Source: Candidatus Eiseniibacteriota bacterium
GTDB lineage: Bacteria; Eisenbacteria; RBG-16-71-46; CAIMUX01
Assembly (NCBI GenBank): GCA_903844735.1
Contig: CAIMUX010000136.1
Coordinates: forward strand, 1 to 64,000
Direction of reading: 5' to 3'
DNA: 64,000 bases
In this document: in pieces, positions 1 to 64,000 of the stretch
Position numbering within the stretch: position 1 is the stretch's first letter
Layout of the letters: each line of letters opens with the position of its first letter
Made by a program: the position numbers and the translations under genes
The notes under the pieces: model-generated
Database searches by the model: none
Told to the model about the DNA's origin: nothing
Seen by the model: the letters and a program-made list of their open reading frames with translations, nothing else

Positions 1-164
1 CTTTGGGTACTCCTTCCGTGGAAAGGGTCTTTGGTTGAGCACCCCTTTCATACCACGGGAGGAGTCTGTTTTCACCCCTGTTTTACTGGCGTTTCGTACA
101 TTTCTCTCACGCAGCAGTCAGGCCACGCGCCGACGACAGTGTCCGAGGCCCGCGAAATCCGGGA

Positions 165-241
165 TAATACGGGTGTCGGTACGGGGTTCGGCCGTCCGCG
201 TCGGTGTAGTCCCGAAGCCACCGCTTGGCCTCCCGCAGGGC
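165..241 (-). pseudogene. Duplicated 3'-terminal fragment of a CHAT-domain gene
   Basis: These 77 bases match 1747-1823, inside the 3' end of the CHAT gene at 1710-4838, with only about four mismatches by eye. Read on the minus strand both copies encode the same end segment (ALREAKRWLR, then YTDADGRTPYRHPYY). The copy lacks everything upstream, including the catalytic His and Cys, and the ORF around it is unrelated low-complexity sequence. It is a gene remnant or a recombination footprint, not a working gene. A frameshifted extension upstream of 241 is possible but could not be shown. Confidence 0.7.
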
Positions 242-540
242 CCGGATACGGCGCGGCCGCGGCGTGGGCGGCCCGCACGACGTTACACAGCGCCTCGCAG
301 CCGTTCCCGAGCCCCTTCTGCGTTTCCTGAACCACGTGCCGGGTCTGCCGGACTCGCGGCGGCCGCGGCGTATCCGCGTAGAAGAAGCGCAAGACCCGGG
401 CCGAATGCCGATCCCGCGGTCCGCAACGTGACAACCGCCCGAAAGCGCTGACAATCCGCCCGGTCAAGCACGCACGTCGTCAGGCCGTGGCATCCGAGGC
501 CTGCACGAGACGTGGGCGATCGGCCCTGGTCTTGAGAAAA

Positions 541-622
541 GCGTCACAAATCGTATCGCGTTCGCCCCCACAGCGTCACAAATCGTGTCACCTGGGCCCG
601 AGAGGCGATACAAATCGTGACA
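541..622. repeat. Three motif copies at 32-bp period
   Basis: The core CACAAATCGT or TACAAATCGT occurs at about 545, 577 and 609, and the blocks begin at 541, 573 and 605. The spacing is exactly 32 bp, close to three helical turns. The middle copy reads GTCACAAATCGTGTCAC. Helically phased copies of one motif look like a protein-binding array, but no adjacent gene shows what would bind. Confidence 0.5.
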
Positions 623-928
623 CCGCCTCCCGACTTCGATATGGCGATGGCGGCGCCCCGTTCGGAAAGCGCGCCAAGGTTATGTCGAGAGTTTCCGGGA
701 AGGCCTACCTGCGTGGACGCTCGGGGTCGGAGGTGCTCTGGTCGGCGCCTACGTGGACTCCTCCTGGTCCCCGGGACCGCAATGCGACCCGGCACGATGG
801 TGTCGCATGAATCGCGGGAGGAGTCCATGTCATCACAAGGGGGAACACCGCGGTAGAGCCAGGAACCGGCACTCACGAACAACTCGACGAACACGCCCTG
901 CTCGAACCCCAAAATCACGTACTTGTTT

Positions 929-1336
929 ACTCGCAAGCCAGTGTCAAGGCCTGAACGTGGCGTGCCTGTAAACTCGCAAGCCAGTGTCAAGGCCTGAACG
1001 TGGCGTACCTGTAAACTCGCAAGCCAGTGTCAAGGCCTGAACGTGGCATACCTGTAGACTCGCAAGCCGGTGTCAAGGCCTGAACATGGCCTACTTGTAA
1101 ACTCGCAAGCCGGTGTCAAGGCCTGAACGTGGTCTACTTGTAAACTTGCAAGGCAGTGTCAAGGCCTGAACGTGGTCTACTTGTAAACTCGCAAGGCAGT
1201 GTCAAGGCCTGAACGTGGTCTACTTGTCGACTCGCAAGCCAGTGTCAAGGCCTGAACGTGGCCTACTTGTCGACTCGCAAGCCAGTGTCAAGGCCTGAAC
1301 GTGGCCTACTTGTCGACTCGCAAGGCAGTGTCAAGG
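929..1336. repeat. 43-bp tandem repeat, nine full copies plus a partial
   Basis: Units start at 929, 972, 1015, 1058, 1101, 1144, 1187, 1230, 1273 and 1316, always 43 bp apart. The core TGTCAAGGCCTGAACGTGG is nearly invariant and the junction (CTGTAAACTCGCAAG versus TTGTCGACTCGCAAG) drifts along the array, grouping neighbours. There are no unique spacers, so this is a minisatellite and not a CRISPR array. 43 is not a multiple of three, so it is not a coding repeat. On the minus strand each unit carries a TTGACA hexamer. Confidence 0.9.
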
Positions 1337-1368
1337 GTTGACCATAGCTTCTTCGTTAACTTTCTCGC

Positions 1369-1494
1369 CGTTTTGGGGTTGGGTAGAGGCGTGTTCGCCG
1401 GCCTTCCCGCCATTTTGGGGTTGGGTAGAGGCATCTTCGTCGACCTTTCCGCCATTTTGGGGCTCAGCCGACGCATCTACTTCCGCATGGCCGA
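1369..1494 (-). repeat. 42-bp tandem repeat, about three copies (14-residue period)
   Basis: The block beginning CGCCATTTTGGGG recurs at about 1367, 1409 and 1451. On the minus strand it lies in an open frame (1331-1615, 94 codons) that reads as a hydrophilic 14-residue repeat of the form DASTQPQNGGKxxE. The period preserves the frame, which hints at past coding. No domain, ribosome-binding site or conserved neighbour supports a gene, so it is listed as a repeat only. Confidence 0.5.
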
Positions 1495-1709
1495 GCTGAG
1501 TAGGGTTCGACTGCACCGGAAGTAGCGTCTGGTTTACACTTGGCGGCATTCGGTCACACCTTCTGCTTCCGTGCTCACGCTCATACCAAACCCTCGACCG
1601 CCTCGATGCACTCATAGGTAACCCATGCCGGGGTCCGAACGGCCGGCAGTCACTCGCCGTTCACGAGAATCCGGTGTGGTCATGACCTGGAAAGTGCCTT
1701 TTCCTATTG

Positions 1710-4700
1710 TCAGTCCCGCACCCCAATCAACACGAATGCTGACCAGTAATACGGGTGCCGGTACGGGGTCCGGCCGTCCGCGTCGGTGTAGCCCCGAAGC
1801 CACCGCTTGGCCTCCCGCAGCGCCTGGGCATTCGGCCCGGAACCAGTGGAACCGCTCTTCAGGTTCTCATAGAACCTCTGCATGAGCAGTGCGGTGGCCC
1901 GGTCCTCGACCCTCCAGAGGCTGACCAGCATCCCGCGGGCGCCGGCCTGGAAGAAGGCGTGGGCGAACCCGATGGTCCCTTCCCCGCCCAGGTCGCGGCC
2001 AAGCCCGGTCTCGCAGGCGCTCAGGGTCACGAGGTCGGCCCGGAGCCGCCATCCACGCACGATCTCCCCGGCGGTCACGAGGCCATCCACACTCGGATCC
2101 CCGCGCAGAGCGGCTTCCAGCGGGTCAGGCAATTCATCCTGCGACAGCACCAATGCTGAGTTCTCAGGTCGACGGTCATCGACGAGCGCATGGGTGGCAA
2201 AGTGGAGGCCGACGAAACGCGCCAGGCTGTCGGTCGCGGCGAGCCCTTGCATTTCGGTCTCTGAGGCGTCCCGCCCGAGCAAGACCCGGCTGCCCGGAGC
2301 CAGAGTCGCCAGCGCGAGCACCTCGTCCCGGGTGCCGATGAGGGGCGGGAGTGCCCGAAGATCCGCCCGCCGCGAAGCGGAAAACGGCGGATCCCCGACC
2401 AGGAGCATGGGGTCGATGGACGCCCCGCCGTCGTCCTTCGTCCGGTCCACCAACCATGCGTAGACCGCCGTCGAAGGTGTGTAACTGATGGCGAAGCGGT
2501 CGCCGAGCAGAGAGCCGGTCGTGTCCACAAGCGCTTCCAGCGGGATGCGGCGGAGCGAGCCCGAGGGGATGACCACGAGGTCCTCCACGCCCGCAAGGAA
2601 CGGCTCCAGAGGTCCGACCCATGTCCCGTAGACGTCGCGAGCCTCGCGCTGCCACACGATGTTCGGCACCTCGGGCTTGGTAACGTCGCGGCGGAAATCC
2701 TTGGCCTCGGAAAGGAACCGGGACGGCGCGCTTCCCCCTAGTCTCGCCCACCGAACCGGTCCATCCGCGCGGAGGACATATCCCCACGCCTCGGTCTCAC
2801 CGGGACGCATTTCGGCCTCGCACCATCCCAGGATGGCTGCCGTCTTGCCCAGCACGAGGCGGGCGCGATCGAGAGGGATCGGCTCGGCGGCGGTTGCGGG
2901 ATGATTCGCCGCTTGTTCCTGCTGAAACGCCGCCCATCGTGACTGAGCCCCGAGAAGTGCGACCCGCGTCTCCTCCACCCGAGTCTCTGCTTGCGCGGTC
3001 GTGTCGGTCCGTGCGGCTTCCACGAAGGCACCGAGCCGCCCCTCCAGATCTGAAAGCGCCGTCTTCAGGGAGTCCCGGAGGGCCACCGCGCGAGGCGTGA
3101 GGGCGGCGTCATGGGCAGCCCGCAGAAGGTCGGCGAGGGCGCGCCCCAAGTCGCGTTCAGCCTGGGGCCAGGCCTGGTCCGTCAAGCCGCGCTCCAGGCG
3201 AACGACGGCAAGGAACGGATAGGGGGAGGCCATGAACGAGGCCCGCTCCAGCCCGGCGCCGGCCCGAAGGCGCGCCGACTCGTAGGCTCCGGCGGCAAGC
3301 GTGAGCAGCGAGTCGGCGCCGGATAGGTCTCCCAGCGCCCGTCGCACCAGCCCGCGTCGCAGCCGCGTCTCCACTGTATAAGGGTGCTGCACACCAAGAA
3401 GCCGCACCCGGATCGTCTCCGCCGCTCGTAGGGAGGAGTCGGCAGCGGCCAAACGCCCCAGGGCGAAGTAAGCGGTTCCGAGGCCGTGCAGCGCGGAGGC
3501 GGTCTCTTTACTCTCTCCCCCGCGAAAGGCCCGGAGAATCGTCCTCGCCTCGTGAAAGGCAGCGACAGCATCCTCGGCTTTGCCCTCCTCCTGAACGATC
3601 TCTCCGAGCGTGATGAGATTCACCGCCAGGTCCGGATCTCCCGGCTCCAACATCCTTCTCTGCATCCCCAGGGCCCGCCGGCAAGCCTCCTCGGCGGCGG
3701 ACAGATCTCCGAGTCGCCGGCGTGCCTTGGCCAGGTTGATCAGAAAGAGAGCCGTGTTGGGGTGGTCGCCGGGCGTCGCCTGCTCCTGCATGGCCAGGGC
3801 CTCGCCATACAGAGGCTCCGCCTCGGCCTCGTTGCCCTGCTTCGCCTGGAGGGAAGCCAGATTGGCCGTGACGGCGGCCACTTCAGCGCTCTGTGCCCCG
3901 AACACCGGGCGAAGCCGTGCCAAAGCCTCTCGAAAGAACGGGTCGGCCGACGCGTAGTCCCCGTGATCCAGAAGAGTCGAGGCCAGGTTGTTCAACAGGA
4001 GCGCATAGTTCGGGTCGTCCTCGGCCCCGATCCGCCGGTAGAGATCGGCGGCCTCTCGCGACAGCGATTCGGCCCGGTCATTGTCCCCCAGCATCTGGAC
4101 CACCGAGGCCAGATCCCCGATGGCGCCCGCAACCACTGGATGCTCCTCTCCCAACACCCGGCGGCGCAGAGCCAGCGATTCCTCCAGGAATGGCCGAGCT
4201 CCCTCGGGATCGTTGGCGTTGAGCCGGATGACCCCGAGCAGACTGATGCACTCGGCCACCTCCGGATGATCCGGACCAAAAACCAGTCGCAGAATAGCCA
4301 ATTGGCCGGTCACGGCCGAGTCGGCGCTCCCCCACGCCCCAGCGTCAAGATGCTCGAATCCGACGACTCCGAGACTGTCCGCCTCGCGCACCCGACGCAT
4401 GTCGGCGGGCGCCAAGCCTAGAATTGTCTCGAGGGTGCTCACCGTCCGCGCGGCATCGGCGCGCTCGAACGCGCGGGTTCCTTCACGGTCAACGCGACGG
4501 GCAAGCAGGTCCCGAGCCAGGGCCAGGGCCGGCTCGTACTCCCCGCGAAGACGGAGGGCGAGGATGCTGTCGGGCCAGGCTGCTATGACACTGTCGGGAG
4601 GGGCCGGGGAGAGATCCTCCGGCATCGGGGGTTCGGTGAGGGTCGGTGGGATCGGTGTCGCTCCGACCGATCGGGGCTGTGTGGCCCCAACGAGGTCCGC

Positions 4701-4838
4701 CACCGTGGCCCCGACCGGCAGCGTGGCCCCAACGGGGTCCGCAACCGTGGCCCCGACCGGCAGAGCGGTCCCGGCCATCACCACCACGAGACAGACCGCT
4801 GCCAAGCTCGCCGTCAGGCGTGCAGTTCTCAGGTCCAC
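1710..4838 (-). CDS. Exported TPR-CHAT protein (caspase-like fold)
   Basis: 1042 residues. The start is the GTG at 4838, preceded by GGGAGGTGAAC. An N-terminal hydrophobic stretch (about residues 10-28) looks like a signal peptide, then comes a 14-residue motif repeated twice (LPVGATVADPVGAT type, 42-bp DNA period). Residues about 80-480 are TPR-type helical repeats. The C-terminal third is a CHAT domain, the caspase-like peptidase family. The His of HFATHA (about 883) and the Cys of LSACETG (about 942) are the expected dyad, followed by GARGMLVSLWRV. It is the last gene of a minus-strand group with the CHASE2-SpoIIE and FecR/FN3-like genes. CHAT proteins of this form often sit beside CHASE2 proteins in cyanobacteria. 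Export suggests an envelope role; the substrate is unknown. Confidence 0.88.
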   Translation of the reverse strand: MDLRTARLTASLAAVCLVVVMAGTALPVGATVADPVGATLPVGATVADLVGATQPRSVGATPIPPTLTEPPMPEDLSPAPPDSVIAAWPDSILALRLRGEYEPALALARDLLARRVDREGTRAFERADAARTVSTLETILGLAPADMRRVREADSLGVVGFEHLDAGAWGSADSAVTGQLAILRLVFGPDHPEVAECISLLGVIRLNANDPEGARPFLEESLALRRRVLGEEHPVVAGAIGDLASVVQMLGDNDRAESLSREAADLYRRIGAEDDPNYALLLNNLASTLLDHGDYASADPFFREALARLRPVFGAQSAEVAAVTANLASLQAKQGNEAEAEPLYGEALAMQEQATPGDHPNTALFLINLAKARRRLGDLSAAEEACRRALGMQRRMLEPGDPDLAVNLITLGEIVQEEGKAEDAVAAFHEARTILRAFRGGESKETASALHGLGTAYFALGRLAAADSSLRAAETIRVRLLGVQHPYTVETRLRRGLVRRALGDLSGADSLLTLAAGAYESARLRAGAGLERASFMASPYPFLAVVRLERGLTDQAWPQAERDLGRALADLLRAAHDAALTPRAVALRDSLKTALSDLEGRLGAFVEAARTDTTAQAETRVEETRVALLGAQSRWAAFQQEQAANHPATAAEPIPLDRARLVLGKTAAILGWCEAEMRPGETEAWGYVLRADGPVRWARLGGSAPSRFLSEAKDFRRDVTKPEVPNIVWQREARDVYGTWVGPLEPFLAGVEDLVVIPSGSLRRIPLEALVDTTGSLLGDRFAISYTPSTAVYAWLVDRTKDDGGASIDPMLLVGDPPFSASRRADLRALPPLIGTRDEVLALATLAPGSRVLLGRDASETEMQGLAATDSLARFVGLHFATHALVDDRRPENSALVLSQDELPDPLEAALRGDPSVDGLVTAGEIVRGWRLRADLVTLSACETGLGRDLGGEGTIGFAHAFFQAGARGMLVSLWRVEDRATALLMQRFYENLKSGSTGSGPNAQALREAKRWLRGYTDADGRTPYRHPYYWSAFVLIGVRD

Positions 4839-4988
4839 CGTTCACCTCCCTCAATCATTCCCTTCCGAACAGGGGTCATGACGGCTGTGACTGCGGCCCG
4901 CCGCGGCCCTGGTCGCGAACGGGAGCGGCCTCGCGCCTTCGCTGTCTGGTGACGGGCATCCCGCCTGGATCACGCTCGCGGGTTACCC

Positions 4989-6884
4989 TCAATCTCCCGG
5001 TACATCCACCCCAGGAAGCACCCGCAGAACCAGCAACGTCATGTCATCCGCCTGGGTCGTCAGCCCCGAGAACCCCTCCACCGCCAGCCGCGCCGCCGTA
5101 CCGATCTGTGAGGCCGTCTGATGCGCATGCACTCGGAGCGTCTGCTCCAGCCGCTCGATCCCGAATTCCTCGCCCTTGGCATCCCGCGCTTCGGTCACGC
5201 CATCCGTGTACAAGCAAAGCACGTCACCCAGCGACAACGTGATCTCCTCCACCGGGCACGGCAGGCCGGGGAACATCCCAAGGAAAAGTCCTCCCGCTTC
5301 CAGCCGCCTCACGCTTCCGTCCGAAGAGATCAGAATCGGGAGGTCGTGCCCGGCCCGGGCAAAGCGCAGACGGCGGGTCGCCGGATCCAGCTCCCCTAGG
5401 AACATCGTGACGAAGGTTGTGGGGCTGGTGCTTTCACAGAGTAGGGTATTCAGACCATCCACCGTGCTCTCAAGGTCATAGTCGCGGCGCATCGCATGGC
5501 TGTGCAACGCCGCCTGCACGCTCGACATCACCAGCGACGCGGGCAGGCCCTTCCCCGACACATCGGCCATGGCCAGCAGCACGCGATCCTGTCCGGGCCG
5601 CCGGATGACATCGTAGTAGTCCCCTGACACGGCCGCCGAGCTGACGTTGATTCCCCACGCCTCGCACCCAGGGATCTCCGGCATGGCCTTGGGAAGGAAC
5701 CGTTCCTGGTTGGCCCGCGCGAGAACGAGCTCATGCTGCATGGCCGCCGCCGCCAGCTCTGAGGCATGCAGATCCCGCAGCGTCTCGACGTAGGTGGCGA
5801 CGAGCGCGTACCCGCCAGACAAGAGCAGCGCCCCGAGCAGAAGCCCGCCGGGAACGACCAGGGAGCCATAGACCTGCAGCAGTCCGGTCGCGGTCAACGC
5901 CAGCACGATCCAACCGAGAACCGCAAACGTGGCGCGCAGCGGTCGCCGGCGCGGGATGAGCATGGCGATACCGAGGGACCACGCCAGGAGCCATCCCGCC
6001 ACGGCCGCAGAAGAGGCGTCCCGAAGTGGCGCCCCGAGCAGCAGCGTCTCCGTGGTGGCCGCCAGTACCGCGACACCGGGCAGTCCGGTCGTGCGCACCC
6101 CTTCGCCGACATCCTGCAGACCGGGCACCGCCACAAAGTCCTCAGCCTGCGCCCCCACTTCGCCCACGAAAACGATCCGGTCCCGCAGCGTGGCCAGGAC
6201 GGCCGGGTCGCCCTGCAGCACTGCAGCGTACGACACCTGCGGGATCGGTCTCGTCAGCGAGGGGAACAGGATCGGCACCGGCCCCGTGACACGGAACCCG
6301 GACAGCCGCTCGGGCATGGTCTCCAACCCGAGGCGATCGAGGCGCGCATCGCGTCGGAACCGCCGTATTGTTCCGTCCGGGTCAATGCGGAAGTCGATCA
6401 CGAACGCCCCGCGAGACGCAGCAACCAGCAGGGGATCCGGGCGGCGGGCCACGGAAAGGCTGCGACTTCCCTCGCTCACACTCTCCCGCATGGAAAGCGG
6501 CAGATGCACCATCCCGGCCGCGCGCAGGGCCTCAGCCAGAGAGTCGGGCGGCTGTGGAAAAGTCTCGGTAGAAAGCTCCAGGTCGAAGACGATGGCACGC
6601 ACTCCCGCCTGCGCAAGCCGCTGCGTGAGCCTCGCGTGCGGCCCCTGATGCCGCGAAAGAGGGTAGATGGGCTTCGGAAAGACCTCACGCCGTGTCGCCG
6701 CGTCGATCCCCACCACCGCCACGGAGCGCCAGGCCGGCACCGGCCGCTTCGCCTGGAAATAGGCATAGAAGCGTTGGTCGAGGACGCTGAAGGCCACCGG
6801 TCGGATCGCCACCGCCACCGGGACTAAGAGCAGCACCGGCAACACGCGGCGCACGAAGCGACGTATGGGCGAGGACATCGTCAT
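4989..6884 (-). CDS. CHASE2 sensor with SpoIIE/PP2C phosphatase
   Basis: 631 residues. An N-terminal membrane segment (about 12-30) is followed by a CHASE2 extracytoplasmic sensor (about 35-290, with FPKPIYPLSRHQGPHARL and DRIVFVGEVG). Hydrophobic helices span about 295-370 and a short coiled linker follows. The C-terminus is a SpoIIE-type phosphatase (about 400-625): SGDYYDVI, ADVSGKGLPASL, LYTDGVTEARD and DDMTLLVL hold the metal-binding aspartates. It probably senses an envelope signal and dephosphorylates a cytoplasmic protein, often an anti-sigma antagonist. No STAS or RsbW partner is in the window. The ATG at 6884 lies 3 bases after the stop of the upstream gene, so the two are co-translated. 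Confidence 0.9.
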   Translation of the reverse strand: MTMSSPIRRFVRRVLPVLLLVPVAVAIRPVAFSVLDQRFYAYFQAKRPVPAWRSVAVVGIDAATRREVFPKPIYPLSRHQGPHARLTQRLAQAGVRAIVFDLELSTETFPQPPDSLAEALRAAGMVHLPLSMRESVSEGSRSLSVARRPDPLLVAASRGAFVIDFRIDPDGTIRRFRRDARLDRLGLETMPERLSGFRVTGPVPILFPSLTRPIPQVSYAAVLQGDPAVLATLRDRIVFVGEVGAQAEDFVAVPGLQDVGEGVRTTGLPGVAVLAATTETLLLGAPLRDASSAAVAGWLLAWSLGIAMLIPRRRPLRATFAVLGWIVLALTATGLLQVYGSLVVPGGLLLGALLLSGGYALVATYVETLRDLHASELAAAAMQHELVLARANQERFLPKAMPEIPGCEAWGINVSSAAVSGDYYDVIRRPGQDRVLLAMADVSGKGLPASLVMSSVQAALHSHAMRRDYDLESTVDGLNTLLCESTSPTTFVTMFLGELDPATRRLRFARAGHDLPILISSDGSVRRLEAGGLFLGMFPGLPCPVEEITLSLGDVLCLYTDGVTEARDAKGEEFGIERLEQTLRVHAHQTASQIGTAARLAVEGFSGLTTQADDMTLLVLRVLPGVDVPGD

Positions 6885-6887
6885 CGA

Positions 6888-7877
6888 CTACGGAGCCGTC
6901 GCCTGCAGATCCTCACATGCCTGCTTGTATAACCCAAGGTCGCTGAACACTCGGGCGCGCCAGAGTCGGGCCGCCCCGTTCGGAACCTCCGACATCGCCG
7001 CATCGAACCGCAGGATCGCCTCCTCGTGAAGACCGCTGGAAAGAAGCAGCACACCCGCCCGCAGATCATCCAGGCCTTCCACCGCCCGATCCAGTTCCCG
7101 TTCCTCTTCAACCTTCAGGATCCGGAAGGTGGACCATGCGGCATTCCCGGGCCAGCCTTCCACAGCGGGCCGCACCCGCCAGAGGTACTCGCCTCCGGGT
7201 AAGAGTCCATCGACCACCAGGCTCGTCCCGGTGACCGTGTGGGCCGTCTCGGTCCCTTCGGCCGCGGTCCAGGTTGTCTCGTAGCGTTCCACTCCGGGAA
7301 TGGCCGACCAGACGAGACGGACCTTCCCCGGGCGGGCCGCACCGTTGTTGGCCGGAAGCACAGGCGCGGGTGCCGGGGTCATCACCTCCCAACTGCGGGC
7401 CGAGCGAGTGAGGAGTGGCCGGTCCCGAGTAGAGCCGGCCCATTCGGCCAACTGACGCGCGATCCAGGATCGGACGGACCCTAGCGTGCCACCCGTCCCT
7501 GTGCCGCCAAAGACCGTCTCCGCGGGACCAGGCAGATCGAACGGACGACCGGACGGGTCGAAGCCGCGACACGAGGCGCCCGACGCCACCACCAACGTGT
7601 CCCCGTCGCGGAGGACCACTCCCGGCGAGGCCGCCCGCGGGCCGCCGGGGCGGCGAATCGAGACATCACCTGTGGAGACCACCACAAGGCCGGTGTTCAC
7701 CTTGGTTTGGGCGACCGCCGGGAGTCCGGACACGAGGATCAGCAGCACGATCAGCCAGCCGGTTCGCCGGACTCCGTGAACAGTGTGCAGACAAAGGTGG
7801 CGATGCCGTCCCGCGGAAGGGCCGTTCGCAGTTCGTTCCGTGGGAGAAGCGATGGGATCCGATGGCGATGGACGCAT
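6888..7877 (-). CDS. Exported FecR-like / FN3-like protein with TPR tail
   Basis: 329 residues from the ATG at 7877, which has GAGGTG five bases upstream; a TTG at 7895 is open but poorer. A hydrophobic segment (GWLIVLLILVSGLPAVAQ) is a likely signal peptide. The first half resembles a FecR-type beta sandwich (STGDVSIRRPGG, then LRDGDTLVVASG). The middle is fibronectin-III-like (VRLVWSAIPGVERY, LPGGEYLWRV) and the end is a short TPR-like helical part. It is first in the operon with the CHASE2 and CHAT genes and is probably the periplasmic partner of that set. Domain names come from pattern recognition only. Confidence 0.65.
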   Translation of the reverse strand: MRPSPSDPIASPTERTANGPSAGRHRHLCLHTVHGVRRTGWLIVLLILVSGLPAVAQTKVNTGLVVVSTGDVSIRRPGGPRAASPGVVLRDGDTLVVASGASCRGFDPSGRPFDLPGPAETVFGGTGTGGTLGSVRSWIARQLAEWAGSTRDRPLLTRSARSWEVMTPAPAPVLPANNGAARPGKVRLVWSAIPGVERYETTWTAAEGTETAHTVTGTSLVVDGLLPGGEYLWRVRPAVEGWPGNAAWSTFRILKVEEERELDRAVEGLDDLRAGVLLLSSGLHEEAILRFDAAMSEVPNGAARLWRARVFSDLGLYKQACEDLQATAP

Positions 7878-8255
7878 GGGGCACCTCAAAGACAATCAGA
7901 CGGACAGACAGACAGACACATAGACAGGAAACCAACATGGGAGATCGGCGCCCGAAAGCCTGGTGCGAAACTCGGGCCAAGCCAAGCTCCGGCCGCGCCG
8001 AACTCGCCGGGCGCAACGGTACCGTTCGGAGGGGGAAAATGCCAGCAGGGTGTTCGCGACGTTGCAGTGCAGACGGCAATCAGGCCTGGGTGCCGGTCAG
8101 GCTCGACGAAGTGACGCGGGGCCCCGCAGGCCGAGACAAACTGACCGACGCACACTGACCTTGCCAGAAGGTCAGTTACGTGCCAAACTGATCGTGCGTG
8201 ACGTGCAGTTCGTCACATTCTCGAAACCGGTGAAAGGAAGAGTCGGAGGAAACCC
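7878..8255. other. Divergent intergenic region with GACA tract and two palindromes
   Basis: It separates the minus-strand CHAT operon from the plus-strand ATPase. It holds a tetranucleotide tract (GACA)4 with flanking imperfect copies (about 7898-7927), a perfect 12-bp palindrome AACGGTACCGTT (8015-8026), and a perfect 9-bp inverted repeat ACTGACCTT/AAGGTCAGT with a 5-nt loop (8154-8176). No consensus promoter was recognised. Confidence 0.6.
8154..8176. promoter_or_regulatory. Inverted repeat upstream of the ATPase gene
   Basis: Arms ACTGACCTT (8154-8162) and AAGGTCAGT (8168-8176) are perfect complements around GCCAG. It lies 80 bases before the ATPase start. There is no T-run after it, so an operator or a 5'-UTR hairpin is likelier than a terminator. 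Confidence 0.35.
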
Positions 8256-9578
8256 GTGCCGGATCTGGACTTCCTCATCGCGGAGTTTCAGGAGCGCAGC
8301 CTCGTGGACTCCACACTGCGGACGCTCTGTGTGCCGCAGGTTGCGCGCAAGGCCGCGGTCGTGATCGGCATGCGTCGTACGGGCAAGACGTTCCTCATGT
8401 ACCAGCAGATCCAGCGCCTCCTGGCATCGGGCGTCGACAAGCGCGATATCCTCTACGCGAACTTCGAGGACGACCGGTTGCCGATCGGTGAGCCCGGGCT
8501 GCTCGGCCGACTTCTAGAGGCATTCTATCGCTCCAACCCGGCGGCGCGCGAGCGCGGTGCGCACTTGTTTCTCGACGAGATCCAGATGGTGCCCGGCTGG
8601 CCCCGCTTCGTGCGTCGCGTTCTCGACACGGAGAGCGTTCAGGTCGTACTGAGCGGCTCTTCGGCCAAGCTGCTCAGCACGGAAGTCGCGACGGAACTCC
8701 GCGGACGCGGCCTCCCCGTTGAGCTCTTCCCGTTCAGCTTCGCCGAAAGCGCGGTGGCGGCCGGCTTGGTCATCCCTGCGACATGGCCTCCCGGCCCCCG
8801 ACAGCGCTCGCGGCTCGAAGCTCATCTCGACACCTACATCGCCTGCGGAGGGTTTCCCGAAGTCCAGGGGATGGCGCTCACGGAACGTATCCAGACTCTT
8901 CAGGACTATGTGGAACTGGTCCTACTTCGCGATGTCATCGAACGCCACCGAATCGAAAACGCGGTGGCCGCACGGACCTTCGCCCGCGTATTGCTCCAAT
9001 CCCCGGCGCGATCGTTCACGGTAAACAAGGCCCACGCCGATCTGCACTCGCGAGGCTTGAAGGTCTCCAAGGAAACGCTGCACGCCCTGCTGGACCACTT
9101 CCAGGATGCCTACCTCGTCTTTTCGATCCCGGTGTTCAAGAAGTCCGAGCGCGCGCAGGCAACCAATCCACGCAAGCTCTATGCGATCGACCCGGGACTG
9201 GCGGGCGCGATGTCGCAGGTCACGGCGACAGACGTGGGCGCCCGGCTCGAGAACGCGATCTTCCTGGAACTGCGGCGCCGTCACGGGCGGTTGCTGCAGG
9301 GGCAGGTCTCGTACTACCTCACGGCGTCGGGACGGGAGGTCGACTTCGTGGTTGGAGATGTCTTCGAGCAACGTGCTGGGCGCTTGGTGCAGGCCTGCGC
9401 CCACCTCTCCGAGCCGCAAACCCGCGAGCGCGAGGTGCGCGCCCTGGTCGAGGCGATGGACGAGACAGGGCTCGACCACGCCGAGATCGTTACCTTGCGT
9501 GAGGAAGAGACGGTCAAGACGGATGCCGGCACCATCCGGGTCGTGCCGGCGTGGCGGTGGATGTTGGAAGATCGGTAG
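8256..9578 (+). CDS. AAA_14/DUF4143 family ATPase
   Basis: 440 residues. The GTG start at 8256 has GGAGGAAACCC just upstream. The N-terminal AAA_14 domain has Walker A GMRRTGKT (about 38-45), Walker B LFLDEIQ (about 105-112) and sensor-like VVLSGSSAKLL. The C-terminal DUF4143 part (about 200-400) carries the nuclease-like core EVDFVVGD. The family is widespread, often stands alone and moves between genomes; its role is unknown and sometimes discussed as toxin- or defence-related. No partner gene is adjacent: the next 465 bases hold only a palindromic element. Probably a laterally acquired single gene. Confidence 0.9.
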   Translation: MPDLDFLIAEFQERSLVDSTLRTLCVPQVARKAAVVIGMRRTGKTFLMYQQIQRLLASGVDKRDILYANFEDDRLPIGEPGLLGRLLEAFYRSNPAARERGAHLFLDEIQMVPGWPRFVRRVLDTESVQVVLSGSSAKLLSTEVATELRGRGLPVELFPFSFAESAVAAGLVIPATWPPGPRQRSRLEAHLDTYIACGGFPEVQGMALTERIQTLQDYVELVLLRDVIERHRIENAVAARTFARVLLQSPARSFTVNKAHADLHSRGLKVSKETLHALLDHFQDAYLVFSIPVFKKSERAQATNPRKLYAIDPGLAGAMSQVTATDVGARLENAIFLELRRRHGRLLQGQVSYYLTASGREVDFVVGDVFEQRAGRLVQACAHLSEPQTREREVRALVEAMDETGLDHAEIVTLREEETVKTDAGTIRVVPAWRWMLEDR

Positions 9579-10044
9579 GTCGATCCCGTGTCGCCCGGAC
9601 CTGGGTCGGTGACCACGTTCGTTCGACGCGAGTAACCGTCTTTCAATCCATGCGTTAGCCTATGTTATCCAGACGACCCGATTCACTCCTACCCTTTCTC
9701 GCCTACCGCAGCGACATACGCAGAGCCAGCTCGGGCCACGATCGACAGACGTCCCGAGCAAGATGAAAGACGAGGTGGTCGACGCCCGCGCCTGCGCTCC
9801 CCTGTAAACCCCAGGGTAGGCACTGCGACAAGCCTCGACCACCCCCTCCAGGGGTCATAGCCCGCTTCATTCATGAAATCCTGCTACGACATCGGATCTG
9901 CCCGTATTTGCTGCGTTGCGCTAGCTTTCCCTCCTCGACGTACTGCATGGAGTACGCCTTCGTCGGGAAAGCGTCGCGCGCCTTGCGACTACGGGCATCT
10001 CCGCTGTCTCGCGACGGATTTCATGAATGAAGCGGGCTAGGACC
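9579..10044. other. Convergent intergenic region
   Basis: It lies between the ends of the ATPase and the SRE-repeat gene. It has no convincing ORF. It contains a 9-bp inverted repeat GGTGGTCGA/TCGACCACC (9774-9782 and 9835-9843) and then the large palindrome at 9858-10039. Confidence 0.6.
9858..10039. mobile_element. ~182-bp palindromic element (MITE- or REP-like)
   Basis: The ends 9858-9881 and 10016-10039 are perfect 24-bp inverted repeats (TAGCCCGCTTCATTCATG and its complement). The interior is also palindromic but imperfect: TGCCCGTA pairs with TACGGGCA, GCTTTCCC with GGGAAAGC, and GTACTGCATGGAGTAC forms the tip. There is no coding capacity. It would fold as one long hairpin between two convergent genes, starting 5 bases past the stop of the gene at 10045. 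A non-autonomous mobile element that also works as a two-way terminator is the best guess. No target-site duplication was identified. Confidence 0.75.
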
Positions 10045-10863
10045 TTATCGATGAACGACGATCTTCCCCGTCCGCCGGATCTCACCGGCCCGGAATCTGT
10101 AGAAATAGACGCCGCTGGGCCACCCGGCGGCGTCGATGCGCGCCGTGTGCCAGCCGGCCGTCTCCTTCCTCTCCCGAAGCACCTGCGCGGTAAGTCGGCC
10201 GCCGGCGTCATAGACCTCCAGCGACACGGTCGCCTCCCGGGGCAGGCCGTAGGTGAGCTCGGTCGTTCGCTCGAAAGGATTGGGGCGCGCCGATCGCAGC
10301 ATGAACTGCGCGGGGACGCCTTCCTTGGGAGCGTCGGCCGGGGTCAGACACCAGATCTTCGACTCCCGTGACATGGCATCGACGATCTCGGCCGGTCGGT
10401 CCGGCCGGAACGCCGTGAACTCACGGGAGAAGGCGTCGACGGGCTCGATCGAGAGCGTGTCGTTGTACACCACGAACTCTCGGGAGAATCCGTCGGCTAT
10501 CGCCACGGGGGATGCCTGCCGAAACGCCACCCACTCGCGAGAGAAGGCGTCGGTCGGTGCGGGCGGCGGAGATTGGCCAAACGCCACGAACTCTCGCGAG
10601 AACGCATCGTCCGCGTTCGACAACGGCAACGATTCACGAAACACCGTCGCCTCTCGCCCGACGGCGTCCGTCGCAGAGACCGCAGAGGCGTTGCGGAATA
10701 CGACAGTCTCCCGCCCCATGGCATCTTCGACCGGCACCACCTCCGCACGGGCCACAGGCGCCCCCAGGGCCGCCGCCAGGACCACCATCGAGACCACCCG
10801 AATGCCGGGGGCTCGGCACCGCCGGCGCCCAGGGAAGCACCGTGATCGAGGATTCGAGATCAT
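10045..10863 (-). CDS. Exported SRE-repeat protein with FlgD/T9SS-like C-terminus
   Basis: 272 residues from the ATG at 10863, preceded by GGAGGAGAGC. A longer open frame to 10962 would overlap the upstream gene and has no better start. A signal peptide (about 1-35, ending VARAEVVP) is followed by seven degenerate units of about 17 residues with the core DAFSREFVAF (variants DAMGRETVVF, DAVGREATVF, DGFSREFVVY). The end is a FlgD-type Ig-like module (VSLEVYDAGGRL, GVYFYRFRAG, GKIVVHR), the form used as a type IX sorting signal in the FCB group. It lies 20 bases after the Gly-rich gene and is probably co-transcribed. The repeat family has no function known to me. Confidence 0.75.
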   Translation of the reverse strand: MISNPRSRCFPGRRRCRAPGIRVVSMVVLAAALGAPVARAEVVPVEDAMGRETVVFRNASAVSATDAVGREATVFRESLPLSNADDAFSREFVAFGQSPPPAPTDAFSREWVAFRQASPVAIADGFSREFVVYNDTLSIEPVDAFSREFTAFRPDRPAEIVDAMSRESKIWCLTPADAPKEGVPAQFMLRSARPNPFERTTELTYGLPREATVSLEVYDAGGRLTAQVLRERKETAGWHTARIDAAGWPSGVYFYRFRAGEIRRTGKIVVHR

Positions 10864-10883
10864 GCTCTCCTCCACAGCCCGGC

Positions 10884-12134
10884 TCAGTAGCCCGGCTTCG
10901 AAACGCGGGCCTGGATCGCCACGAAGTCCGCGTCGGGAAGCGGAGGCAACTTGGTTGTCCACAACGACTGGGTGCTATCGCCGGAGTCGTAGCTGGCGGC
11001 GCGGAGGTACTGGACGCCCGAGCGTAGAACGACCCGAAGCTTCACGTTCCAGCGTCGGGCGAGATCGGTCGGGACGTTCTTCGCGACGATCTCGACATCG
11101 ACGGAGTCCGTCGCGATGACCAGGAGGTCGCCCGGTGGGATGAAGTCGGCGCTGGGATCGGCCGGAACAGGGAGGCCAGCCAGGGTTGTCACCTGGACCG
11201 AGGGTGAAGTGCTAAGCGGCCACAGGACCGCCTCGTTGTTTTCGATTCCCAGCATGACGCTGGCGTTGGGCGAAATCGAGCCTTGCGACAGGTTGATGGT
11301 GTTGGCCTCGATGCGGATCCGGCCCACGCTGGCGGTGCCCGGGCCACCGTTGGCGCCTAGAACGGCGCTGGATGCATTGGTCGCCACCGCATCCGCGATA
11401 AACCGTATGCCACCACCGCTTCCGCTGCCCGAGTAGTTACCGCCGCCATCGTAAGCCCAACTGCCCCCCGTTGCGGTAACGGTGCCAGAGACCGTAATGC
11501 TCCCGGCAGCAGCGATTAGGATCGCTCCACCGCCCGCTCCACCGCCCTGGCCATAGGTGCTAACACCACCTCCGCCAGACCCGCCGACCAGCGGTAGGAT
11601 GCGAGCGTTGCCGTAGACGATACCGCCAGCTGTCGCGGAGTACCCTGCGGACCCAGACGGGTAGGTTCCGCCACCCGGCCCGAACCCTGCACTCCCCGTG
11701 CTGGTTGAGACCAACCCCCGCCCCCCCCGAAACCCTCCCGGCCCGGGCTCTGACACATTTCCATTCAACTGGCCGTCCTGACCATTGAGCGCAAGCGTCC
11801 CCGCAATCGTCACGTTTCCCGACACAAGCCACACGACCGGCGCCCCGGACGGGTGGTTCTTGAAATACAGGGTCTTGCCGCTAACGATGTTCACCGACGT
11901 GAAGTGATACACGACAGCCCACTGGTCGGCATCGTAGATTCCGTTTGTGCTGCCGATCGCCGGGTCATTCCACACGCCGGTGGTCGCCAGCGACAGGTCC
12001 AACGTGTCGTTCACCGCCACATTCAGAGCCCCATCGGTTCCATCCGACTGAACGTTGATCAGAGCGCGGGCGCCGGGCGCAAAGACCGTGAGCACCAGCA
12101 AGGCAACCAGCAACGGCAGTAGCTTTCGAGCCAT
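10884..12134 (-). CDS. Exported glycine-rich beta-repeat protein
   Basis: 416 residues. The ATG at 12134 is preceded by GAGGAGGACGTGTC. The signal peptide is clear (LLPLLVALLVLTVFAPGARA). The mature part opens with VQSDGTDGALNV and has a long Gly/Ser-rich stretch (about 130-250), with segments such as GSGGGGVSTYGQGGGAGGG and repeated ITVSGTVTATGG-like strands. This resembles parallel beta-helix or autotransporter-like surface proteins. No catalytic motif was seen. Unlike its neighbours it lacks a clear FlgD-type end. A consensus promoter lies 68-103 bases upstream, and the SRE-repeat gene follows in the same transcript. Probably a surface or matrix protein. Confidence 0.7.
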   Translation of the reverse strand: MARKLLPLLVALLVLTVFAPGARALINVQSDGTDGALNVAVNDTLDLSLATTGVWNDPAIGSTNGIYDADQWAVVYHFTSVNIVSGKTLYFKNHPSGAPVVWLVSGNVTIAGTLALNGQDGQLNGNVSEPGPGGFRGGRGLVSTSTGSAGFGPGGGTYPSGSAGYSATAGGIVYGNARILPLVGGSGGGGVSTYGQGGGAGGGAILIAAAGSITVSGTVTATGGSWAYDGGGNYSGSGSGGGIRFIADAVATNASSAVLGANGGPGTASVGRIRIEANTINLSQGSISPNASVMLGIENNEAVLWPLSTSPSVQVTTLAGLPVPADPSADFIPPGDLLVIATDSVDVEIVAKNVPTDLARRWNVKLRVVLRSGVQYLRAASYDSGDSTQSLWTTKLPPLPDADFVAIQARVSKPGY

Positions 12135-12201
12135 GACACGTCCTCCTCTTTGAACAGTTGATAACGGGGCAGCGCGCGCGCGTCGCTCGACGCGTACAAG
12201 T

Positions 12202-12237
12202 GCCCGTGACTATAGCCGATCCTCAGGCCCATGTCAA
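12202..12237 (-). promoter_or_regulatory. Sigma-70 promoter for the Gly-rich/SRE-repeat operon
   Basis: On the minus strand TTGACA (12237-12232), a 17-base spacer, then TATAGT (12214-12209). The -35 is perfect and the -10 matches 5 of 6. Transcription would start near 12202, giving a leader of about 68 nt before the ATG at 12134. Confidence 0.75.
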
Positions 12238-12450
12238 CAATATCGGAAGTGTAATCCGCGCTGTCGCGTCGCAGTGACGATCCGTACAAGCGATGACGGC
12301 GCTCGCGCCACCACTCGCCTGCGATTCTGTCCCGACTGATCATCCCCTGACAAAGCCGACATCGATCACGACCACCTTCAACGTCCGGTAGCGCTCGCGG
12401 TACCTCCGGCACGCATTCCTCGCGCCGGCTCACGGCCGGTCGCCCGAAAC

Positions 12451-12511
12451 GCCGTCACTTCAGGAACGCGCAGAATCCGTCCCAGACCGGCAGAACAATC
12501 TGCGTTCGCTG
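12451..12511. repeat. Dispersed ~60-bp repeat, copy A
   Basis: It matches 23704-23766 at roughly 80 percent by eye in the same orientation. Shared blocks are TCACTT, GGAA(A)CGCGCA, ATCCG, CCC, ACCGGCA and CGTTCGC. Both copies are intergenic and neither is coding. Confidence 0.6.
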
Positions 12512-12531
12512 CCTGGGCGCCTGGCCCGACG

Positions 12532-15500
12532 CTACCGAACAACAACCTTCCGCTCGAACTCCCGCCCCGCCGCCCGAACACGCACCAAGTACACTCCAGC
12601 CGTCACGCTTCGTCCGCTCGCATCGCGGCGATCCCACGTTAACGAGTGCGACCCGACCGGCAGCGAGCCCTCGACGAGGGACCGCACTCGGCGTCCCCCG
12701 ATGTCAAAGACCGCCGCCGCCACTTTCGACGGAGCGGGGAGATCCAGCCGCAGCGCTGTGGTCCCCCGAACCGGATTCGGCGTCGCCGCAGAGAGCGCTA
12801 GCGCGGTCGGAACCGATGCTCCAAGTTCCGGCACCCCGGAAGCCGGCTGCGGATCAAAGTGCACCCCGTCGATCCAAACATCAAACCCAGCGCCCCAAGT
12901 ATCGACATGCATATCGAGGCCCTGGATCCGGGTCAGGTCGGGCGTCCCATGCTCGATCCGCTCCCAGGTAGCGTCGCCGGCCAAGGGAATGATGAACTCG
13001 AGCCAGTTGCCCATCGCATCGTTCAGAATGTCCCAATACGGCTTGAGGTCGATATACCCGTCACGGCTGCGCAGGCGGAACCAGGGGCTCCTCTCCTGGA
13101 AGCCGCCATTCGGGTTCTCGGCGTAGCACCAGATGTGCAGGGACTGTGTGTCAGACAGGTTCCACCGGGTCAAGTGGTTTCCCGGATAGCGAGCGTAATT
13201 GTCAAAGCCGCCGGTGGCGTGGACCCGCACGGATCCTTGTCCCACTTGCACACGATCGGTGTCGTCCGAGGGGGTGATCGTGCCGTCCTGGGCCCAGGCG
13301 CTCCATTGATCGGCATTCAGCTCCGCCATGTCCAGCGGTGGCTCGCCCTCGACGGAGCCCCCGAGCGACACCTGCCGTTCAAACGTGGCCATCGCCGTGT
13401 CGCCGCGCCAGTAGGCGTTGTTCGCCTCGGTGATATCCAGCCAGCAATAGTCGACGAACCCGGCGTGCTCCACCTCGCAGAGCAGGACGCCGTTGGTTCC
13501 GACCACCGCCACGTAGCCGAACGGGTTCGGGCGCAGACGGTCGCCGGTCAAGACTGTCGGCACCAAGGTCGTGTCGATCGGCACATTCGGCAGGATGTAC
13601 ATCCCATCGCCATCGGTGACCCCGATAGCTTTGACCTGGTCGATGATGACCTCGCCGAGCCCCGATCGCTCGCACTTTTGGTAGATGCGCACCGTGGCCC
13701 CGACGAGCGGCAGCCCATCCTGGCCGAGAAGCTTGAGTCTCATGGTTTCCGGCAGGTTGTAGAGATACTGACCGTAGTAGCCGTGCGCGACATCCTGCCA
13801 GTGATCCATGGCGCGGGCGCTGTGCTCGGAGAGCACGTGGGAGCAGCCGTTCATCAGGCACTCCGGGGCGCTGTAGCCGCTGCCACTGACGAGGTTCTGG
13901 TCCGGGCCCATGTTCAGCCGGTAGATGTCGATCATTCCGAGCTGGTGGCCCATCTCGTGGAGCAGGCCGTAGTCCAAATCCTCGGTGGGGTCGTAGTAGC
14001 CGGAGAGTCTTACACTCCCTTCGCTCTCCATGTACCGAAACGGGAAAATGGCGAAGTCGATCCGCGGGACATCCGGATCGGGAGCGTCGTCGGGGAGAAC
14101 GTCAAGGATGTCGAAGTGTACCCGCTTGGCCGAGCCGGCATCGGCGAACATGGCGTTGAAGCGCTCCATGTGCCGGTTGAGCCAATCGATGAGGTCATCG
14201 GAGGCGGCCATCGGGTAGTCCGGGGTTTCCTCGCGGAACGTCTCCAGGCGGGTCTTGTCGATATAGCTCAGGAAGGCCACCGACTTCGTCCACGCCCGGA
14301 GCTGATTGTTCCCGGCCCGGGCATCGTCGACCGGCGCGATGAGGAACGTCACCTCGTGCTGCACACCGTCCCAGGGGCTCACGAAAGACACTTCCGCCGT
14401 ATCGCCCGGTGCTGTGTCGAGAGAGACAGAGCCGCTGGAAACCGCGGTGCCGTCGACCTCCCACGTGTAGTTGAGCGGGCCGGTGACCTGGTTCGTTCCT
14501 CGGTTTCGCACCGTGGCGGTCCAGGTGACAGGGTCGCCGATCAGGGGCCAACGTTGGGTGAAGGCGTCCTGGCCGCTTCCGAGGCCGGTGGCGGCGGAGA
14601 AACCGTACGGCCCGTAGCCGCTTTCCTCGGTGATCTCGTACCAACTGTACTGCGGGTCGTAGCGAGGGAACCGGGGTGTGCGAGCCAGCGAGGCCACCTG
14701 CAGGTCCGTCTCGTCGCGCGGGGTGCGGGGCCCGATCGACGCGATCGACGTGATCTCGCCGCCGCCCGCGGCCACAGTGGTCACGGCATAGTCGTAGCGG
14801 GTGCCGTTGACGGCCCTATCGTCATCGAAGATGGTGGTCAACCGATCATGGACCGTGGCCACCGGCGTCATCCCGAGCACGTTGGAGAAGGCCTGGGTGT
14901 CGCGGTAGACCGCGTAGTGATCGAACACGGCGGTGGGATCCGCCACCGGCTGCCACTCCAGACGCACCGACGCGTTCAGCGCGAACGCTCTCTGTGAAGG
15001 AGGAGGCGCAAGCATCGCCTGGGCGTTTTCCGTGAGGTCGAACGCCGAAAAGAGATTCTCCACCTGCCCGCTCGGCAGGTCGCCGTCCCCGTTGGTGGAG
15101 ATCCAGGTGGTGCGCAGCGGTAGATAGAGCATGCCGTCGGAGGAGAGCGTCGGGCTCGCCTTGGCCTGGCCGTTGCTGTCTACGTCGAAGGAATCGAGGA
15201 GCGTGCCCTGGGCCCCCTCATCGCGGATCGCAAAGTAGGTGTGGTCGTTGTTGCCCACGATGATCACGCCGTTGCGGGTAATGATCGGGCTGGCCGCGTT
15301 CTCGTCCTGCTGCTGGCTGCCGGTGGCGTAGGTCCACTTGAGGCTGCCGTCCGCGGTGTTCACCGCGTACAGCTTCCCTGTGGCGGCGCTGCTGACGGTC
15401 TGGAAATAGAAGGTGGCGCCGTCCCAGGAGAGGCACCCGGCGCTCTGGGCGCGCTCGGGGTCGTTCACCCCGGACTGGTACTCGTAAATGAGGCTGGCGT

Positions 15501-16491
15501 CGGGGAACGACCAGAGCGGCTGTCCGTAGGCGTTGTGCCCAGCAACATAGATGCTGGGATCGCCCAGGGGCTGGTAGATGTTGCCATTGACCGGGTCGAT
15601 GGTCCCGGTGGCGTCGATCGTGCCGGGCATCGTCGCGGTCCAGAGTTCCGCGCCTGTGTTGGCGTCGTAGCCGTGCATCACGCCGTTGCGGTCACCCACG
15701 TACACCAGGAGCGTGTCGTCGTCGCGCGGGTGAAGCGCCGGGTCGCCGTGCCCACACTCGGCGTGGGTCGCGGCCTCCCAGGTGCGGATCAGCGCGACCC
15801 CGTCGTCCGTCGCCGCGCGCGGTCGACCCACCCAACTGTGAAGGAAGATGCGGCCGTCCGCCGCGATCGTGGGCGAGTCCATTTCCAGATCGCCGGGCTG
15901 TGCGTCCTCGCCGTTGTGCCGGTAGACCGCCGGTCCGTCGAGCGACGAGAAAGCCATCAAGGGATGGCCGTTCGGCCACTCTTCGCTCTGCGTGGCGTCG
16001 TTGGTGACGTACAAGGTGAGGCCATCGTTCGAGAACGCCGGCGACCGCGCGCCGATGCTCTCGCCTCCGCGGGGCAGTCCGTTCCAGAGAAGGCTGCCGG
16101 TGTGCCGGTCCATTCCCTGCACACCCTTCGGCCAATGGTAGCCCGCGGCCACGATGTCCCGCTGGTCGGGTCCGACACCGTCAAAGAAGACCATGGAGGT
16201 GGAGCTGAGGGGTCCGTCGGTGGGAGAGCCCGGGCTCGGCTTCTGCCAGAGGAAGATGTCAAAGAAAGACGAGCCCAGGCGCGTATCGGGGACGCTGTAG
16301 TCGGCGCGCCCGGTGTGCTGCATGTCGCGACCCTTCATCGCCCACTGGTCGGGACCGGAGGACTTGGAGTGTGATCCGTAGCCGTTCGCGGCCGGCAGAA
16401 GCTCAACGACGGCCCGGGCGGGCATCGCGAAGGTGAGCGTGGCCAGGGCCAGGGCGGGCACCAACAGCAATGACCGGGTGCGGATCGTCAT
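12532..16491 (-). CDS. Exported PQQ-propeller / zinc metalloprotease-like protein with FlgD-like end
   Basis: 1319 residues; the ATG at 16491 is preceded by GAGGAG. After a signal peptide (about 1-27) come a PQQ-like beta-propeller (about 50-480, blades such as GKLYAVNTADGSLKWTYATG), an FN3-like segment (about 510-590) and a CARDB-like segment (about 640-740). A metalloprotease-like region has HEMGH at 845-849, followed by QLGMIDIY. A carboxypeptidase-regulatory-like insert and a carbohydrate-binding-like sandwich (about 1090-1235, ending FDVWIDGVHFDP) come next. The FlgD/T9SS-like end (about 1245-1319) has VFDIGGRRVRSL, GVYLVRV and FERKVVVR. Probably a secreted protease; the third zinc ligand was not assigned. 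Confidence 0.82.
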   Translation of the reverse strand: MTIRTRSLLLVPALALATLTFAMPARAVVELLPAANGYGSHSKSSGPDQWAMKGRDMQHTGRADYSVPDTRLGSSFFDIFLWQKPSPGSPTDGPLSSTSMVFFDGVGPDQRDIVAAGYHWPKGVQGMDRHTGSLLWNGLPRGGESIGARSPAFSNDGLTLYVTNDATQSEEWPNGHPLMAFSSLDGPAVYRHNGEDAQPGDLEMDSPTIAADGRIFLHSWVGRPRAATDDGVALIRTWEAATHAECGHGDPALHPRDDDTLLVYVGDRNGVMHGYDANTGAELWTATMPGTIDATGTIDPVNGNIYQPLGDPSIYVAGHNAYGQPLWSFPDASLIYEYQSGVNDPERAQSAGCLSWDGATFYFQTVSSAATGKLYAVNTADGSLKWTYATGSQQQDENAASPIITRNGVIIVGNNDHTYFAIRDEGAQGTLLDSFDVDSNGQAKASPTLSSDGMLYLPLRTTWISTNGDGDLPSGQVENLFSAFDLTENAQAMLAPPPSQRAFALNASVRLEWQPVADPTAVFDHYAVYRDTQAFSNVLGMTPVATVHDRLTTIFDDDRAVNGTRYDYAVTTVAAGGGEITSIASIGPRTPRDETDLQVASLARTPRFPRYDPQYSWYEITEESGYGPYGFSAATGLGSGQDAFTQRWPLIGDPVTWTATVRNRGTNQVTGPLNYTWEVDGTAVSSGSVSLDTAPGDTAEVSFVSPWDGVQHEVTFLIAPVDDARAGNNQLRAWTKSVAFLSYIDKTRLETFREETPDYPMAASDDLIDWLNRHMERFNAMFADAGSAKRVHFDILDVLPDDAPDPDVPRIDFAIFPFRYMESEGSVRLSGYYDPTEDLDYGLLHEMGHQLGMIDIYRLNMGPDQNLVSGSGYSAPECLMNGCSHVLSEHSARAMDHWQDVAHGYYGQYLYNLPETMRLKLLGQDGLPLVGATVRIYQKCERSGLGEVIIDQVKAIGVTDGDGMYILPNVPIDTTLVPTVLTGDRLRPNPFGYVAVVGTNGVLLCEVEHAGFVDYCWLDITEANNAYWRGDTAMATFERQVSLGGSVEGEPPLDMAELNADQWSAWAQDGTITPSDDTDRVQVGQGSVRVHATGGFDNYARYPGNHLTRWNLSDTQSLHIWCYAENPNGGFQERSPWFRLRSRDGYIDLKPYWDILNDAMGNWLEFIIPLAGDATWERIEHGTPDLTRIQGLDMHVDTWGAGFDVWIDGVHFDPQPASGVPELGASVPTALALSAATPNPVRGTTALRLDLPAPSKVAAAVFDIGGRRVRSLVEGSLPVGSHSLTWDRRDASGRSVTAGVYLVRVRAAGREFERKVVVR

Positions 16492-16518
16492 GGTGAACTC
16501 CTCTCGACGTTGGTAGAC

Positions 16519-16524
16519 ATCATA
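16519..16524 (-). promoter_or_regulatory. Possible -10 element before the metalloprotease gene
   Basis: On the minus strand the hexamer TATGAT (5 of 6 matches to consensus) lies 28 bases upstream of the ATG. No good -35 was found at 16-18 bases, so support is weak. Confidence 0.25.
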
Positions 16525-16553
16525 GGGTTGTCGTGCTTCAGCCAGAAGTCACA

Positions 16554-16589
16554 TGGCGAGGAGACACCCACGGGGGATGCTCCTCGCCA
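16554..16589 (-). terminator. Stem-loop after the first propeller-like paralogue
   Basis: Perfect 10-bp arms TGGCGAGGAG (16554-16563) and CTCCTCGCCA (16580-16589) enclose 16 bases. It lies about 60 bases downstream of the minus-strand stop at 16648 and upstream of the next gene. No T-run follows, so it is a weak intrinsic terminator or an mRNA-processing hairpin. Confidence 0.45.
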
Positions 16590-16647
16590 CGCACTCGATC
16601 AACTGTTGTGTCTCCCATGCATTCGTGGCCGACATGACTCCGAGCGA

Positions 16648-19600
16648 TTATCGGCCAAGGACCTGCAACTTCCGCGTCTCGCTGAACGACCCCACCTCGA
16701 GCCGGTAAAGGTACACCCCCGCCGGGAGCCGTCCCAAGGTCTTCGGGTCCAGGTGGATCTCGTGCTGACCTGCCGGGTACCGGCCGTGCGCCAGGGTGAC
16801 CACCTCGCGTCCGGCGACGTCGAACAGCCGAAGCGAGAGATCCGACTCCTGCGGGAGGTCGAACCGGATCACGCCCGGGCCCACCGTGGGGTTCGGCTGG
16901 CAGGGGTACAACGCGAACCGCGCAGGGAGAACCATCCCGCCTTCCACGTCGCTCGTCCGGTTCTGGATACCGGCGGCCTGCCCTTCGTTCCCCGCAAAGT
17001 CGGTCGCGGTGACGTGAAGGTACGGATCCTGGCTGCCGGCGACGTCCATCTCGGGGGTCGTCGTGTATCCGACCAGCACTGCCGTCTGCGGATCGAAGAC
17101 CGGGCTGGGTGAACCGTAGACGCTGTAATAGTCAAAGTCCGCCGCCGCCGTCTCGCTCCAGGCCAGGACCGCGGACGACTGGAAGCGCAGGTTGGCCGGT
17201 GTCGCCGGGGCGAGGTTGTCGAGCGAGTACCCGCTCAGCGGCGCCGAGTCGTAGTACTCGAATGGGCTCGGGGTCATGGCCCGAATCATGAACCCGGACA
17301 GGCAGAGCCCCCCGGAGATGGTCGAATCGCACATCGTCGGCGCGACACAATAGTAGGTCGTGTCGCCGAAGGCCGGCACGGTCAAGACATACTCCCAGCC
17401 CTCCATGCGGAGATCGTTCCGCACGGGTTCGTCGCTCGCCAGAACCGGGGACGTCGCGGGGACGTCGGCCTTGGTCTGCCCCAGCTCGCGGAAGATCGCA
17501 TAGCCGGTGATCGCCACCGGCTGGCCGGGTGCGTCGTATTTCGAACGACGCCAGTGCAAGCGGGCCTGGCGCCCCTGGTCGTTCGGAACATCAAGAACGG
17601 ACGTGAGGATCGGACTCGACGTGGCGCCCAGACCCCAGCGGGCGATGCCAGCGGAGAGGTGGTTCTCGCCGGCCCAGGTGATGTCGCCACCCAAATAGAG
17701 ATAGGCCCCCGTCGGGTCCTCGGCCTGGGTGATCGCCCAAACCTGGGGGCCGACTCCGGATCCCACGACATTCCAACTGAAACCGTCGTAGCGGGCGATC
17801 CCGCGTGCGTAGGGTCCGCCCCAAATATCCCCGAAATCACCTCCCGCGTAGAGATCTCCATTGATGACCGAGAGAGTCCGCACGCTGGCCGAAAAGAACG
17901 ATGTGCCGAGAGGAACCCAGGCCGCGCCATCCCACTGGGCAAAGTTGTGACACCCGTTGCTGAGGTCAAAGCCACCTCCGGCCACGATGCGCCCTTGATA
18001 GTCGGCGAGGCTGTGGACGTCGCCGGAAATCCCGGCCCCGAGCGGACTCCAGCTCGTCCCGTTCCAGCAGGCCACACGATCGCCAGGCGCTCCATTGGCT
18101 GTGGTGAAGCACCCTCCCGCGATCAGGCTGTCACCATGCACCGTCAGTGCGCGCACATCACAGTCCCCGATGCCGGTCCCGAAGGGATGCCAGGCAGAGC
18201 CGTCCCAGCGGGCGATGCGAGCGGCATCGACTCCACCGATGCGCCCGAACCAGCCGGCGACGACGAGATCCCCTTGATACTCCGTCATGGCTATGACACC
18301 GCCCTCGCAGGGGCCGAACGCACCCCAAGACGATCCGTCCCACCGGGCCAGACCGGGCGACTGGGTCGTTCCGGCGATATTAAACGCCCCCCCGGCAAAG
18401 AGGGACCCGTCGTATACAAAAAGCGACCGGACCATGGCCTCCCCACCGGTCACCCCCTCGGCCAGCGGATGCCAAGACGTCCCGTCCCAGCGGGCGATAC
18501 TGTTGACGACCACGCCTCCGGCCACGGAGAAGTTGCCCGCTGCGATCACATCTCCCTGGTAGACGGCGAGGGCGGCGACCCGTCCGCCGACTCCCTGCCC
18601 CACTGGGCCTCCCAAGCCTGCCCACGAAGATCCGTCCCACGAGGCGACGTGAAGCACATTGGTGTTCCCGGCTCTGCAAAAGTAACCGCCCACGAAGAGC
18701 TTGCCGCCGTATTCTGCCAGGGCACCGCCTTGCTCCCAGCCCAAACCCGACCCCAGAGTGGTCCAGGTGGAGCCGTCCCACGCATAGATCCGACTTCCCG
18801 ACCATCCGGACGCGAGGAGTTTGCCATCGTACACACAAAGAGCCCGACCTGATCCATTACCGGGAAACGCGAGGTTCAGCCAGTCGACACCGGTCCATTG
18901 ACACACACGGTCCTGCGTTCCGACATAGAGCAGATCTTGGTGCGTAACAAACCTTGTCGGAGGCGCCCACCAGGTCCAGGTACCCATCGGACTGAAGGCC
19001 GAACCGTCCCACCGAGCGAGCTTCGTGATCAACTGTCCGCCGATCTGGTCGAAGTCGCCGCCCACCAACAGGTCCGTGCCAAAGGTTCCGAGCCCCCGAA
19101 CTGCCCCGTTCGTTCCGCCCCCAAGGGAGGTCCAGCTTGCGCCGTCCCAGCGCGCGAGATGAGCGACCGGAGTTCCCCCGGAGTAGTGAAACTCGCCACC
19201 CGCTATCAGTTCGCCTGCGTAGGTCGTGAGCGCCTGCACCGGACTGTCAAGACTGGACCCTAGCGGCGACCACAACGTCCCGTCCCACTGGGCCACGGCA
19301 GTTGCCGGTATCCCGCCCGCTTGGTTGAAGTTCCCGCCCGCAATCAGCTTACCGTTGTAGACTTGCAGGCATGTCACGTCGGAGTTGATGCCCGTGCCCA
19401 GACTCGACCAGTCGGACCCATCCCAACGGACGATGCGGTTCGCCTCGATCCCGCCCGCCCGTGTGAATGCGCCCCCGAGAATGAGAGCGCCATCATACAC
19501 CGCCATGGCCCAGACGCGATTGTCAACCCCCGGACTCCCGAACCCGTCCCACCAGTCTTCCGCGCGAGCCGCGCGCGAAGCGCCGTCCGGCTCGGGCGCC

Positions 19601-19893
19601 CGGCCCACCGGGCTGCCGGGCCCGTTCGGCGTCACCCGAACCGCGCCCCGCGCCGCATCGAGCGACATCTGGTATCCCGAGAGATCGACAGCACCTTCCC
19701 CGCCCGACCGCAAGAGGGCCGGAAGGTCCAGCGTCCCCTGCGGCGTCAGAAACCCGCCGATGCTCGGCGCCGAAGCGCCTGCCCCGCGTGCGGGCGCCGC
19801 TGCGCCGCCGTCTGCCCGCCCGACCCGGACCCCAGCCGCGAACAGAAAAAGCACGACGGCCGCGGACATTACGTGTCTAGCAATCCGGATCAT
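16648..19893 (-). CDS. Exported propeller-like repeat protein with FlgD-like end (paralogue 1)
   Basis: 1081 residues. The chosen ATG at 19893 follows AGGAGGGACACAGTC; an upstream ATG at 19938 is open but sits in a leader shared with paralogue 2. A signal peptide is followed by about 13 units of 45-50 residues of the type ARWDGSxWxxLGxG...LxVYxGxLxAGGxFxxAGG. These resemble kelch or delta-60 blades and should build one or two propellers (about 150-780). FN3-like parts follow, and the FlgD-like end reads LSLRLFDVAGREVVTL, GVYLYRLEVG, ETRKLQVLGR. No enzyme motif was seen. It is 60-70 percent identical by eye to the next gene, so the pair arose by tandem duplication. Surface adhesion or structure is likely. 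Confidence 0.8.
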   Translation of the reverse strand: MIRIARHVMSAAVVLFLFAAGVRVGRADGGAAAPARGAGASAPSIGGFLTPQGTLDLPALLRSGGEGAVDLSGYQMSLDAARGAVRVTPNGPGSPVGRAPEPDGASRAARAEDWWDGFGSPGVDNRVWAMAVYDGALILGGAFTRAGGIEANRIVRWDGSDWSSLGTGINSDVTCLQVYNGKLIAGGNFNQAGGIPATAVAQWDGTLWSPLGSSLDSPVQALTTYAGELIAGGEFHYSGGTPVAHLARWDGASWTSLGGGTNGAVRGLGTFGTDLLVGGDFDQIGGQLITKLARWDGSAFSPMGTWTWWAPPTRFVTHQDLLYVGTQDRVCQWTGVDWLNLAFPGNGSGRALCVYDGKLLASGWSGSRIYAWDGSTWTTLGSGLGWEQGGALAEYGGKLFVGGYFCRAGNTNVLHVASWDGSSWAGLGGPVGQGVGGRVAALAVYQGDVIAAGNFSVAGGVVVNSIARWDGTSWHPLAEGVTGGEAMVRSLFVYDGSLFAGGAFNIAGTTQSPGLARWDGSSWGAFGPCEGGVIAMTEYQGDLVVAGWFGRIGGVDAARIARWDGSAWHPFGTGIGDCDVRALTVHGDSLIAGGCFTTANGAPGDRVACWNGTSWSPLGAGISGDVHSLADYQGRIVAGGGFDLSNGCHNFAQWDGAAWVPLGTSFFSASVRTLSVINGDLYAGGDFGDIWGGPYARGIARYDGFSWNVVGSGVGPQVWAITQAEDPTGAYLYLGGDITWAGENHLSAGIARWGLGATSSPILTSVLDVPNDQGRQARLHWRRSKYDAPGQPVAITGYAIFRELGQTKADVPATSPVLASDEPVRNDLRMEGWEYVLTVPAFGDTTYYCVAPTMCDSTISGGLCLSGFMIRAMTPSPFEYYDSAPLSGYSLDNLAPATPANLRFQSSAVLAWSETAAADFDYYSVYGSPSPVFDPQTAVLVGYTTTPEMDVAGSQDPYLHVTATDFAGNEGQAAGIQNRTSDVEGGMVLPARFALYPCQPNPTVGPGVIRFDLPQESDLSLRLFDVAGREVVTLAHGRYPAGQHEIHLDPKTLGRLPAGVYLYRLEVGSFSETRKLQVLGR

Positions 19894-19947
19894 GACTGTG
19901 TCCCTCCTGGTGAATTCCTGTTTCCCCGTATCCAACAAGTCCGATGA

Positions 19948-19971
19948 TGCCGTGCGAGTACTCGCGCGGCA
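19948..19971 (-). terminator. Hairpin just past the stop of propeller paralogue 2
   Basis: TGCCGTGCGAGT (19948-19959) and ACTCGCGCGGCA (19960-19971) form a loop-less palindrome with one mismatch, 5 bases beyond the TAA at 19976-19978. It has no T-run. It may attenuate transcription between the two paralogues, which lie only 82 bases apart. Confidence 0.4.
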
Positions 19972-19975
19972 CCGG

Positions 19976-22900
19976 TTACCTCCCGATCACCTGCATCTTG
20001 CGCGTCTCGCTGAACGACCCCGCATCAAGCCGGTAGAGGTACACCCCCGCCGGGAGCCGTCCCGAGATCTTCGTATCCAGGCGAACCTCGTGCTGACCTG
20101 CCGGGTACCGGCCGTGCGCCAGGGTGACCACCTCGCGCCCGGCGACGTCGAACAACCGCAGCGAGAGGTCGGATTCCCGCGGGAGGTCGAACCGGATCAC
20201 GCCGAAACCCACGGTGGGGTTCGGCTGGCAGGGGTACAGCGCGAAACGCGCAGGGAGAACCATCCCGCCTTCCACGTCGGTCGTCAGGTTTTGGATGCCG
20301 GCGGCTGGCCCTTCGTTCCCCGCAAAGTCGGTCGCGGTCACGTGGAGGTACAGGTACGAGTTGCCGGCCACGTTCATCTCCGGGATCGTCGTGTAGCCGA
20401 TCAGGACAGCCGCCTGTGGATCGAAGACGGGGCCCGAGGAGCCATAGACTCCGTAGTAATCGAAGTCCGGGGCCGCTGTCTCGTCCCACGCCAGGACCGC
20501 GGGCGACTGGAAATGCAGATTGGCCGGTGTCGCCGGAGTCAGGTTGTCGACCGAGTACCCACTCAGCGGCGCCGAGTCGTAGTACTCGAAGGGGCTCGGG
20601 GTCATCGCCCGGACCATAAAGGTCGACAGGCAGAGCCCCCCAGAGATGGTGGAGTCGCACAGGGTCGGGGCGACGCATTGGTAGCTGGTGTCCCCGAATG
20701 CCGGCACGGTCAGAATGTAGTCCCAACCGTCCATGCGGAGGTCGGCGCGGTCGGTTCCGATGTCCGAGAGTCGCGATGTGGTCGATGGGGATCCGGCCTT
20801 GTTCTGCCCCTGCTCGCGGAAGACCGCGTAGCCGGTGATCGTCACAGACTGGTCCGGAGCATCGGACTGGTCCCGGCGCCAACGCAGACGCACCTGTCGA
20901 CCCTGGTCGTTGCCGATATCCGTCACCGACCGCAGGATGGGGTGGGTCGTATCGCGCAAATGCCAGCGAGCGATACCCGCGGAGATGATGTTGTCGCCGG
21001 CCCAGTTGAGCTGTCCGCCAAGGTAGAGGTGAAGTCCCGTCGGGTCCTCGGCCGCGATGATTGCGTGGACAACAACGCCGGCACCGGACCCGAGCGAGTT
21101 CCAGTTGCTGCCGTCGTAGCGAGCGATGGCGTGGACGGGCGGTCCCCCCGCGACATACCCGAACTGGCCGCCGGCATAGAGGTCCCCGTTGACGACCGAG
21201 AGAGCCCACACGGGTCCGTCGAAGGAGCCCCCGACGGGCACCCACGCCGTACTATCCCACCGGGCAAGGTTGAAGAGTCCTCCACCTGCATTGAAGCTAC
21301 CGCCAGCCACGATCTCTCCTTGATACTCGGCCAGGGCATTGACTTCGCCGGCAAGCCCGACCCCGATCGGGGACCAGCTCACTCCGTCCCAGCGAGCTAC
21401 CGCGTTCCCCGGGGCTCCGCCGGCCTCGCTGAAACAGCCGCCGGCGATCAGGTTGTCGTCGGACACCGTCAGTGCCCGGACGTCGCACCCGTCGATGCCG
21501 GACCCGAGCGGGTGCCAGGCGATGCCGTCCCACCGGGCAATGTGGTTCACCGAGACTCCCCCGGCCCAGTGAAGGTCGCCGGCGGCGATCAGGTCACCGT
21601 GGTAGAGCACCAGGGCGCTGGTGTGGCCGCCATCGTTTCCTCCGCCGAGCGAGGACCAGGTGGCTCCATCCCACCGGGCCAGATCCACGATGCGCTGGGC
21701 CCCCGCGTACTCGAATGAACCCGCAACGACCAAACCTCCGTCGTAGACGCAGAGGGCCTCCACGCGGTTCTCGTTCCCATGCACCCCCTCGCCGAGGGGG
21801 TGCCACGCGGTGCCGTCCCAGCGCGCAACGTTGTTCACCGCGACTCCGCCGGCCACCGAGAACTCGCCTCCCGCGAAGACATCACCCTGGTACGTTGCCA
21901 GTGCGTAGACCCGGCCTCCGATCCCCTGGTTGGTGGAGGCTCCAAGACCGGCCCAGTTGCTCCCGTCCCAGGACGCGACGTGCAGGACGTTCGCGCTTCC
22001 GGCCCGGAAGAACCAGCCACCTACGTAGAGCTTTCCGTTGAAGACCGTCACCGCGTCGCCGGCTTCCCAGCCGATGCCCGCACCAAGCGCGGACCAGGCC
22101 GTGCCGTCCCAGGAGTAGGCCCGCTGAAATCCCCAGCCGATCGCCACGAGCTTGTCGTCGTACACACCGAGAGCCCGACCGGAACCACCGCCAGGGAACT
22201 CAAGGTTCACCCAAACGGCACCGTCCCATTGATACACACGTTCCCACGTTCCGGCGTACAGCAGACCCTGGTGGGTGACGAACGATCGAGGAGGCCCCGG
22301 TGAGGTCCAGGTGCCCATGGGATTGAAGGTCGCGCCGTTCCACACGGCCACCTTTGCAATCGTTTGCCCACCGATTTGGTCAAAGTCGCCGCCGACCAGA
22401 AGCTCCGTCCCGAACGTTCCGAGCCCCCAGACCGCGTTGTTCGCGCCACCCCCGAGAGGCGTCCAGTTGGTGCCATCCCAACGCGCAAGGTGATCGATCG
22501 CCGTTGTTCCGGAGTAATGGAACTCCCCTCCCGCAATCAGTTCGCCATCGTAAACCGCGAGGGTCTGCACCACCCAATCGAAACCGGATCCCAGGGGTGA
22601 CCACGACGTCCCGTCCCACTGAGCCACTCGGTTGGCCGACGCTCCGCCCGCTTGGAGGAAATACCCCGCAGCGATCAGCGCGCCGTCGTGAACTTGGAGG
22701 CACCTCACCCCACCGTTGGTGCCGGATCCCAGGCTCGACCAACTGGTACCATCCCAGCGGACGACGCCGGTCGCCCCGACCCCACCCGCGGCCCGGAACT
22801 CGCCTCCGAGAATGAGGGCTCCGTCGTACACGGCCAGGGCGAAGACGCGATCATTGACGCCAGGACTCCCGAACCCGCCCCACCAGTTCTCGTCGCCCGT

Positions 22901-23203
22901 TGCGCGCGAAGCGCTGGCCGGTTCGGGGGCCGCACCAGAGAAACTGCCGGGCCCGTCCGGGATCGCTCGGATCGCGCTTTGGGCCTCGTCCAGAGTCATG
23001 CGATACCCCGAAAGGTCAACCGCTCCATCCACCCCGGACTTCAACAACGCGTCGAGATCGACGGTGCCCTGCGGGGTTACGAACTCGCCTACGTCGCGTC
23101 GGGGCGTCGATGCGCCACCGTCAGCCCACGCGATCGGCGCGCAAGCCCCAAACACGAACATCACGGCTGCCACAGAGCCCAGGTTCCTGACAATCCGGAT
23201 CAT
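19976..23203 (-). CDS. Exported propeller-like repeat protein with FlgD-like end (paralogue 2)
   Basis: 1075 residues from the ATG at 23203, which follows AAGGGAGACGCAGTC; the open frame runs on to 23338 but without support. The order is the same as its neighbour: signal peptide, a short leader (FVTPQGTVDLDALLKSG), about 13 blades such as ARWDGTAWHPLGEG and LVVAGSFEYAG, FN3-like segments and a FlgD-like end (GVYLYRLDAG, ETRKMQVIGR). The leader DNA is also duplicated: both genes share CAATCCGGATCATGACTG and GGTGAATTCCTGT around the start. Transcription probably starts in the divergent region to the right and may continue into paralogue 1. Confidence 0.8.
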   Translation of the reverse strand: MIRIVRNLGSVAAVMFVFGACAPIAWADGGASTPRRDVGEFVTPQGTVDLDALLKSGVDGAVDLSGYRMTLDEAQSAIRAIPDGPGSFSGAAPEPASASRATGDENWWGGFGSPGVNDRVFALAVYDGALILGGEFRAAGGVGATGVVRWDGTSWSSLGSGTNGGVRCLQVHDGALIAAGYFLQAGGASANRVAQWDGTSWSPLGSGFDWVVQTLAVYDGELIAGGEFHYSGTTAIDHLARWDGTNWTPLGGGANNAVWGLGTFGTELLVGGDFDQIGGQTIAKVAVWNGATFNPMGTWTSPGPPRSFVTHQGLLYAGTWERVYQWDGAVWVNLEFPGGGSGRALGVYDDKLVAIGWGFQRAYSWDGTAWSALGAGIGWEAGDAVTVFNGKLYVGGWFFRAGSANVLHVASWDGSNWAGLGASTNQGIGGRVYALATYQGDVFAGGEFSVAGGVAVNNVARWDGTAWHPLGEGVHGNENRVEALCVYDGGLVVAGSFEYAGAQRIVDLARWDGATWSSLGGGNDGGHTSALVLYHGDLIAAGDLHWAGGVSVNHIARWDGIAWHPLGSGIDGCDVRALTVSDDNLIAGGCFSEAGGAPGNAVARWDGVSWSPIGVGLAGEVNALAEYQGEIVAGGSFNAGGGLFNLARWDSTAWVPVGGSFDGPVWALSVVNGDLYAGGQFGYVAGGPPVHAIARYDGSNWNSLGSGAGVVVHAIIAAEDPTGLHLYLGGQLNWAGDNIISAGIARWHLRDTTHPILRSVTDIGNDQGRQVRLRWRRDQSDAPDQSVTITGYAVFREQGQNKAGSPSTTSRLSDIGTDRADLRMDGWDYILTVPAFGDTSYQCVAPTLCDSTISGGLCLSTFMVRAMTPSPFEYYDSAPLSGYSVDNLTPATPANLHFQSPAVLAWDETAAPDFDYYGVYGSSGPVFDPQAAVLIGYTTIPEMNVAGNSYLYLHVTATDFAGNEGPAAGIQNLTTDVEGGMVLPARFALYPCQPNPTVGFGVIRFDLPRESDLSLRLFDVAGREVVTLAHGRYPAGQHEVRLDTKISGRLPAGVYLYRLDAGSFSETRKMQVIGR

Positions 23204-23703
23204 GACTGCGTCTCCCTTTGGTGAATTCCTGTATCCGATCCACTCGACGATTGGCGGCGACGAACCCCAAGATTCGCCGACCCGTCCCCACCGCACGGAC
23301 GTGTATGCTAGCAGACTGCGGCCCTCAGAGCGAGACAATACACCTGCGTCACCGATCCTCCAAGCTCGGGCATATACACCGGCGATCGCCGTCCCGGCCT
23401 TTTCGCGAACGCGATCCCGGACAGTTCACGATCAGCAAGTAGCGCGCGATTCCGTCTCGGTGGTCACGATTCCGGCCCCCACATTCCACATACACAATTG
23501 CACGATCAGCGACTGTCATGCCCCTCCTGGCCCTCCGCACTAACACACCCGCGAGCCGATCGCCCGAAAGGGAGCCGTGAGGTGCCTGACGATCTTCCAG
23601 CAATCATCGCGATACAGCCGATGAGACACCTCGCTCCCGCTTTCCAGCGCACCGGTTCGAGCGCGGGAGCCTCTGGCCCACCCTCCATCGAACCTCGCGC
23701 CAA

Positions 23704-23766
23704 CGTCCCTCACTTGGGAAACGCGCAAGATCCGCCCCGAACCGGCAAGACAAACTTCGTTCGCCG
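23704..23766. repeat. Dispersed ~60-bp repeat, copy B
   Basis: Partner of 12451-12511, same orientation, roughly 80 percent identical by eye. It ends directly before the putative -35 of the kinase promoter. Confidence 0.6.
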
Positions 23767-23767
23767 A

Positions 23768-23797
23768 TTGTCTCCGCGGTTCCCGATGCGTTAGACT
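23768..23797 (+). promoter_or_regulatory. Possible promoter of the Ser/Thr kinase gene
   Basis: TTGTCT (23768-23773), an 18-base spacer, then TAGACT (23792-23797). Each box matches 4 of 6. Transcription would start about 38 bases before the GTG at 23842. Confidence 0.3.
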
Positions 23798-23841
23798 TGT
23801 CCGACAACAGGTTGTCGCAGACACCCAGGGTGAGGGGAACC

Positions 23842-26556
23842 GTGCCGATCAGCAGCGAGCGCTACATCCGGGCCAAGGAACTCTTCCTTCAGACCTGCGA
23901 ACAGCCCAGGCGGCAACGGGATGCGTTCCTCGGGGACGCCTGCCGGGGCGACGAAAGCTTACGCCGCGAGGTCTTGGATCTCCTTGCCTGCCTGGACCCG
24001 GACGGCGCGCCCGAGGTGCCCACGGCCGGAGCCTCCACCGACGAGAGCCCCATCGCGCTCCCGGGCGAACCGCTCCCCAGCTTCCCCGAACTCCTCGGCG
24101 ACTATCTTGTCCTGCGCCCTCTCGGCCGCGGCAGCATGGGGATCGTCTACCTCGCGGAGCATACGCAGACCCGCCAACGTGCGGCCCTGAAGGTCCTGCG
24201 GACCGGCCTGCTCTCGCCCCATCTCCGGGCTCGGTTTCTTCTCGAAGCTGCCTTGCTGCGCCGTCTGGAGCACCCCGGAATTGCCCGTTTGTTCGAGGTC
24301 GGCTCGTTCGAGACGCAACTGGGAACGCTCCCCTATTTCGCTATGGAGGCGATCGACGGAAGGCGGCTGTCCGACTTCGCTGCTTCGCCGACCCGCAAAC
24401 GCCGAGAGGATTCCCCGGCGCACTCTTCGACCGGCGCACGCGCCGCGCTCCGCCGGCACACCCGGGACGCATCGCACCCGGTCTCCGCCGGAACGACGGA
24501 CCCGGCCTCCCGTGCCACCGACCGAGGCCGCTACCAACTCCTCGCCGCCATCTGCGAAGCGGTTCACTACGCGCACGAGCAGGGGGTCATCCATCGCGAC
24601 CTCAAGCCGGAGAACATCCTCGTCGACACCCACGGCCAACCGAAGGTCTTAGACTTCGGCGTGGCGCGGCTTCTCGATATAGATCCGCGCGCTACGACCC
24701 TGATGACGAGCACCGGACAGCTCATCGGCACGATGCAGTACATGAGCCCGGAGCAGGCCGGGGCCATCGCCGAGCCGGTCGATCGACGGTCGGACGTCTA
24801 CGCACTGGGGGTTATCGCCTACGAGCTCCTGGCCGGGCGCCGTCCGTACGACGTACCGGGCGATTCGCTGTCGCAGGCGATCGTGGCCATCCTGCAAGCC
24901 GACCCGGCTCCGCTCGGAATGATCAGACCTGAGCTGCGCGGCGGCGCGGAGACGATCGTCGAGACAGCGATCCGGCTTCGCCCGGCCGACCGGTATGGGA
25001 CCGCCGGACAGATGGCGGCTGATTTTCGCCGCTTGATCGCGGACGAGCCGCTCTCCGTGGGTGGATCCTCATCTGTGCGCCGGATCGTGGATCGATGCCG
25101 CCGCACGCTTCGCCGTAGGCCCCGCCTGCGCCGGGTGATCCTGAGCACTCTCCTGGGGCTCCCCCTGCTGACCGCGGGCATCATCGTTGCCTTTGGAGGC
25201 GCCTCGATCTTCCGCGGCCGCAACGTCGTCACTGCCACGTCGCCCCCGGCCGAGATCCAGGCCGCCTGGTCGTACGTCTTCGACCGGATCGACGACGCCT
25301 CGCGCGAAATCCAGCAGGGCTCGGGCACACGACCGGAACTGGAAGGGGCCATCCGGAGCCTCAAGGAGATGCGAAAGACCGTCGTGCGTCTCCCCGCGCA
25401 ACCGTACAGCAAGGTCGTGCTCCGTTTCATCGAGTGGCGCCTGGGCGAGGCGAACTACTTCATCGGCAAGTCCTGCGACGATCCGGTCGCCCTGCAGGAA
25501 GCGCATAGCTTCTGGTCAGAAGCGAAGTTCCACGACGCTGAGCCTCTCGACCTTACGGGGATCGACTCGACCCGGATTCGTTACGCCGACATCGCGCGGG
25601 TCGGCATGCACCATCCGGTGTCGGGCACGGCCCTCGCGCTCGAGGCGCTGGCGTTCTTTCACACCCCGGCGCGCAACCTCGAAGCATCGCTGACCGCGCG
25701 GCGCGAGGCGGAGACAATCTTCCGGCGCATGGGCCGCGAGAACTACCCGCCCAGTCCGACCCGCGAACGCAACCTTCTCGAAGATCGCGGCTTGGTCTTG
25801 AACGACCTCGCAGGCGCGACCTGTCGGTTCGGCGCACTTACCGACAGTCTGCCCTTGATCACCGAATCGCTGCGGATCTACGCCCGGGCCGACTCCACAC
25901 GAGACTTCCGGATCCACCCGAGTCCAACCACATCGTTCCTCTCAGGCTTCGGTCAGGCTTGGCTGGAGCATGCGGAACGGACCGGGGCACGGGCCGAGAT
26001 CGACTCCGCGCTCGCCCGCTATCAACAGGCAATCGCCATGAACGACGCGGGATCGGCCCCCTTGAGCTATGCGGGGCTCAAGCGGTCGATCGGGCGGGCC
26101 CGGCGGCTGGCGGCCTTGCTCATGCCGGATACCACTGAGCATCGCGAGGAGCTTGCCCGTGCCCTTGAAGAGATCCACTACGCGACAGCCGCGCTCGATC
26201 CGAACGAAAATCGCGTCCCGCTCGCACAGGTCTGGCGCGAGGAGGCGATGATCCTCGGCGATCTCGGGCTTCTGGCGGGGAGCGCAGAGCCACTCGCCCG
26301 CGCGGACTCGCTGCTCGACGCCGCGGCGGCCGTCTTCTCGAGCAGCAAGTACCCGACGCAGGCGAGCGTGGTCTGCTACGAGAAGGGTCGCCTGGCCCGC
26401 ATGCACTGGCAGATCGGGAACGCCGCGAGCTATCGCCTCCGGGCACTGCGGGAGTTCCGCAACGCGGTTGAGATCATGCCGGAGGCTCAGAACCCGGGGT
26501 TGCACCGGAGGATTCGGGGAGAGCAGGTGTTGCTGGGGGCGACGGGGCCGCTGTAG
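23842..26556 (+). CDS. Membrane Ser/Thr protein kinase with TPR-like C-terminal region
   Basis: 904 residues from the GTG at 23842, preceded by GAGGGGAACC; a TTG at 23797 is open but lacks a ribosome site. Residues 1-55 resemble the helical leader of ECF-associated kinases (RYIRAKELFLQTC). The kinase domain (about 88-370) has the Gly loop LGRGSMG (about 94-100), Lys117 of ALKVL, HRDLKPEN (Asp253), DFG (Asp271) and the APE-like MSPEQAG, so it should be active. A polar insert of about 55 residues rich in Arg, Ser and Thr sits in the C-lobe before YQLLAAICEAVHYAHEQG. One membrane helix (about 431-453) precedes a C-terminal part of TPR-like helices. It faces the ECF sigma gene, a common kinase-sigma pairing. 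Confidence 0.92.
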   Translation: MPISSERYIRAKELFLQTCEQPRRQRDAFLGDACRGDESLRREVLDLLACLDPDGAPEVPTAGASTDESPIALPGEPLPSFPELLGDYLVLRPLGRGSMGIVYLAEHTQTRQRAALKVLRTGLLSPHLRARFLLEAALLRRLEHPGIARLFEVGSFETQLGTLPYFAMEAIDGRRLSDFAASPTRKRREDSPAHSSTGARAALRRHTRDASHPVSAGTTDPASRATDRGRYQLLAAICEAVHYAHEQGVIHRDLKPENILVDTHGQPKVLDFGVARLLDIDPRATTLMTSTGQLIGTMQYMSPEQAGAIAEPVDRRSDVYALGVIAYELLAGRRPYDVPGDSLSQAIVAILQADPAPLGMIRPELRGGAETIVETAIRLRPADRYGTAGQMAADFRRLIADEPLSVGGSSSVRRIVDRCRRTLRRRPRLRRVILSTLLGLPLLTAGIIVAFGGASIFRGRNVVTATSPPAEIQAAWSYVFDRIDDASREIQQGSGTRPELEGAIRSLKEMRKTVVRLPAQPYSKVVLRFIEWRLGEANYFIGKSCDDPVALQEAHSFWSEAKFHDAEPLDLTGIDSTRIRYADIARVGMHHPVSGTALALEALAFFHTPARNLEASLTARREAETIFRRMGRENYPPSPTRERNLLEDRGLVLNDLAGATCRFGALTDSLPLITESLRIYARADSTRDFRIHPSPTTSFLSGFGQAWLEHAERTGARAEIDSALARYQQAIAMNDAGSAPLSYAGLKRSIGRARRLAALLMPDTTEHREELARALEEIHYATAALDPNENRVPLAQVWREEAMILGDLGLLAGSAEPLARADSLLDAAAAVFSSSKYPTQASVVCYEKGRLARMHWQIGNAASYRLRALREFRNAVEIMPEAQNPGLHRRIRGEQVLLGATGPL

Positions 26557-26577
26557 TGACTCTCGGCGTACGGCACT

Positions 26578-27216
26578 TCATGTCAACCCACGCGGCGTGC
26601 CCCCCTCCAACTCCCGCCGCAACCAAGCCCTGGCGAATCGCCACTGATCGCGGACCCAACGCTCGGATCGGCCCATCGCCGCGCCGGTTTCGATCTCGGT
26701 AAGCCCGCCGAAGAACCGCAGCGTCACCACCCGCGCCGCATCGGGATCCAGCACCGCCAGTTTGTCCAACACCCGATCCAGCGCCAAAGCATCCACCGCT
26801 CCATCCCGAGACAGACCGCATTCGTCAGTTAACGTGACACGCGTCCAATCGCCACCCCGTTTCTGCGAGAGTCTGCGGCGCGCCTGGTCGACGAGCACAC
26901 GCCGCATCGCCTCGCTCGCCAGGGCCAGGAACTGCCCCCGCGTGGCGATCTTCGCTCGATCCTGACCCGCCATCCGCAGGTAGACCTCGTGCACCAGCGC
27001 GGTCGGTTGGAGGGTATGACCGACGGACTCCCCCTCGAAGTGAATCTCGGCCAGGGCGCGCAGTTCCTCGTAGACCAGCGGCATGATGGCGGCGAAGGTG
27101 GCGCCGGCGGGGAAAGGCGAACCTGCCCGATCGTCGCCCGGGGAGTTTCCTTCCGATCCGGGTCGGGACGGTGTGCCCGGGAGATCGGGCTCGTCTATCG
27201 ATCCCGGCCCGTTCAC
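26578..27216 (-). CDS. ECF-type RNA polymerase sigma factor (TIGR02999-like)
   Basis: 212 residues. The start is the GTG at 27216-27214, which overlaps the TGA of the upstream remnant (GTGA). The open frame continues upstream to 27435, but that part is antisense-like sequence without homology. Region 2 is seen in FAAIMPLVYEELRALA, then GHTLQPTALVHEVYLRM and EAMRRVLVDQARRR; region 4 is VVTLRFFGGLTEIETGAAMG with RSERWVRDQWRFARAWLRREL. This is the subfamily usually encoded beside Ser/Thr kinases in Acidobacteria, Planctomycetes and FCB relatives. Here the kinase lies convergent, 21 bases away. A Pro/Gly/Asp-rich N-terminal tail (about 1-38) is unusual. Confidence 0.88.
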   Translation of the reverse strand: MNGPGSIDEPDLPGTPSRPGSEGNSPGDDRAGSPFPAGATFAAIMPLVYEELRALAEIHFEGESVGHTLQPTALVHEVYLRMAGQDRAKIATRGQFLALASEAMRRVLVDQARRRLSQKRGGDWTRVTLTDECGLSRDGAVDALALDRVLDKLAVLDPDAARVVTLRFFGGLTEIETGAAMGRSERWVRDQWRFARAWLRRELEGGTPRGLT

Positions 27217-27581
27217 TGCCGGATCCCCGACCGAGCCAGCGCGAACGAGACATGGAGAGCCGTCTCCTTGGGGTACGGCGCCTCGCCGTCGGTCTCCCGG
27301 ATGCGGGCCATCATCTGCTGATAGAGCTCTTCCTGCAGCGGCAGCATCTGCTCGAGCCGCGATTTGGTGTGGGCGTTCTCGGCCTTCAGGTAGGCGACGA
27401 CCTCGGGGTTCTCCTTCTCGCGCAGCCAATGCCAATTGTCAGGATGCACCTCTCCCCGGAGGGTGTCGACGCGCGCAATCCGTTTGGCAACGGGAGGGGC
27501 GAGAAATGGAACAGCCGACGGCGGGGGCTTGGCGGGCGCGCTGACCGCAAGCAGCGGCGACACGGCACGACTGGATTTCAT
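27213..27581 (-). pseudogene. Truncated prolyl oligopeptidase (S9A) N-terminal remnant
   Basis: 122 residues with a good ribosome site (AAAGAGGTAAGTC before the ATG at 27581). Residues about 28-100 match the propeller-side N-terminus of oligopeptidase B: PPVAKRIARVDTLRGEVHPD, NWHWLREKENPEVVAYLKAE, and RIRETDGEAPYP. Homology stops there; the last ~20 residues are unrelated, and the whole catalytic hydrolase part (normally about 680 residues in total) is missing. Its TGA overlaps the GTG of the sigma gene, so translation of the remnant may drive translation of the sigma factor. A working short protein cannot be excluded. Confidence 0.75.
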
Positions 27582-27750
27582 GACTTACCTCTTTCCCTAC
27601 TCTCCCGCAATCACGTGGCTGGACGCGGCGCGCGCGGCGTCCGAGACGGGCCCCGGCCGGTTCGGCTATGATGCCCGGGCGACTGTACCACTCGGAGGGG
27701 CGGCCGCAGCGTCGATGAGAAGCCAATCCCGCGAGAGGAGAAACGGGTCC

Positions 27751-28638
27751 ATGACTGGATTTCCGGTGCCGCAGCACCCCAGGCGTCGATGGGCGCAACG
27801 ATCTGCCCCTCGATCCTCGCGTCAGTTCACGCGTCAATCCGCGCATCTTTCCGCCCCCTCGCTCGCCGCCACGCGCGGTAGAGCCCTCACGCTGTTTCTC
27901 GCCGCCCTCACTCTCGCCTGCTCCACCGTCCCGGTGACCGGACGGCAATCGTTCAACATCGTTCCCGACAGCCAGGCCGAACAGCTCGGCGCCGACGCCT
28001 ACCGGCAAGTGCTGAGCGAATCGCGGCTCATCACCTCCGGAGCGGACTACGACCGCGTGGTGCAGGTGGGACGCCGCATCGCCCGGATCTCCGATTCGCC
28101 GAACCTCGCTTGGGAGTTCACCCTCATCGACGATCTGAAAACGGTGAACGCCTTCTGCCTTCCCGGCGGCAAGGTCGCCGTCTACACCGGCATCCTCCCC
28201 GTCACGCGGAGTGAGGCCGGTTTGGCGGTCGTCGTCGCGCACGAAGTCGCCCACGCGATCGCACGCCACGGTTCGGAGCGAATGACCGACCAACTGGCGC
28301 TCCAGCTCGGCCAGGTTGGACTCGCCGAGCTGCTGGGCGGAAAGAACGAGCAGACCCAGAACCTCGTCCTCGCCGCCTTCGGCGCGGGCGCGCAGGTCGG
28401 CGTCCTGCTCCCGTTCAGCCGTGCGCAGGAGACGGAGGCCGATCACATCGGACTCGTTTACATGGCGCGCGCCGGTTACGACCCGCACGAGGCGCCGCGT
28501 TTCTGGGAGCGGATGGCGACGCAATCGGCGGGCTCACGGCCACCCGCCTTCCTCAGCACCCACCCCGCGCCGGAGGACCGGATCCGGCGGATCGAGGGGT
28601 TCATCCCCGAGGCGATGCGGGAGTACCGGCCGCGATGA
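27751..28638 (+). CDS. M48-family metalloprotease, lipoprotein
   Basis: 295 residues from the ATG at 27751 (AGGAG 10 bases upstream). A long basic leader precedes a lipobox LTLAC (Cys57). The zinc site is HEVAH (164-168) in VVAHEVAHAIARHG, with the third ligand Glu229 in ETEADHIGLVYMARAGYDP, the layout of LoiP/BepA-type proteases. These work at the inner face of the outer membrane in quality control of assembled proteins. The C-terminal STHPAPEDRIRRIE motif is also typical. It is followed after 16 bases by a DUF3810 gene in the same direction. Confidence 0.92.
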   Translation: MTGFPVPQHPRRRWAQRSAPRSSRQFTRQSAHLSAPSLAATRGRALTLFLAALTLACSTVPVTGRQSFNIVPDSQAEQLGADAYRQVLSESRLITSGADYDRVVQVGRRIARISDSPNLAWEFTLIDDLKTVNAFCLPGGKVAVYTGILPVTRSEAGLAVVVAHEVAHAIARHGSERMTDQLALQLGQVGLAELLGGKNEQTQNLVLAAFGAGAQVGVLLPFSRAQETEADHIGLVYMARAGYDPHEAPRFWERMATQSAGSRPPAFLSTHPAPEDRIRRIEGFIPEAMREYRPR

Positions 28639-28654
28639 AGCTGCGGATTTCGGG

Positions 28655-29932
28655 GTGACGAGAGTCGCCCGGACATCGCGAGGCCGGCACGCGGGACGCG
28701 AGCTGCGCCGATGCCTGACCTGGATTGTCGTGCTGGCGGGCGGAGTCTTCGCGGCGCGAGGGGCAGCTCTCGTCCCCGGGGCGGTCGACCTAATCTATGG
28801 ACGCACGCTCTTCCCGCGCATCGCGGCCCTCATCGGCACCCCCGCCCGCGCCGTGTCCGTGAGTCTGGTGCAGCTCGTCGCGATCGTTGTCGTTGCCGGC
28901 GCGGGGTTGGGCCTCGTCCTCGGCACCCGCCGCGCCATTCGCCGCCGCTCCTGGACCGCGGGCTTCGGTCCGCCACACCGACTGTTCGCGCTCCTCGCCG
29001 TGACGGCCTGGAGTTTTCAGATCGCGTGGGGATTCAACTACGCTCGCCCGCCACTCGTGGAGCGACTGAAACTGCGCCGCGTTCCCGCGGAGCCCGCGAA
29101 TCTTACACGCCTCGTCCGGACGCTGGCGTACGAGGTGAACACGAGCTACCGGTTGGCCATCGAGTCGAGGCAATACCAATCGCGGGAAGCCCCGGCGAGT
29201 TCCCTCGCGCCCGCGACGTCCGGCGCGCCCGCGACGCTGTCGTCCTCGCTCGCCGCGACTGTCCCCAGCTCCGGTCGCCCGCACAAAACCGATCGGCCAC
29301 CCGGAAGTCCCGGCCCCGTGACCCTACGCATCGATCGACAGGTCGTCGCCGACCGACTCGCCGCCGGGTATGCGTGGCTCGTCCCGTCGTTTCAGTTGCG
29401 GCCGCTACCGACACCCACGTACCCGCGCCCCCTCGGCTGGGTGCTGACCCGGCTCGGCCTCGGCGGCTTCTACTTCCCGTTCACGGCCGAGGCAACCGTG
29501 AACGCAGCCATCCCGGACGCGGTGGTGCCCTTCGTCACAGCCCACGAGATGGCCCACCAACGCGGCATCGCGCCCGAGGACGAGGCGAACTTCCAGGCCT
29601 ATCTCGCCTGCCGGGAGAGCGGGCTCGTCGCCGCGCGTTATTCCGGAGCGCTCGGCGCATTCGGACTGGCCTGGAACGCTCTGGCACGAGCAGCGCCCGA
29701 TTCGGCCCGAACCCTCGCGCCGAGTCTCCTCGACCCCGGGCCACGCGCCGATCGTTCTGCGATCCGGGATTTCTGGATTCGGCATGAGGGATCGGCCTCC
29801 GCGGCCGCGGAACGGGTCAATCACGCCTACCTCCGTGCTAATGCACAGCGTGGCGGCATTGCCTCCTACGGTCGGGCCGTAGATCTGCTTCTCGCCTACC
29901 AGGCGGCCGGATTGATCGAGGCGAACGAGTGA
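28655..29932 (+). CDS. DUF3810-family putative membrane metallopeptidase
   Basis: 425 residues from a GTG at 28655; the ribosome site is weak, so the start is uncertain. Three hydrophobic segments lie near the N-terminus (TWIVVLAGGVFAARGAALV; VSLVQLVAIVVVAGAGLGLV; LFALLAVTAWSFQIAWGF), matching the usual DUF3810 layout. HEMAHQ (from His297) is followed by EDEANFQAYLAC, giving an HExxH site with a downstream Glu. A Ser/Thr/Pro-rich insert (about 180-225) is not part of the family core. It lies between an M48 protease and a Mur ligase, which suggests an envelope role. Confidence 0.8.
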   Translation: MTRVARTSRGRHAGRELRRCLTWIVVLAGGVFAARGAALVPGAVDLIYGRTLFPRIAALIGTPARAVSVSLVQLVAIVVVAGAGLGLVLGTRRAIRRRSWTAGFGPPHRLFALLAVTAWSFQIAWGFNYARPPLVERLKLRRVPAEPANLTRLVRTLAYEVNTSYRLAIESRQYQSREAPASSLAPATSGAPATLSSSLAATVPSSGRPHKTDRPPGSPGPVTLRIDRQVVADRLAAGYAWLVPSFQLRPLPTPTYPRPLGWVLTRLGLGGFYFPFTAEATVNAAIPDAVVPFVTAHEMAHQRGIAPEDEANFQAYLACRESGLVAARYSGALGAFGLAWNALARAAPDSARTLAPSLLDPGPRADRSAIRDFWIRHEGSASAAAERVNHAYLRANAQRGGIASYGRAVDLLLAYQAAGLIEANE

Positions 29933-30079
29933 GATCCGCGGAGTCGGAGCCCACCTCATCTATGCCCTGCGAGCTGGACCCGGCTGCCGCCTTCGTATAC
30001 CGTCCGTGCGGTATCAAGCAGGCGGCGGGACGCGACGGGCGGGCGATGATCTGTCGCGCGCGGGACGCGGGGGTTCGGC

Positions 30080-31708
30080 ATGCGAGTGCGGGATGTGACC
30101 GGCGGACCAGGCCGGCGACCGTGGTATCACTTTGCCGGCGTGGCGGGCAGCGGCATGAGCGCTCTGGCGCAATTCCACGCCCTGCGTGGCGGGATGGCCA
30201 CGGGAAGCGACCGGTTCTTCGACTACCCGAAACGCGAAGCGGGATCCGCGGTGAACGGGACCACCGAGCAGGGCCGCGCGCACTTGCCCGGAGATCAGCG
30301 CCGGGACGAGCGCCGGGATCCGCCCGAGGACGAACGCGATCTCATGGACCTCCGATCCCGCCTCGAGGCTTGCGGCATCATGATCACGCCGCAGGATGGC
30401 ACCGGCCTGTCCGGTCCCGAAGGTCTTTGTGATGCCCTGATCGTCTCCAGCGCGGTGGAGGAAACCGTGCCCGACGTCCGGGCAGCCCGCGCGCGCGGCG
30501 TGCCTGTGCTGCACCGTTCCGAGCTGCTGGCCCGCTTCGTCCGGGAACACCGCGCCGTGGCAATCACCGGCACCAGCGGCAAGTCGACCGTCACCGCCAT
30601 GACCTTCGAGATTCTTGTGGCCGCCGGCCTGGACCCATCGGTGATCACCGGTGCCGACCTGGACGGCCTGCGCGAGAATCGCATGCCGAGCGTGTCCAGC
30701 CTGCCCGGCGTGCCTGGCTTGCCGGGCCTGTCCGGCATGCCGAGCTTGCTCGGCTTGCCGGGAAACGCATGGGCCGGGCGCGGCGATCTCCTCGTCATCG
30801 AGGCGGATGAGAGCGACGGGAGCCTCGTGCGCTATGAGCCATGGGCGGGGGTGCTGCTGAACCTCCAGCGGGATCACAAGGAGCCCGAGGAATTGGCGAA
30901 GATCTTCAGCGTCTTCCGCGCGCAGACCCACGGTCCGTTCATCATCGGCGAAGAGGCCAACCTCGACTACCTCGCCGAGGGAGCCATCCGCTTCGGATTC
31001 GGCGAGCGATGCGACTTGCGTGCAGAGAACATTTCCCTCAACGGTGACGGCTCGCACTTCACGCTCCGTGCACATCACGCGATCCGGGACCCGGGAGGCG
31101 ACACCGTGGAGGTCCGCCTCCCCGTACCGGGCTTGCACAATGTCTCGAACGCCACGGCCGCCGTGGCGGCCGCCCGGGTCTGCGGGGTGACCTTGCCCAC
31201 CGCCGCCTTTGCCCTCGCCGGTTTCCGAGGCGTGGCGCGGCGATTCCGCCTGCTCGGCGCCGCCCGCGGCGTGGAAGTGGTCGACGACTTCGCCCACAAC
31301 CCGGAGAAGATCGCCGCCGCCATCGCTGCCGCACGGCTACGGACCGACCCGCGCCGGGGTCGCCTTCTCGCTTTTTTCCAGCCGCACGGTTTCGGTCCCA
31401 CCCGCTTTCTTCGCGACGGACTGATCGAAGCGTTTGTCCGCGGTCTCACCAAACACGACCGGCTCTACCTGCCCGAGATCTTTTACGCCGGAGGAACAGC
31501 GTCGCGTGATATCTCGTCTTCGGACATCGTGGAGACGGTCTGCGCGCGCGGAGTGCCGGCGACGTTTCGAGGAACCCGAGACGAGCTGGTCGGACTGATC
31601 GCGGCCGAGGCGCAGGCGGGCGATCTTGTCCTCGTCATGGGGGCACGGGATCCTTCGCTCACCGGGTTTGCGCGGGCCATCCTGCGCCGACTGGAGGAGG
31701 CCCGATGA
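30080..31708 (+). CDS. Mur ligase family protein (MurC/Mpl-like)
   Basis: 542 residues. The N-terminal Rossmann domain begins WYHFAGVAGSGMSALAQFHA. The ATP-binding loop is AITGTSGKSTVTAM (about 160-172), followed by DLLVIEADESDGSL and NLQRDHKEP. The C-terminal domain has VVDDFAHNPEKIAAAI and GDLVLVMGARDPS. This is the MurC/Mpl branch, which joins an amino acid or peptide to UDP-MurNAc; the substrate is not clear because the loop is GTSGKST rather than GTHGKTT. Two inserts are odd: a charged one (about 55-95) and a collagen-like LPG repeat (about 207-225). The next gene starts within its stop codon (ATGA). Confidence 0.85.
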   Translation: MRVRDVTGGPGRRPWYHFAGVAGSGMSALAQFHALRGGMATGSDRFFDYPKREAGSAVNGTTEQGRAHLPGDQRRDERRDPPEDERDLMDLRSRLEACGIMITPQDGTGLSGPEGLCDALIVSSAVEETVPDVRAARARGVPVLHRSELLARFVREHRAVAITGTSGKSTVTAMTFEILVAAGLDPSVITGADLDGLRENRMPSVSSLPGVPGLPGLSGMPSLLGLPGNAWAGRGDLLVIEADESDGSLVRYEPWAGVLLNLQRDHKEPEELAKIFSVFRAQTHGPFIIGEEANLDYLAEGAIRFGFGERCDLRAENISLNGDGSHFTLRAHHAIRDPGGDTVEVRLPVPGLHNVSNATAAVAAARVCGVTLPTAAFALAGFRGVARRFRLLGAARGVEVVDDFAHNPEKIAAAIAAARLRTDPRRGRLLAFFQPHGFGPTRFLRDGLIEAFVRGLTKHDRLYLPEIFYAGGTASRDISSSDIVETVCARGVPATFRGTRDELVGLIAAEAQAGDLVLVMGARDPSLTGFARAILRRLEEAR

Positions 31709-34700
31709 AGTCGAGAGAGCGGACCGTGCCACCGAGACGAGACATCGCGATGAGTCGGCCACCCGGGCGCTTCGGCCTGCGGTGGGCCGCGGGACTGCTG
31801 CTCCTCATCGGTTCGAATTCCAGTGCGTCGTCATCCACAGCGCGACCGTTCACCGGGGCGCTGCCCTCCGCGGCGGCGGCGGCGTCACCGGCAGGGCCAG
31901 GTCGAGCTGCTTTGCACGCCGATCTCGCCGACGACGCTCCCCTCGCCCCGCTCGCCCGCGCACGCCTCGATCACCACATCGACGCGCCGATCCTTGGCGT
32001 TTGGCGCGACACCTGCGAGGAAGCCGAGGCGCGGGCGTTTGACTTCCTCTTCGCGTGGCTGCCTTCTTCTGATCTGGCGGCCTGGCGCGCCGATCGTGTG
32101 ATTACCGAGATCCGTCTGGCCCTGGCCACGCGCAGGGCGGTCCCGTGGGACGACCTGGTCGACGAGGAGACCTTTCTCCGGTTCGTTCTCCCCCACCGCG
32201 TGGCCCAGGAGCCGGTGGAACCGTGGCGGACGACGCTGCACGATCTTCTGTGGCCACGGGTGCGCGACCTCTCCCTGCCCGAGGCGATCCTCGAAACAAA
32301 CCGCTTCTGCCGCGAATGGGCGACCTTTCGCCCCAGTTCGGCGCGTGACCAGGCGCCATCAGCCACCATGGCACGCGGTTTCGGCCGATGCGAGGAGGAG
32401 ATGATCTTCTTCGTCTGCGCGGCGCGGAGCGTCGGGATCCCCGCGCGACCGTGCTATACCCCGTGGTGGACGGCGTCCGACGACAACCACGCGTGGGTCG
32501 AGGCGTGGGCCGGAGATGGCTGGCATTACCTCGGCGCCTGCGAGCCGGAGGCTGAGCTCGACCGCGCGTGGTTTACCGGGCCGGCCCGACGCGCGGGACT
32601 GGTGCTGAGCGTGGCCTACGGCGAGGAGCTCCGGGGATTCGGCCCGTCAGCGACGGAGGTCTACGCGCGTGGACGCGGTGTGACACTGGTCAACTCTACC
32701 GGCGTATACACCACGGCCGGACGGGCCGCGGTTCGCTGGGCCGATCTCGATTCGGCCGCACGGGCCTTCCCCCCTGCAGGAGACGCCGACACGTCATCGC
32801 TCCGGCGAGCCAAGGTGCCGGTCACGATTCATGTCTTCAACTCCGGGTCGCTGGTGCCTCTCGGCACGTTCGCCGCCGGAGACACGATGACGCTGGGCCC
32901 GCAGGACTATTTCGCCTCCTGCTCGGTGGACAACCGGCCGGTCGGCGCGTTTCTGACGATTCATCCGGGCGAAACCACGGTGATCTCGTTCGATCCGCGC
33001 GGCGGCGAAGAGGCGTTGCGGGCGCTTTTCGCGCGGCCATTCACACTGCGAATCCCCGAGCCGGCGGCGGCCACCGCGCGTTCCGTGCCCCTCAACATTG
33101 CGCCCGATGGCGTCGACTCCCCGGGCCGTTCCGCGCTGGTGAGGGAAACCGCGCAGCGACGGGCCGAGTCGATACGGGCCGACTCGCTTCGTCGCATCGT
33201 CCTCTCCGCCGCATGGCAAGCGCGCGATCGCCGCGGAGCCGACGCCGTACTCAGCCACCTGGCCGAGGTTCCACCGCGCGCCGCACATTGGCTCTCTTTC
33301 CTTCCCTCAGCCACACCGCGCGAGGCGGCTGACGCGCGGGCCTTCGTGCTCGAGATGGACGACAAGGATTTTCTCGAGGCCGACACCACGGGGGCAAGGT
33401 TGGCGCTCCGCGAGTCGCGCCGTGTCCGGTCGATGCGGACGACGCAGTCGGCGCACCCGGCGTGCCAGGCGCGGACGGCACGGGCGGCGCAATCAGGGTC
33501 CCGGCGGTCCGATGGGGCAGTCTCGGCCGCTCAGGCCGCGCCTGGCCCCATCGTCACGGGCCGTGCATGGTCCAACCAGGCTGTGCCTGACTCGATCTGG
33601 AATCACTTCGTCCTCTCGCCCCGGATCGGTGACCAGCCGTTCGACCCGGACCTTTGGAGCGTGCTCCCTCTGCTCACCGACAAGCACGGCAGGCTCTTCG
33701 AGGCTCAGGCGATCCTTGCCGCCTTCACCGCTCGCGTGCAGCGCGACGAGCCGAAGCGACTCGGACATCTGGCCCGCCCGTCGGAGACCTGGGCCTCGGG
33801 TTGGGCCACGCCCGTCGCAGCGCGCGTCGGCCTCGTTGGTCTGTTTCGGCGCAACGGAATCCCAGCCCGGGTGGAGGCCGAGGGGCGCTGGGTGGAGGCT
33901 TGGCGGGACGTACGCTGGGTTCCGTGCGATCCGTTCGATGCCGCCTCCTGGAATCGCCGTGAAGGAGAGGTGGCGGCGGCGACCGGCACACCGGGACATC
34001 TGCGGGCTGTCATCCGTGATGGCGCGCGAGTCATGACCGAGGCGGAACCTTGGCGCCACTTCCGCCTCGCTCGTTTCACAGAAGGGCGATTCTCCCCTCT
34101 CGATGTGGACTACCCGTGCACCACTGGTGTGTTGACGATGGACCTCGAACCGGGTTCGTGGTGGCTCATGGGCGGCCTGCGGGGAACCGACGGAGCGCCC
34201 CGCGGTCGAGCGATCCCCTTCACGCTCGCCGCCGGAGAATCGATCTCCGTGACTCTCGACCTCGGCACGACCGCGCAAGCCGCTCCCTTCGCGCGCCTCC
34301 CGGCCGCCCTGCGCGCGCGCGCGGGCGACGGACCAGTCTTGGTCTTCGCCTGGAAACCAACGTCCGAGCCATCGATCCGCACCGCCACCGCTCTGGCCGA
34401 CGTTCTGGCTGAGACCTCGGCCCGCGGCGTGGCGATCACTTCAATGCCGCTGGCGCCCACGGAATCCGGTGACTCTGGGTTCAACCCTCACGACTCGGGT
34501 CTGACCGACTCGGGTCCGGCCGGCTCGGGCCTGCCCGGCTCGGGCCCGTTCGGCTCACAACTGCCCGGCCATGGCTTTCCGACCTGGGTTCCCGTCCGTC
34601 CGATGTTCCCTGCTGACCTCGCCCCGCTCTTCGAAATCAGCTCCGACACTGAGCTGCCGGTACTCCTCCTGGCCGACCGGGACGGGGCGATCCTCCTGCG

Positions 34701-34788
34701 TCTCGCGGGTATGCGTCCCGACGCCGCCGATCGCATGCGCCAGGCGCTAGACCGTCTTGACGCCTCCGGGTTGGCCCGTCCAGAGTAG
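31705..34788 (+). CDS. Large exported transglutaminase-like protein, second domain degenerate
   Basis: 1027 residues; the ATG at 31705 overlaps the previous TGA. A signal-like segment (about 22-45) is followed by a transglutaminase core (about 215-300): Cys of GRCEEE, GIPARPCYTPWW, His of DDNHAWVEAW, and LGACEPEAELDRAWF, a form known from Bacteroidetes proteins. A second similar region (about 685-760: GLFRRNGIPAR, GRWVEAWRDVRWVPCDPF) lacks the catalytic Cys. The last part resembles a thioredoxin-like fold without CxxC and holds a repeat of the type DSGxxGSGLPGSG (34462-34557). Likely an envelope enzyme or peptidase relative; the substrate is unknown. Confidence 0.8.
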   Translation: MKSRERTVPPRRDIAMSRPPGRFGLRWAAGLLLLIGSNSSASSSTARPFTGALPSAAAAASPAGPGRAALHADLADDAPLAPLARARLDHHIDAPILGVWRDTCEEAEARAFDFLFAWLPSSDLAAWRADRVITEIRLALATRRAVPWDDLVDEETFLRFVLPHRVAQEPVEPWRTTLHDLLWPRVRDLSLPEAILETNRFCREWATFRPSSARDQAPSATMARGFGRCEEEMIFFVCAARSVGIPARPCYTPWWTASDDNHAWVEAWAGDGWHYLGACEPEAELDRAWFTGPARRAGLVLSVAYGEELRGFGPSATEVYARGRGVTLVNSTGVYTTAGRAAVRWADLDSAARAFPPAGDADTSSLRRAKVPVTIHVFNSGSLVPLGTFAAGDTMTLGPQDYFASCSVDNRPVGAFLTIHPGETTVISFDPRGGEEALRALFARPFTLRIPEPAAATARSVPLNIAPDGVDSPGRSALVRETAQRRAESIRADSLRRIVLSAAWQARDRRGADAVLSHLAEVPPRAAHWLSFLPSATPREAADARAFVLEMDDKDFLEADTTGARLALRESRRVRSMRTTQSAHPACQARTARAAQSGSRRSDGAVSAAQAAPGPIVTGRAWSNQAVPDSIWNHFVLSPRIGDQPFDPDLWSVLPLLTDKHGRLFEAQAILAAFTARVQRDEPKRLGHLARPSETWASGWATPVAARVGLVGLFRRNGIPARVEAEGRWVEAWRDVRWVPCDPFDAASWNRREGEVAAATGTPGHLRAVIRDGARVMTEAEPWRHFRLARFTEGRFSPLDVDYPCTTGVLTMDLEPGSWWLMGGLRGTDGAPRGRAIPFTLAAGESISVTLDLGTTAQAAPFARLPAALRARAGDGPVLVFAWKPTSEPSIRTATALADVLAETSARGVAITSMPLAPTESGDSGFNPHDSGLTDSGPAGSGLPGSGPFGSQLPGHGFPTWVPVRPMFPADLAPLFEISSDTELPVLLLADRDGAILLRLAGMRPDAADRMRQALDRLDASGLARPE

Positions 34789-34815
34789 GGGCCGGCAGTA
34801 GGGAACGGGGATTTC

Positions 34816-36753
34816 ATGGGCCAGAACCGAATCGAGAAGATCGCCGAACGGCATGCCGTGAGGCTACCGGAGAGCTTCCGCGTACACGCCGGTGACTTCG
34901 TTTCGATTCGCCCCGCGCATGTCATGACCCACGACAACACGGGTGCGGTCATTCCGAAGTTCCTCTCCGTCGGGGCAAGACATGTCTTTGATCCGAAGCA
35001 GCCGGTCTTCTGCCTCGATCACGATGTACAGAACGAGTCACCGACACATCTCGCGAAATACGCTGCCATCGAGGCGTTCGCCCGTGCGCATGGCATCGCC
35101 TTTTTCCCCGCGAAGGCCGGCATCGGCCACCAGGTGATGGTCGAGGAGGGGTTCGCCCTTCCCGGCGGTTTCGTGGTCGCCTCCGACTCGCACAGCAACT
35201 TGTACGGAGCGATCGGCGCGCTCGGCACGCCGATCGTGCGCACCGATGTCGCTGCCATTTGGGCCACCGGCGAAACTTGGTGGCAGGTGCCGGAGGTCGT
35301 ACGCGTCAGCCTCACCGGAAGGCTGACGCCCGGCGCGACCGGCAAAGACGTGATCCTCTGCTTGATCGGCCTGTTCAACCAGGATGAGGTGCTGAATTGC
35401 TGCATCGAGTTCGCAGGTGAGGTCGGCTCGCTGAGCATGGACCAGCGACTCACCATCTCCAACATGTCGACCGAGTGGGGCGCCCTAGCCGGGGTCTTCC
35501 CCTTCGACGCAGTGGCGAAGGCCTGGCTCCACCACCGCGCTGCCTCGATGATCCGGCGTGGCGACCAAGCACCTCGGCTCACGACGGAGATCATCGAGAA
35601 GGCCGAACGAGAGAACCCTATGTCCGATCCCGACGCCTTTTACGCGAAGGAGTTCACGTTCGACCTCGGCAGCGTCACGCCGCACATCGCCGGCCCCACC
35701 GAAGTCAAGATCATCACCCCGGTCCCGGAGGTCGAGGCCAAGCGGGTGCCGATCCAGAAGGCGTACATTCTTTCCTGCGTGAACGGGCGGCTGGAGGACA
35801 TCGCCGAGGCGGCCCGGGTGCTCCGTGGAAGGAAGGTGGCCGCGGGGGTCAAGCTCTACCTCGCCGCCGCCTCGACCACGGTGCAGGACGAGGCGCAGCG
35901 GCTCGGCCACTGGCAGGTGCTGATCGGCGCCGGCGCGATCGTCCTTCCCCCCGGCTGCGGTCCGTGCATCGGGCTCGGCGAGGGGCTGATGGAACCCGGC
36001 GAAACAGGCATCTCGGCGACGAACCGGAACTTCCAAGGCCGGATGGGCGCCCGCGATTCGTTTGTGTACCTCGCCTCACCCGCAGTGGTGGCCGCCTCAG
36101 CCGCAGCAGGCTACATCGCAGCACCCATCCCGACGGTGGCCCGCCCGCTGCAGGGCACGGTGGAGGAGTGCGAAGCCCCTCAGGCACCGAGGGAACGGAT
36201 CAGCATTCGCGAGGGATTCCCGAAGGTCGTGGAGGGACCGCTTCTCCTGCTGCGGAAGGACAATCTCAGCACCGACAGCATCTACGGCAAGGATTACACC
36301 TACCGCGACGACATGCCTCCGCCGGAGATGGCGAAGGTGGCAATGGTGAACTACGACCCGCAGTTCCAAGCGATCGCCCGCGGAGGTGACATCGTAATCG
36401 GCGGCTGGAACTTCGGTTGCGGCTCCTCGCGCGAGCAGGCCGCGACGGCGCTGAAGTATCGCGGGCTTTCGCTCATCGTGGCTGGGTCGTACTCCCAGAC
36501 GTACAAGCGGAATGCGTTCAACAACGGCCTCATCGTCATCGAGTGTCCGAAGCTGATCAAGGAACTCCGAAGCCGCTTCGACGGACGGCCCGAGCTCACC
36601 ATCCGAACCGACATGACGGCGCGTGTCGACTTCGAGACCAGCGAGATCGCCGTGGAAGGCGAGATCTATCCGTTCGCCCCGCTGCGCGAAGTGGTTCAGG
36701 AACTCGTGGCTTTGGGCGGCTTCGAGTCGGTGCTGGTCAAGCGGCTGTCCTAG
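34816..36753 (+). CDS. Homoaconitase-like aconitase-family hydratase (fungal LYS4 type)
   Basis: 645 residues, large and small domains in one chain. ASDSHSNLYGAIGALGTP followed by VRTDVAAIWATGETWWQVP is the hallmark of fungal LYS4/LysF homoaconitase. The 4Fe-4S cysteines are Cys321 (LSCVNGR), Cys381 and Cys384 (PPGCGPCIGLG). The swivel domain carries GGWNFGCGSSREQAATALK. It would isomerise homocitrate to homoisocitrate in the alpha-aminoadipate route, or a related tricarboxylate. Bacterial and archaeal versions (LysT/LysU) are usually two subunits. No other lysine gene is in the window, so the pathway is inferred. It ends the 27751-36753 gene run. Confidence 0.88.
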   Translation: MGQNRIEKIAERHAVRLPESFRVHAGDFVSIRPAHVMTHDNTGAVIPKFLSVGARHVFDPKQPVFCLDHDVQNESPTHLAKYAAIEAFARAHGIAFFPAKAGIGHQVMVEEGFALPGGFVVASDSHSNLYGAIGALGTPIVRTDVAAIWATGETWWQVPEVVRVSLTGRLTPGATGKDVILCLIGLFNQDEVLNCCIEFAGEVGSLSMDQRLTISNMSTEWGALAGVFPFDAVAKAWLHHRAASMIRRGDQAPRLTTEIIEKAERENPMSDPDAFYAKEFTFDLGSVTPHIAGPTEVKIITPVPEVEAKRVPIQKAYILSCVNGRLEDIAEAARVLRGRKVAAGVKLYLAAASTTVQDEAQRLGHWQVLIGAGAIVLPPGCGPCIGLGEGLMEPGETGISATNRNFQGRMGARDSFVYLASPAVVAASAAAGYIAAPIPTVARPLQGTVEECEAPQAPRERISIREGFPKVVEGPLLLLRKDNLSTDSIYGKDYTYRDDMPPPEMAKVAMVNYDPQFQAIARGGDIVIGGWNFGCGSSREQAATALKYRGLSLIVAGSYSQTYKRNAFNNGLIVIECPKLIKELRSRFDGRPELTIRTDMTARVDFETSEIAVEGEIYPFAPLREVVQELVALGGFESVLVKRLS

Positions 36754-36883
36754 AGCCCGCACGGTGCGCGCGGAGCCCCCCCCTGGGCCATCGGATCAGC
36801 GCCCGCCGGCCGACAACCAGACCTGCCGATTTCCACCGCCCAAACGAGACTTCCAATCGCGACCGGGTCCGCTTTCCTACCCG

Positions 36884-36912
36884 TTGTCGTCATCCCGTCG
36901 CAATGGTAGATT
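36884..36912 (+). promoter_or_regulatory. Possible promoter of the CsgG operon
   Basis: TTGTCG (36884-36889), a 17-base spacer, then TAGATT (36907-36912). Both boxes match 4 of 6, and the spacing is ideal. It lies about 105 bases before the ATG at 37017, in the only gap of this strand between 36753 and 37017. Confidence 0.35.
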
Positions 36913-37016
36913 CTCGCCGACCGGAGATTCCGGATCATGAGCGATCCAGTCCATCGTCGTCGACGCAAGCAGGCCGCAAGCGCGTCCGCAGGAAAGCCAG
37001 ACAGGGAGGACTGATA

Positions 37017-38189
37017 ATGAGCAGCAAATGTCACCGGAAGCCCACCGCGACCCCGGGGGTCGCTCTCCTCCCGATCCTGGGGATGCTAGGGGTTCTGACG
37101 ATCTTCGGCGTGGTCACAACCGCCGCAGCCGCGGCGCCGGAAGCCGCCACCCTGGCCGAGTTCCGTCTCGACCCGATGAGCTTCTTCTTCGACCTTCGCT
37201 CGGCCGACGCCTTGCTGTGTGGGCAGGCCGTGCTTCAAGGCACGACCGACTTCACACCCTCGGAGAAGAAAGAGGCGATGACGGCGTTGGCCGCGACCTA
37301 TCTCGCCGCAGGCAAGGAACCGCAGGCAAGGGCCGCCGTGTTGCAGGTCCTTGATCTCGACCCGCAGGCCGAGTTGTCTAAGCAGGAGACCCTTCCCCCG
37401 CCGCTGGTGCAGCTCTTCTACGGTCTGCGCGATTCGCTGTTGCTGGCATCGGGCCAGGCGGGCACACCCCAGATCCTCACCCTGGCGATCGGCGACATCG
37501 AGAACAACTCGATCGTCAAAGGCAAGTACGACATGGACAACTTCGCCCGCGGCCTGACGCACATCGTCACAACGGACCTGAAGGAGGCTTCCCCGTTCAA
37601 GATCGTGGACCGTCAACGACTCGCCGCGCTGCGTTCCGAGATCGAGATGAGTAGCAGCGCGCAAGTGACCGACCCGAAGTTCGGCGTGCCGCTGGGACGG
37701 CTGAGCGGCGCGCAATCGTTTCTCTTCGGCAGCCTCATGCAGGTTGAGGGGAACAAGGTCCGGCTCGACCTCCGCTGGGTGGACACATCGACCAGCGAGA
37801 TCCTTCTTTCGGAAGGCGTGGAGGCCAAAGTCACATCCTCCGACGACCTCTTCAAACTCGAGCGCAGGCTTCTGTTGGAAACCCTGGCGCCACGCATGCA
37901 GGAATGGCTCTCGGGGAAGGGTCAGGCGCAGGGACCCGGTCAGAAGATCCAGGACCAGGCACGCCCCATGCTCGACGAGCGAAAGAAGAGCGCGGGCGGA
38001 GGCACCGCCTACCTAGACTTCCTGCTTCGCTCGGGTGAGGCGATGCTGGCCGAGGAGAAGGGCGACTACGCCGCGGCGACGAGCGCTTGGAAGCGGGCGG
38101 CGAAGCTGCGCCCTGGCGACACGATGGCCGTCGATCGTGCGCGAGCGCTGGACGCCCAGATGGCTGCAGCGCAGATCGGACAGGAGTAG
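37017..38189 (+). CDS. CsgG-domain protein with TPR-like tail
   Basis: 390 residues. The ATG at 37017 follows GGGAGGACTGATA; the open frame extends upstream to 36417 but that part is antisense to or beyond the aconitase end. A signal peptide (about 15-40) is followed by a short helical part and then a CsgG-like domain (about 150-290: LTLAIGDIENNSIV, THIVTTDLKEASPFKIVDRQ, SFLFGSLMQVEGNKVRLD). A C-terminal TPR-like helix pair follows (GDYAAATSAWKRAAKLRPGD). CsgG family members form or assist outer-membrane secretion pores for curli-like fibres; many bacterial homologues have unknown cargo. The next gene starts 3 bases after its stop. Confidence 0.85.
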   Translation: MSSKCHRKPTATPGVALLPILGMLGVLTIFGVVTTAAAAAPEAATLAEFRLDPMSFFFDLRSADALLCGQAVLQGTTDFTPSEKKEAMTALAATYLAAGKEPQARAAVLQVLDLDPQAELSKQETLPPPLVQLFYGLRDSLLLASGQAGTPQILTLAIGDIENNSIVKGKYDMDNFARGLTHIVTTDLKEASPFKIVDRQRLAALRSEIEMSSSAQVTDPKFGVPLGRLSGAQSFLFGSLMQVEGNKVRLDLRWVDTSTSEILLSEGVEAKVTSSDDLFKLERRLLLETLAPRMQEWLSGKGQAQGPGQKIQDQARPMLDERKKSAGGGTAYLDFLLRSGEAMLAEEKGDYAAATSAWKRAAKLRPGDTMAVDRARALDAQMAAAQIGQE

Positions 38190-38192
38190 GCC

Positions 38193-39677
38193 GTGAAGGC
38201 CTCGGGAGTGCGCACTCTGGAGCGGTTTCTGCCGGACACGAGGGTCTGTGCCGAAAATCTCCGGGCGGCGATCCTGCGCGGTGCGATCCTCTGCACGCTC
38301 GTCCTGGCCGCCGGCTGCGCCGGCACGGGACGTTCCAACGGCGTGCGGCTTCTCGAACGGGGCGAGTTCGCCGCCGCCGTGGATGCGCTCCGCGCGGAAT
38401 CCGCGTCGCGCCCGGATGATCCTCTCGTCCGGCGCGATCTCGGCGTGGCCCTTCTGGAATCAGGACGCGCGGCCGACGCTGCGGAGATCTTGCGCGAGGT
38501 TCGGATCGCACTCCCCCGCGACGCGGGCACGGCCTTCCAACTCGGGAGGGCCTGCGAAGGATCGGGAGATCTCGACGGTGCTCTCGACGCCTACCGCGGC
38601 TATCTGGCTCTGGGAGGCCGGGGCAAGGACGAGATCGCGGCACGCCTCCAGGCCGTCACCCAGCGCAGGATCGAGGCGGAGATGCGCACGGTTCTGGCGC
38701 ACGAGGATAGCCTCGCCACCGTGGAGATCCCGGACAACGCGGTCGCCGTGCCGGACTTCTCCAATCCGGCCCGCAGCGACTCGCTCGCCCCGCTTGCGCG
38801 AGGACTGGCCGCTATGCTCATCAGCGACCTGGGGCGCGTGGGAAGCCTCCGCGTGTTGGAGCGGGCGCGCATCCGGGTACTCTTGGATGAGCTAGGCATG
38901 ACGGCGGACGCAGCCGGGGCGGCCCCCGAGGTCGTGACGCCCACGCGCACGGCCCCAGGCACAGCCACCCAAGGTCGGTCGTCGCCCGGCTCGACTGCGT
39001 CCGACCTGTCGGCATCGAGCCTCGTGGCACCCGACAAAGCCCCGCGTTTCGGCCGGCTCTTGGGCGCGCGGCGATTCATTCAGGGTTCGTTCATTCCGTT
39101 GCCGGCGGAGCAGCTCCAGCTCGACGCGAGCGTGGTGGAGGCGTCCACCGGTATCTCGCTGCCCGCGGGAGCGCCGGTCAGCGGCGCCCTCAGTGACGTT
39201 CTCCGGCTCCAGAAGGAACTGCTCCACCGGGTTCTCCAGGCCCTCGGCATCGAGCTGACGCCGGACGAGCGCGGGCGCATCGACGAGTTGCCCACGCGCG
39301 ATTTCCTGGCCTTCCTGGCCTACTCGCGCGGGCTCGAGTTGGAGGATCAGGGACGCGCAACCGAGGCCACGAGCGCCTACCGGGAGGCGACCCGCCGCGA
39401 TCCGTCGTTCGCTGCCGCGGCAAGTCGGATGCGGATCAGCGCGGTCACCCCATCGGCCCAGCAGCAGTTGGACAGTCACGAGATCTCCGGCTTGGGACGT
39501 CCGGAAGCGCTCCCTGCGGAGAAGGTGTTGCGTACCGGAACCTGGACCGGGCTCGGGCCCGGACCTGATACGGATCGCAGAGACGATCTCGACCCCGGCA
39601 AGACGGATGCGGAGACTGCGAGCCCGACCGACGCGATCATCGTGATCGAGGGGGATGTCCCCGGGAGGATCCGATGA
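38193..39677 (+). CDS. Lipoprotein with TPR and CsgG-like domain
   Basis: 494 residues from a GTG at 38193, with AGGAG overlapping the end of the previous gene. A lipobox (VLAAGC, Cys42) indicates a lipoprotein. TPR repeats (about 48-150) precede a CsgG-like region (about 180-370: VAVPDFSNPARSDSLAPLAR, MLISDLGRVGSLRVLERARI, ARRFIQGSFIPLP) that is interrupted by a Thr/Ser-rich insert (about 250-285). More TPR-like helices follow. It is the second CsgG-like protein of the operon, so the two may form a hetero-oligomeric pore or scaffold. The downstream ATG overlaps its TGA. Confidence 0.82.
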   Translation: MKASGVRTLERFLPDTRVCAENLRAAILRGAILCTLVLAAGCAGTGRSNGVRLLERGEFAAAVDALRAESASRPDDPLVRRDLGVALLESGRAADAAEILREVRIALPRDAGTAFQLGRACEGSGDLDGALDAYRGYLALGGRGKDEIAARLQAVTQRRIEAEMRTVLAHEDSLATVEIPDNAVAVPDFSNPARSDSLAPLARGLAAMLISDLGRVGSLRVLERARIRVLLDELGMTADAAGAAPEVVTPTRTAPGTATQGRSSPGSTASDLSASSLVAPDKAPRFGRLLGARRFIQGSFIPLPAEQLQLDASVVEASTGISLPAGAPVSGALSDVLRLQKELLHRVLQALGIELTPDERGRIDELPTRDFLAFLAYSRGLELEDQGRATEATSAYREATRRDPSFAAAASRMRISAVTPSAQQQLDSHEISGLGRPEALPAEKVLRTGTWTGLGPGPDTDRRDDLDPGKTDAETASPTDAIIVIEGDVPGRIR

Positions 39678-41080
39678 TGCGGTGCAGGGCTTGCCCGGGG
39701 TCGTCGGCAGGGCCGACATGGCCGGCCCGCACGGCACGGTTCGTTCGGGCGCTATCGACCCGCGCCGCGCGGCCGGACTCGGAGGCAGGGGCTTGGACAG
39801 CGCCGGGGGCACGGGCCCTGGCTATGGTGGCACTCGCGGCACTGATCCAGGCGACACCGACACAGGCGACACTGACGCAGGCGACGCCCGCTCGGACATC
39901 ACGTACCTGGAAGGCTCCAACCCGGGTCGCGGCGGCCCCCTCGCCCCCGGCCCGACAGCTCAACCTGACGTTTCGCGCTCCCGTCAGCTACCGTTCCTGG
40001 AAGCTCGAAGCAGACAGTTCGAGCACGACCGTCTCCCAGCTCCATCTTCCTTTCACGGCCAGCATCGGGATGGGAAAGAACTTCGATCTGGTGATCTCGG
40101 GGGGCATGGGGCTCTCCTCCCTTGAGCCTGACAGTGGCCGATTGCTTTCGCTGGACGGCCCGACCGATGTCATCGCCCAGGCGTTCCTCCGTGGGGCCGG
40201 CAACCGGCTGCTTCTACAGGCAGGAGTGAACCTGCCGACCGGAAAGCGGGATCTCCAGGCGGATCAGCTCACCGTCTCCCGGGCTCTCGCTCACCCGCTC
40301 CTCGCCTTCCGGTTGAAGCAGTACGGTCAGGGGACCGACGTCAACGCAGGCCTGGCCTTCGCCCTACCCCTGGCTTCGGGCGTGACCTTCGGTGTCGGCG
40401 CGGGACGGATCTTCCGCGGGGCCTATCCATTGGGTGACGACATGGCGGACTTCGAACCTTCGGCCGAGACCGCCATCTCCACAGGTCTCGATGTGGGACG
40501 GGATGACGGGACCGGTCCTTCGGCCCGGCTCGACGCTGTGCATCGCCTCTATGGCACGGACCGGCAGGGCGGCATCAGCGTCTTCGAGCCCGGGAATCAG
40601 ACCGAGCTCCAGCTCGCGGTTCGGTCCGGCCGTGGCGACAATGTCGGCAGCCAAGGTGTACGGGTCGACGTGACCGGACGACTCGTGTGGAAGGCGAACG
40701 ATCAGTTCCTCTCGGCGACGACGCCTGGAGAGCCCCAGGCCACACGCCCGGGTACCTTCAGCCGCTTTACCGCCGCGGCGAGCTTCCCGCTGGGAAGCCA
40801 CCTGCGCGCCGGATTGAACACGGAATGGTCCGGTTTCACGGGTGGCGACATGGCCGGCAGCAAAGGTTCTGTCTCCGGCACCGACGGTCCCATCTATGGC
40901 ATCAACGGCTCCGTCTATGGCGGAGGGCCGGAGCTTCGCATCGGACTGGGGCGGAGTGGAGCGTTCACGATGGGGGGGAGCTACCTTCTCGGGACACTAG
41001 ATGCCAAGGAAGCGGCAGATCGCACCGACCTCTCCGGCTTCTCCGCCTTCTGCTCGCTAGCCTGGAGGACCGGGCCATGA
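39674..41080 (+). CDS. Outer-membrane beta-barrel-like protein
   Basis: 468 residues; the ATG at 39674 overlaps the previous stop. A long leader (about 90 residues) contains a micro-repeat (IQATPTQATLTQATP, 15-bp period). The rest alternates amphipathic strands with Gly/aromatic turns (LNLTFRAPVSYRSWKLE, NRLLLQAGVNLPTGKRD, VTFGVGAGRIFRGAYP) and ends in an aromatic strand (FSAFCSLAWRTGP), as expected for a barrel. No family was recognised. Its place between CsgG-like proteins and a giant lipoprotein suggests a secretion or display complex. The true start may be internal. Confidence 0.65.
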   Translation: MMRCRACPGSSAGPTWPARTARFVRALSTRAARPDSEAGAWTAPGARALAMVALAALIQATPTQATLTQATPARTSRTWKAPTRVAAAPSPPARQLNLTFRAPVSYRSWKLEADSSSTTVSQLHLPFTASIGMGKNFDLVISGGMGLSSLEPDSGRLLSLDGPTDVIAQAFLRGAGNRLLLQAGVNLPTGKRDLQADQLTVSRALAHPLLAFRLKQYGQGTDVNAGLAFALPLASGVTFGVGAGRIFRGAYPLGDDMADFEPSAETAISTGLDVGRDDGTGPSARLDAVHRLYGTDRQGGISVFEPGNQTELQLAVRSGRGDNVGSQGVRVDVTGRLVWKANDQFLSATTPGEPQATRPGTFSRFTAAASFPLGSHLRAGLNTEWSGFTGGDMAGSKGSVSGTDGPIYGINGSVYGGGPELRIGLGRSGAFTMGGSYLLGTLDAKEAADRTDLSGFSAFCSLAWRTGP

Positions 41081-44000
41081 AGCATGCAAAGCTGAATCTT
41101 CGGGCGCGGTCGGCCAGCCTGCTCGCGATCTTGATCCTGACCCTGCTCCCCGGCTGCGGAAACGAGTCGCGGCCATCGCGTCCAGGAACGGCGGGCCTGC
41201 AGATCCATCTGCTGTTCCCGGACAAGATCGCCGCGGGCACGGCCGGCGTGGCGGGCACGACCTCGGTGCAGACCATCCGCGTGTCGGCCTGGGAGGTGCC
41301 GGGCGGAGAGGCGCCATGGATTCTGCGCGACTCAACCACGGCGCTGATCGCCCCCGATTCCACGCGGTTTCGGCTGGAGCTGCAAATTCCCCCCGCGGCT
41401 CTCTACCTCTTGCAGGTGGAAGCGGAGGGGATCCTCGGGTCGCCTCCCAACGCCACGGGGAACGGACTTCTCTTCCTGGGCAGTGAGAACATCGCCGACG
41501 TGGTCGCCGGAGAAACCCGCCCCGTCGAGATCGCGTTGCGCCGGGCAGTGCCGGCGCTGCAAGGAAAGGTCGTCCCGACCGGACTGTCGCTGTCCTGGGG
41601 GCAAGTCGTGGGGGCCGTGGGTTACCGACTGCTGGAGACCCTTCCACCGCCCTCCCTCCCGCGGGAGACCTTCACGCCGCAGACCGACACTCTCATTGTT
41701 TTCCCGCCCCGTGCCAAAACGGAAGCACCGGAACAGCGGACCTATCGGGTTCGGGCAGAGCTCCCGGACGGTCTCTTCAGCGCCTACAGCGAGAGTGTCG
41801 GTGTATCGGTGCCCGAACCGGTGGCGCCCGCCGGAATCGAGGACCTGGTCGTGGTGAACGCGGACACCACGGAAATCCGGCTGGCGTGGACGGCCACCGG
41901 CGATGACCAACGGGTGGGGCGCGCCAAGGAGTACGACCTGCGCCGCTCCGCTTCGCCCATTACGACCGAGAACGCCTTCGCCGCCGCCATCCGGATCAAC
42001 GGCTTGCCCGCCCCCCGGACCTCGGCCCAGCTCGACAGCTTCACGGTCACCGGACTTCTCCCCGCGACCGACTACTACTTCGCCATCAAGGCCGCGGACG
42101 ACGTTCCTCTCTGGTCGCCCCTTTCCAACACGCCACGCGGCACGACAACGCCGTTGCCCCCCGCGGCGCCGCAGGGCCTCGCCGCCGAGGCGCTCTCCGA
42201 TACGGCAATCCGCCTGCACTGGATCGACTGGGCGACCAACGAGACACGCTATCGGATCGAGCGGCAATCGCCGACAGACCGACAGTTCGTCTTGGCGGCC
42301 ACCATGATCGGCTCTTTCAGCGGAGTGGTGGAGTACCGGGACGGCAAACTCACGGAGCGGACCAGCTACCGCTACCGGGTGCGGGCCGAGAACGCCGGCG
42401 GTAATTCCGCTTGGTCAAGCGAGGTCGTGCAACGAACAGGGATCGCACGACCCACGAACCTCACGGCCGCCGCGGTGGCGCCGGACAGCGTGGCCCTGAC
42501 CTGGAGCTTCCCGCTCCCGAACCCCACCAACGGTTTCCGGCTGGAACGCCGATCCGTTTCCGCAGGGTTCGTCGAGGTCGGGCGCGCCGCGCCCGCGGAT
42601 CGCGCCTTCGGCGACGGTGGTCTGGAGCCACTCACCACCTACGCCTATCGCCTTCGGGCCGTGGACGGGAGAGATGTCTCCGACCCGTCGGACTCCGTGG
42701 AGGTAACCACTCCCGACCTGCTCCCGGTCTGCGCCGTGGACCCTCCGACCCTCGCGTTCGGCACCGTCCTGTCGGGCTCGTGGGTCGAGCAGACCTTCAC
42801 GATCTCGAACACGGGAGGCGGGATCCTCTCCGGAAGCGTCGTGGTGTCATGCAAGGCGTTTTCGGTTGTCTCGGGTGGTGGCGAGTTCGCCCTCGGCGCC
42901 GGGCAGACGCAAGAGGTGACGATCCGCTTCACGCCCACGAGTCTCGGTGATGTGCAATGCACGATCACGCCCACAGGGGGCTGTTCGTCCGTCACCTGCT
43001 CGGGTACCGGTGACGCCTTGCCGCTCTGCTCGGTCAGTCCGACATCTCTCGACTTCGGGACGGTCACCCTCGGCCGCTTTGAGGATCGAACGATCACCAT
43101 TACCAACATCGGGGGCGGGACGCTTTCCGGCACTGTGGCGACGGCGATCGGCTGCTACTACTACTCTATCCTCACCGGGGACGGGGCATTCAGTCTGGCT
43201 GCCGGACAGGCGCACGTAGTGACCGTCCGCTTCGCGCCGGTAAGTATTCGCTCGGCGGTGTGCAATGTAACGCTCGGGACATCCTCCGGCTGCTCCTCCG
43301 TCTCATGCATCGGGACCGGCGAACCGACCGCAGCCTGCTCCGTGAGCCCCGACACGCTCGACTTCGGCACCCAACCGGTGGGCTCCTTGGTCGACAGCAC
43401 GTTCACGGTCACGAACACCGGGGGCGGCACCCTGACGGGAAACATCGCCGTGGATTGCGACGGCTTCGCCGTCATCTCGGGCGGTGGCGACTTCGCCCTC
43501 GCGGCAGGAAGCACGCGGGATGTGACGATCGGCTTCTCCCCCACGAGTCCCGGAGCGGCCCTGTGCACAATCACGCCCACGGGAGACTGCCCCGCCGTGC
43601 TCGTCTCGGGTACAGGTGAGGCGTTGCCGGTCTGCTCGGTGTTTCCGATGTGGATCGACTTCGCGACGGTTCCCGTCGGCGCGAGCGCGGATCAGACGTT
43701 CACGATTACGAATACCGGCGGCGGGACGCTTTCGGGCAACGTGGAGATCGACCGTAGCGGCTATTCCATCATCACCGGGAGCGGCGCTTTCAGCCTCGGC
43801 GCTGGAGATTCACTCGTTGTCTGGATCCGCTTCGCGCCGCTGGTTGCCGACGCGCAAGAATGCAGGGTGACGCTCGGGGCCGCCGACTGCCCTCCCGTCC
43901 TCTGCGCGGGTATCGGTCTGGCCGTGCCGGTCTGCTCGATCGAACCGACGTCCCTCGACTTCGGGACGGTTCCGATCGACACGGACGCGGATCAGACATT

Positions 44001-45516
44001 CACGATCAGGAACACCGGCGGCGGGATGCTTTCGGGTACCGTGGGGACCAACTGCAACGTCTATTCCGTCATCACCGGCAACGGCGATTTCCTCCTGGGT
44101 GCTGACGATTCGCTTGTCGTCACGATCCGTTTCACACCGCAAGTCGAACTGACCGCGGCATGCACCGTGACTCTCGGGAACGACCTCTGCACCGACGTCG
44201 TATGCTCGGGCGCGGGCCAAGGACCTCTTTGCGTCGTGAGTCCAAACAGCCTCGATTTCGGCAGCATCCAGGTCGGCGAGAGACCCACGCAAACCTTCAC
44301 CGTGACGAACGTCGGAGGGGGACATCTCACTGGATCGGTTCCCCCGACGCTCCCCGGAAGTTCCTTCGCTCTCGATGCGGGTCAGGGGGCCTTCGACCTG
44401 GTTCACGATGGGGTCCACAGCGTGACGGTGGCCTATGTACCGTGGTATGCGGGAGACCACGACTTCCAGATCGAGACCGGCACCGACTGTACCGGCTCCG
44501 GTATGGGCCCGGTGATTGGTGTCGGACACGCGAGCGGTTGGGGGATGGGCTTCGCCAACAATGCACCCGACGGCATAGTCAACACCCTCGCCGTCGACGG
44601 CTCCAACCTCGCGGTCGGCGGCACGTTCTCGGCGATCGTCGGCTACCCCCCGGCGATGAGCATGGCGTGGTGGACCGGCTCCGCCTGGATCACCACCATT
44701 CGCGACTGGCCCATCTGGGCGAGGGTGGATGTCCTCCACGAATGGCAGGGACACGGATTGGTCATAGCCGGCCAGGCGTTCGACTTTCCAGGGATATTGG
44801 CGACACAGACATTGGCGGATGGCACATGGGAGCCCCTGGAGTGGCCTATTGTCGGCGGCGCAGTGAAAACCCTGGCCACGTGGCAGACCGACCTCTTCGT
44901 CGGCGGCGAGTTCACAACCCCGGTAGCTTTCCTGGGCCGGTGGAACCAACCGTTTTGGGAAGCCACCAACAACGGCCTCATCGCATCCGGCGTGAACGAC
45001 CTCGAAAGCCTCGACGGAGCGTTGTACTGCGCCACGACCGCTTCCGCCACCGATCCATCTCGGGGCGGCGCGATCTACCGGTGGGACGGAGGGTTCTGGA
45101 CCTACCTGGTCGACACCATCAACTCCGTGCCCCTCACAAGCATTCTGAAGCTGGCCACGCACAACGGAGCGCTCTACGCCATCGTCGAGAACGGCGATGG
45201 CTCCTATGTGGCTCGGCTTCAAGGGGCCACTCTCGTCCAGGTCGGCAAGGCGGCGGCGGGCAGCTACTTCGTGGATCTCGCATCCGACGGCACACAACTC
45301 TACGTCGTCGGCAGCTTCGATGGAATCGACGGCGTGCCCGCCGCGCGGGTGGCGGCGTGGGATGGATCGACCTGGCACGCTCTCGGTTCCGGTCTCTCTG
45401 GAGGTCCGGCCCGCCCCAACGTGATTCTACCGTTCGACGGATCGATCTATGTGGGCGGCAACTTCACCATCGCCGGCGGAATACCATCACCCTACATCGC
45501 CCGCTGGATTCCTTGA
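41077..45516 (+). CDS. Giant lipoprotein: FN3, six Cys-rich Ig-like repeats, propeller-like end
   Basis: 1479 residues. The ATG at 41077 overlaps the TGA before it and has GGAGGACC upstream. The lipobox is LLPGC (Cys27). About four FN3 domains (about 200-545) are followed by six choice-of-anchor-D/ASPM-SPD2-Hydin-like repeats of about 100 residues (about 550-1140). Each opens like CSVSPTSLDFGTVTLG with TFTITNTGGG, and most carry four or more cysteines. The C-terminal part (about 1150-1479) has blades like those of the proteins at 16648-23203 (VAAWDGSTWHALGSG, YVGGNFTIAGG). It is probably displayed on the cell surface and stabilised by disulfides. The TssC-like gene follows after 13 bases. Confidence 0.85.
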   Translation: MKHAKLNLRARSASLLAILILTLLPGCGNESRPSRPGTAGLQIHLLFPDKIAAGTAGVAGTTSVQTIRVSAWEVPGGEAPWILRDSTTALIAPDSTRFRLELQIPPAALYLLQVEAEGILGSPPNATGNGLLFLGSENIADVVAGETRPVEIALRRAVPALQGKVVPTGLSLSWGQVVGAVGYRLLETLPPPSLPRETFTPQTDTLIVFPPRAKTEAPEQRTYRVRAELPDGLFSAYSESVGVSVPEPVAPAGIEDLVVVNADTTEIRLAWTATGDDQRVGRAKEYDLRRSASPITTENAFAAAIRINGLPAPRTSAQLDSFTVTGLLPATDYYFAIKAADDVPLWSPLSNTPRGTTTPLPPAAPQGLAAEALSDTAIRLHWIDWATNETRYRIERQSPTDRQFVLAATMIGSFSGVVEYRDGKLTERTSYRYRVRAENAGGNSAWSSEVVQRTGIARPTNLTAAAVAPDSVALTWSFPLPNPTNGFRLERRSVSAGFVEVGRAAPADRAFGDGGLEPLTTYAYRLRAVDGRDVSDPSDSVEVTTPDLLPVCAVDPPTLAFGTVLSGSWVEQTFTISNTGGGILSGSVVVSCKAFSVVSGGGEFALGAGQTQEVTIRFTPTSLGDVQCTITPTGGCSSVTCSGTGDALPLCSVSPTSLDFGTVTLGRFEDRTITITNIGGGTLSGTVATAIGCYYYSILTGDGAFSLAAGQAHVVTVRFAPVSIRSAVCNVTLGTSSGCSSVSCIGTGEPTAACSVSPDTLDFGTQPVGSLVDSTFTVTNTGGGTLTGNIAVDCDGFAVISGGGDFALAAGSTRDVTIGFSPTSPGAALCTITPTGDCPAVLVSGTGEALPVCSVFPMWIDFATVPVGASADQTFTITNTGGGTLSGNVEIDRSGYSIITGSGAFSLGAGDSLVVWIRFAPLVADAQECRVTLGAADCPPVLCAGIGLAVPVCSIEPTSLDFGTVPIDTDADQTFTIRNTGGGMLSGTVGTNCNVYSVITGNGDFLLGADDSLVVTIRFTPQVELTAACTVTLGNDLCTDVVCSGAGQGPLCVVSPNSLDFGSIQVGERPTQTFTVTNVGGGHLTGSVPPTLPGSSFALDAGQGAFDLVHDGVHSVTVAYVPWYAGDHDFQIETGTDCTGSGMGPVIGVGHASGWGMGFANNAPDGIVNTLAVDGSNLAVGGTFSAIVGYPPAMSMAWWTGSAWITTIRDWPIWARVDVLHEWQGHGLVIAGQAFDFPGILATQTLADGTWEPLEWPIVGGAVKTLATWQTDLFVGGEFTTPVAFLGRWNQPFWEATNNGLIASGVNDLESLDGALYCATTASATDPSRGGAIYRWDGGFWTYLVDTINSVPLTSILKLATHNGALYAIVENGDGSYVARLQGATLVQVGKAAAGSYFVDLASDGTQLYVVGSFDGIDGVPAARVAAWDGSTWHALGSGLSGGPARPNVILPFDGSIYVGGNFTIAGGIPSPYIARWIP

Positions 45517-45529
45517 GCAGGAGGACTCG

Positions 45530-46873
45530 ATGTCAAAGCCGAACCTGATCGCACTGGTGGACCTAGGCCTTCCGGAGGTGGTCCGCGTGTCCGCGGAGGC
45601 GGTGAATCCCGACGGCTGGCTCGCCGCGCTGGCCCCGCAGGCCACGATCCCGGCGCCCGGAGGCGGGACCACGACCTATTCGTGGAAGAGCGCCCACGAC
45701 TTTCGTCCCGCGGATATCGCCGCGCGCATTCCCGGCGCCTCGGGTAGCGAACTCGACCGAATCGTCCAGGCCCCCCCGTTTCAGCGGGTGGAATCGGCGT
45801 GGCGCGGCGTGCGTTTCCTCCTCGATCAGGGTGGCGACGGCGCCGAAGCCGAGGTGATAGCCGTCCCCCGCACCGGGATCGCGGATGCGCTGCGCGAGCA
45901 GGTGGTGGATCCCGTGCGTCGCGACGACCGCAAGGGGCCGCCACTCATCCTCCTCGACTTCGATTTCGGACACCAGGCCGCGGATTTAGCACTGCTCGCG
46001 GAGATCGCCGAGATGGCTGCGGAGTTGAACGCGCCGGTCGTCGCCCACGCGTCTCCCTCCATCTTCGGCCTGCGCCACTTCGCGCATCTCGCTGCCTTCC
46101 CGGATCCGATCGGTGCGATCAAGGGCCCGTCCCACGCCCCCTGGCGCGAGTTCCAGGCCTCGGAATCGGCGCGGTGGATCTGCCTGACGCTCGGGCGGTA
46201 TCTGCAGCGCATGCCTTACGACATCGAGTCGCCCCCCTACCGTGAGGCCGTGGCGGAGGCTAGGCCCGACTCGTTTCTCTGGGGGCGCGGGATTTGGGTG
46301 GTCGGGGCCGCCGCCGTCCGCAGCCTCCGCACCCACGGACATGCGATGGACCTGTCCGGGCGGGGCGGCATGTTCAACGACATGCCGTCGCGGGGATACC
46401 CTAAGTCCGCCAACGAGTCGGTCGCCCTTTCCACGGAGGCGCCGCTTCCCGAGATGCGCGCCTCGGAGCTCGCGTGGGCCGGTTTCACACCGTTGGCCGG
46501 CGTGATGCGCGCGGGCACGGTTCTCATGCCGATGGTCGTGACCTGCTCCCGCCTCTCCCCGGGGCGGCTCACTCTGGAAGGCTCCCTGGCCTATCAACTG
46601 CTCGCGGCCCGGCTCGCGTCGTGCCTGGGGGACGTGCTGAGCGGGGACGCGCTTACCGAAGGTGCAGCGGAAGCGCTGCTTCGGGGCGCACTCCTGGATT
46701 GTCTGGGACCCTTGGCGGGAGAAACGCCGGAGACGGCGGTGGTGGTCGAGATGGTTCCCGCCGACCCGGAGCCGGGATCTCGCCCCTGTGCCCGCGTGCG
46801 CGTCACGCCGCAGATCCGCATCGAGGGGAAGCAGCCGGAGTTTGTGTTCGAGCTGCCGGTGCGGACAGCGTGA
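45530..46873 (+). CDS. TssC-like T6SS sheath protein with TssB-like N-terminus
   Basis: 447 residues; the ATG at 45530 follows GGAGGACTCG. Residues about 75-447 align with the sheath large subunit: LDRIVQAPPFQRVESAWRGV, ASESARWICLTLGRYLQRMP, DSFLWGRG, MRASELAWAGFTPL, LEGSLAYQLLAARL. Residues 1-70 end in SAHDFRPADIAARIPG, which resembles the C-terminal TssB motif (DF.Pd.ia..vP). The usual ~100-residue N-terminal region of TssC is absent. It may be a fused, shortened sheath subunit or a diverged accessory copy. Canonical tssB is not in the window. It is attached to the CsgG/lipoprotein operon. Confidence 0.75.
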   Translation: MSKPNLIALVDLGLPEVVRVSAEAVNPDGWLAALAPQATIPAPGGGTTTYSWKSAHDFRPADIAARIPGASGSELDRIVQAPPFQRVESAWRGVRFLLDQGGDGAEAEVIAVPRTGIADALREQVVDPVRRDDRKGPPLILLDFDFGHQAADLALLAEIAEMAAELNAPVVAHASPSIFGLRHFAHLAAFPDPIGAIKGPSHAPWREFQASESARWICLTLGRYLQRMPYDIESPPYREAVAEARPDSFLWGRGIWVVGAAAVRSLRTHGHAMDLSGRGGMFNDMPSRGYPKSANESVALSTEAPLPEMRASELAWAGFTPLAGVMRAGTVLMPMVVTCSRLSPGRLTLEGSLAYQLLAARLASCLGDVLSGDALTEGAAEALLRGALLDCLGPLAGETPETAVVVEMVPADPEPGSRPCARVRVTPQIRIEGKQPEFVFELPVRTA

Positions 46874-47136
46874 GCGGGGCCCCGCGTGAGTTCAGCCCAC
46901 GTCTGTTTGGCTTGGCCGCCTCGGCGATGACGGCGGTGACGCCGCCGGCTGCCACGGCCCTCTCGCCGGGAGCCGCGAGATTGGTGCCGAATCGCGCGGC
47001 TTCCAATTGACATCGCCCCGAATGTAAGGCATCGTGCGCTCGCCGGAGGGGCTCCCCTTCCATCCCCGAGCCTGGTTGGGTCCTCCAGCACCCAACAGGC
47101 ACCTCGCGGACACGGTGCCGGACGGCGGAGACGGCT

Positions 47137-47802
47137 ATGGCTTTCACGGGCGGAACGACAGGCGACCGCGCATCACGATCCTCAACAGCGGGAGGGCGCT
47201 CCGGCCCCCCGGAGATCCGAGACCGGTTCGGCGTGGCTCACTGCTTCTCGTGGTTCCGCTCCTCTGGTGAGGCGCCGTCACGCGCCTTCAGCGGCCTCGA
47301 TGACGCCCGGAGATTTCTCGATGGCTTCGGCCGGGATCCGTGGACCCTCGCCGCGTTCTATCGGATCCTTGGAAACTCGGTTGCCGCAGGCCGTGGTCCG
47401 GATCCGGCGCGCCTCATGCAGTCGATGGCGGCGGCGCTGGCCGGGGGAAGTCTCCAGGTGGGTCCCGCCGAAAGGTTGAGCCCGTCGGACTCTTCGCAAC
47501 CGTCACTCCCGTCGCGCTCGCCGCTCGGCGCCGCGCTCGCCTCGGCCATCGAGGAGCTCGCGTCCGAACCAACGGAGCCCCCCACGCCGCGTGAAACGGA
47601 ACTCACCTGGATCGAGGTGGAGCTTGTGGGAGAGGACGACAAGCCGATCGCGGGCGAGCGGTACCGGCTCACGCTCTCCACCGGCCGCGTCCTCGAAGGC
47701 TCGCTCGACGCGCAGGGAAGGGTCCGCATCGAGCGGATGACGCCCGGAACCTTCGACCTCACCTTCCCACGACTCGATGAGGAGGCCTGGAACCGTGCCT
47801 AA
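47137..47802 (+). CDS. T6SS-associated protein with carboxypeptidase-regulatory-like end
   Basis: 221 residues; the ATG at 47137 has GGCGGAG upstream. The N-terminal ~140 residues are poorly conserved and end in a Ser/Pro linker. The C-terminus (about 150-221: TWIEVELVGEDDKPIAGERY, GRVLEGSLDAQGRVRIERM, GTFDLTFPRLDEEAW) is a small beta domain often attached to T6SS tip or cargo proteins. It probably links cargo to the spike or sheath. It is the first gene of the cargo island. Confidence 0.6.
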   Translation: MAFTGGTTGDRASRSSTAGGRSGPPEIRDRFGVAHCFSWFRSSGEAPSRAFSGLDDARRFLDGFGRDPWTLAAFYRILGNSVAAGRGPDPARLMQSMAAALAGGSLQVGPAERLSPSDSSQPSLPSRSPLGAALASAIEELASEPTEPPTPRETELTWIEVELVGEDDKPIAGERYRLTLSTGRVLEGSLDAQGRVRIERMTPGTFDLTFPRLDEEAWNRA

Positions 47803-47869
47803 CAGTGGAACGACCCATCCGAGCCACCGCGCCCCTGCGGTCGGACCCGCGCCGCGAGTGTCGCCATGA
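47795..47869 (+). CDS. Possible 24-residue coupling ORF
   Basis: GTG at 47795 with an excellent site (GAGGAGGCCTGGAACC); it ends at TGA 47867-47869, which overlaps the ATG of the next gene (ATGA). The product (VPNSGTTHPSHRAPAVGP and so on) is Pro-rich and unlike anything known. It may only couple translation of the two genes. Confidence 0.3.
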   Translation: MPNSGTTHPSHRAPAVGPAPRVSP

Positions 47870-48525
47870 GTGCCGACACCAGGGCGGGCGCCTATCGCGA
47901 CCATGCTGCCCGGAAGGGCGACTGCATCACCTCGATCGCCGCCGCCTATGGTCACTTCTGGGATGTCGTCTGGAACGATCCGGCGAACGCGGAACTGAAG
48001 GAACTTCGCCAGCACCCGAATCTCCTCAGGGAAGGGGATACCGTGCATGTTCCGCCGATCCGTTTGCGGACATCTTCTTCCCTCGGCACCGGCACCACAC
48101 ATCGCTTTCGCCGAAAGGGGATACCGGCAACACTGAAGCTCCGCTTCACCGACTTCGATGAGCCGCGCAAGGATCTCCCCTACCAGCTTCTGGTCGACGG
48201 CGCCCCGGTCCAGGAAGGGAAGCTCGACGGTGACGGAGGGCTGGAGGCGTGGATTGCACCGGGGGCACAGAAGGCTCAAGTCCTGCTGGGAGATCCCCCG
48301 GAGACGCATGAATTCCTGCTCGGCCATCTTCCGCCGGTGTCGGAGATCGCCGGGGTGCATGCGCGGCTCGGCAATCTGGCCTACCCCGCGGGACCGACGA
48401 CCGAGGAGATGACCCCCCGGCTCGGCGACGCCATCCGCCGTTTCCAGAGGGACTGGGAGATGGAGGAGACCGGGGAACCCGACGAGGCAACGCGGCAGAA
48501 GCTGGCAGAGGTGCACGGATGCTAA
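47866..48525 (+). CDS. LysM-like and peptidoglycan-binding-domain protein
   Basis: 219 residues. The N-terminal ~55 residues are LysM-like (GDCITSIAAAYGHFWDVVWN followed by LREGDTVHVPP). A beta region (about 75-140) follows, and the C-terminus is a PG_binding_1-type helical domain (LGNLAYPAGPTTEEM, DAIRRFQRDWEMEETGEPDE, ATRQKLAEVHGC). This order is common in genes beside T6SS cargo and spike proteins. It should bind glycan or act as an adaptor for the following YiiX-like protein. Its start overlaps the small ORF above. Confidence 0.78.
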   Translation: MSADTRAGAYRDHAARKGDCITSIAAAYGHFWDVVWNDPANAELKELRQHPNLLREGDTVHVPPIRLRTSSSLGTGTTHRFRRKGIPATLKLRFTDFDEPRKDLPYQLLVDGAPVQEGKLDGDGGLEAWIAPGAQKAQVLLGDPPETHEFLLGHLPPVSEIAGVHARLGNLAYPAGPTTEEMTPRLGDAIRRFQRDWEMEETGEPDEATRQKLAEVHGC

Positions 48526-48602
48526 TCCGGATCCATACCTCTCCCCCGCTCGTGATGGACACTCCCGCGCCGGGACCGCCGCCGCACGGCCCCCGGTTCT
48601 GA
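48519..48602 (+). CDS. Possible 27-residue ORF ahead of cargo protein 1
   Basis: ATG at 48519 overlaps the TAA of the LysM gene (ATGCTAA). It is in frame with the cargo gene at 48630 but stops at 48600-48602. Pro-rich product. The gap after it holds GGGGCGGAACCGA, also present before the second cargo gene. Confidence 0.2.
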   Translation: MLIRIHTSPPLVMDTPAPGPPPHGPRF

Positions 48603-48629
48603 CCGGGGCGGAACCGACCAGAGCACTTC

Positions 48630-50135
48630 ATGCCGCCGATCAAACCTCCCGCCAATGTCCTCTACGAGAAGCCGACCTGGCTGAAGCAGCCCGCCGGTCC
48701 GAAGCACCCCCACGGGTACAAGCAGTGGTTCCTGCCGGTCATGTACGACCTGGACGAGGTGCTCGACCATTTCGATCTCGACGGGGCGATGTCCGACCTG
48801 GATGACCTGGCCGACTACAACTTCGGCACGAAGAAAATCCCCTACGACATACGCAAGGGAGGCGTCGAGTGGTACCTGCTGAACTATGCGGGATTGGTCC
48901 AGGTCAACCGCCTGCTGTGTGCCGACGGAAACGTCGAGACCTGGCTCTGGATTCCCGGCAATGTCGTGATCGAAGATGGGTACGGCACCGTGGGGCCGCT
49001 GCAGAAGAAGAAGCCGCCGCCGCCACCTCCGCGCGTGCCTCCGCGGCCCGCCCCCGACGCTCCGATCCGCCTCGCCGCCCGAAGCCAGCAGGCGGGACCG
49101 AGGGCGGTAACGACGATCGACCAGAAGTTCCGGCCCGGCGACATTCTGCTGGCCGAGCACCAGGGTGACGTCTTCATCCAGCAGATGACCCTGACCTGGC
49201 CGACGCACGCCGGAATCTGCCTCGATCCTTCCAAGGACAAGGCGGTGGACGCCATGCCCAGCCGGGGCGACCATGCCGTGGCCGAGACAGGCCTGAATGC
49301 ATTCTTCCACGCCAAGATCACGCCCGGTGGCGGGCTGGTCTACCGCTACACCGCCGCCGCCAACGACACCGCGAACCGGGAGATCGGGCAGAAGGCTGCG
49401 CTCTGGGCGCAGGCGCAGATCGGCCACAAGTACCACTTTACGCTGCGGAGCCCGATCCTGGGCGAGGAGCGCGACAAGAAGGACAAGTTCAAGGTCGAGG
49501 ATCACCACTTCGACGCCCAAGGCGAGGCGACCGACGAGACGGGCCTGCCGCTCATGATCGACACCAAGTCCAGAGGCCCGATCCACCGTCTGCATGACAT
49601 CTACTGCGCAGAGCTGGTCTGGCGCGCCTATCGCTTCGGGGCCGGCATCGTCCTGGTCGATCCCAAGATGTTTTTCTGCCTGTACGACCATCCGAACCGG
49701 GCCGTCGTTGGGCTCATGTCCTTCCAGATCGGTTCGGAGGCGCGGACCTACATCTCCGGCGATGTCATTCCGGGCTCCTCACCCACCCTGGAGTCGATCA
49801 AGAGGCACTTCTCAGGCGGCTGGGCGCACTTGCTCACCAACCGCCTGGCTCGCCATTTCGCGTTGAAGAAGATGCGCGCGAAACACAACGGTTACCTCTG
49901 CGCACCGCATCAGTTCCTGCAGTCCCCGGTCCTGCAGAAGGTCCGCCGAATCACTCCCGACAAATCGCTGGTCAAGCACAAGGTGTACAACTTCCACCAG
50001 GCCGATGTCCACCCACTCGACGTGGCCCTGAACCGCGAGAAGGGGGAGAAGCTGTTCCAGGACTGGTGCAAGACCAAGGGCAAGCCATGCGAGACGTCGG
50101 TGGACGCCCCCCTGAATCTGCAAGCCGCGCCGTAG
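48630..50135 (+). CDS. Permuted papain-like (YiiX/NlpC-P60-like) putative T6SS cargo, copy 1
   Basis: 501 residues. An N-terminal domain (about 1-125) has YNFGTKKIP and ends LWIPGNVVI; a Pro-rich linker (KKKPPPPPPRVPPRP, about 127-140) follows. Then comes a permuted papain-like core: RPGDILLAEHQGD, WPTHAGIC (His193) and IYCAELVWRAYRFGAG (Cys326), the YiiX-type His...Cys order. The C-terminus (about 345-501) is specific to this pair, with GYLCAPHQFLQSP and YNFHQADVHPLDV. Such folds cleave amide, ester or lipid bonds. The island setting, without a signal peptide, suggests T6SS-delivered cargo. No clear immunity gene follows; the HEAT-like gene is the nearest candidate. Confidence 0.72.
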   Translation: MPPIKPPANVLYEKPTWLKQPAGPKHPHGYKQWFLPVMYDLDEVLDHFDLDGAMSDLDDLADYNFGTKKIPYDIRKGGVEWYLLNYAGLVQVNRLLCADGNVETWLWIPGNVVIEDGYGTVGPLQKKKPPPPPPRVPPRPAPDAPIRLAARSQQAGPRAVTTIDQKFRPGDILLAEHQGDVFIQQMTLTWPTHAGICLDPSKDKAVDAMPSRGDHAVAETGLNAFFHAKITPGGGLVYRYTAAANDTANREIGQKAALWAQAQIGHKYHFTLRSPILGEERDKKDKFKVEDHHFDAQGEATDETGLPLMIDTKSRGPIHRLHDIYCAELVWRAYRFGAGIVLVDPKMFFCLYDHPNRAVVGLMSFQIGSEARTYISGDVIPGSSPTLESIKRHFSGGWAHLLTNRLARHFALKKMRAKHNGYLCAPHQFLQSPVLQKVRRITPDKSLVKHKVYNFHQADVHPLDVALNREKGEKLFQDWCKTKGKPCETSVDAPLNLQAAP

Positions 50136-50162
50136 GCGGAATCACGGAGGAAGGCCGGACAA

Positions 50163-51386
50163 ATGGATGACACGACGGAGGCCGGGCTTCCTCCGGCCTA
50201 CATCTCGATCCGCGGGTTCTGGGAGCGCCTCACCTCACAGGAAGTGGTCCGCGTGCGAAGAGACTTCGGGCAGGGCTACACCGGAGTCGTCCTCTGGGGC
50301 GATTCGCTTCTTCCGGAGGATCGCCGGTTCGAGCTCACCCGCGCGGAGTTCCTGGACTACGAATACGACCAGGACCTCGGTTTCTCGGTGGGGGTGTCCG
50401 ACCGGCTGCCTCCAGCGCTTGTGTGGGTCATCGGGGCCCCGCCGATGGAGAACGAGACCGTCCCGAACACGGACCAGTTGGAACTGGCGCGCCGGCTCCT
50501 GCGTGGGTCTCCCGCGCCGTGGCCGTGGGAGTCCCGATCGGCGGCGGAGCGGGTCCTGTGGAATCTGGCCGAGCGGAAGACCACCCCGCCCCTTGCGGTT
50601 CTCGAGCTCTGCGCCTTGGCGCCGGCGACACACACGAACACCGCGCCTCTCTCCCGCGCTCTCGTGCCCGCCGTGACCGAGGGACGTCTCGGTCGCTACG
50701 AGGCGATAGGGTTGCTGGCCGATTCCTTGGTACCCGATCGGATCACCTACGACACGCGGAGGGAGATCCTCCTGTCGGCACTTCCCGACGCGGAGATCCC
50801 GCTGGACGCAGCGATCCTGCTGCTCCGCGAGTTGCATCCGACCGCCGGGGACCACGAAAGCTACACCTCGACCGGCCAGGTCTCGGCGCTGCACGCAGAG
50901 CGGGAACTGCTTCTGAAGGCCTTGGCCCTTCTGACAACCGATGCCCGGGCGGTCGAGGCGCTGCGGGCCGTCATCGACAACGAAGCCCGCGAGGACGCCT
51001 TCACGGTGAAGGTCGCGATCTGGGCGCTCGGACGACAAAACGGCAAGAGCGCGATCGGTCACCTGATCCCGCTGCTCGACCAGCCGCAGTACCGAATCTA
51101 CCGGACGGAGATCGAGGAAGCGCTGTCCTTCCTCTGCTCCGGCGCCGAGCTCGTTCCTAAGGCTCAGGAGGAGGAAGAGAAGGAATACTGGACCAAGGTG
51201 AGCCTGCGCCTCCCCACGGATGCGGAAGCCTGGTGGCGCCACGACGCCGAGAGCGTGTTCTGGGAAAAGCGTCTGCGCTGCGCGCGGACCCTGGACCGGC
51301 ACCCCGGCGCGGTGGATCACGCCGTCCGGCTCCAGGACGATGAGGTTCCGGTCGTGCGCGTGGCAGCCAGGGGGCTGACGCCGTGA
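50163..51386 (+). CDS. HEAT-like helical protein between the two cargo genes
   Basis: 407 residues. The ATG at 50163 lies 28 bases after the previous gene, with GGAGGAAGG upstream. The N-terminal ~130 residues are not recognised. The rest is predicted alpha-helical with repeat-like pairs (ALRAVIDNEAREDAFTVKVA, IWALGRQNGKSAIGHLIPLL, ALSFLCSGAELVP; a final HAVRLQDDEVPVVRVAARGL), as in HEAT/armadillo proteins. No membrane helix or signal peptide. It may be an adaptor, chaperone or immunity protein for the flanking cargo proteins. Similar HEAT-like proteins occur in T6SS clusters; the function here is inferred from position. Confidence 0.6.
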   Translation: MDDTTEAGLPPAYISIRGFWERLTSQEVVRVRRDFGQGYTGVVLWGDSLLPEDRRFELTRAEFLDYEYDQDLGFSVGVSDRLPPALVWVIGAPPMENETVPNTDQLELARRLLRGSPAPWPWESRSAAERVLWNLAERKTTPPLAVLELCALAPATHTNTAPLSRALVPAVTEGRLGRYEAIGLLADSLVPDRITYDTRREILLSALPDAEIPLDAAILLLRELHPTAGDHESYTSTGQVSALHAERELLLKALALLTTDARAVEALRAVIDNEAREDAFTVKVAIWALGRQNGKSAIGHLIPLLDQPQYRIYRTEIEEALSFLCSGAELVPKAQEEEEKEYWTKVSLRLPTDAEAWWRHDAESVFWEKRLRCARTLDRHPGAVDHAVRLQDDEVPVVRVAARGLTP

Positions 51387-51457
51387 GCGCCGCGGCGAAG
51401 AGGGGATGGATCTTGAACCGGACACTTGCACCTGCAGGCGCCTGCCGCCTGCGCTAA
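51383..51457 (+). CDS. Possible 24-residue ORF ahead of cargo protein 2
   Basis: GTG at 51383 overlaps the TGA of the HEAT-like gene (GTGA), is in frame with the cargo gene at 51473 and stops 15 bases before it. The gap contains GGGGCAGAACCGATG, matching the leader of cargo 1. Coding status is doubtful. Confidence 0.2.
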   Translation: MSAAAKRGWILNRTLAPAGACRLR

Positions 51458-51472
51458 CGCGGGGCAGAACCG

Positions 51473-52990
51473 ATGCCACTACCCATCAAACCGCCCGCCA
51501 ACCTCCTCTACGAAGAGGAGAAATGGAAGAAGGGACCCGCGGGCCCCAAGGTTCCGCACGGCTACCGGCGGTGGGACGTCCCGATCATGTACCCGTTCGA
51601 GGCTCTCGCTGCCCTCGTCGACGTCGACGGCAAGAAGATGGACGCCGAGGCACTGGCCGACTACAACTTCGGCACCAAGAAGATCCCGCAGCCCGCGCGG
51701 GAGGGAGGTGTCGTCTGGTATCTGCTCACCTTCGCCGGCTTCGAACAGGAAGACCCGGTGGTGTGGACTACCGGCGGCGGAGCGTGGCTCTGGGTCCCCG
51801 GCCAGGCCACGATCGAGGAAAACCTGGGAACGCTGGGCGAGCTACGGAAGAAGAAGCCGCCCCCTCTCCCGGTCCCGCCGCGGCCAGCTCCCGATGCGCC
51901 GATACGCCTTGCCGCCCGCAGCCAGCCGCAGGGACCGCAGGCGGTCACCACGATCGACCAGAAGCTCCTTCCGGGTGACGTCCTGCTCTCCGAGCACCAG
52001 GAAGATGACTTCATCCAGGCGATGACGCTGACCTGGCCGACCCACGCCGGGATCTGCGTCAAGCCCCAGACTGATACCGCCGTCGATGCGATGCCGGGCC
52101 GCCAGGACCACGCCGTCAACACGACGGAGATTTCGAAGAAGTTCTTTCACGAATACGAATCACCGGGCGGCGGCCTCATCTACCGCTACACGGGCGGCGG
52201 GGACCCGGCGAAGAACAAGCAGGTCGGGCTCGCGGCCGCGAACTGGGCTGAGGCGCAGGTGGGCCGGGAGTATCACTTCACCTTGAAGAGCCCGATCCTG
52301 GGTGAACAACGCGATGCCAAGGAGAACGTGCAGAGCTTTCGCTTCGAGGTTCCCGAACAGAAGTTCGACGCCAAGGGCCAGGCGATCGATGCGAAGGATC
52401 AGCCGATCATGATCATGACCAAGACGAAGGGGGAGATTCGCAAGCTTCATGACATCTACTGTGCGGAGTTGGTTTGGCGGGCCTACCGCTTCGGCGCCGG
52501 GGTGGCTCTGGTCGACCCGAAGCGCTTCTTCTGCATGTACGACCACCCCAATCGGGTCGTGACCGGATTGGTGGCGTTCCAGATACAAGCGGAAGCGGAG
52601 ACGGAATACAGCGGACGGATCAAGCCGGGATCCTCGCCGACCCTAGAGGGGATCAAGAAGGGGTTCTCGTCGTTCTGGGGCCACATGGCGACCCGCGCGC
52701 TCGCCCGCAAGATCGTCATCAAGAAGATGCGGACCAAGCACACCGGCTACCTTTGTGCGCCGCATCAGTTCCTGGAGTCGACGCTGCTGACGAAGGTCCG
52801 CTCGGTCAAGCCCAGCAAGTACCTGAACAAGCACGAGGTGTACAACTTCCACCAAGCCGACATCCATCCGCTGGACGTAGTGGAGAATCTGGAGGCGGGC
52901 GAGCTCGCGTTCAAGAAGTGGTGCAAGGCGAACTCCGAGGTCTGCGAGACGTCGGTCGACGATCCGCTGCATCTGCAGCCCAAGGTGTGA
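51473..52990 (+). CDS. Permuted papain-like putative T6SS cargo, copy 2
   Basis: 505 residues, paralogous over its full length to the gene at 48630. Shared features are PIKPPANLLYEE, YNFGTKKIP, the LWVPG strand, a KKKPPPLPVPPRPAP linker, LPGDVLLSEHQEDD, WPTHAGIC (His191), IYCAELVWRAYRFGAG (Cys330) and KHTGYLCAPHQFLES. The N-terminal 120 residues and the core flanks diverge most, while the catalytic blocks are nearly identical. Both copies keep the His/Cys pair, so both should be active. It ends 103 bases from the convergent DUF6484 gene. Confidence 0.72.
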   Translation: MPLPIKPPANLLYEEEKWKKGPAGPKVPHGYRRWDVPIMYPFEALAALVDVDGKKMDAEALADYNFGTKKIPQPAREGGVVWYLLTFAGFEQEDPVVWTTGGGAWLWVPGQATIEENLGTLGELRKKKPPPLPVPPRPAPDAPIRLAARSQPQGPQAVTTIDQKLLPGDVLLSEHQEDDFIQAMTLTWPTHAGICVKPQTDTAVDAMPGRQDHAVNTTEISKKFFHEYESPGGGLIYRYTGGGDPAKNKQVGLAAANWAEAQVGREYHFTLKSPILGEQRDAKENVQSFRFEVPEQKFDAKGQAIDAKDQPIMIMTKTKGEIRKLHDIYCAELVWRAYRFGAGVALVDPKRFFCMYDHPNRVVTGLVAFQIQAEAETEYSGRIKPGSSPTLEGIKKGFSSFWGHMATRALARKIVIKKMRTKHTGYLCAPHQFLESTLLTKVRSVKPSKYLNKHEVYNFHQADIHPLDVVENLEAGELAFKKWCKANSEVCETSVDDPLHLQPKV

Positions 52991-53052
52991 GCCGCCAGGC
53001 CGCGCCGCCCCGCGCCCCGCTCGACCCGTCGGAGGAAGAGGAGGAGGACCGG

Positions 53053-53092
53053 CGCGGGCCCGCGTCCGCAGGGCCGGGACGCGCGGACCCGC
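53053..53092. terminator. GC-rich hairpin between convergent T6SS gene groups
   Basis: Imperfect arms GCGGGCCCGCGTCC (about 53053-53068) and GGGACGCGCGGACCCGC (about 53076-53092) could fold in transcripts from both directions. There is no T-run. Confidence 0.35.
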
Positions 53093-53093
53093 T

Positions 53094-53876
53094 TCAGTTC
53101 AGCTTGATCTCTTCGCCGGTGACGACCACGTCACCTCCGGCCGCGAGAGACACCTCGCCGCGCGCAAGGAAGTCGATCGCGTCGGCGGCAAATGTCAGCC
53201 GTCCGGCGATTTCCAGCCGCTGATTGGCGCACGCCAGGCGCAGCACGGGACCGGCGGGCGTGGGTAAAATCGCCAGCAGCGGCGCCCCGTCGGCATCGCG
53301 AATCTCCAACGTCTCGTCGTTCTTCATGGTCAGCGCCGCGGCCGCGTGGCTCACCGCCGTACGCTCGCGCAAGCCATCGATCACGCCGACAACCAGCGGC
53401 TCGGGCCAGTTGCCGGGCTGGAGCAGAAGCACGCGATCCTCGCGGCGCACGGGTAGATGCGCGAGTGTAGCCAGCCACCGATCCTGCTCGCCGGCGCCGG
53501 CGTCGGTGCGGACCAGAACCCGCCCAGCCAGGGTCGGGTGCGCGTCGTCGATACAGAGGCCGACGAGCGCGGAAGAGCCGGGACCGGGACTCGCGGCCGG
53601 CTTCGCGGCCTCCGTCAGGACCTCGGGCTGCGGCAGGATCGCCCCATGCGGTTCGTTCGACTCGCAAATCGGCTCGGACGAACGACCCGAGTCCACCCGA
53701 TCGGACGCCGCCGTGGCCTCGGCAATGATCTCCACCAAGTCGGGAGCAAGGCCCCTCACCGGGAAACACGCGCGCTGCCCCGACGTGCAACCGGCGATCG
53801 CTTCCAGACCCGTCGGTTCGGACACGGCCGGCATCCCGGCCGGGGACTTGGACGGAAGCCTCGGTTCTCGCATCAT
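53094..53876 (-). CDS. DUF6484-domain T6SS-associated protein
   Basis: 260 residues; the ATG at 53876 overlaps the TGA of the DUF2169 gene (ATGA). The N-terminal ~95 residues are disordered. The DUF6484-like core (about 100-165: ALVGLCIDDAHPTLAGRVLV, WPEPLVVGVIDGL) is a small beta module. The C-terminus (about 185-260) has short gp5-like beta strands (LRLACANQRLEIAGRLTFAA, LAAGGDVVVTGEEIKL). The family occurs next to VgrG and DUF2169 genes and probably helps attach cargo to the spike. Last gene of the minus-strand cluster. Confidence 0.72.
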   Translation of the reverse strand: MMREPRLPSKSPAGMPAVSEPTGLEAIAGCTSGQRACFPVRGLAPDLVEIIAEATAASDRVDSGRSSEPICESNEPHGAILPQPEVLTEAAKPAASPGPGSSALVGLCIDDAHPTLAGRVLVRTDAGAGEQDRWLATLAHLPVRREDRVLLLQPGNWPEPLVVGVIDGLRERTAVSHAAAALTMKNDETLEIRDADGAPLLAILPTPAGPVLRLACANQRLEIAGRLTFAADAIDFLARGEVSLAAGGDVVVTGEEIKLN

Positions 53877-55108
53877 GGGTTGCCCTCCTCGCCGGCCCGC
53901 AGCTCCGCCACGCGCTCACGCACCGGAACCGGCGCCTGGAAGTCGACCGGCATCGAGCCGTCGAGCGAAGCCCGCACGGGAATATGTTTGTGAATGCCGG
54001 GAAGGAACGGCCGGGGGAGCGGAACATCGGCCGCGAAGACAAGGTTCAAACGCAGCTCCTCGGGGCGGCAGACGATGTGGTGAAGACGCGCCGGCCTCAC
54101 CGTCTTCTTTCCCTCGATCTCGAAGACGATCTTCCGGTCGGTGACGGGCAGCACGAACTCCAGAAGGTCGAACTCCGGGTGCATGCCGGTCACCGACAAC
54201 ACCTGGCCGTCGCCGGGACGGGTGATGACGAGACCGTGGCTGGCCCCCTGGAAGAAGCGGGCGTCCACGGTTCCTCCCGGGCACCGGTTGCGCCGGAAGT
54301 CCTCACCGACGAACCCCCGCTTCACTTCGGCGAGGATGCCGTCGTCAGGCGCGGGAAACCACGGATCGACGTCGGGACCGAACCAGCAGGCGCGCGGGTA
54401 CATGATCGGGCTCGTCCAGTCCATGCACCAGGGTAGCGGCTGCCGCCACCAGGCCTTCGCATCGCACGTGATGAGACGATCGTCGGCGAGCGGGTCCGCC
54501 GGGTCCTCCAGGCATGGTGCGAACATCTTCGGGACCTCGCCATCGTGCACCAGGTACCCCATGCCGAACGGATTTCGCGGGTACATCCCCGGATGCTCGA
54601 ACTGCACGCGCATCGCCATGGCCGGTATTTCGGTGAAGATCTTCTGGTCGGCGCCCGGCACCGGCACCCGCCAGTCGATCCCCCCGTAGGCCTGGGCCCA
54701 CGTCATCGGCATCGTGAGGAACGGTTCGGGCGCGCCGATCCGCGGACGGCCAGCCTCCCAGGTGATCGGGCGCGGTCCCCACACCGTCACGTCCTTGCGC
54801 GTGTCGCCCAGGCACACCCGCACCGAGAGGCGCGGCGCCGACTTGCCCTGCGGCGCGCACGCCGAGCCCTGGATCACCAGGTCCGTGAACGGTTTCGCCA
54901 GCCAAAAATCGCTGCCGCCGATCTTCGGGCGCTCCAGCTCGGGGTCGCGCCAGTCGTGGAGCAGCGGCTCGGCCGGAGCGGGGACGCACTGGCCCGGCGC
55001 GATGGCGTAGGTGAGCTTGAACAGCGCGTGCGCCTGTTCCGTCTCGCCGCGCAGCGGCGTGAGGATGACCTCGGCGTCGTAGCCTTCGTGAGCAGGTGTG
55101 CGTGCCAT
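53873..55108 (-). CDS. DUF2169 T6SS adaptor/chaperone (copy 1)
   Basis: 411 residues; its ATG (55108-55106) shares one base with the TGA of the PAAR-like gene. Family hallmarks are FTDLVIQGSACAPQGKS, LTMPMTWAQAYGGIDWRVP, YPRNPFGMGYL and the C-terminal ARLHHIVCRPEELRLNLVF. DUF2169 proteins are adaptors that load PAAR-type proteins and cargo onto VgrG. This copy is longer than the second DUF2169 gene at 55956. Confidence 0.85.
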   Translation of the reverse strand: MARTPAHEGYDAEVILTPLRGETEQAHALFKLTYAIAPGQCVPAPAEPLLHDWRDPELERPKIGGSDFWLAKPFTDLVIQGSACAPQGKSAPRLSVRVCLGDTRKDVTVWGPRPITWEAGRPRIGAPEPFLTMPMTWAQAYGGIDWRVPVPGADQKIFTEIPAMAMRVQFEHPGMYPRNPFGMGYLVHDGEVPKMFAPCLEDPADPLADDRLITCDAKAWWRQPLPWCMDWTSPIMYPRACWFGPDVDPWFPAPDDGILAEVKRGFVGEDFRRNRCPGGTVDARFFQGASHGLVITRPGDGQVLSVTGMHPEFDLLEFVLPVTDRKIVFEIEGKKTVRPARLHHIVCRPEELRLNLVFAADVPLPRPFLPGIHKHIPVRASLDGSMPVDFQAPVPVRERVAELRAGEEGNP

Positions 55109-55959
55109 CAGAGTGTCACCGGGGTGCCCAGAGTCTGGCCCGCCCCCGTCGTGTCCCCCCGTGCGCCCGGAACGTTGCCCGTCGCCACCACCGACGGCTG
55201 ACCGGCGGCGGCCATGGGGCTGATGGCAACCTGACCGCCCAGGAACGGAAGACCGGCCGAAACCGTGATCGTCGGGTTGCCGAGAAGCGAGCTGGTGATG
55301 AAACCAGACAGGATCGCGGGACCCGAGAGCCCTTTGACGGAATTGCTGAGCGCGGTCCCCAGAACATTCTCCATCAACACGCCCAGGCCTCGTCCTCCGA
55401 AGACCTGGTCAAACGGGATCTTGGAGAAGAGGTAGTCGGTGGCCATGGAGAAGACGATGGTGATCACGCCGACCAGGATGTCGAGCCAGGTGAGGCCCAC
55501 CTGCACGCCGTTGAAGACATTGATCATGGAATGCGTCGTGGGCGCCCCGATCGGATCGCCGCACGTCATCATCGGAATCGGCGGGAGGCCGAAGCACTGG
55601 GCGCAGGCCACCGCGGTGCCGTTCATCTTCACCGTGCTCGCCGCGAAGACCGGCTTACGGCTCGAGAACGGCCAGAACATCGGATAGGCGATGTTCGGGG
55701 CCGGCGGAATCGTGACGTCCGGAATCATCATGCCGCAGTCGTGGCCGTCGAGCACGATCCAGAATCCTCGATGCGTCACCGGTTTGCCGCCGTTGCTGAA
55801 TTTGTTCTGGTTCGCCAGAAAGCCCAGCGTCCACATCATCGTGCAGATCATCTCGATCGAGGGCGTCGGAACCGGCGCCGGAATCGCCGGCGGCGCCAGC
55901 ATGTTGTGCGTGAGAGCGCCGACGGAGAAGTCGTAGATGACGTTGATCTTGACCTTCAT
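55108..55959 (-). CDS. PAAR-like (DUF4150-type) T6SS tip protein
   Basis: 283 residues from the ATG at 55959, which follows GGAGGCCCACG; an open start at 55977 is weaker. It has the marks of DUF4150/PAAR-like tips: GGKPVTHRGFWIVLDGHDCG, IPDVTIPPAPNIAYP, FAASTVKMNGTAVACAQCFG and IPMMTCGDPIGAPTTHSMIN. The C-terminal half (about 150-283) is hydrophobic (LTWLDILVGVITIVFSM) with Gly/Ser-rich stretches. This extension may be a cargo domain that inserts in a membrane, or only structural. It lies between two DUF2169 adaptor genes with 4-nt and 1-nt overlaps. Confidence 0.75.
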   Translation of the reverse strand: MKVKINVIYDFSVGALTHNMLAPPAIPAPVPTPSIEMICTMMWTLGFLANQNKFSNGGKPVTHRGFWIVLDGHDCGMMIPDVTIPPAPNIAYPMFWPFSSRKPVFAASTVKMNGTAVACAQCFGLPPIPMMTCGDPIGAPTTHSMINVFNGVQVGLTWLDILVGVITIVFSMATDYLFSKIPFDQVFGGRGLGVLMENVLGTALSNSVKGLSGPAILSGFITSSLLGNPTITVSAGLPFLGGQVAISPMAAAGQPSVVATGNVPGARGDTTGAGQTLGTPVTL

Positions 55960-57002
55960 CGTGGGCCTCCGTCCCAACTCTCATCGAGACGAAGGCGCGC
56001 AGTACGTGGTTCCCCGTCAGGCGGCGGCACCGGGATCCAGCCGCGAAAGACCAGATAGCAGCGCGACTCCTCCGGTAGGAGCACGAGGACCTGCGGGGCC
56101 AGATCGATCGTCCGCGTGGAGCCGTTCGTGTGCAGATCCACCCGCACGCCCAACCGCGGCAGCGGGAACGACCAGGAGCCTCGTTCCGTGACTCCCCGGA
56201 CCTCGACCACGGCTCCGGCCTCCGGCGCGTGTGGAAGAACCCAATCCGGGTGTGCCCGGTGGAAAACACCGGGACCGATCTGCGGTCCGTCCGGGCCGTC
56301 CTGCATCAGGCGCAGCGCGTGGATCGCGGACGTGGTCGGCACCGGCGCCCAGCAGGCCGGCTCGGGAGAATCCTCCCAGACGCTCACCGGGCTGTCGGGA
56401 CGCTCGACGTTGGGCAGGAGGCGCGTGGGATCGAACTTCGGATAGCCCTTGGGAGATTTCATCTGCTTGCCCAACGCCGCAGCGTCGGGTGACGGGTCCC
56501 AACCCCGGCCGACCGCATTTCGCACATCGGACAGATCGACAAACGACTCCCGGTCGATCTCCACCGCGCAGGTGCCTCCGAAGGCCCGTTCCCACGTGAG
56601 CGGCATCACCCCGAACGGCTCGGGATCGGTGGGGCGCTGGCGGAGGCGTTGTTTCTCCCAGCGCCGGTCGCCGGTGACCAAAAGCTCGCGCCGCGTGGAG
56701 CCGACCGCCAGAGACACGCTCATGCGCGTGCACGGCGCGCCGCCGGGGGCACGGGCTTGGCCGAACAGCACGACCTCGAAGACCGGATCACAACGCGGCA
56801 GATCGTCGCGCGGCAGGTCGCCGAGCGGCGTCGGCGTGTCCTTGGGCAGCAGCTCCAGCGGGGCCTGGGTCTCGAGTTCCGCCTTTCCGCCGGCGATGTT
56901 GAACGTGGCCTTGGCCACGGCCGTCGCCACGCGCCGGCCGAATCCGGGCATCTCGCTGACGGCCAGCGTTGCGGGCAACGGATGTGGATTCGCAAGCTCC
57001 AT
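55956..57002 (-). CDS. DUF2169 T6SS adaptor/chaperone (copy 2)
   Basis: 348 residues. The stop overlaps the start of the PAAR-like gene by 4 bases (ATGA), and the start lies 10 bases after vgrG. Hallmarks are LELLPKDTPTPLGDLPRDD, GVMPLTWERAFGG, YPKFDPTRLLPNVERPDSPV and a final beta segment with CYLVFRGWIPV. Two DUF2169 copies around one PAAR-like gene suggest that each serves a different partner. Confidence 0.83.
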   Translation of the reverse strand: MELANPHPLPATLAVSEMPGFGRRVATAVAKATFNIAGGKAELETQAPLELLPKDTPTPLGDLPRDDLPRCDPVFEVVLFGQARAPGGAPCTRMSVSLAVGSTRRELLVTGDRRWEKQRLRQRPTDPEPFGVMPLTWERAFGGTCAVEIDRESFVDLSDVRNAVGRGWDPSPDAAALGKQMKSPKGYPKFDPTRLLPNVERPDSPVSVWEDSPEPACWAPVPTTSAIHALRLMQDGPDGPQIGPGVFHRAHPDWVLPHAPEAGAVVEVRGVTERGSWSFPLPRLGVRVDLHTNGSTRTIDLAPQVLVLLPEESRCYLVFRGWIPVPPPDGEPRTARLRLDESWDGGPR

Positions 57003-57012
57003 GGTCGCGGCC

Positions 57013-59214
57013 CTAGCCGTTATGCTCCACCGACGCGCCGGTGATTGTCACGCCGCCCGAGCCGTTCACCGCCACCGTGGCCCCACGGACGGTGTTCGCG
57101 CCGGTGGCCTCGCAGGTGAGGGTGGCGGCGGAGACCGTGCAGTTGCTGTCCGCGAGGATGTTGACCGTGGCGCCCTGCAGGTCCGTCGGACCGCTCGCGC
57201 CGATAGTGATCTGGGAAGAGCTGATCGTGATGTCGGCCGGCGTCATGACAATCTGACTGCCGCCCACCTGCAGGGTGATCTGGCTGTCGGCCTGGATCGT
57301 GATCTGCGGCGCCCCTATCGCGACCTGGGTGGAAGAAACCACGCGGATGTCAGCGGCGCTCGTGATGTCCTGCGCGCCGACGGACATGATCAACAGCGTT
57401 CCCGTCACCGAGGTCGACTGGGCCCCGCCGATGACACGGGTTTCGTCGGCATCGATCGTAGTATTGACGTTACCCACCACATGGTCGGTGCGGTTCTGGT
57501 TGACGGTGATCGACACATCCTGCGTCACCTCCTCGGTGACGTTCTTGCGCACGATCGTGCTCTTGTTCCCCTTCACCTCCTCCGTTGAGTCGTTGTCGAT
57601 GACCTTGTGCCGGTCATGCCCGACGTTCAGGCTCTGGTCGTGGCCGATCCCCTCGCTGTTGTCGTTCCCGACGACCGTGTTCCAGTCTTTCTCCGCGTGG
57701 AGGAAGATCTCCTCCGAACCCTTGGCATCCTCAAAGCGCAGTTCGTTGAATCCCCCGCCCCCCACCGATGACTCCGACTTGATCGTGCTCTTGGTCTTGT
57801 CGGCGGGCAGATCGTAGGGCGGCGGATTGGCGCCGTTGTACAGGCTACCGGTAACCAACGGGCGATCCGGATCCCCTTCCAGGAACTGCACGATCACCTC
57901 GTGTCCGATCCGCGGGACGAAGAGCGCGCCCCAACCCGGCCCGGCCCAGCTCTGGCCTACCCGCATCCAGCAGGACATGGCGTCGTTTTGCCCATCGTGG
58001 CGGCTCCAGTGGAACTCCACCCGGATGCGGCAGTGCTGGTCGACGTCGATCTCCTCTCCATCGGCGCCGACCACGCGGGCGGTCTGCGGGCCGCGGATCC
58101 GAGGAACCGGGGTCCGCCGCGGGGCCCGCCAGTGGGCGTCGCCGGGAACGCACTCGATGCAGTTGTGGTAGACGGTGTGCCCCTCTTGGGCCGCCTCCTC
58201 CTGCGCCGCCTGCTCCTGGCTTCCGGAGTGCATCACGCGAATGATCTGGTACTCGATGTTGAATGCTTCGCGGTGGTGGTCCGCGAGAGTGAATCGGCGC
58301 GCCGGGCGCAACCGGGGCACGTTGCTCTCCCCGGTCATGGAGATATCCCCGGATCGCAACGCCTCCAGCAGGAAGGTCGGAAGGGGCTCGGCGACCGTGG
58401 CATTGATCACGCCGCCCGGGTAGTCGTAGTCGGAGAGCACTTCCTGGTCAAAGGCCGGCTCCTGATCGGCAGTCAACTTCTCTTCAAGACTCTGCGACGG
58501 GTGCCGGAAGTCGTATTCCCGCAGAACGACCTTCGTCGGGCGGACTTCCCGGCGGGCTCTGAATTGCCAGATCTGCCCCTGCGAGGCCACGCCCATCCCA
58601 GGATCCCGGAAGGGAATGTTGGCGTCGCCTTCGATCGCCGGCCGCTCGTCCGGCCGATCGTCAATCACGAGCACGGCGCCGTCCTCGGACTGATCGAAGT
58701 AGTAAATGAACCCCTCGGCCTCCATGAGCCGACAGATGAAATCCCAATCGCTCTCGCGGTACTGAACGCACTGCTCCCGGTATCGGTGGTCGTCATCCGC
58801 GGTGATCTGGAACCGGTCCGACGGAACGCCATCATCTTCCAGCACGTGGCGGATGATGTCCGCGACCGGCAGATCTTCGTAGATCCGCGAGCGACGGATC
58901 AGGGTCAGAGGCCAGACTCCGGGCACCAGGGTCGCCCGGTAGCGCGCGAAGCGACGCCCGAAGCCGATCGCCTCGAACGCGGAGACGATCCCGTGGACAT
59001 AGCGCTCCCCGTCCGGCTCACTGAAGACCAGCTTTCCGGCCTGCCCGACCACCTCCTCAAAATCGATGTCCGCGTCCTCCGACGCCAGCTCGATTTCGAA
59101 CCGGAATAACTCGGAGACCCCCTCCGCTCCGCGGAAGGAGGTGACCAGCAAGTCGGTGGGACCGAAATCACCCGCCTCGAAGGTGAAGTGGATCGGCGTC
59201 GTTTCGTCAGCCAT
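57013..59214 (-). CDS. VgrG spike protein (TssI)
   Basis: 733 residues from the ATG at 59214 (GGGAGGAACCG upstream); an open start at 59238 is in the clpV end. The gp27-like part (about 1-370: LFRFEIELASEDADIDFEEV, RHVLEDDGVPSDRFQI, YYFDQSEDGAVLVID) is followed by the gp5 OB-fold (about 375-490: RIRVEFHWSRHDGQNDAMSC, SWAGPGWGALFVPRIGHEVI, VTGSLYNGANPP). The needle-like end is Thr/Val/Ile-rich beta repeats (about 540-733) of the form NITIxADxxITLxV. It has no extra catalytic domain, so cargo should arrive through the downstream PAAR/DUF2169/DUF6484 genes. Confidence 0.95.
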   Translation of the reverse strand: MADETTPIHFTFEAGDFGPTDLLVTSFRGAEGVSELFRFEIELASEDADIDFEEVVGQAGKLVFSEPDGERYVHGIVSAFEAIGFGRRFARYRATLVPGVWPLTLIRRSRIYEDLPVADIIRHVLEDDGVPSDRFQITADDDHRYREQCVQYRESDWDFICRLMEAEGFIYYFDQSEDGAVLVIDDRPDERPAIEGDANIPFRDPGMGVASQGQIWQFRARREVRPTKVVLREYDFRHPSQSLEEKLTADQEPAFDQEVLSDYDYPGGVINATVAEPLPTFLLEALRSGDISMTGESNVPRLRPARRFTLADHHREAFNIEYQIIRVMHSGSQEQAAQEEAAQEGHTVYHNCIECVPGDAHWRAPRRTPVPRIRGPQTARVVGADGEEIDVDQHCRIRVEFHWSRHDGQNDAMSCWMRVGQSWAGPGWGALFVPRIGHEVIVQFLEGDPDRPLVTGSLYNGANPPPYDLPADKTKSTIKSESSVGGGGFNELRFEDAKGSEEIFLHAEKDWNTVVGNDNSEGIGHDQSLNVGHDRHKVIDNDSTEEVKGNKSTIVRKNVTEEVTQDVSITVNQNRTDHVVGNVNTTIDADETRVIGGAQSTSVTGTLLIMSVGAQDITSAADIRVVSSTQVAIGAPQITIQADSQITLQVGGSQIVMTPADITISSSQITIGASGPTDLQGATVNILADSNCTVSAATLTCEATGANTVRGATVAVNGSGGVTITGASVEHNG

Positions 59215-59227
59215 CGGTTCCTCCCGT

Positions 59228-61981
59228 TCAACCCCCAAAGGTGATCGCGAAACCGTCCGCGTCGCCGACCCCCACGGCCACCGAGTCGGGCAGGGGACCT
59301 TCCGCCATCCGTTCCAGCAAGCGGGTGGACAGAAGCGGCAGGAGGTTCTGGTTCACGATGTGATCGATGACCCGGGCACCGGAATCAGGATCCTGGCACC
59401 GCTCCGCAATCAAATCGACCACCTTCTCGTCCACATCCAGCCGCATGCGGTGGCTGTCTTGCATCCGTCCTACGACCTTCTTCAGCTTGAGCCGGATGAT
59501 CGACTTGAGGAACTCCCCCGCCAACGGAAAGAACGGAACGATCTCCATGCGGCCCAAGAGCGCCGGCTTGAAGTGCTTGGAAAGGATCGGCCGGATGGCG
59601 TTTTTCACCTCGTCGACGGTCGGCGGCACCGGTCCGGTGCACATCTGCATGATGACGTCGGTGGCCAGGTTGCTGGTGAGGAAGATCACCGTGTTCTTGA
59701 AATCGATGATCCGCCCCTCGCCGTCGGCCGCCATCCCCTTGTCGAAGACCTGGTAGAAGATGTTCATCACTTCCGGGTCGGCTTTCTCCACCTCATCAAG
59801 AAGAACGACCGAGTATGGCTTCTGCCGGACCGCCTCGGTCAGCACGCCGCCTTCCCCGTAGCCGACATAGCCTGGAGGAGAGCCGAGGAGCCGGCTCACT
59901 GTGTGCTTCTCCTGAAACTCGGACATGTTGATCGTCGTGGTGAAGCGGTCCCCTCCAAACATGAGGTCGGCCACGGTGAGGGCGGTCTCGGTCTTGCCCA
60001 CGCCGCTCGGTCCCACAAAGAGGAAGACCCCGATCGGCGTCTGCGGATTCTTGAGGCCCGCGCGGGCTGCACGCATCCCGCGATCGACCGCATCCAGCGC
60101 CTGGTCCTGGCCTTTGATCCGCTCCGCCATCCGATCCCGAAACTGCAGCACGGCGGCCGCCTCGTCACTCACCATCTTGCCCACAGGAATTCCGGTCCAA
60201 CCCGACACCACGGCGGCCACGACACTCGCGTCCACGTCCAGCGGAACCAGGGGGACCGCTCCCTGCTTCTCCTTGAGGCGGGCCAGCGCCTGGATCAGCT
60301 CGACGCGCAGGGCGGCCTGCTCTTCAGGGGTGAGAAGAACGGGCGCCTGTGGTGCGGTGGCGACGGTCCCTGCCCCGGCAGCCGTTTCGGCTCCGACGGG
60401 CACTGCCTTCGCCCCAGCACCCTTCGCCTCAGCTCCGGCCGCCGGCGAGACGGAGGCATCGCCATCGAGGCGGGCGCGCAGCGCCAGCACCTCCTCAATC
60501 GCTTGCTTCTCCTGCTCCCACTTCTCCACCAACCGCACGCGCTCGGCTCGCATCCGATCCTCGTCTTGCTGCAGCGCGGCCACCCGCGCGGGGTCACTGC
60601 TGCTGCCGGCCAGCGATTCCTCGCGCCGGAGCGATTCGCGCTCGCGCTCGAGCTCCTGCAGCTTCCGGTCGAGCTCGTCCACGACCTCCGGGACGGTGAC
60701 GCGCGCGATCTTGACCCTAGCCGACGCAGTATCCATCAGGTCGACCGCTTTGTCCGGGAGTTGCCGGCCGGAGATGTACCGGCTGGACAGACGCGCAGCC
60801 GCCTCCACCGCTTCCTCACGGATCCGCACGCCGTGAGCCGCCTCGTAGCGATCGCGCAGACCGCGCATCATGAGAATGGCCGCTTCCTCCGTCGGCTCGT
60901 CGATCTTGACCACCTGGAAACGGCGCTCCAGCGCAGCATCCTTCTCGAAGTACTTCTTGTACTCCGACCAGGTCGTGGCGGCGATGGTCCGCAACTCGCC
61001 CCGCGCCAGCGCGGGTTTCAGGAGATTGGCGGCATCACTGCCGCCCGCGGTTCCACCGGCGCCGATCAGGGTATGCGCCTCGTCGATGAAGGTCACGATG
61101 GGTATCGACGAAGCCTTGACCTCAGAGATCACCCCCTTGAGCCGATTCTCAAACTCACCGCGCACGCCCGCGCCCGCCTGCAGCAGGCCCAGGTCGAGCG
61201 AAATCAAACGCACGTTCTTGAGGACATCGGGAACGTCGCCTTTGACGATGCGCAGCGCCAGACCTTCGACCACCGCCGTCTTTCCCGTGCCCGGCTCCCC
61301 CACCACGATCGGATTGTTCTTCCGCCGGCGGGCCAGGATGTCGATCATGGCCCGGATTTCGCGATCGCGCCCGAAAACAGGGTCGATCTCTCCCCGGCGC
61401 GCGCGCTCGGTGAGGTCGACCGTGAACTTCCCGATGGCGGTCTCTTCCGCCGGGCGACCCGGCGCCCCGGTCGATGGAGCACCGGACGGGTCCAGCGGCG
61501 CCTCGGCCTCGCGCGAGGTGGCGCAGATCCGATAGAGGTCGCCGCGCAGCTCGTCCCGCTTGATCCCACCGAGATGCTCAGAGAGATCGGTGCTGGCATA
61601 TCGCTCCGGGCGCAGGGCCAAGACGAGAAGAAGCGTGCCGCTGCGCACCGCCGTATCCTGATGCTCGACTGAGGCCATCATCCACGCGTCGCCGATCCAC
61701 TCGATGAGAAGCGGCGAGAAGACGGGCCGGCCGCTGTTCCCGCCGCGCAGACGGTCGAGCGCGTGCTGGACGGCCGCCAACAGGCGCGCCGGGTTGATGC
61801 CGTAGTGGCGGAAGATCTTGAGGACGTCCGCCTCGGGATCCTCCAGGAACTGGAGGAGCAGGTGCTCCGCCGTGACCTCGTAGTGCCCCCGGGAGATACA
61901 AAGCCCGGCGGCGGACTCGAGCGACTTCTTGGTATACCGGTTGAGCCGGCGGACCAGCCCTTTGATGTCCAGTTCCAGCAT
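59228..61981 (-). CDS. ClpV (TssH) sheath-disassembly ATPase
   Basis: 917 residues; the ATG at 61981 follows GGAGGGATCTCGCC. An N-terminal Clp-N domain (about 1-160) is followed by AAA1 (Walker A GEPGTGKT near 228-235; VTFIDEAHTLIG), a coiled middle region and a Gly/Ala-rich insert (about 505-540). AAA2 has GPSGVGKT near 655-662 and SVVLLDEVEKADPEVMN. It belongs to the ClpV branch of ClpB-like unfoldases and recycles the contracted TssB/TssC sheath. It lies between tssG and vgrG, 39 bases after tssG. Confidence 0.95.
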   Translation of the reverse strand: MLELDIKGLVRRLNRYTKKSLESAAGLCISRGHYEVTAEHLLLQFLEDPEADVLKIFRHYGINPARLLAAVQHALDRLRGGNSGRPVFSPLLIEWIGDAWMMASVEHQDTAVRSGTLLLVLALRPERYASTDLSEHLGGIKRDELRGDLYRICATSREAEAPLDPSGAPSTGAPGRPAEETAIGKFTVDLTERARRGEIDPVFGRDREIRAMIDILARRRKNNPIVVGEPGTGKTAVVEGLALRIVKGDVPDVLKNVRLISLDLGLLQAGAGVRGEFENRLKGVISEVKASSIPIVTFIDEAHTLIGAGGTAGGSDAANLLKPALARGELRTIAATTWSEYKKYFEKDAALERRFQVVKIDEPTEEAAILMMRGLRDRYEAAHGVRIREEAVEAAARLSSRYISGRQLPDKAVDLMDTASARVKIARVTVPEVVDELDRKLQELERERESLRREESLAGSSSDPARVAALQQDEDRMRAERVRLVEKWEQEKQAIEEVLALRARLDGDASVSPAAGAEAKGAGAKAVPVGAETAAGAGTVATAPQAPVLLTPEEQAALRVELIQALARLKEKQGAVPLVPLDVDASVVAAVVSGWTGIPVGKMVSDEAAAVLQFRDRMAERIKGQDQALDAVDRGMRAARAGLKNPQTPIGVFLFVGPSGVGKTETALTVADLMFGGDRFTTTINMSEFQEKHTVSRLLGSPPGYVGYGEGGVLTEAVRQKPYSVVLLDEVEKADPEVMNIFYQVFDKGMAADGEGRIIDFKNTVIFLTSNLATDVIMQMCTGPVPPTVDEVKNAIRPILSKHFKPALLGRMEIVPFFPLAGEFLKSIIRLKLKKVVGRMQDSHRMRLDVDEKVVDLIAERCQDPDSGARVIDHIVNQNLLPLLSTRLLERMAEGPLPDSVAVGVGDADGFAITFGG

Positions 61982-62020
61982 GGCGAGATCCCTCCGTGAA
62001 AAGAAGCCCTGAGCTGCGGT

Positions 62021-63073
62021 CTAGGCGGACTCGATCAACGGATCCAGCCCGCGCGTGGACAGTTCGAGTTCCACCTCGCTCGTTCTCGGAGAGAGCAGCC
62101 AGCTCATTCTCCCCAAGGGCAGATCGGCATCCGGGGACAACCGCAAGGGCGGCGCCTCGCTTCCCCGCAGACACAGGCGCAGCGAGAAGTGCAGCGAGTC
62201 GGGAGCATAGAATCGGATCAATGTGACCAGACGAGACAACTCGGCCCGGTCCGGAAGGAGGTTGCGATACCGCTCCAACGTCGGCGGGCCCAGGATCACT
62301 CGAAAGGTTCCTGTCAGGTCCTGCACCGTCTCTCCCAGCCGGGCGTCCTCGCCCAACCGGCCGGATCGGCCCAGAGAGACGCGCGCGTCCGGCGGAAGCG
62401 TCACCCGAGCCTGCACGCACGACTCGACCTCCACCCCCACGCCGGGCAGACGGTCGCGAAGCAACCCTTCGAGCCCCGAAGCCGATCGTCGCTGGTCCGA
62501 AAAGAGCCCGGCGGCTCGCAGTAACGACACAGGTGCTAAGGGAAGCTTTTGGCACGCGCCGGCCGTGCCCAGACCCACAAAACTGAGCCCCCGCCGGGTG
62601 AAAGCGTCCGACCCGTCAGGATGAAACAACAGGTGTGGCCGCACGCGCTCCCACGCGCGGTAAACAAAGGAGATAAGCCGGTGATGAAAGAGATCCAGGA
62701 AATCGCGGACCTGCTCCCCATCCGAGCCGCTCTGCAGAATTTCCTCGGTCACGTGGTTCGGCATGGGCGACGCCGGGCCGTACAGTCCGAGGAAGTTCAC
62801 GGTCACCCGAACTTGTGTGTGCGGCGGTTCCCAGGGATCGGGCTGGAGGGTCAGCTCCTCCACACTCTCCACGTCGGTCGGCGCAAACGCCATGCCGGCC
62901 GAGGCGCGGAAACGCAGGTTCTCGCCCGAGGCCGGTCCCACGCCCCCGGGCGCGACCGCCTCCGGGGCCAACCGCCGCAGCAGGTAGACCAACTGCATGA
63001 ACGGCAGCCGCCCCGCCTCGGCCGGCAGTTGCCGGATCAGACCAGGATCCGCTTGCCCGTCCGGGCCGACCAT
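62021..63073 (-). CDS. T6SS baseplate protein TssG
   Basis: 350 residues. The ATG at 63073 has GAGGTG upstream and lies 37 bases inside the tssF end. TssG marks are FMQLVYLLRRL, FRASAGMAF, VTVNFLGLYGPASPMPNHVT, FLDLFHHRLISFVYRAWER and LGEDARLGETVQDLTGTFRV followed by ILGP. It works with TssE, TssF and TssK in the baseplate. Confidence 0.92.
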   Translation of the reverse strand: MVGPDGQADPGLIRQLPAEAGRLPFMQLVYLLRRLAPEAVAPGGVGPASGENLRFRASAGMAFAPTDVESVEELTLQPDPWEPPHTQVRVTVNFLGLYGPASPMPNHVTEEILQSGSDGEQVRDFLDLFHHRLISFVYRAWERVRPHLLFHPDGSDAFTRRGLSFVGLGTAGACQKLPLAPVSLLRAAGLFSDQRRSASGLEGLLRDRLPGVGVEVESCVQARVTLPPDARVSLGRSGRLGEDARLGETVQDLTGTFRVILGPPTLERYRNLLPDRAELSRLVTLIRFYAPDSLHFSLRLCLRGSEAPPLRLSPDADLPLGRMSWLLSPRTSEVELELSTRGLDPLIESA

Positions 63074-64000
63074 GTATACACCTCGCCGCGTTGGACACCG
63101 CGCACGGTGAGCCTTGTGTAGGAGTTGAGGGTGGCGTGGAGGGCGAAGAACTCGTTCAGGATAGTAGCGAAAAGATAGAGATCCCCTTCGCCCGCAAAGT
63201 GGTCCTCCTGTAGGTCGAGGGTCACTTCGGTCCCCCGGACCACACCGTCCCGGAGGACAAGGTGAGCCGGGCGCGAGCGGACCTCGCGGATACCGGCCAG
63301 CCGGCGCGTGTTAGCCACCGCCGCCCTGGCATCGTGCAGTGTCTGAAAGTTATACAAACTCAAGATCCCCCGCAACGTCTCCGCATCAGCCATGGAGAGG
63401 TAGTTCAGCGCGAGATGCGAGAGCAGCCGCCAGTGGAGGTCTCCATCCAGGGGCGGCGGAATGGATGCGGTCGGGGGCGTGAGGTTCCGGAAACGGACGA
63501 ACTCCGGCGTACTCTCGGAGGGGATCTGGATATCGCCCACCCGGAGCGCTTCCGGCAGGCGGCGGTTCGTGCAGGTAAGGCTGATCGACACCGTTTCCGA
63601 TTCCGGGGCCCGGCCGTCCCCGCGGGCATCCACGAAGGCTACGTATGTATCCGTGCGTCCGTCCACCACGGAAGGGCGGTAGCGGGCCGCATAGTAGACG
63701 AGCCGCGCGCCGTGTCCTCCTTGAGGCGTGTTCCCACTGGGGAGGCCGTGTCCCCCCGAAGGCATGTTCCCCCTGAGGGGGCCATCGCCGGCATGATCGA
63801 AGGAATAGAAGTCGGGGATCTCGCAATCCTCACCACTTCCTGTCCGGGTGGTGGACACAAGGTCTATGGAGTTGACCTCATAGTGCAACGGCTCCGTTCC
63901 GGAGGGGCGCAGACGGTACTCGCTGCGCGTGCGGTCGACGCGGATCGGGTCTGCTTCGTGCGAAAAGAGGTTGACCACCGGCGTGCAGAAGAGGCGAAAC
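63037..64000 (-). CDS. T6SS baseplate protein TssF, C-terminal part (runs off the window)
   Basis: The frame is open through the right edge; the last visible residues include FRLFCTPVVNLF, the standard TssF mid-protein motif, so the start lies beyond 64000. Visible are 321 codons with LTCTNRRLPEALRVGD, RLLSHLALNYLSM and LFATILNEFFALHATLNSYT. An in-frame Gly-rich insert (MPSGGHGLPSGNTPQGGHG, encoded about 63717-63775) is not part of the family. The gene overlaps tssG by 37 bases. Upstream tss genes are expected to the right. Confidence 0.92.
   Translation of the reverse strand, partial: FRLFCTPVVNLFSHEADPIRVDRTRSEYRLRPSGTEPLHYEVNSIDLVSTTRTGSGEDCEIPDFYSFDHAGDGPLRGNMPSGGHGLPSGNTPQGGHGARLVYYAARYRPSVVDGRTDTYVAFVDARGDGRAPESETVSISLTCTNRRLPEALRVGDIQIPSESTPEFVRFRNLTPPTASIPPPLDGDLHWRLLSHLALNYLSMADAETLRGILSLYNFQTLHDARAAVANTRRLAGIREVRSRPAHLVLRDGVVRGTEVTLDLQEDHFAGEGDLYLFATILNEFFALHATLNSYTRLTVRGVQRGEVYTWSARTGKRILV

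What the first reader, a model, noticed from the sequence alone, without database searches (positions are those of the whole stretch)
48630..52990. Paired permuted-papain cargo proteins flanking a HEAT-like protein in a T6SS island
Seen: two full-length paralogues (501 and 505 residues) with the same order of a unique N-terminal domain, a Pro-rich linker, a His core (WPTHAGIC) and a Cys core (YCAELVWRAYRFGAG), with a long pair-specific C-terminus. The HEAT-like gene sits between them, and a LysM/PG-binding gene lies before them. Known: the His-then-Cys order is that of permuted NlpC/P60 (YiiX-like) enzymes, and VgrG/PAAR/DUF2169 genes nearby load T6SS cargo. Inference: this is a cargo set with an unusual architecture; a missing classic immunity gene makes the HEAT-like protein or peptidoglycan adaptor the candidates for protection or targeting.
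Basis: partly seen in the sequence, partly recalled or inferred. Interest (0 to 1): 0.78.

Follow-up and report, generated by a model that had tools for sequence, protein, structure and literature searches.

The report
Twin T6SS cargo enzymes, permuted-papain core
Next to the only spike gene of a bacterial harpoon (type VI secretion system), this genome carries two related, probably injected enzymes whose catalytic core belongs to a family that more likely cuts fatty-acyl groups on membrane lipids than cell-wall peptides, with a helical-repeat gene between them as the likely antidote.

Summary
Two paralogues (501 and 505 aa, 62% identical) flank a 407-aa HEAT-like gene, downstream of a LysM/PG-binding gene and beside a complete T6SS cluster that holds the only VgrG found in this genome assembly. 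The permuted papain-like core is supported by Pfam Peptidase_C92 (A just over the cut-off, B below it), by profile-profile comparison of both halves against shuffles, by an alignment with 22 phage relatives that keeps His193, Tyr268 and Cys326, and by a core model whose best solved match is BcPPNE (YaeF/YiiX type; weak E-values). The interpretation needs revising. LysM homologues in other T6SS loci sit before unrelated cargo enzymes, and stand-alone LysM proteins are published VgrG-effector adaptors, so this one is probably a loading adaptor, not protection. Permuted NlpC/P60 enzymes bind or cut lipids; the T6SS effector Tox-Act1 is a phospholipase and TseH shows phospholipase activity. Acyl-lipid or lipoprotein cleavage is therefore likelier than peptidoglycan cleavage. 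The HEAT-like gene is the best immunity candidate (27 bp after A; a second locus has cargo followed by HEAT genes; HEAT-like immunity has precedent), but this is unproven. No close homologue of A or B was found in the genomes sampled.

The parts
47137..47802 (+). small accessory gene with C-terminal TTR/CarboxypepD_reg-like motif (WIEVELVGEDDKPIAGERYRLTL...); likely spike-cargo linker
   Evidence: phmmer matches in other T6SS loci; the L027 homologue, which hits CarboxypepD_reg at E 6e-4 (below cut-off), lies between VgrG and LysM
47866..48525 (+). LysM-like + PG_binding_1 protein, likely cargo-loading adaptor
   Evidence: PG_binding_1 27.9 bits; homologues in G020, G028, G055 and G074, near varied cargo genes
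48630..50135 (+). cargo A: N-terminal domain (about 1-125), Pro-rich linker (126-160), permuted papain-like core (about 161-370, His193/Asp207/Tyr268/Cys326), C-terminal extension
   Evidence: Peptidase_C92 27.2 bits, cut-off 27; hhalign and alignment with viral C92 proteins; core model
50163..51386 (+). HEAT-like protein, candidate immunity protein; no obvious signal peptide
   Evidence: HEAT_2 E 1e-4, below the Pfam cut-off; 27 bp after A; hydropathy
51473..52990 (+). cargo B, paralogue of A (His191/Asp205/Tyr267/Cys330)
   Evidence: 62% identity to A; Peptidase_C92 22.7 bits, below cut-off
53094..53876 (-). 260-aa protein of unknown family in the VgrG gene run
   Evidence: no Pfam or NCBIfam hit
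53873..55108 (-). DUF2169 T6SS adaptor
   Evidence: 148.9 bits
55108..55977 (-). PAAR-like spike-tip candidate
   Evidence: inspection only; no family hit
55956..57002 (-). second DUF2169 adaptor
   Evidence: 169 bits
57013..59238 (-). VgrG, the only one found in the genome assembly
   Evidence: TIGR03361 580 bits; own-genome search
59228..61981 (-). ClpV/TssH
   Evidence: AAA_2, ClpB_D2-small, Clp_N

Best explanation
A and B are paralogous T6SS cargo effectors, loaded on the VgrG spike through the upstream TTR-like and LysM/PG-binding proteins (and possibly their own N-terminal domains). Their core is a permuted papain-like cysteine hydrolase (His193-Asp207-Tyr268-Cys326 in A) that most likely cleaves fatty-acyl ester or amide bonds of membrane lipids or lipoproteins in a neighbouring cell. 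The HEAT-like protein encoded between them most likely binds and neutralises them (immunity). Shown here by computation: the sequence family, the conserved residues and the T6SS context. Inferred: secretion, the loading route, substrate, and immunity.
For: Pfam C92 hit. hhalign of the A/B core against eight C92 proteins: probability 95.2, score 56.1, best of 100 shuffles 21.8; the Cys half alone: 90.9, score 37.8, best of 60 shuffles 20.8. Alignment with 22 phage C92 proteins: His193, Tyr268, Cys326, Glu328, Leu329 and Val330 invariant, Asp207 in the column that is mostly Glu in the relatives, matching the Cys-His-Glu triad plus Tyr of BcPPNE (PMC3142127). AF2 core model (mean pLDDT 63, pTM 0.67): four best PDB matches are the four chains of BcPPNE 3kw0, the fifth Aichivirus 2A. 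Complete T6SS cluster next door; single VgrG. Same-strand order TTR-LysM-A-HEAT-B with gaps of 63, 104, 27 and 86 bp. G028 locus L024: LysM, HExxH cargo, two HEAT genes, the second with a lipoprotein-type signal. HEAT-like immunity precedents: Tdi5a (PMC13392607), Imm-HEAT (PMC3482391). Lipid activity of permuted T6SS toxins: PMC12994826.
Against: Secretion and toxicity are untested. The fold match is weak (best Foldseek E 0.12, none at E <= 0.001), and the model was built from an alignment that already contained C92 relatives; the full-length model failed (pLDDT 28). The HEAT-like protein shows no signal peptide or TM segment, which does not fit a periplasm-acting toxin unless the toxin acts on the inner leaflet or immunity acts before secretion; it is one gene for two cargos and has no homologue in 118 genomes. 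No A/B homologue gives an independent T6SS association.
Confidence: 0.5

Rival explanations
1. A and B are T6SS cargo, but the core acts as a peptidoglycan amidase/endopeptidase like Tae-family effectors.
For: Nearby PG_binding_1 gene; canonical NlpC/P60 T6SS effectors are amidases; LysM loci in vgrG islands correlate with NlpC_P60 and lysozyme-like toxins (PMC10673891).
Against: The core is the permuted type with a C92 match; permuted structures have hydrophobic S1 pockets, and YiiX's is judged unsuited to a peptide (PMC3142127); Tox-Act1 cleaves phospholipids (PMC12994826). The LysM/PG-binding protein is a separate gene shared with loci whose cargo does not look like a PG enzyme.
Confidence: 0.25
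2. The HEAT-like protein is not immunity but a loading/chaperone or secreted accessory factor, and A/B target eukaryotes or need no dedicated immunity.
For: No signal peptide; one gene for two cargos; HEAT-repeat proteins also occur in vgrG clusters alongside a separate immunity gene (P. aeruginosa PA0101 context, PMC7970981).
Against: Position directly after A, 27 bp, parallel cargo-HEAT-HEAT order in G028, HEAT-like immunity precedents.
Confidence: 0.35
3. A and B are housekeeping enzymes (lipid or envelope remodelling) that merely lie beside the T6SS.
For: C92 proteins in general are not known as T6SS cargo; no homologue shows a repeated T6SS link.
Against: No signal peptide for a periplasmic housekeeping role; placed downstream of TTR and LysM genes that precede cargo in other T6SS loci; extra N- and C-terminal domains and a conserved linker.
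Confidence: 0.12

Closest known systems
YaeF/YiiX-like permuted NlpC/P60 enzymes (Pfam PF05708 Peptidase_C92; BcPPNE 3kw0, E. coli YiiX)
   Same: His-then-Cys order, acidic third residue, conserved Tyr, CxELV motif; best family hit and best PDB matches
   Different: A/B are about 500 aa with an N-terminal domain, Pro-rich linker, an insert of about 50 residues before the Cys motif and a long C-terminus; the Pfam score is marginal
Tox-Act1 (Salmonella T6SS phospholipase) and TseH (V. cholerae)
   Same: permuted NlpC/P60 core in a T6SS cargo context; inferred lipid target
   Different: Pfam gives only Peptidase_C92 at E <= 1; Tox-Act1 has a membrane-associated immunity protein, here a soluble HEAT-like candidate
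LysM stand-alone adaptors of vgrG loci (Ketobacter Kalk_10460, PMC10673891)
   Same: separate LysM gene before the cargo in a T6SS locus
   Different: here LysM is joined to PG_binding_1 and lies on the strand opposite vgrG; binding not tested
HEAT-like T6SS immunity protein Tdi5a (PMC13392607)
   Same: helical-repeat protein encoded beside a T6SS toxin
   Different: Tdi5a neutralises a nuclease; the window protein has an extra N-terminal region without a family hit and is untested

Membership tests
Permuted NlpC/P60 (Peptidase_C92, YaeF/YiiX-like) | profile match to the family | tested here: met
   A 27.2 bits vs cut-off 27; B 22.7, below cut-off; hhalign 95.2 with shuffle control
Permuted NlpC/P60 (Peptidase_C92, YaeF/YiiX-like) | His before Cys, acidic third residue and conserved Tyr | tested here: met
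   H193/D207/Y268/C326; His, Tyr and Cys invariant in 24 aligned sequences, Asp where most relatives have Glu
Permuted NlpC/P60 (Peptidase_C92, YaeF/YiiX-like) | papain-like permuted fold with residues in one pocket | tested here: inconclusive
   core model pTM 0.67, best matches 3kw0 but E 0.12; coordinates not available to measure distances
T6SS effector | encoded in a T6SS/vgrG locus with loading genes | tested here: met
   LysM and TTR homologues in other T6SS loci
T6SS effector | T6SS-dependent secretion and toxicity neutralised by immunity | not testable with these tools
   needs experiment
TseH / DUF4105 / LRAT branches of permuted NlpC/P60 | profile match to those families | tested here: not met
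   Pfam scan at E <= 1 returned only Peptidase_C92; no direct alignment with Tox-Act1 or TseH and no tree was made
T6SS immunity protein (HEAT-like) | binds and neutralises the adjacent toxin | not testable with these tools
   position and HEAT_2 match below cut-off only

The most novel reading that the evidence does not exclude
A separate, lineage-restricted branch of T6SS effectors built on the YiiX/C92 core instead of the TseH or Tox-Act1 branches, carried as a diverged pair with their own loading N-terminus and covered by one soluble HEAT-like immunity protein.
Probability: 0.35. Interest if true: 0.55.

Novelty: new variant of a known kind. Interest (0 to 1): 0.42.

Why it matters
[quoted passage not shown] A pair on the YiiX side of that superfamily, with no close homologue in the genomes sampled, would widen the group, and the A-HEAT-B arrangement gives a clear test of whether a soluble HEAT-like protein can protect against a membrane-lipid toxin.

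Tried and rejected
Homologue searches for A/B found nothing usable: 99 and 385 relatives (the G070 match lies over a transporter ORF), 195 genomes of G074's phylum, 132 of G055's phylum (only a 46-residue Cys-segment match), plasmids, two genome-contig scans and a viral scan; the collection scans used few patterns and the sets overlap, so absence is weak evidence. The full-length model from two sequences failed (pLDDT 28). PDB sequence searches gave only weak matches (E 0.012 or worse) to 'Cake' proteins, or nothing. PADLOC gave no hit. The first run of the ORF script used wrong record names and was redone. A T6SS-assembly hydrolase (TagX-like, from general knowledge) was considered and set aside because A/B lack a signal peptide.

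Full report
Observation. The three genes and the residue numbers in the finding are correct. A and B are 62% identical. Divergence is old (dS 0.96) and constrained (dN 0.30); the Pro-rich linker (88%) and the Cys segment (92%) are the best conserved parts, the N-terminal domain (53%) and the insert before the Cys motif (51%) the least.

Context. The opposite strand carries VgrG, two DUF2169 adaptors, a PAAR-like candidate and ClpV, then TssG, TssF, Hcp, TssC, TssB, TssA, TagF and TssM beyond the window. VgrG is the only one found in the assembly. On the plus strand the order is TTR-like, LysM/PG-binding, A, HEAT-like, B with short gaps. No sigma-70-like promoter was found in the stretch and terminator-like sites were at chance level.

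Core. Pfam places A at the C92 cut-off and B below it. The His half and the Cys half match separately and well above column-shuffled controls, and six other window proteins score at background. A scan of viral contigs gave 48 relatives of a C92 profile; 22 of them aligned with A and B keep His193, Tyr268 and Cys326, the kinds of residue named for BcPPNE (PMC3142127). The core model is of moderate confidence and its best solved matches are the four chains of 3kw0, but E-values are weak and the alignment already held C92 relatives.

Loading genes. LysM homologues occur in G020, G028, G055 and G074. In G055 (L027) the order is VgrG, TTR-like, LysM, HExxH protein; in G028 (L024) LysM, a PG-binding gene, HExxH protein, two HEAT genes; in G020 (L021) LysM is followed by a 1084-aa HExxH protein. 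Names of these cargos rest on weak Pfam scores or motif inspection. The variety of cargo argues for a general adaptor, as published for LysM (PMC10673891).

HEAT-like gene. HEAT_2 is below the cut-off, no homologue was found in 118 genomes, and no signal peptide is evident. Its place after A, the parallel in L024 and precedents make it the best immunity candidate; a chaperone or accessory role remains open.

Substrate. Published permuted enzymes have hydrophobic pockets. Tox-Act1 cleaves phosphatidylglycerol and phosphatidylethanolamine; TseH showed no activity in the mass-spectrometry assay but did in a fluorescence assay. Lipid or lipoprotein cleavage is therefore preferred over peptidoglycan, as inference.

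Confidence by step (own estimates): catalytic permuted core 0.85; T6SS cargo 0.8; lipid over peptidoglycan 0.6; HEAT as immunity 0.5.

Noticed in passing
window 45449-46873 (+): A divergent second TssC-like sheath protein (VipB 130 bits in Pfam; TIGR03355 124 bits against a cut-off of 271) lies just upstream of the cargo set, apart from the canonical TssC in L005 6071-7549; relatives stand near a LysM gene in G020 (L026 5051-6415 and 6431-8308, the latter with a TssB-like N-terminal part).
   Followed up: partly
L024 (G028 C42:36001-56000) 9477-12254: LysM-linked HExxH cargo followed by two HEAT-repeat genes, the second starting with a lipoprotein-type signal.
   Followed up: partly
window 40687-45516 (+): A 1609-aa reading frame with many Ig/ASH-like and fn3 domain hits lies upstream of the TssC-like gene; other frames overlap it.
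   Followed up: no
window 53094-53876 (-): A 260-aa protein between DUF2169 and the cargo set has no family hit.
   Followed up: no
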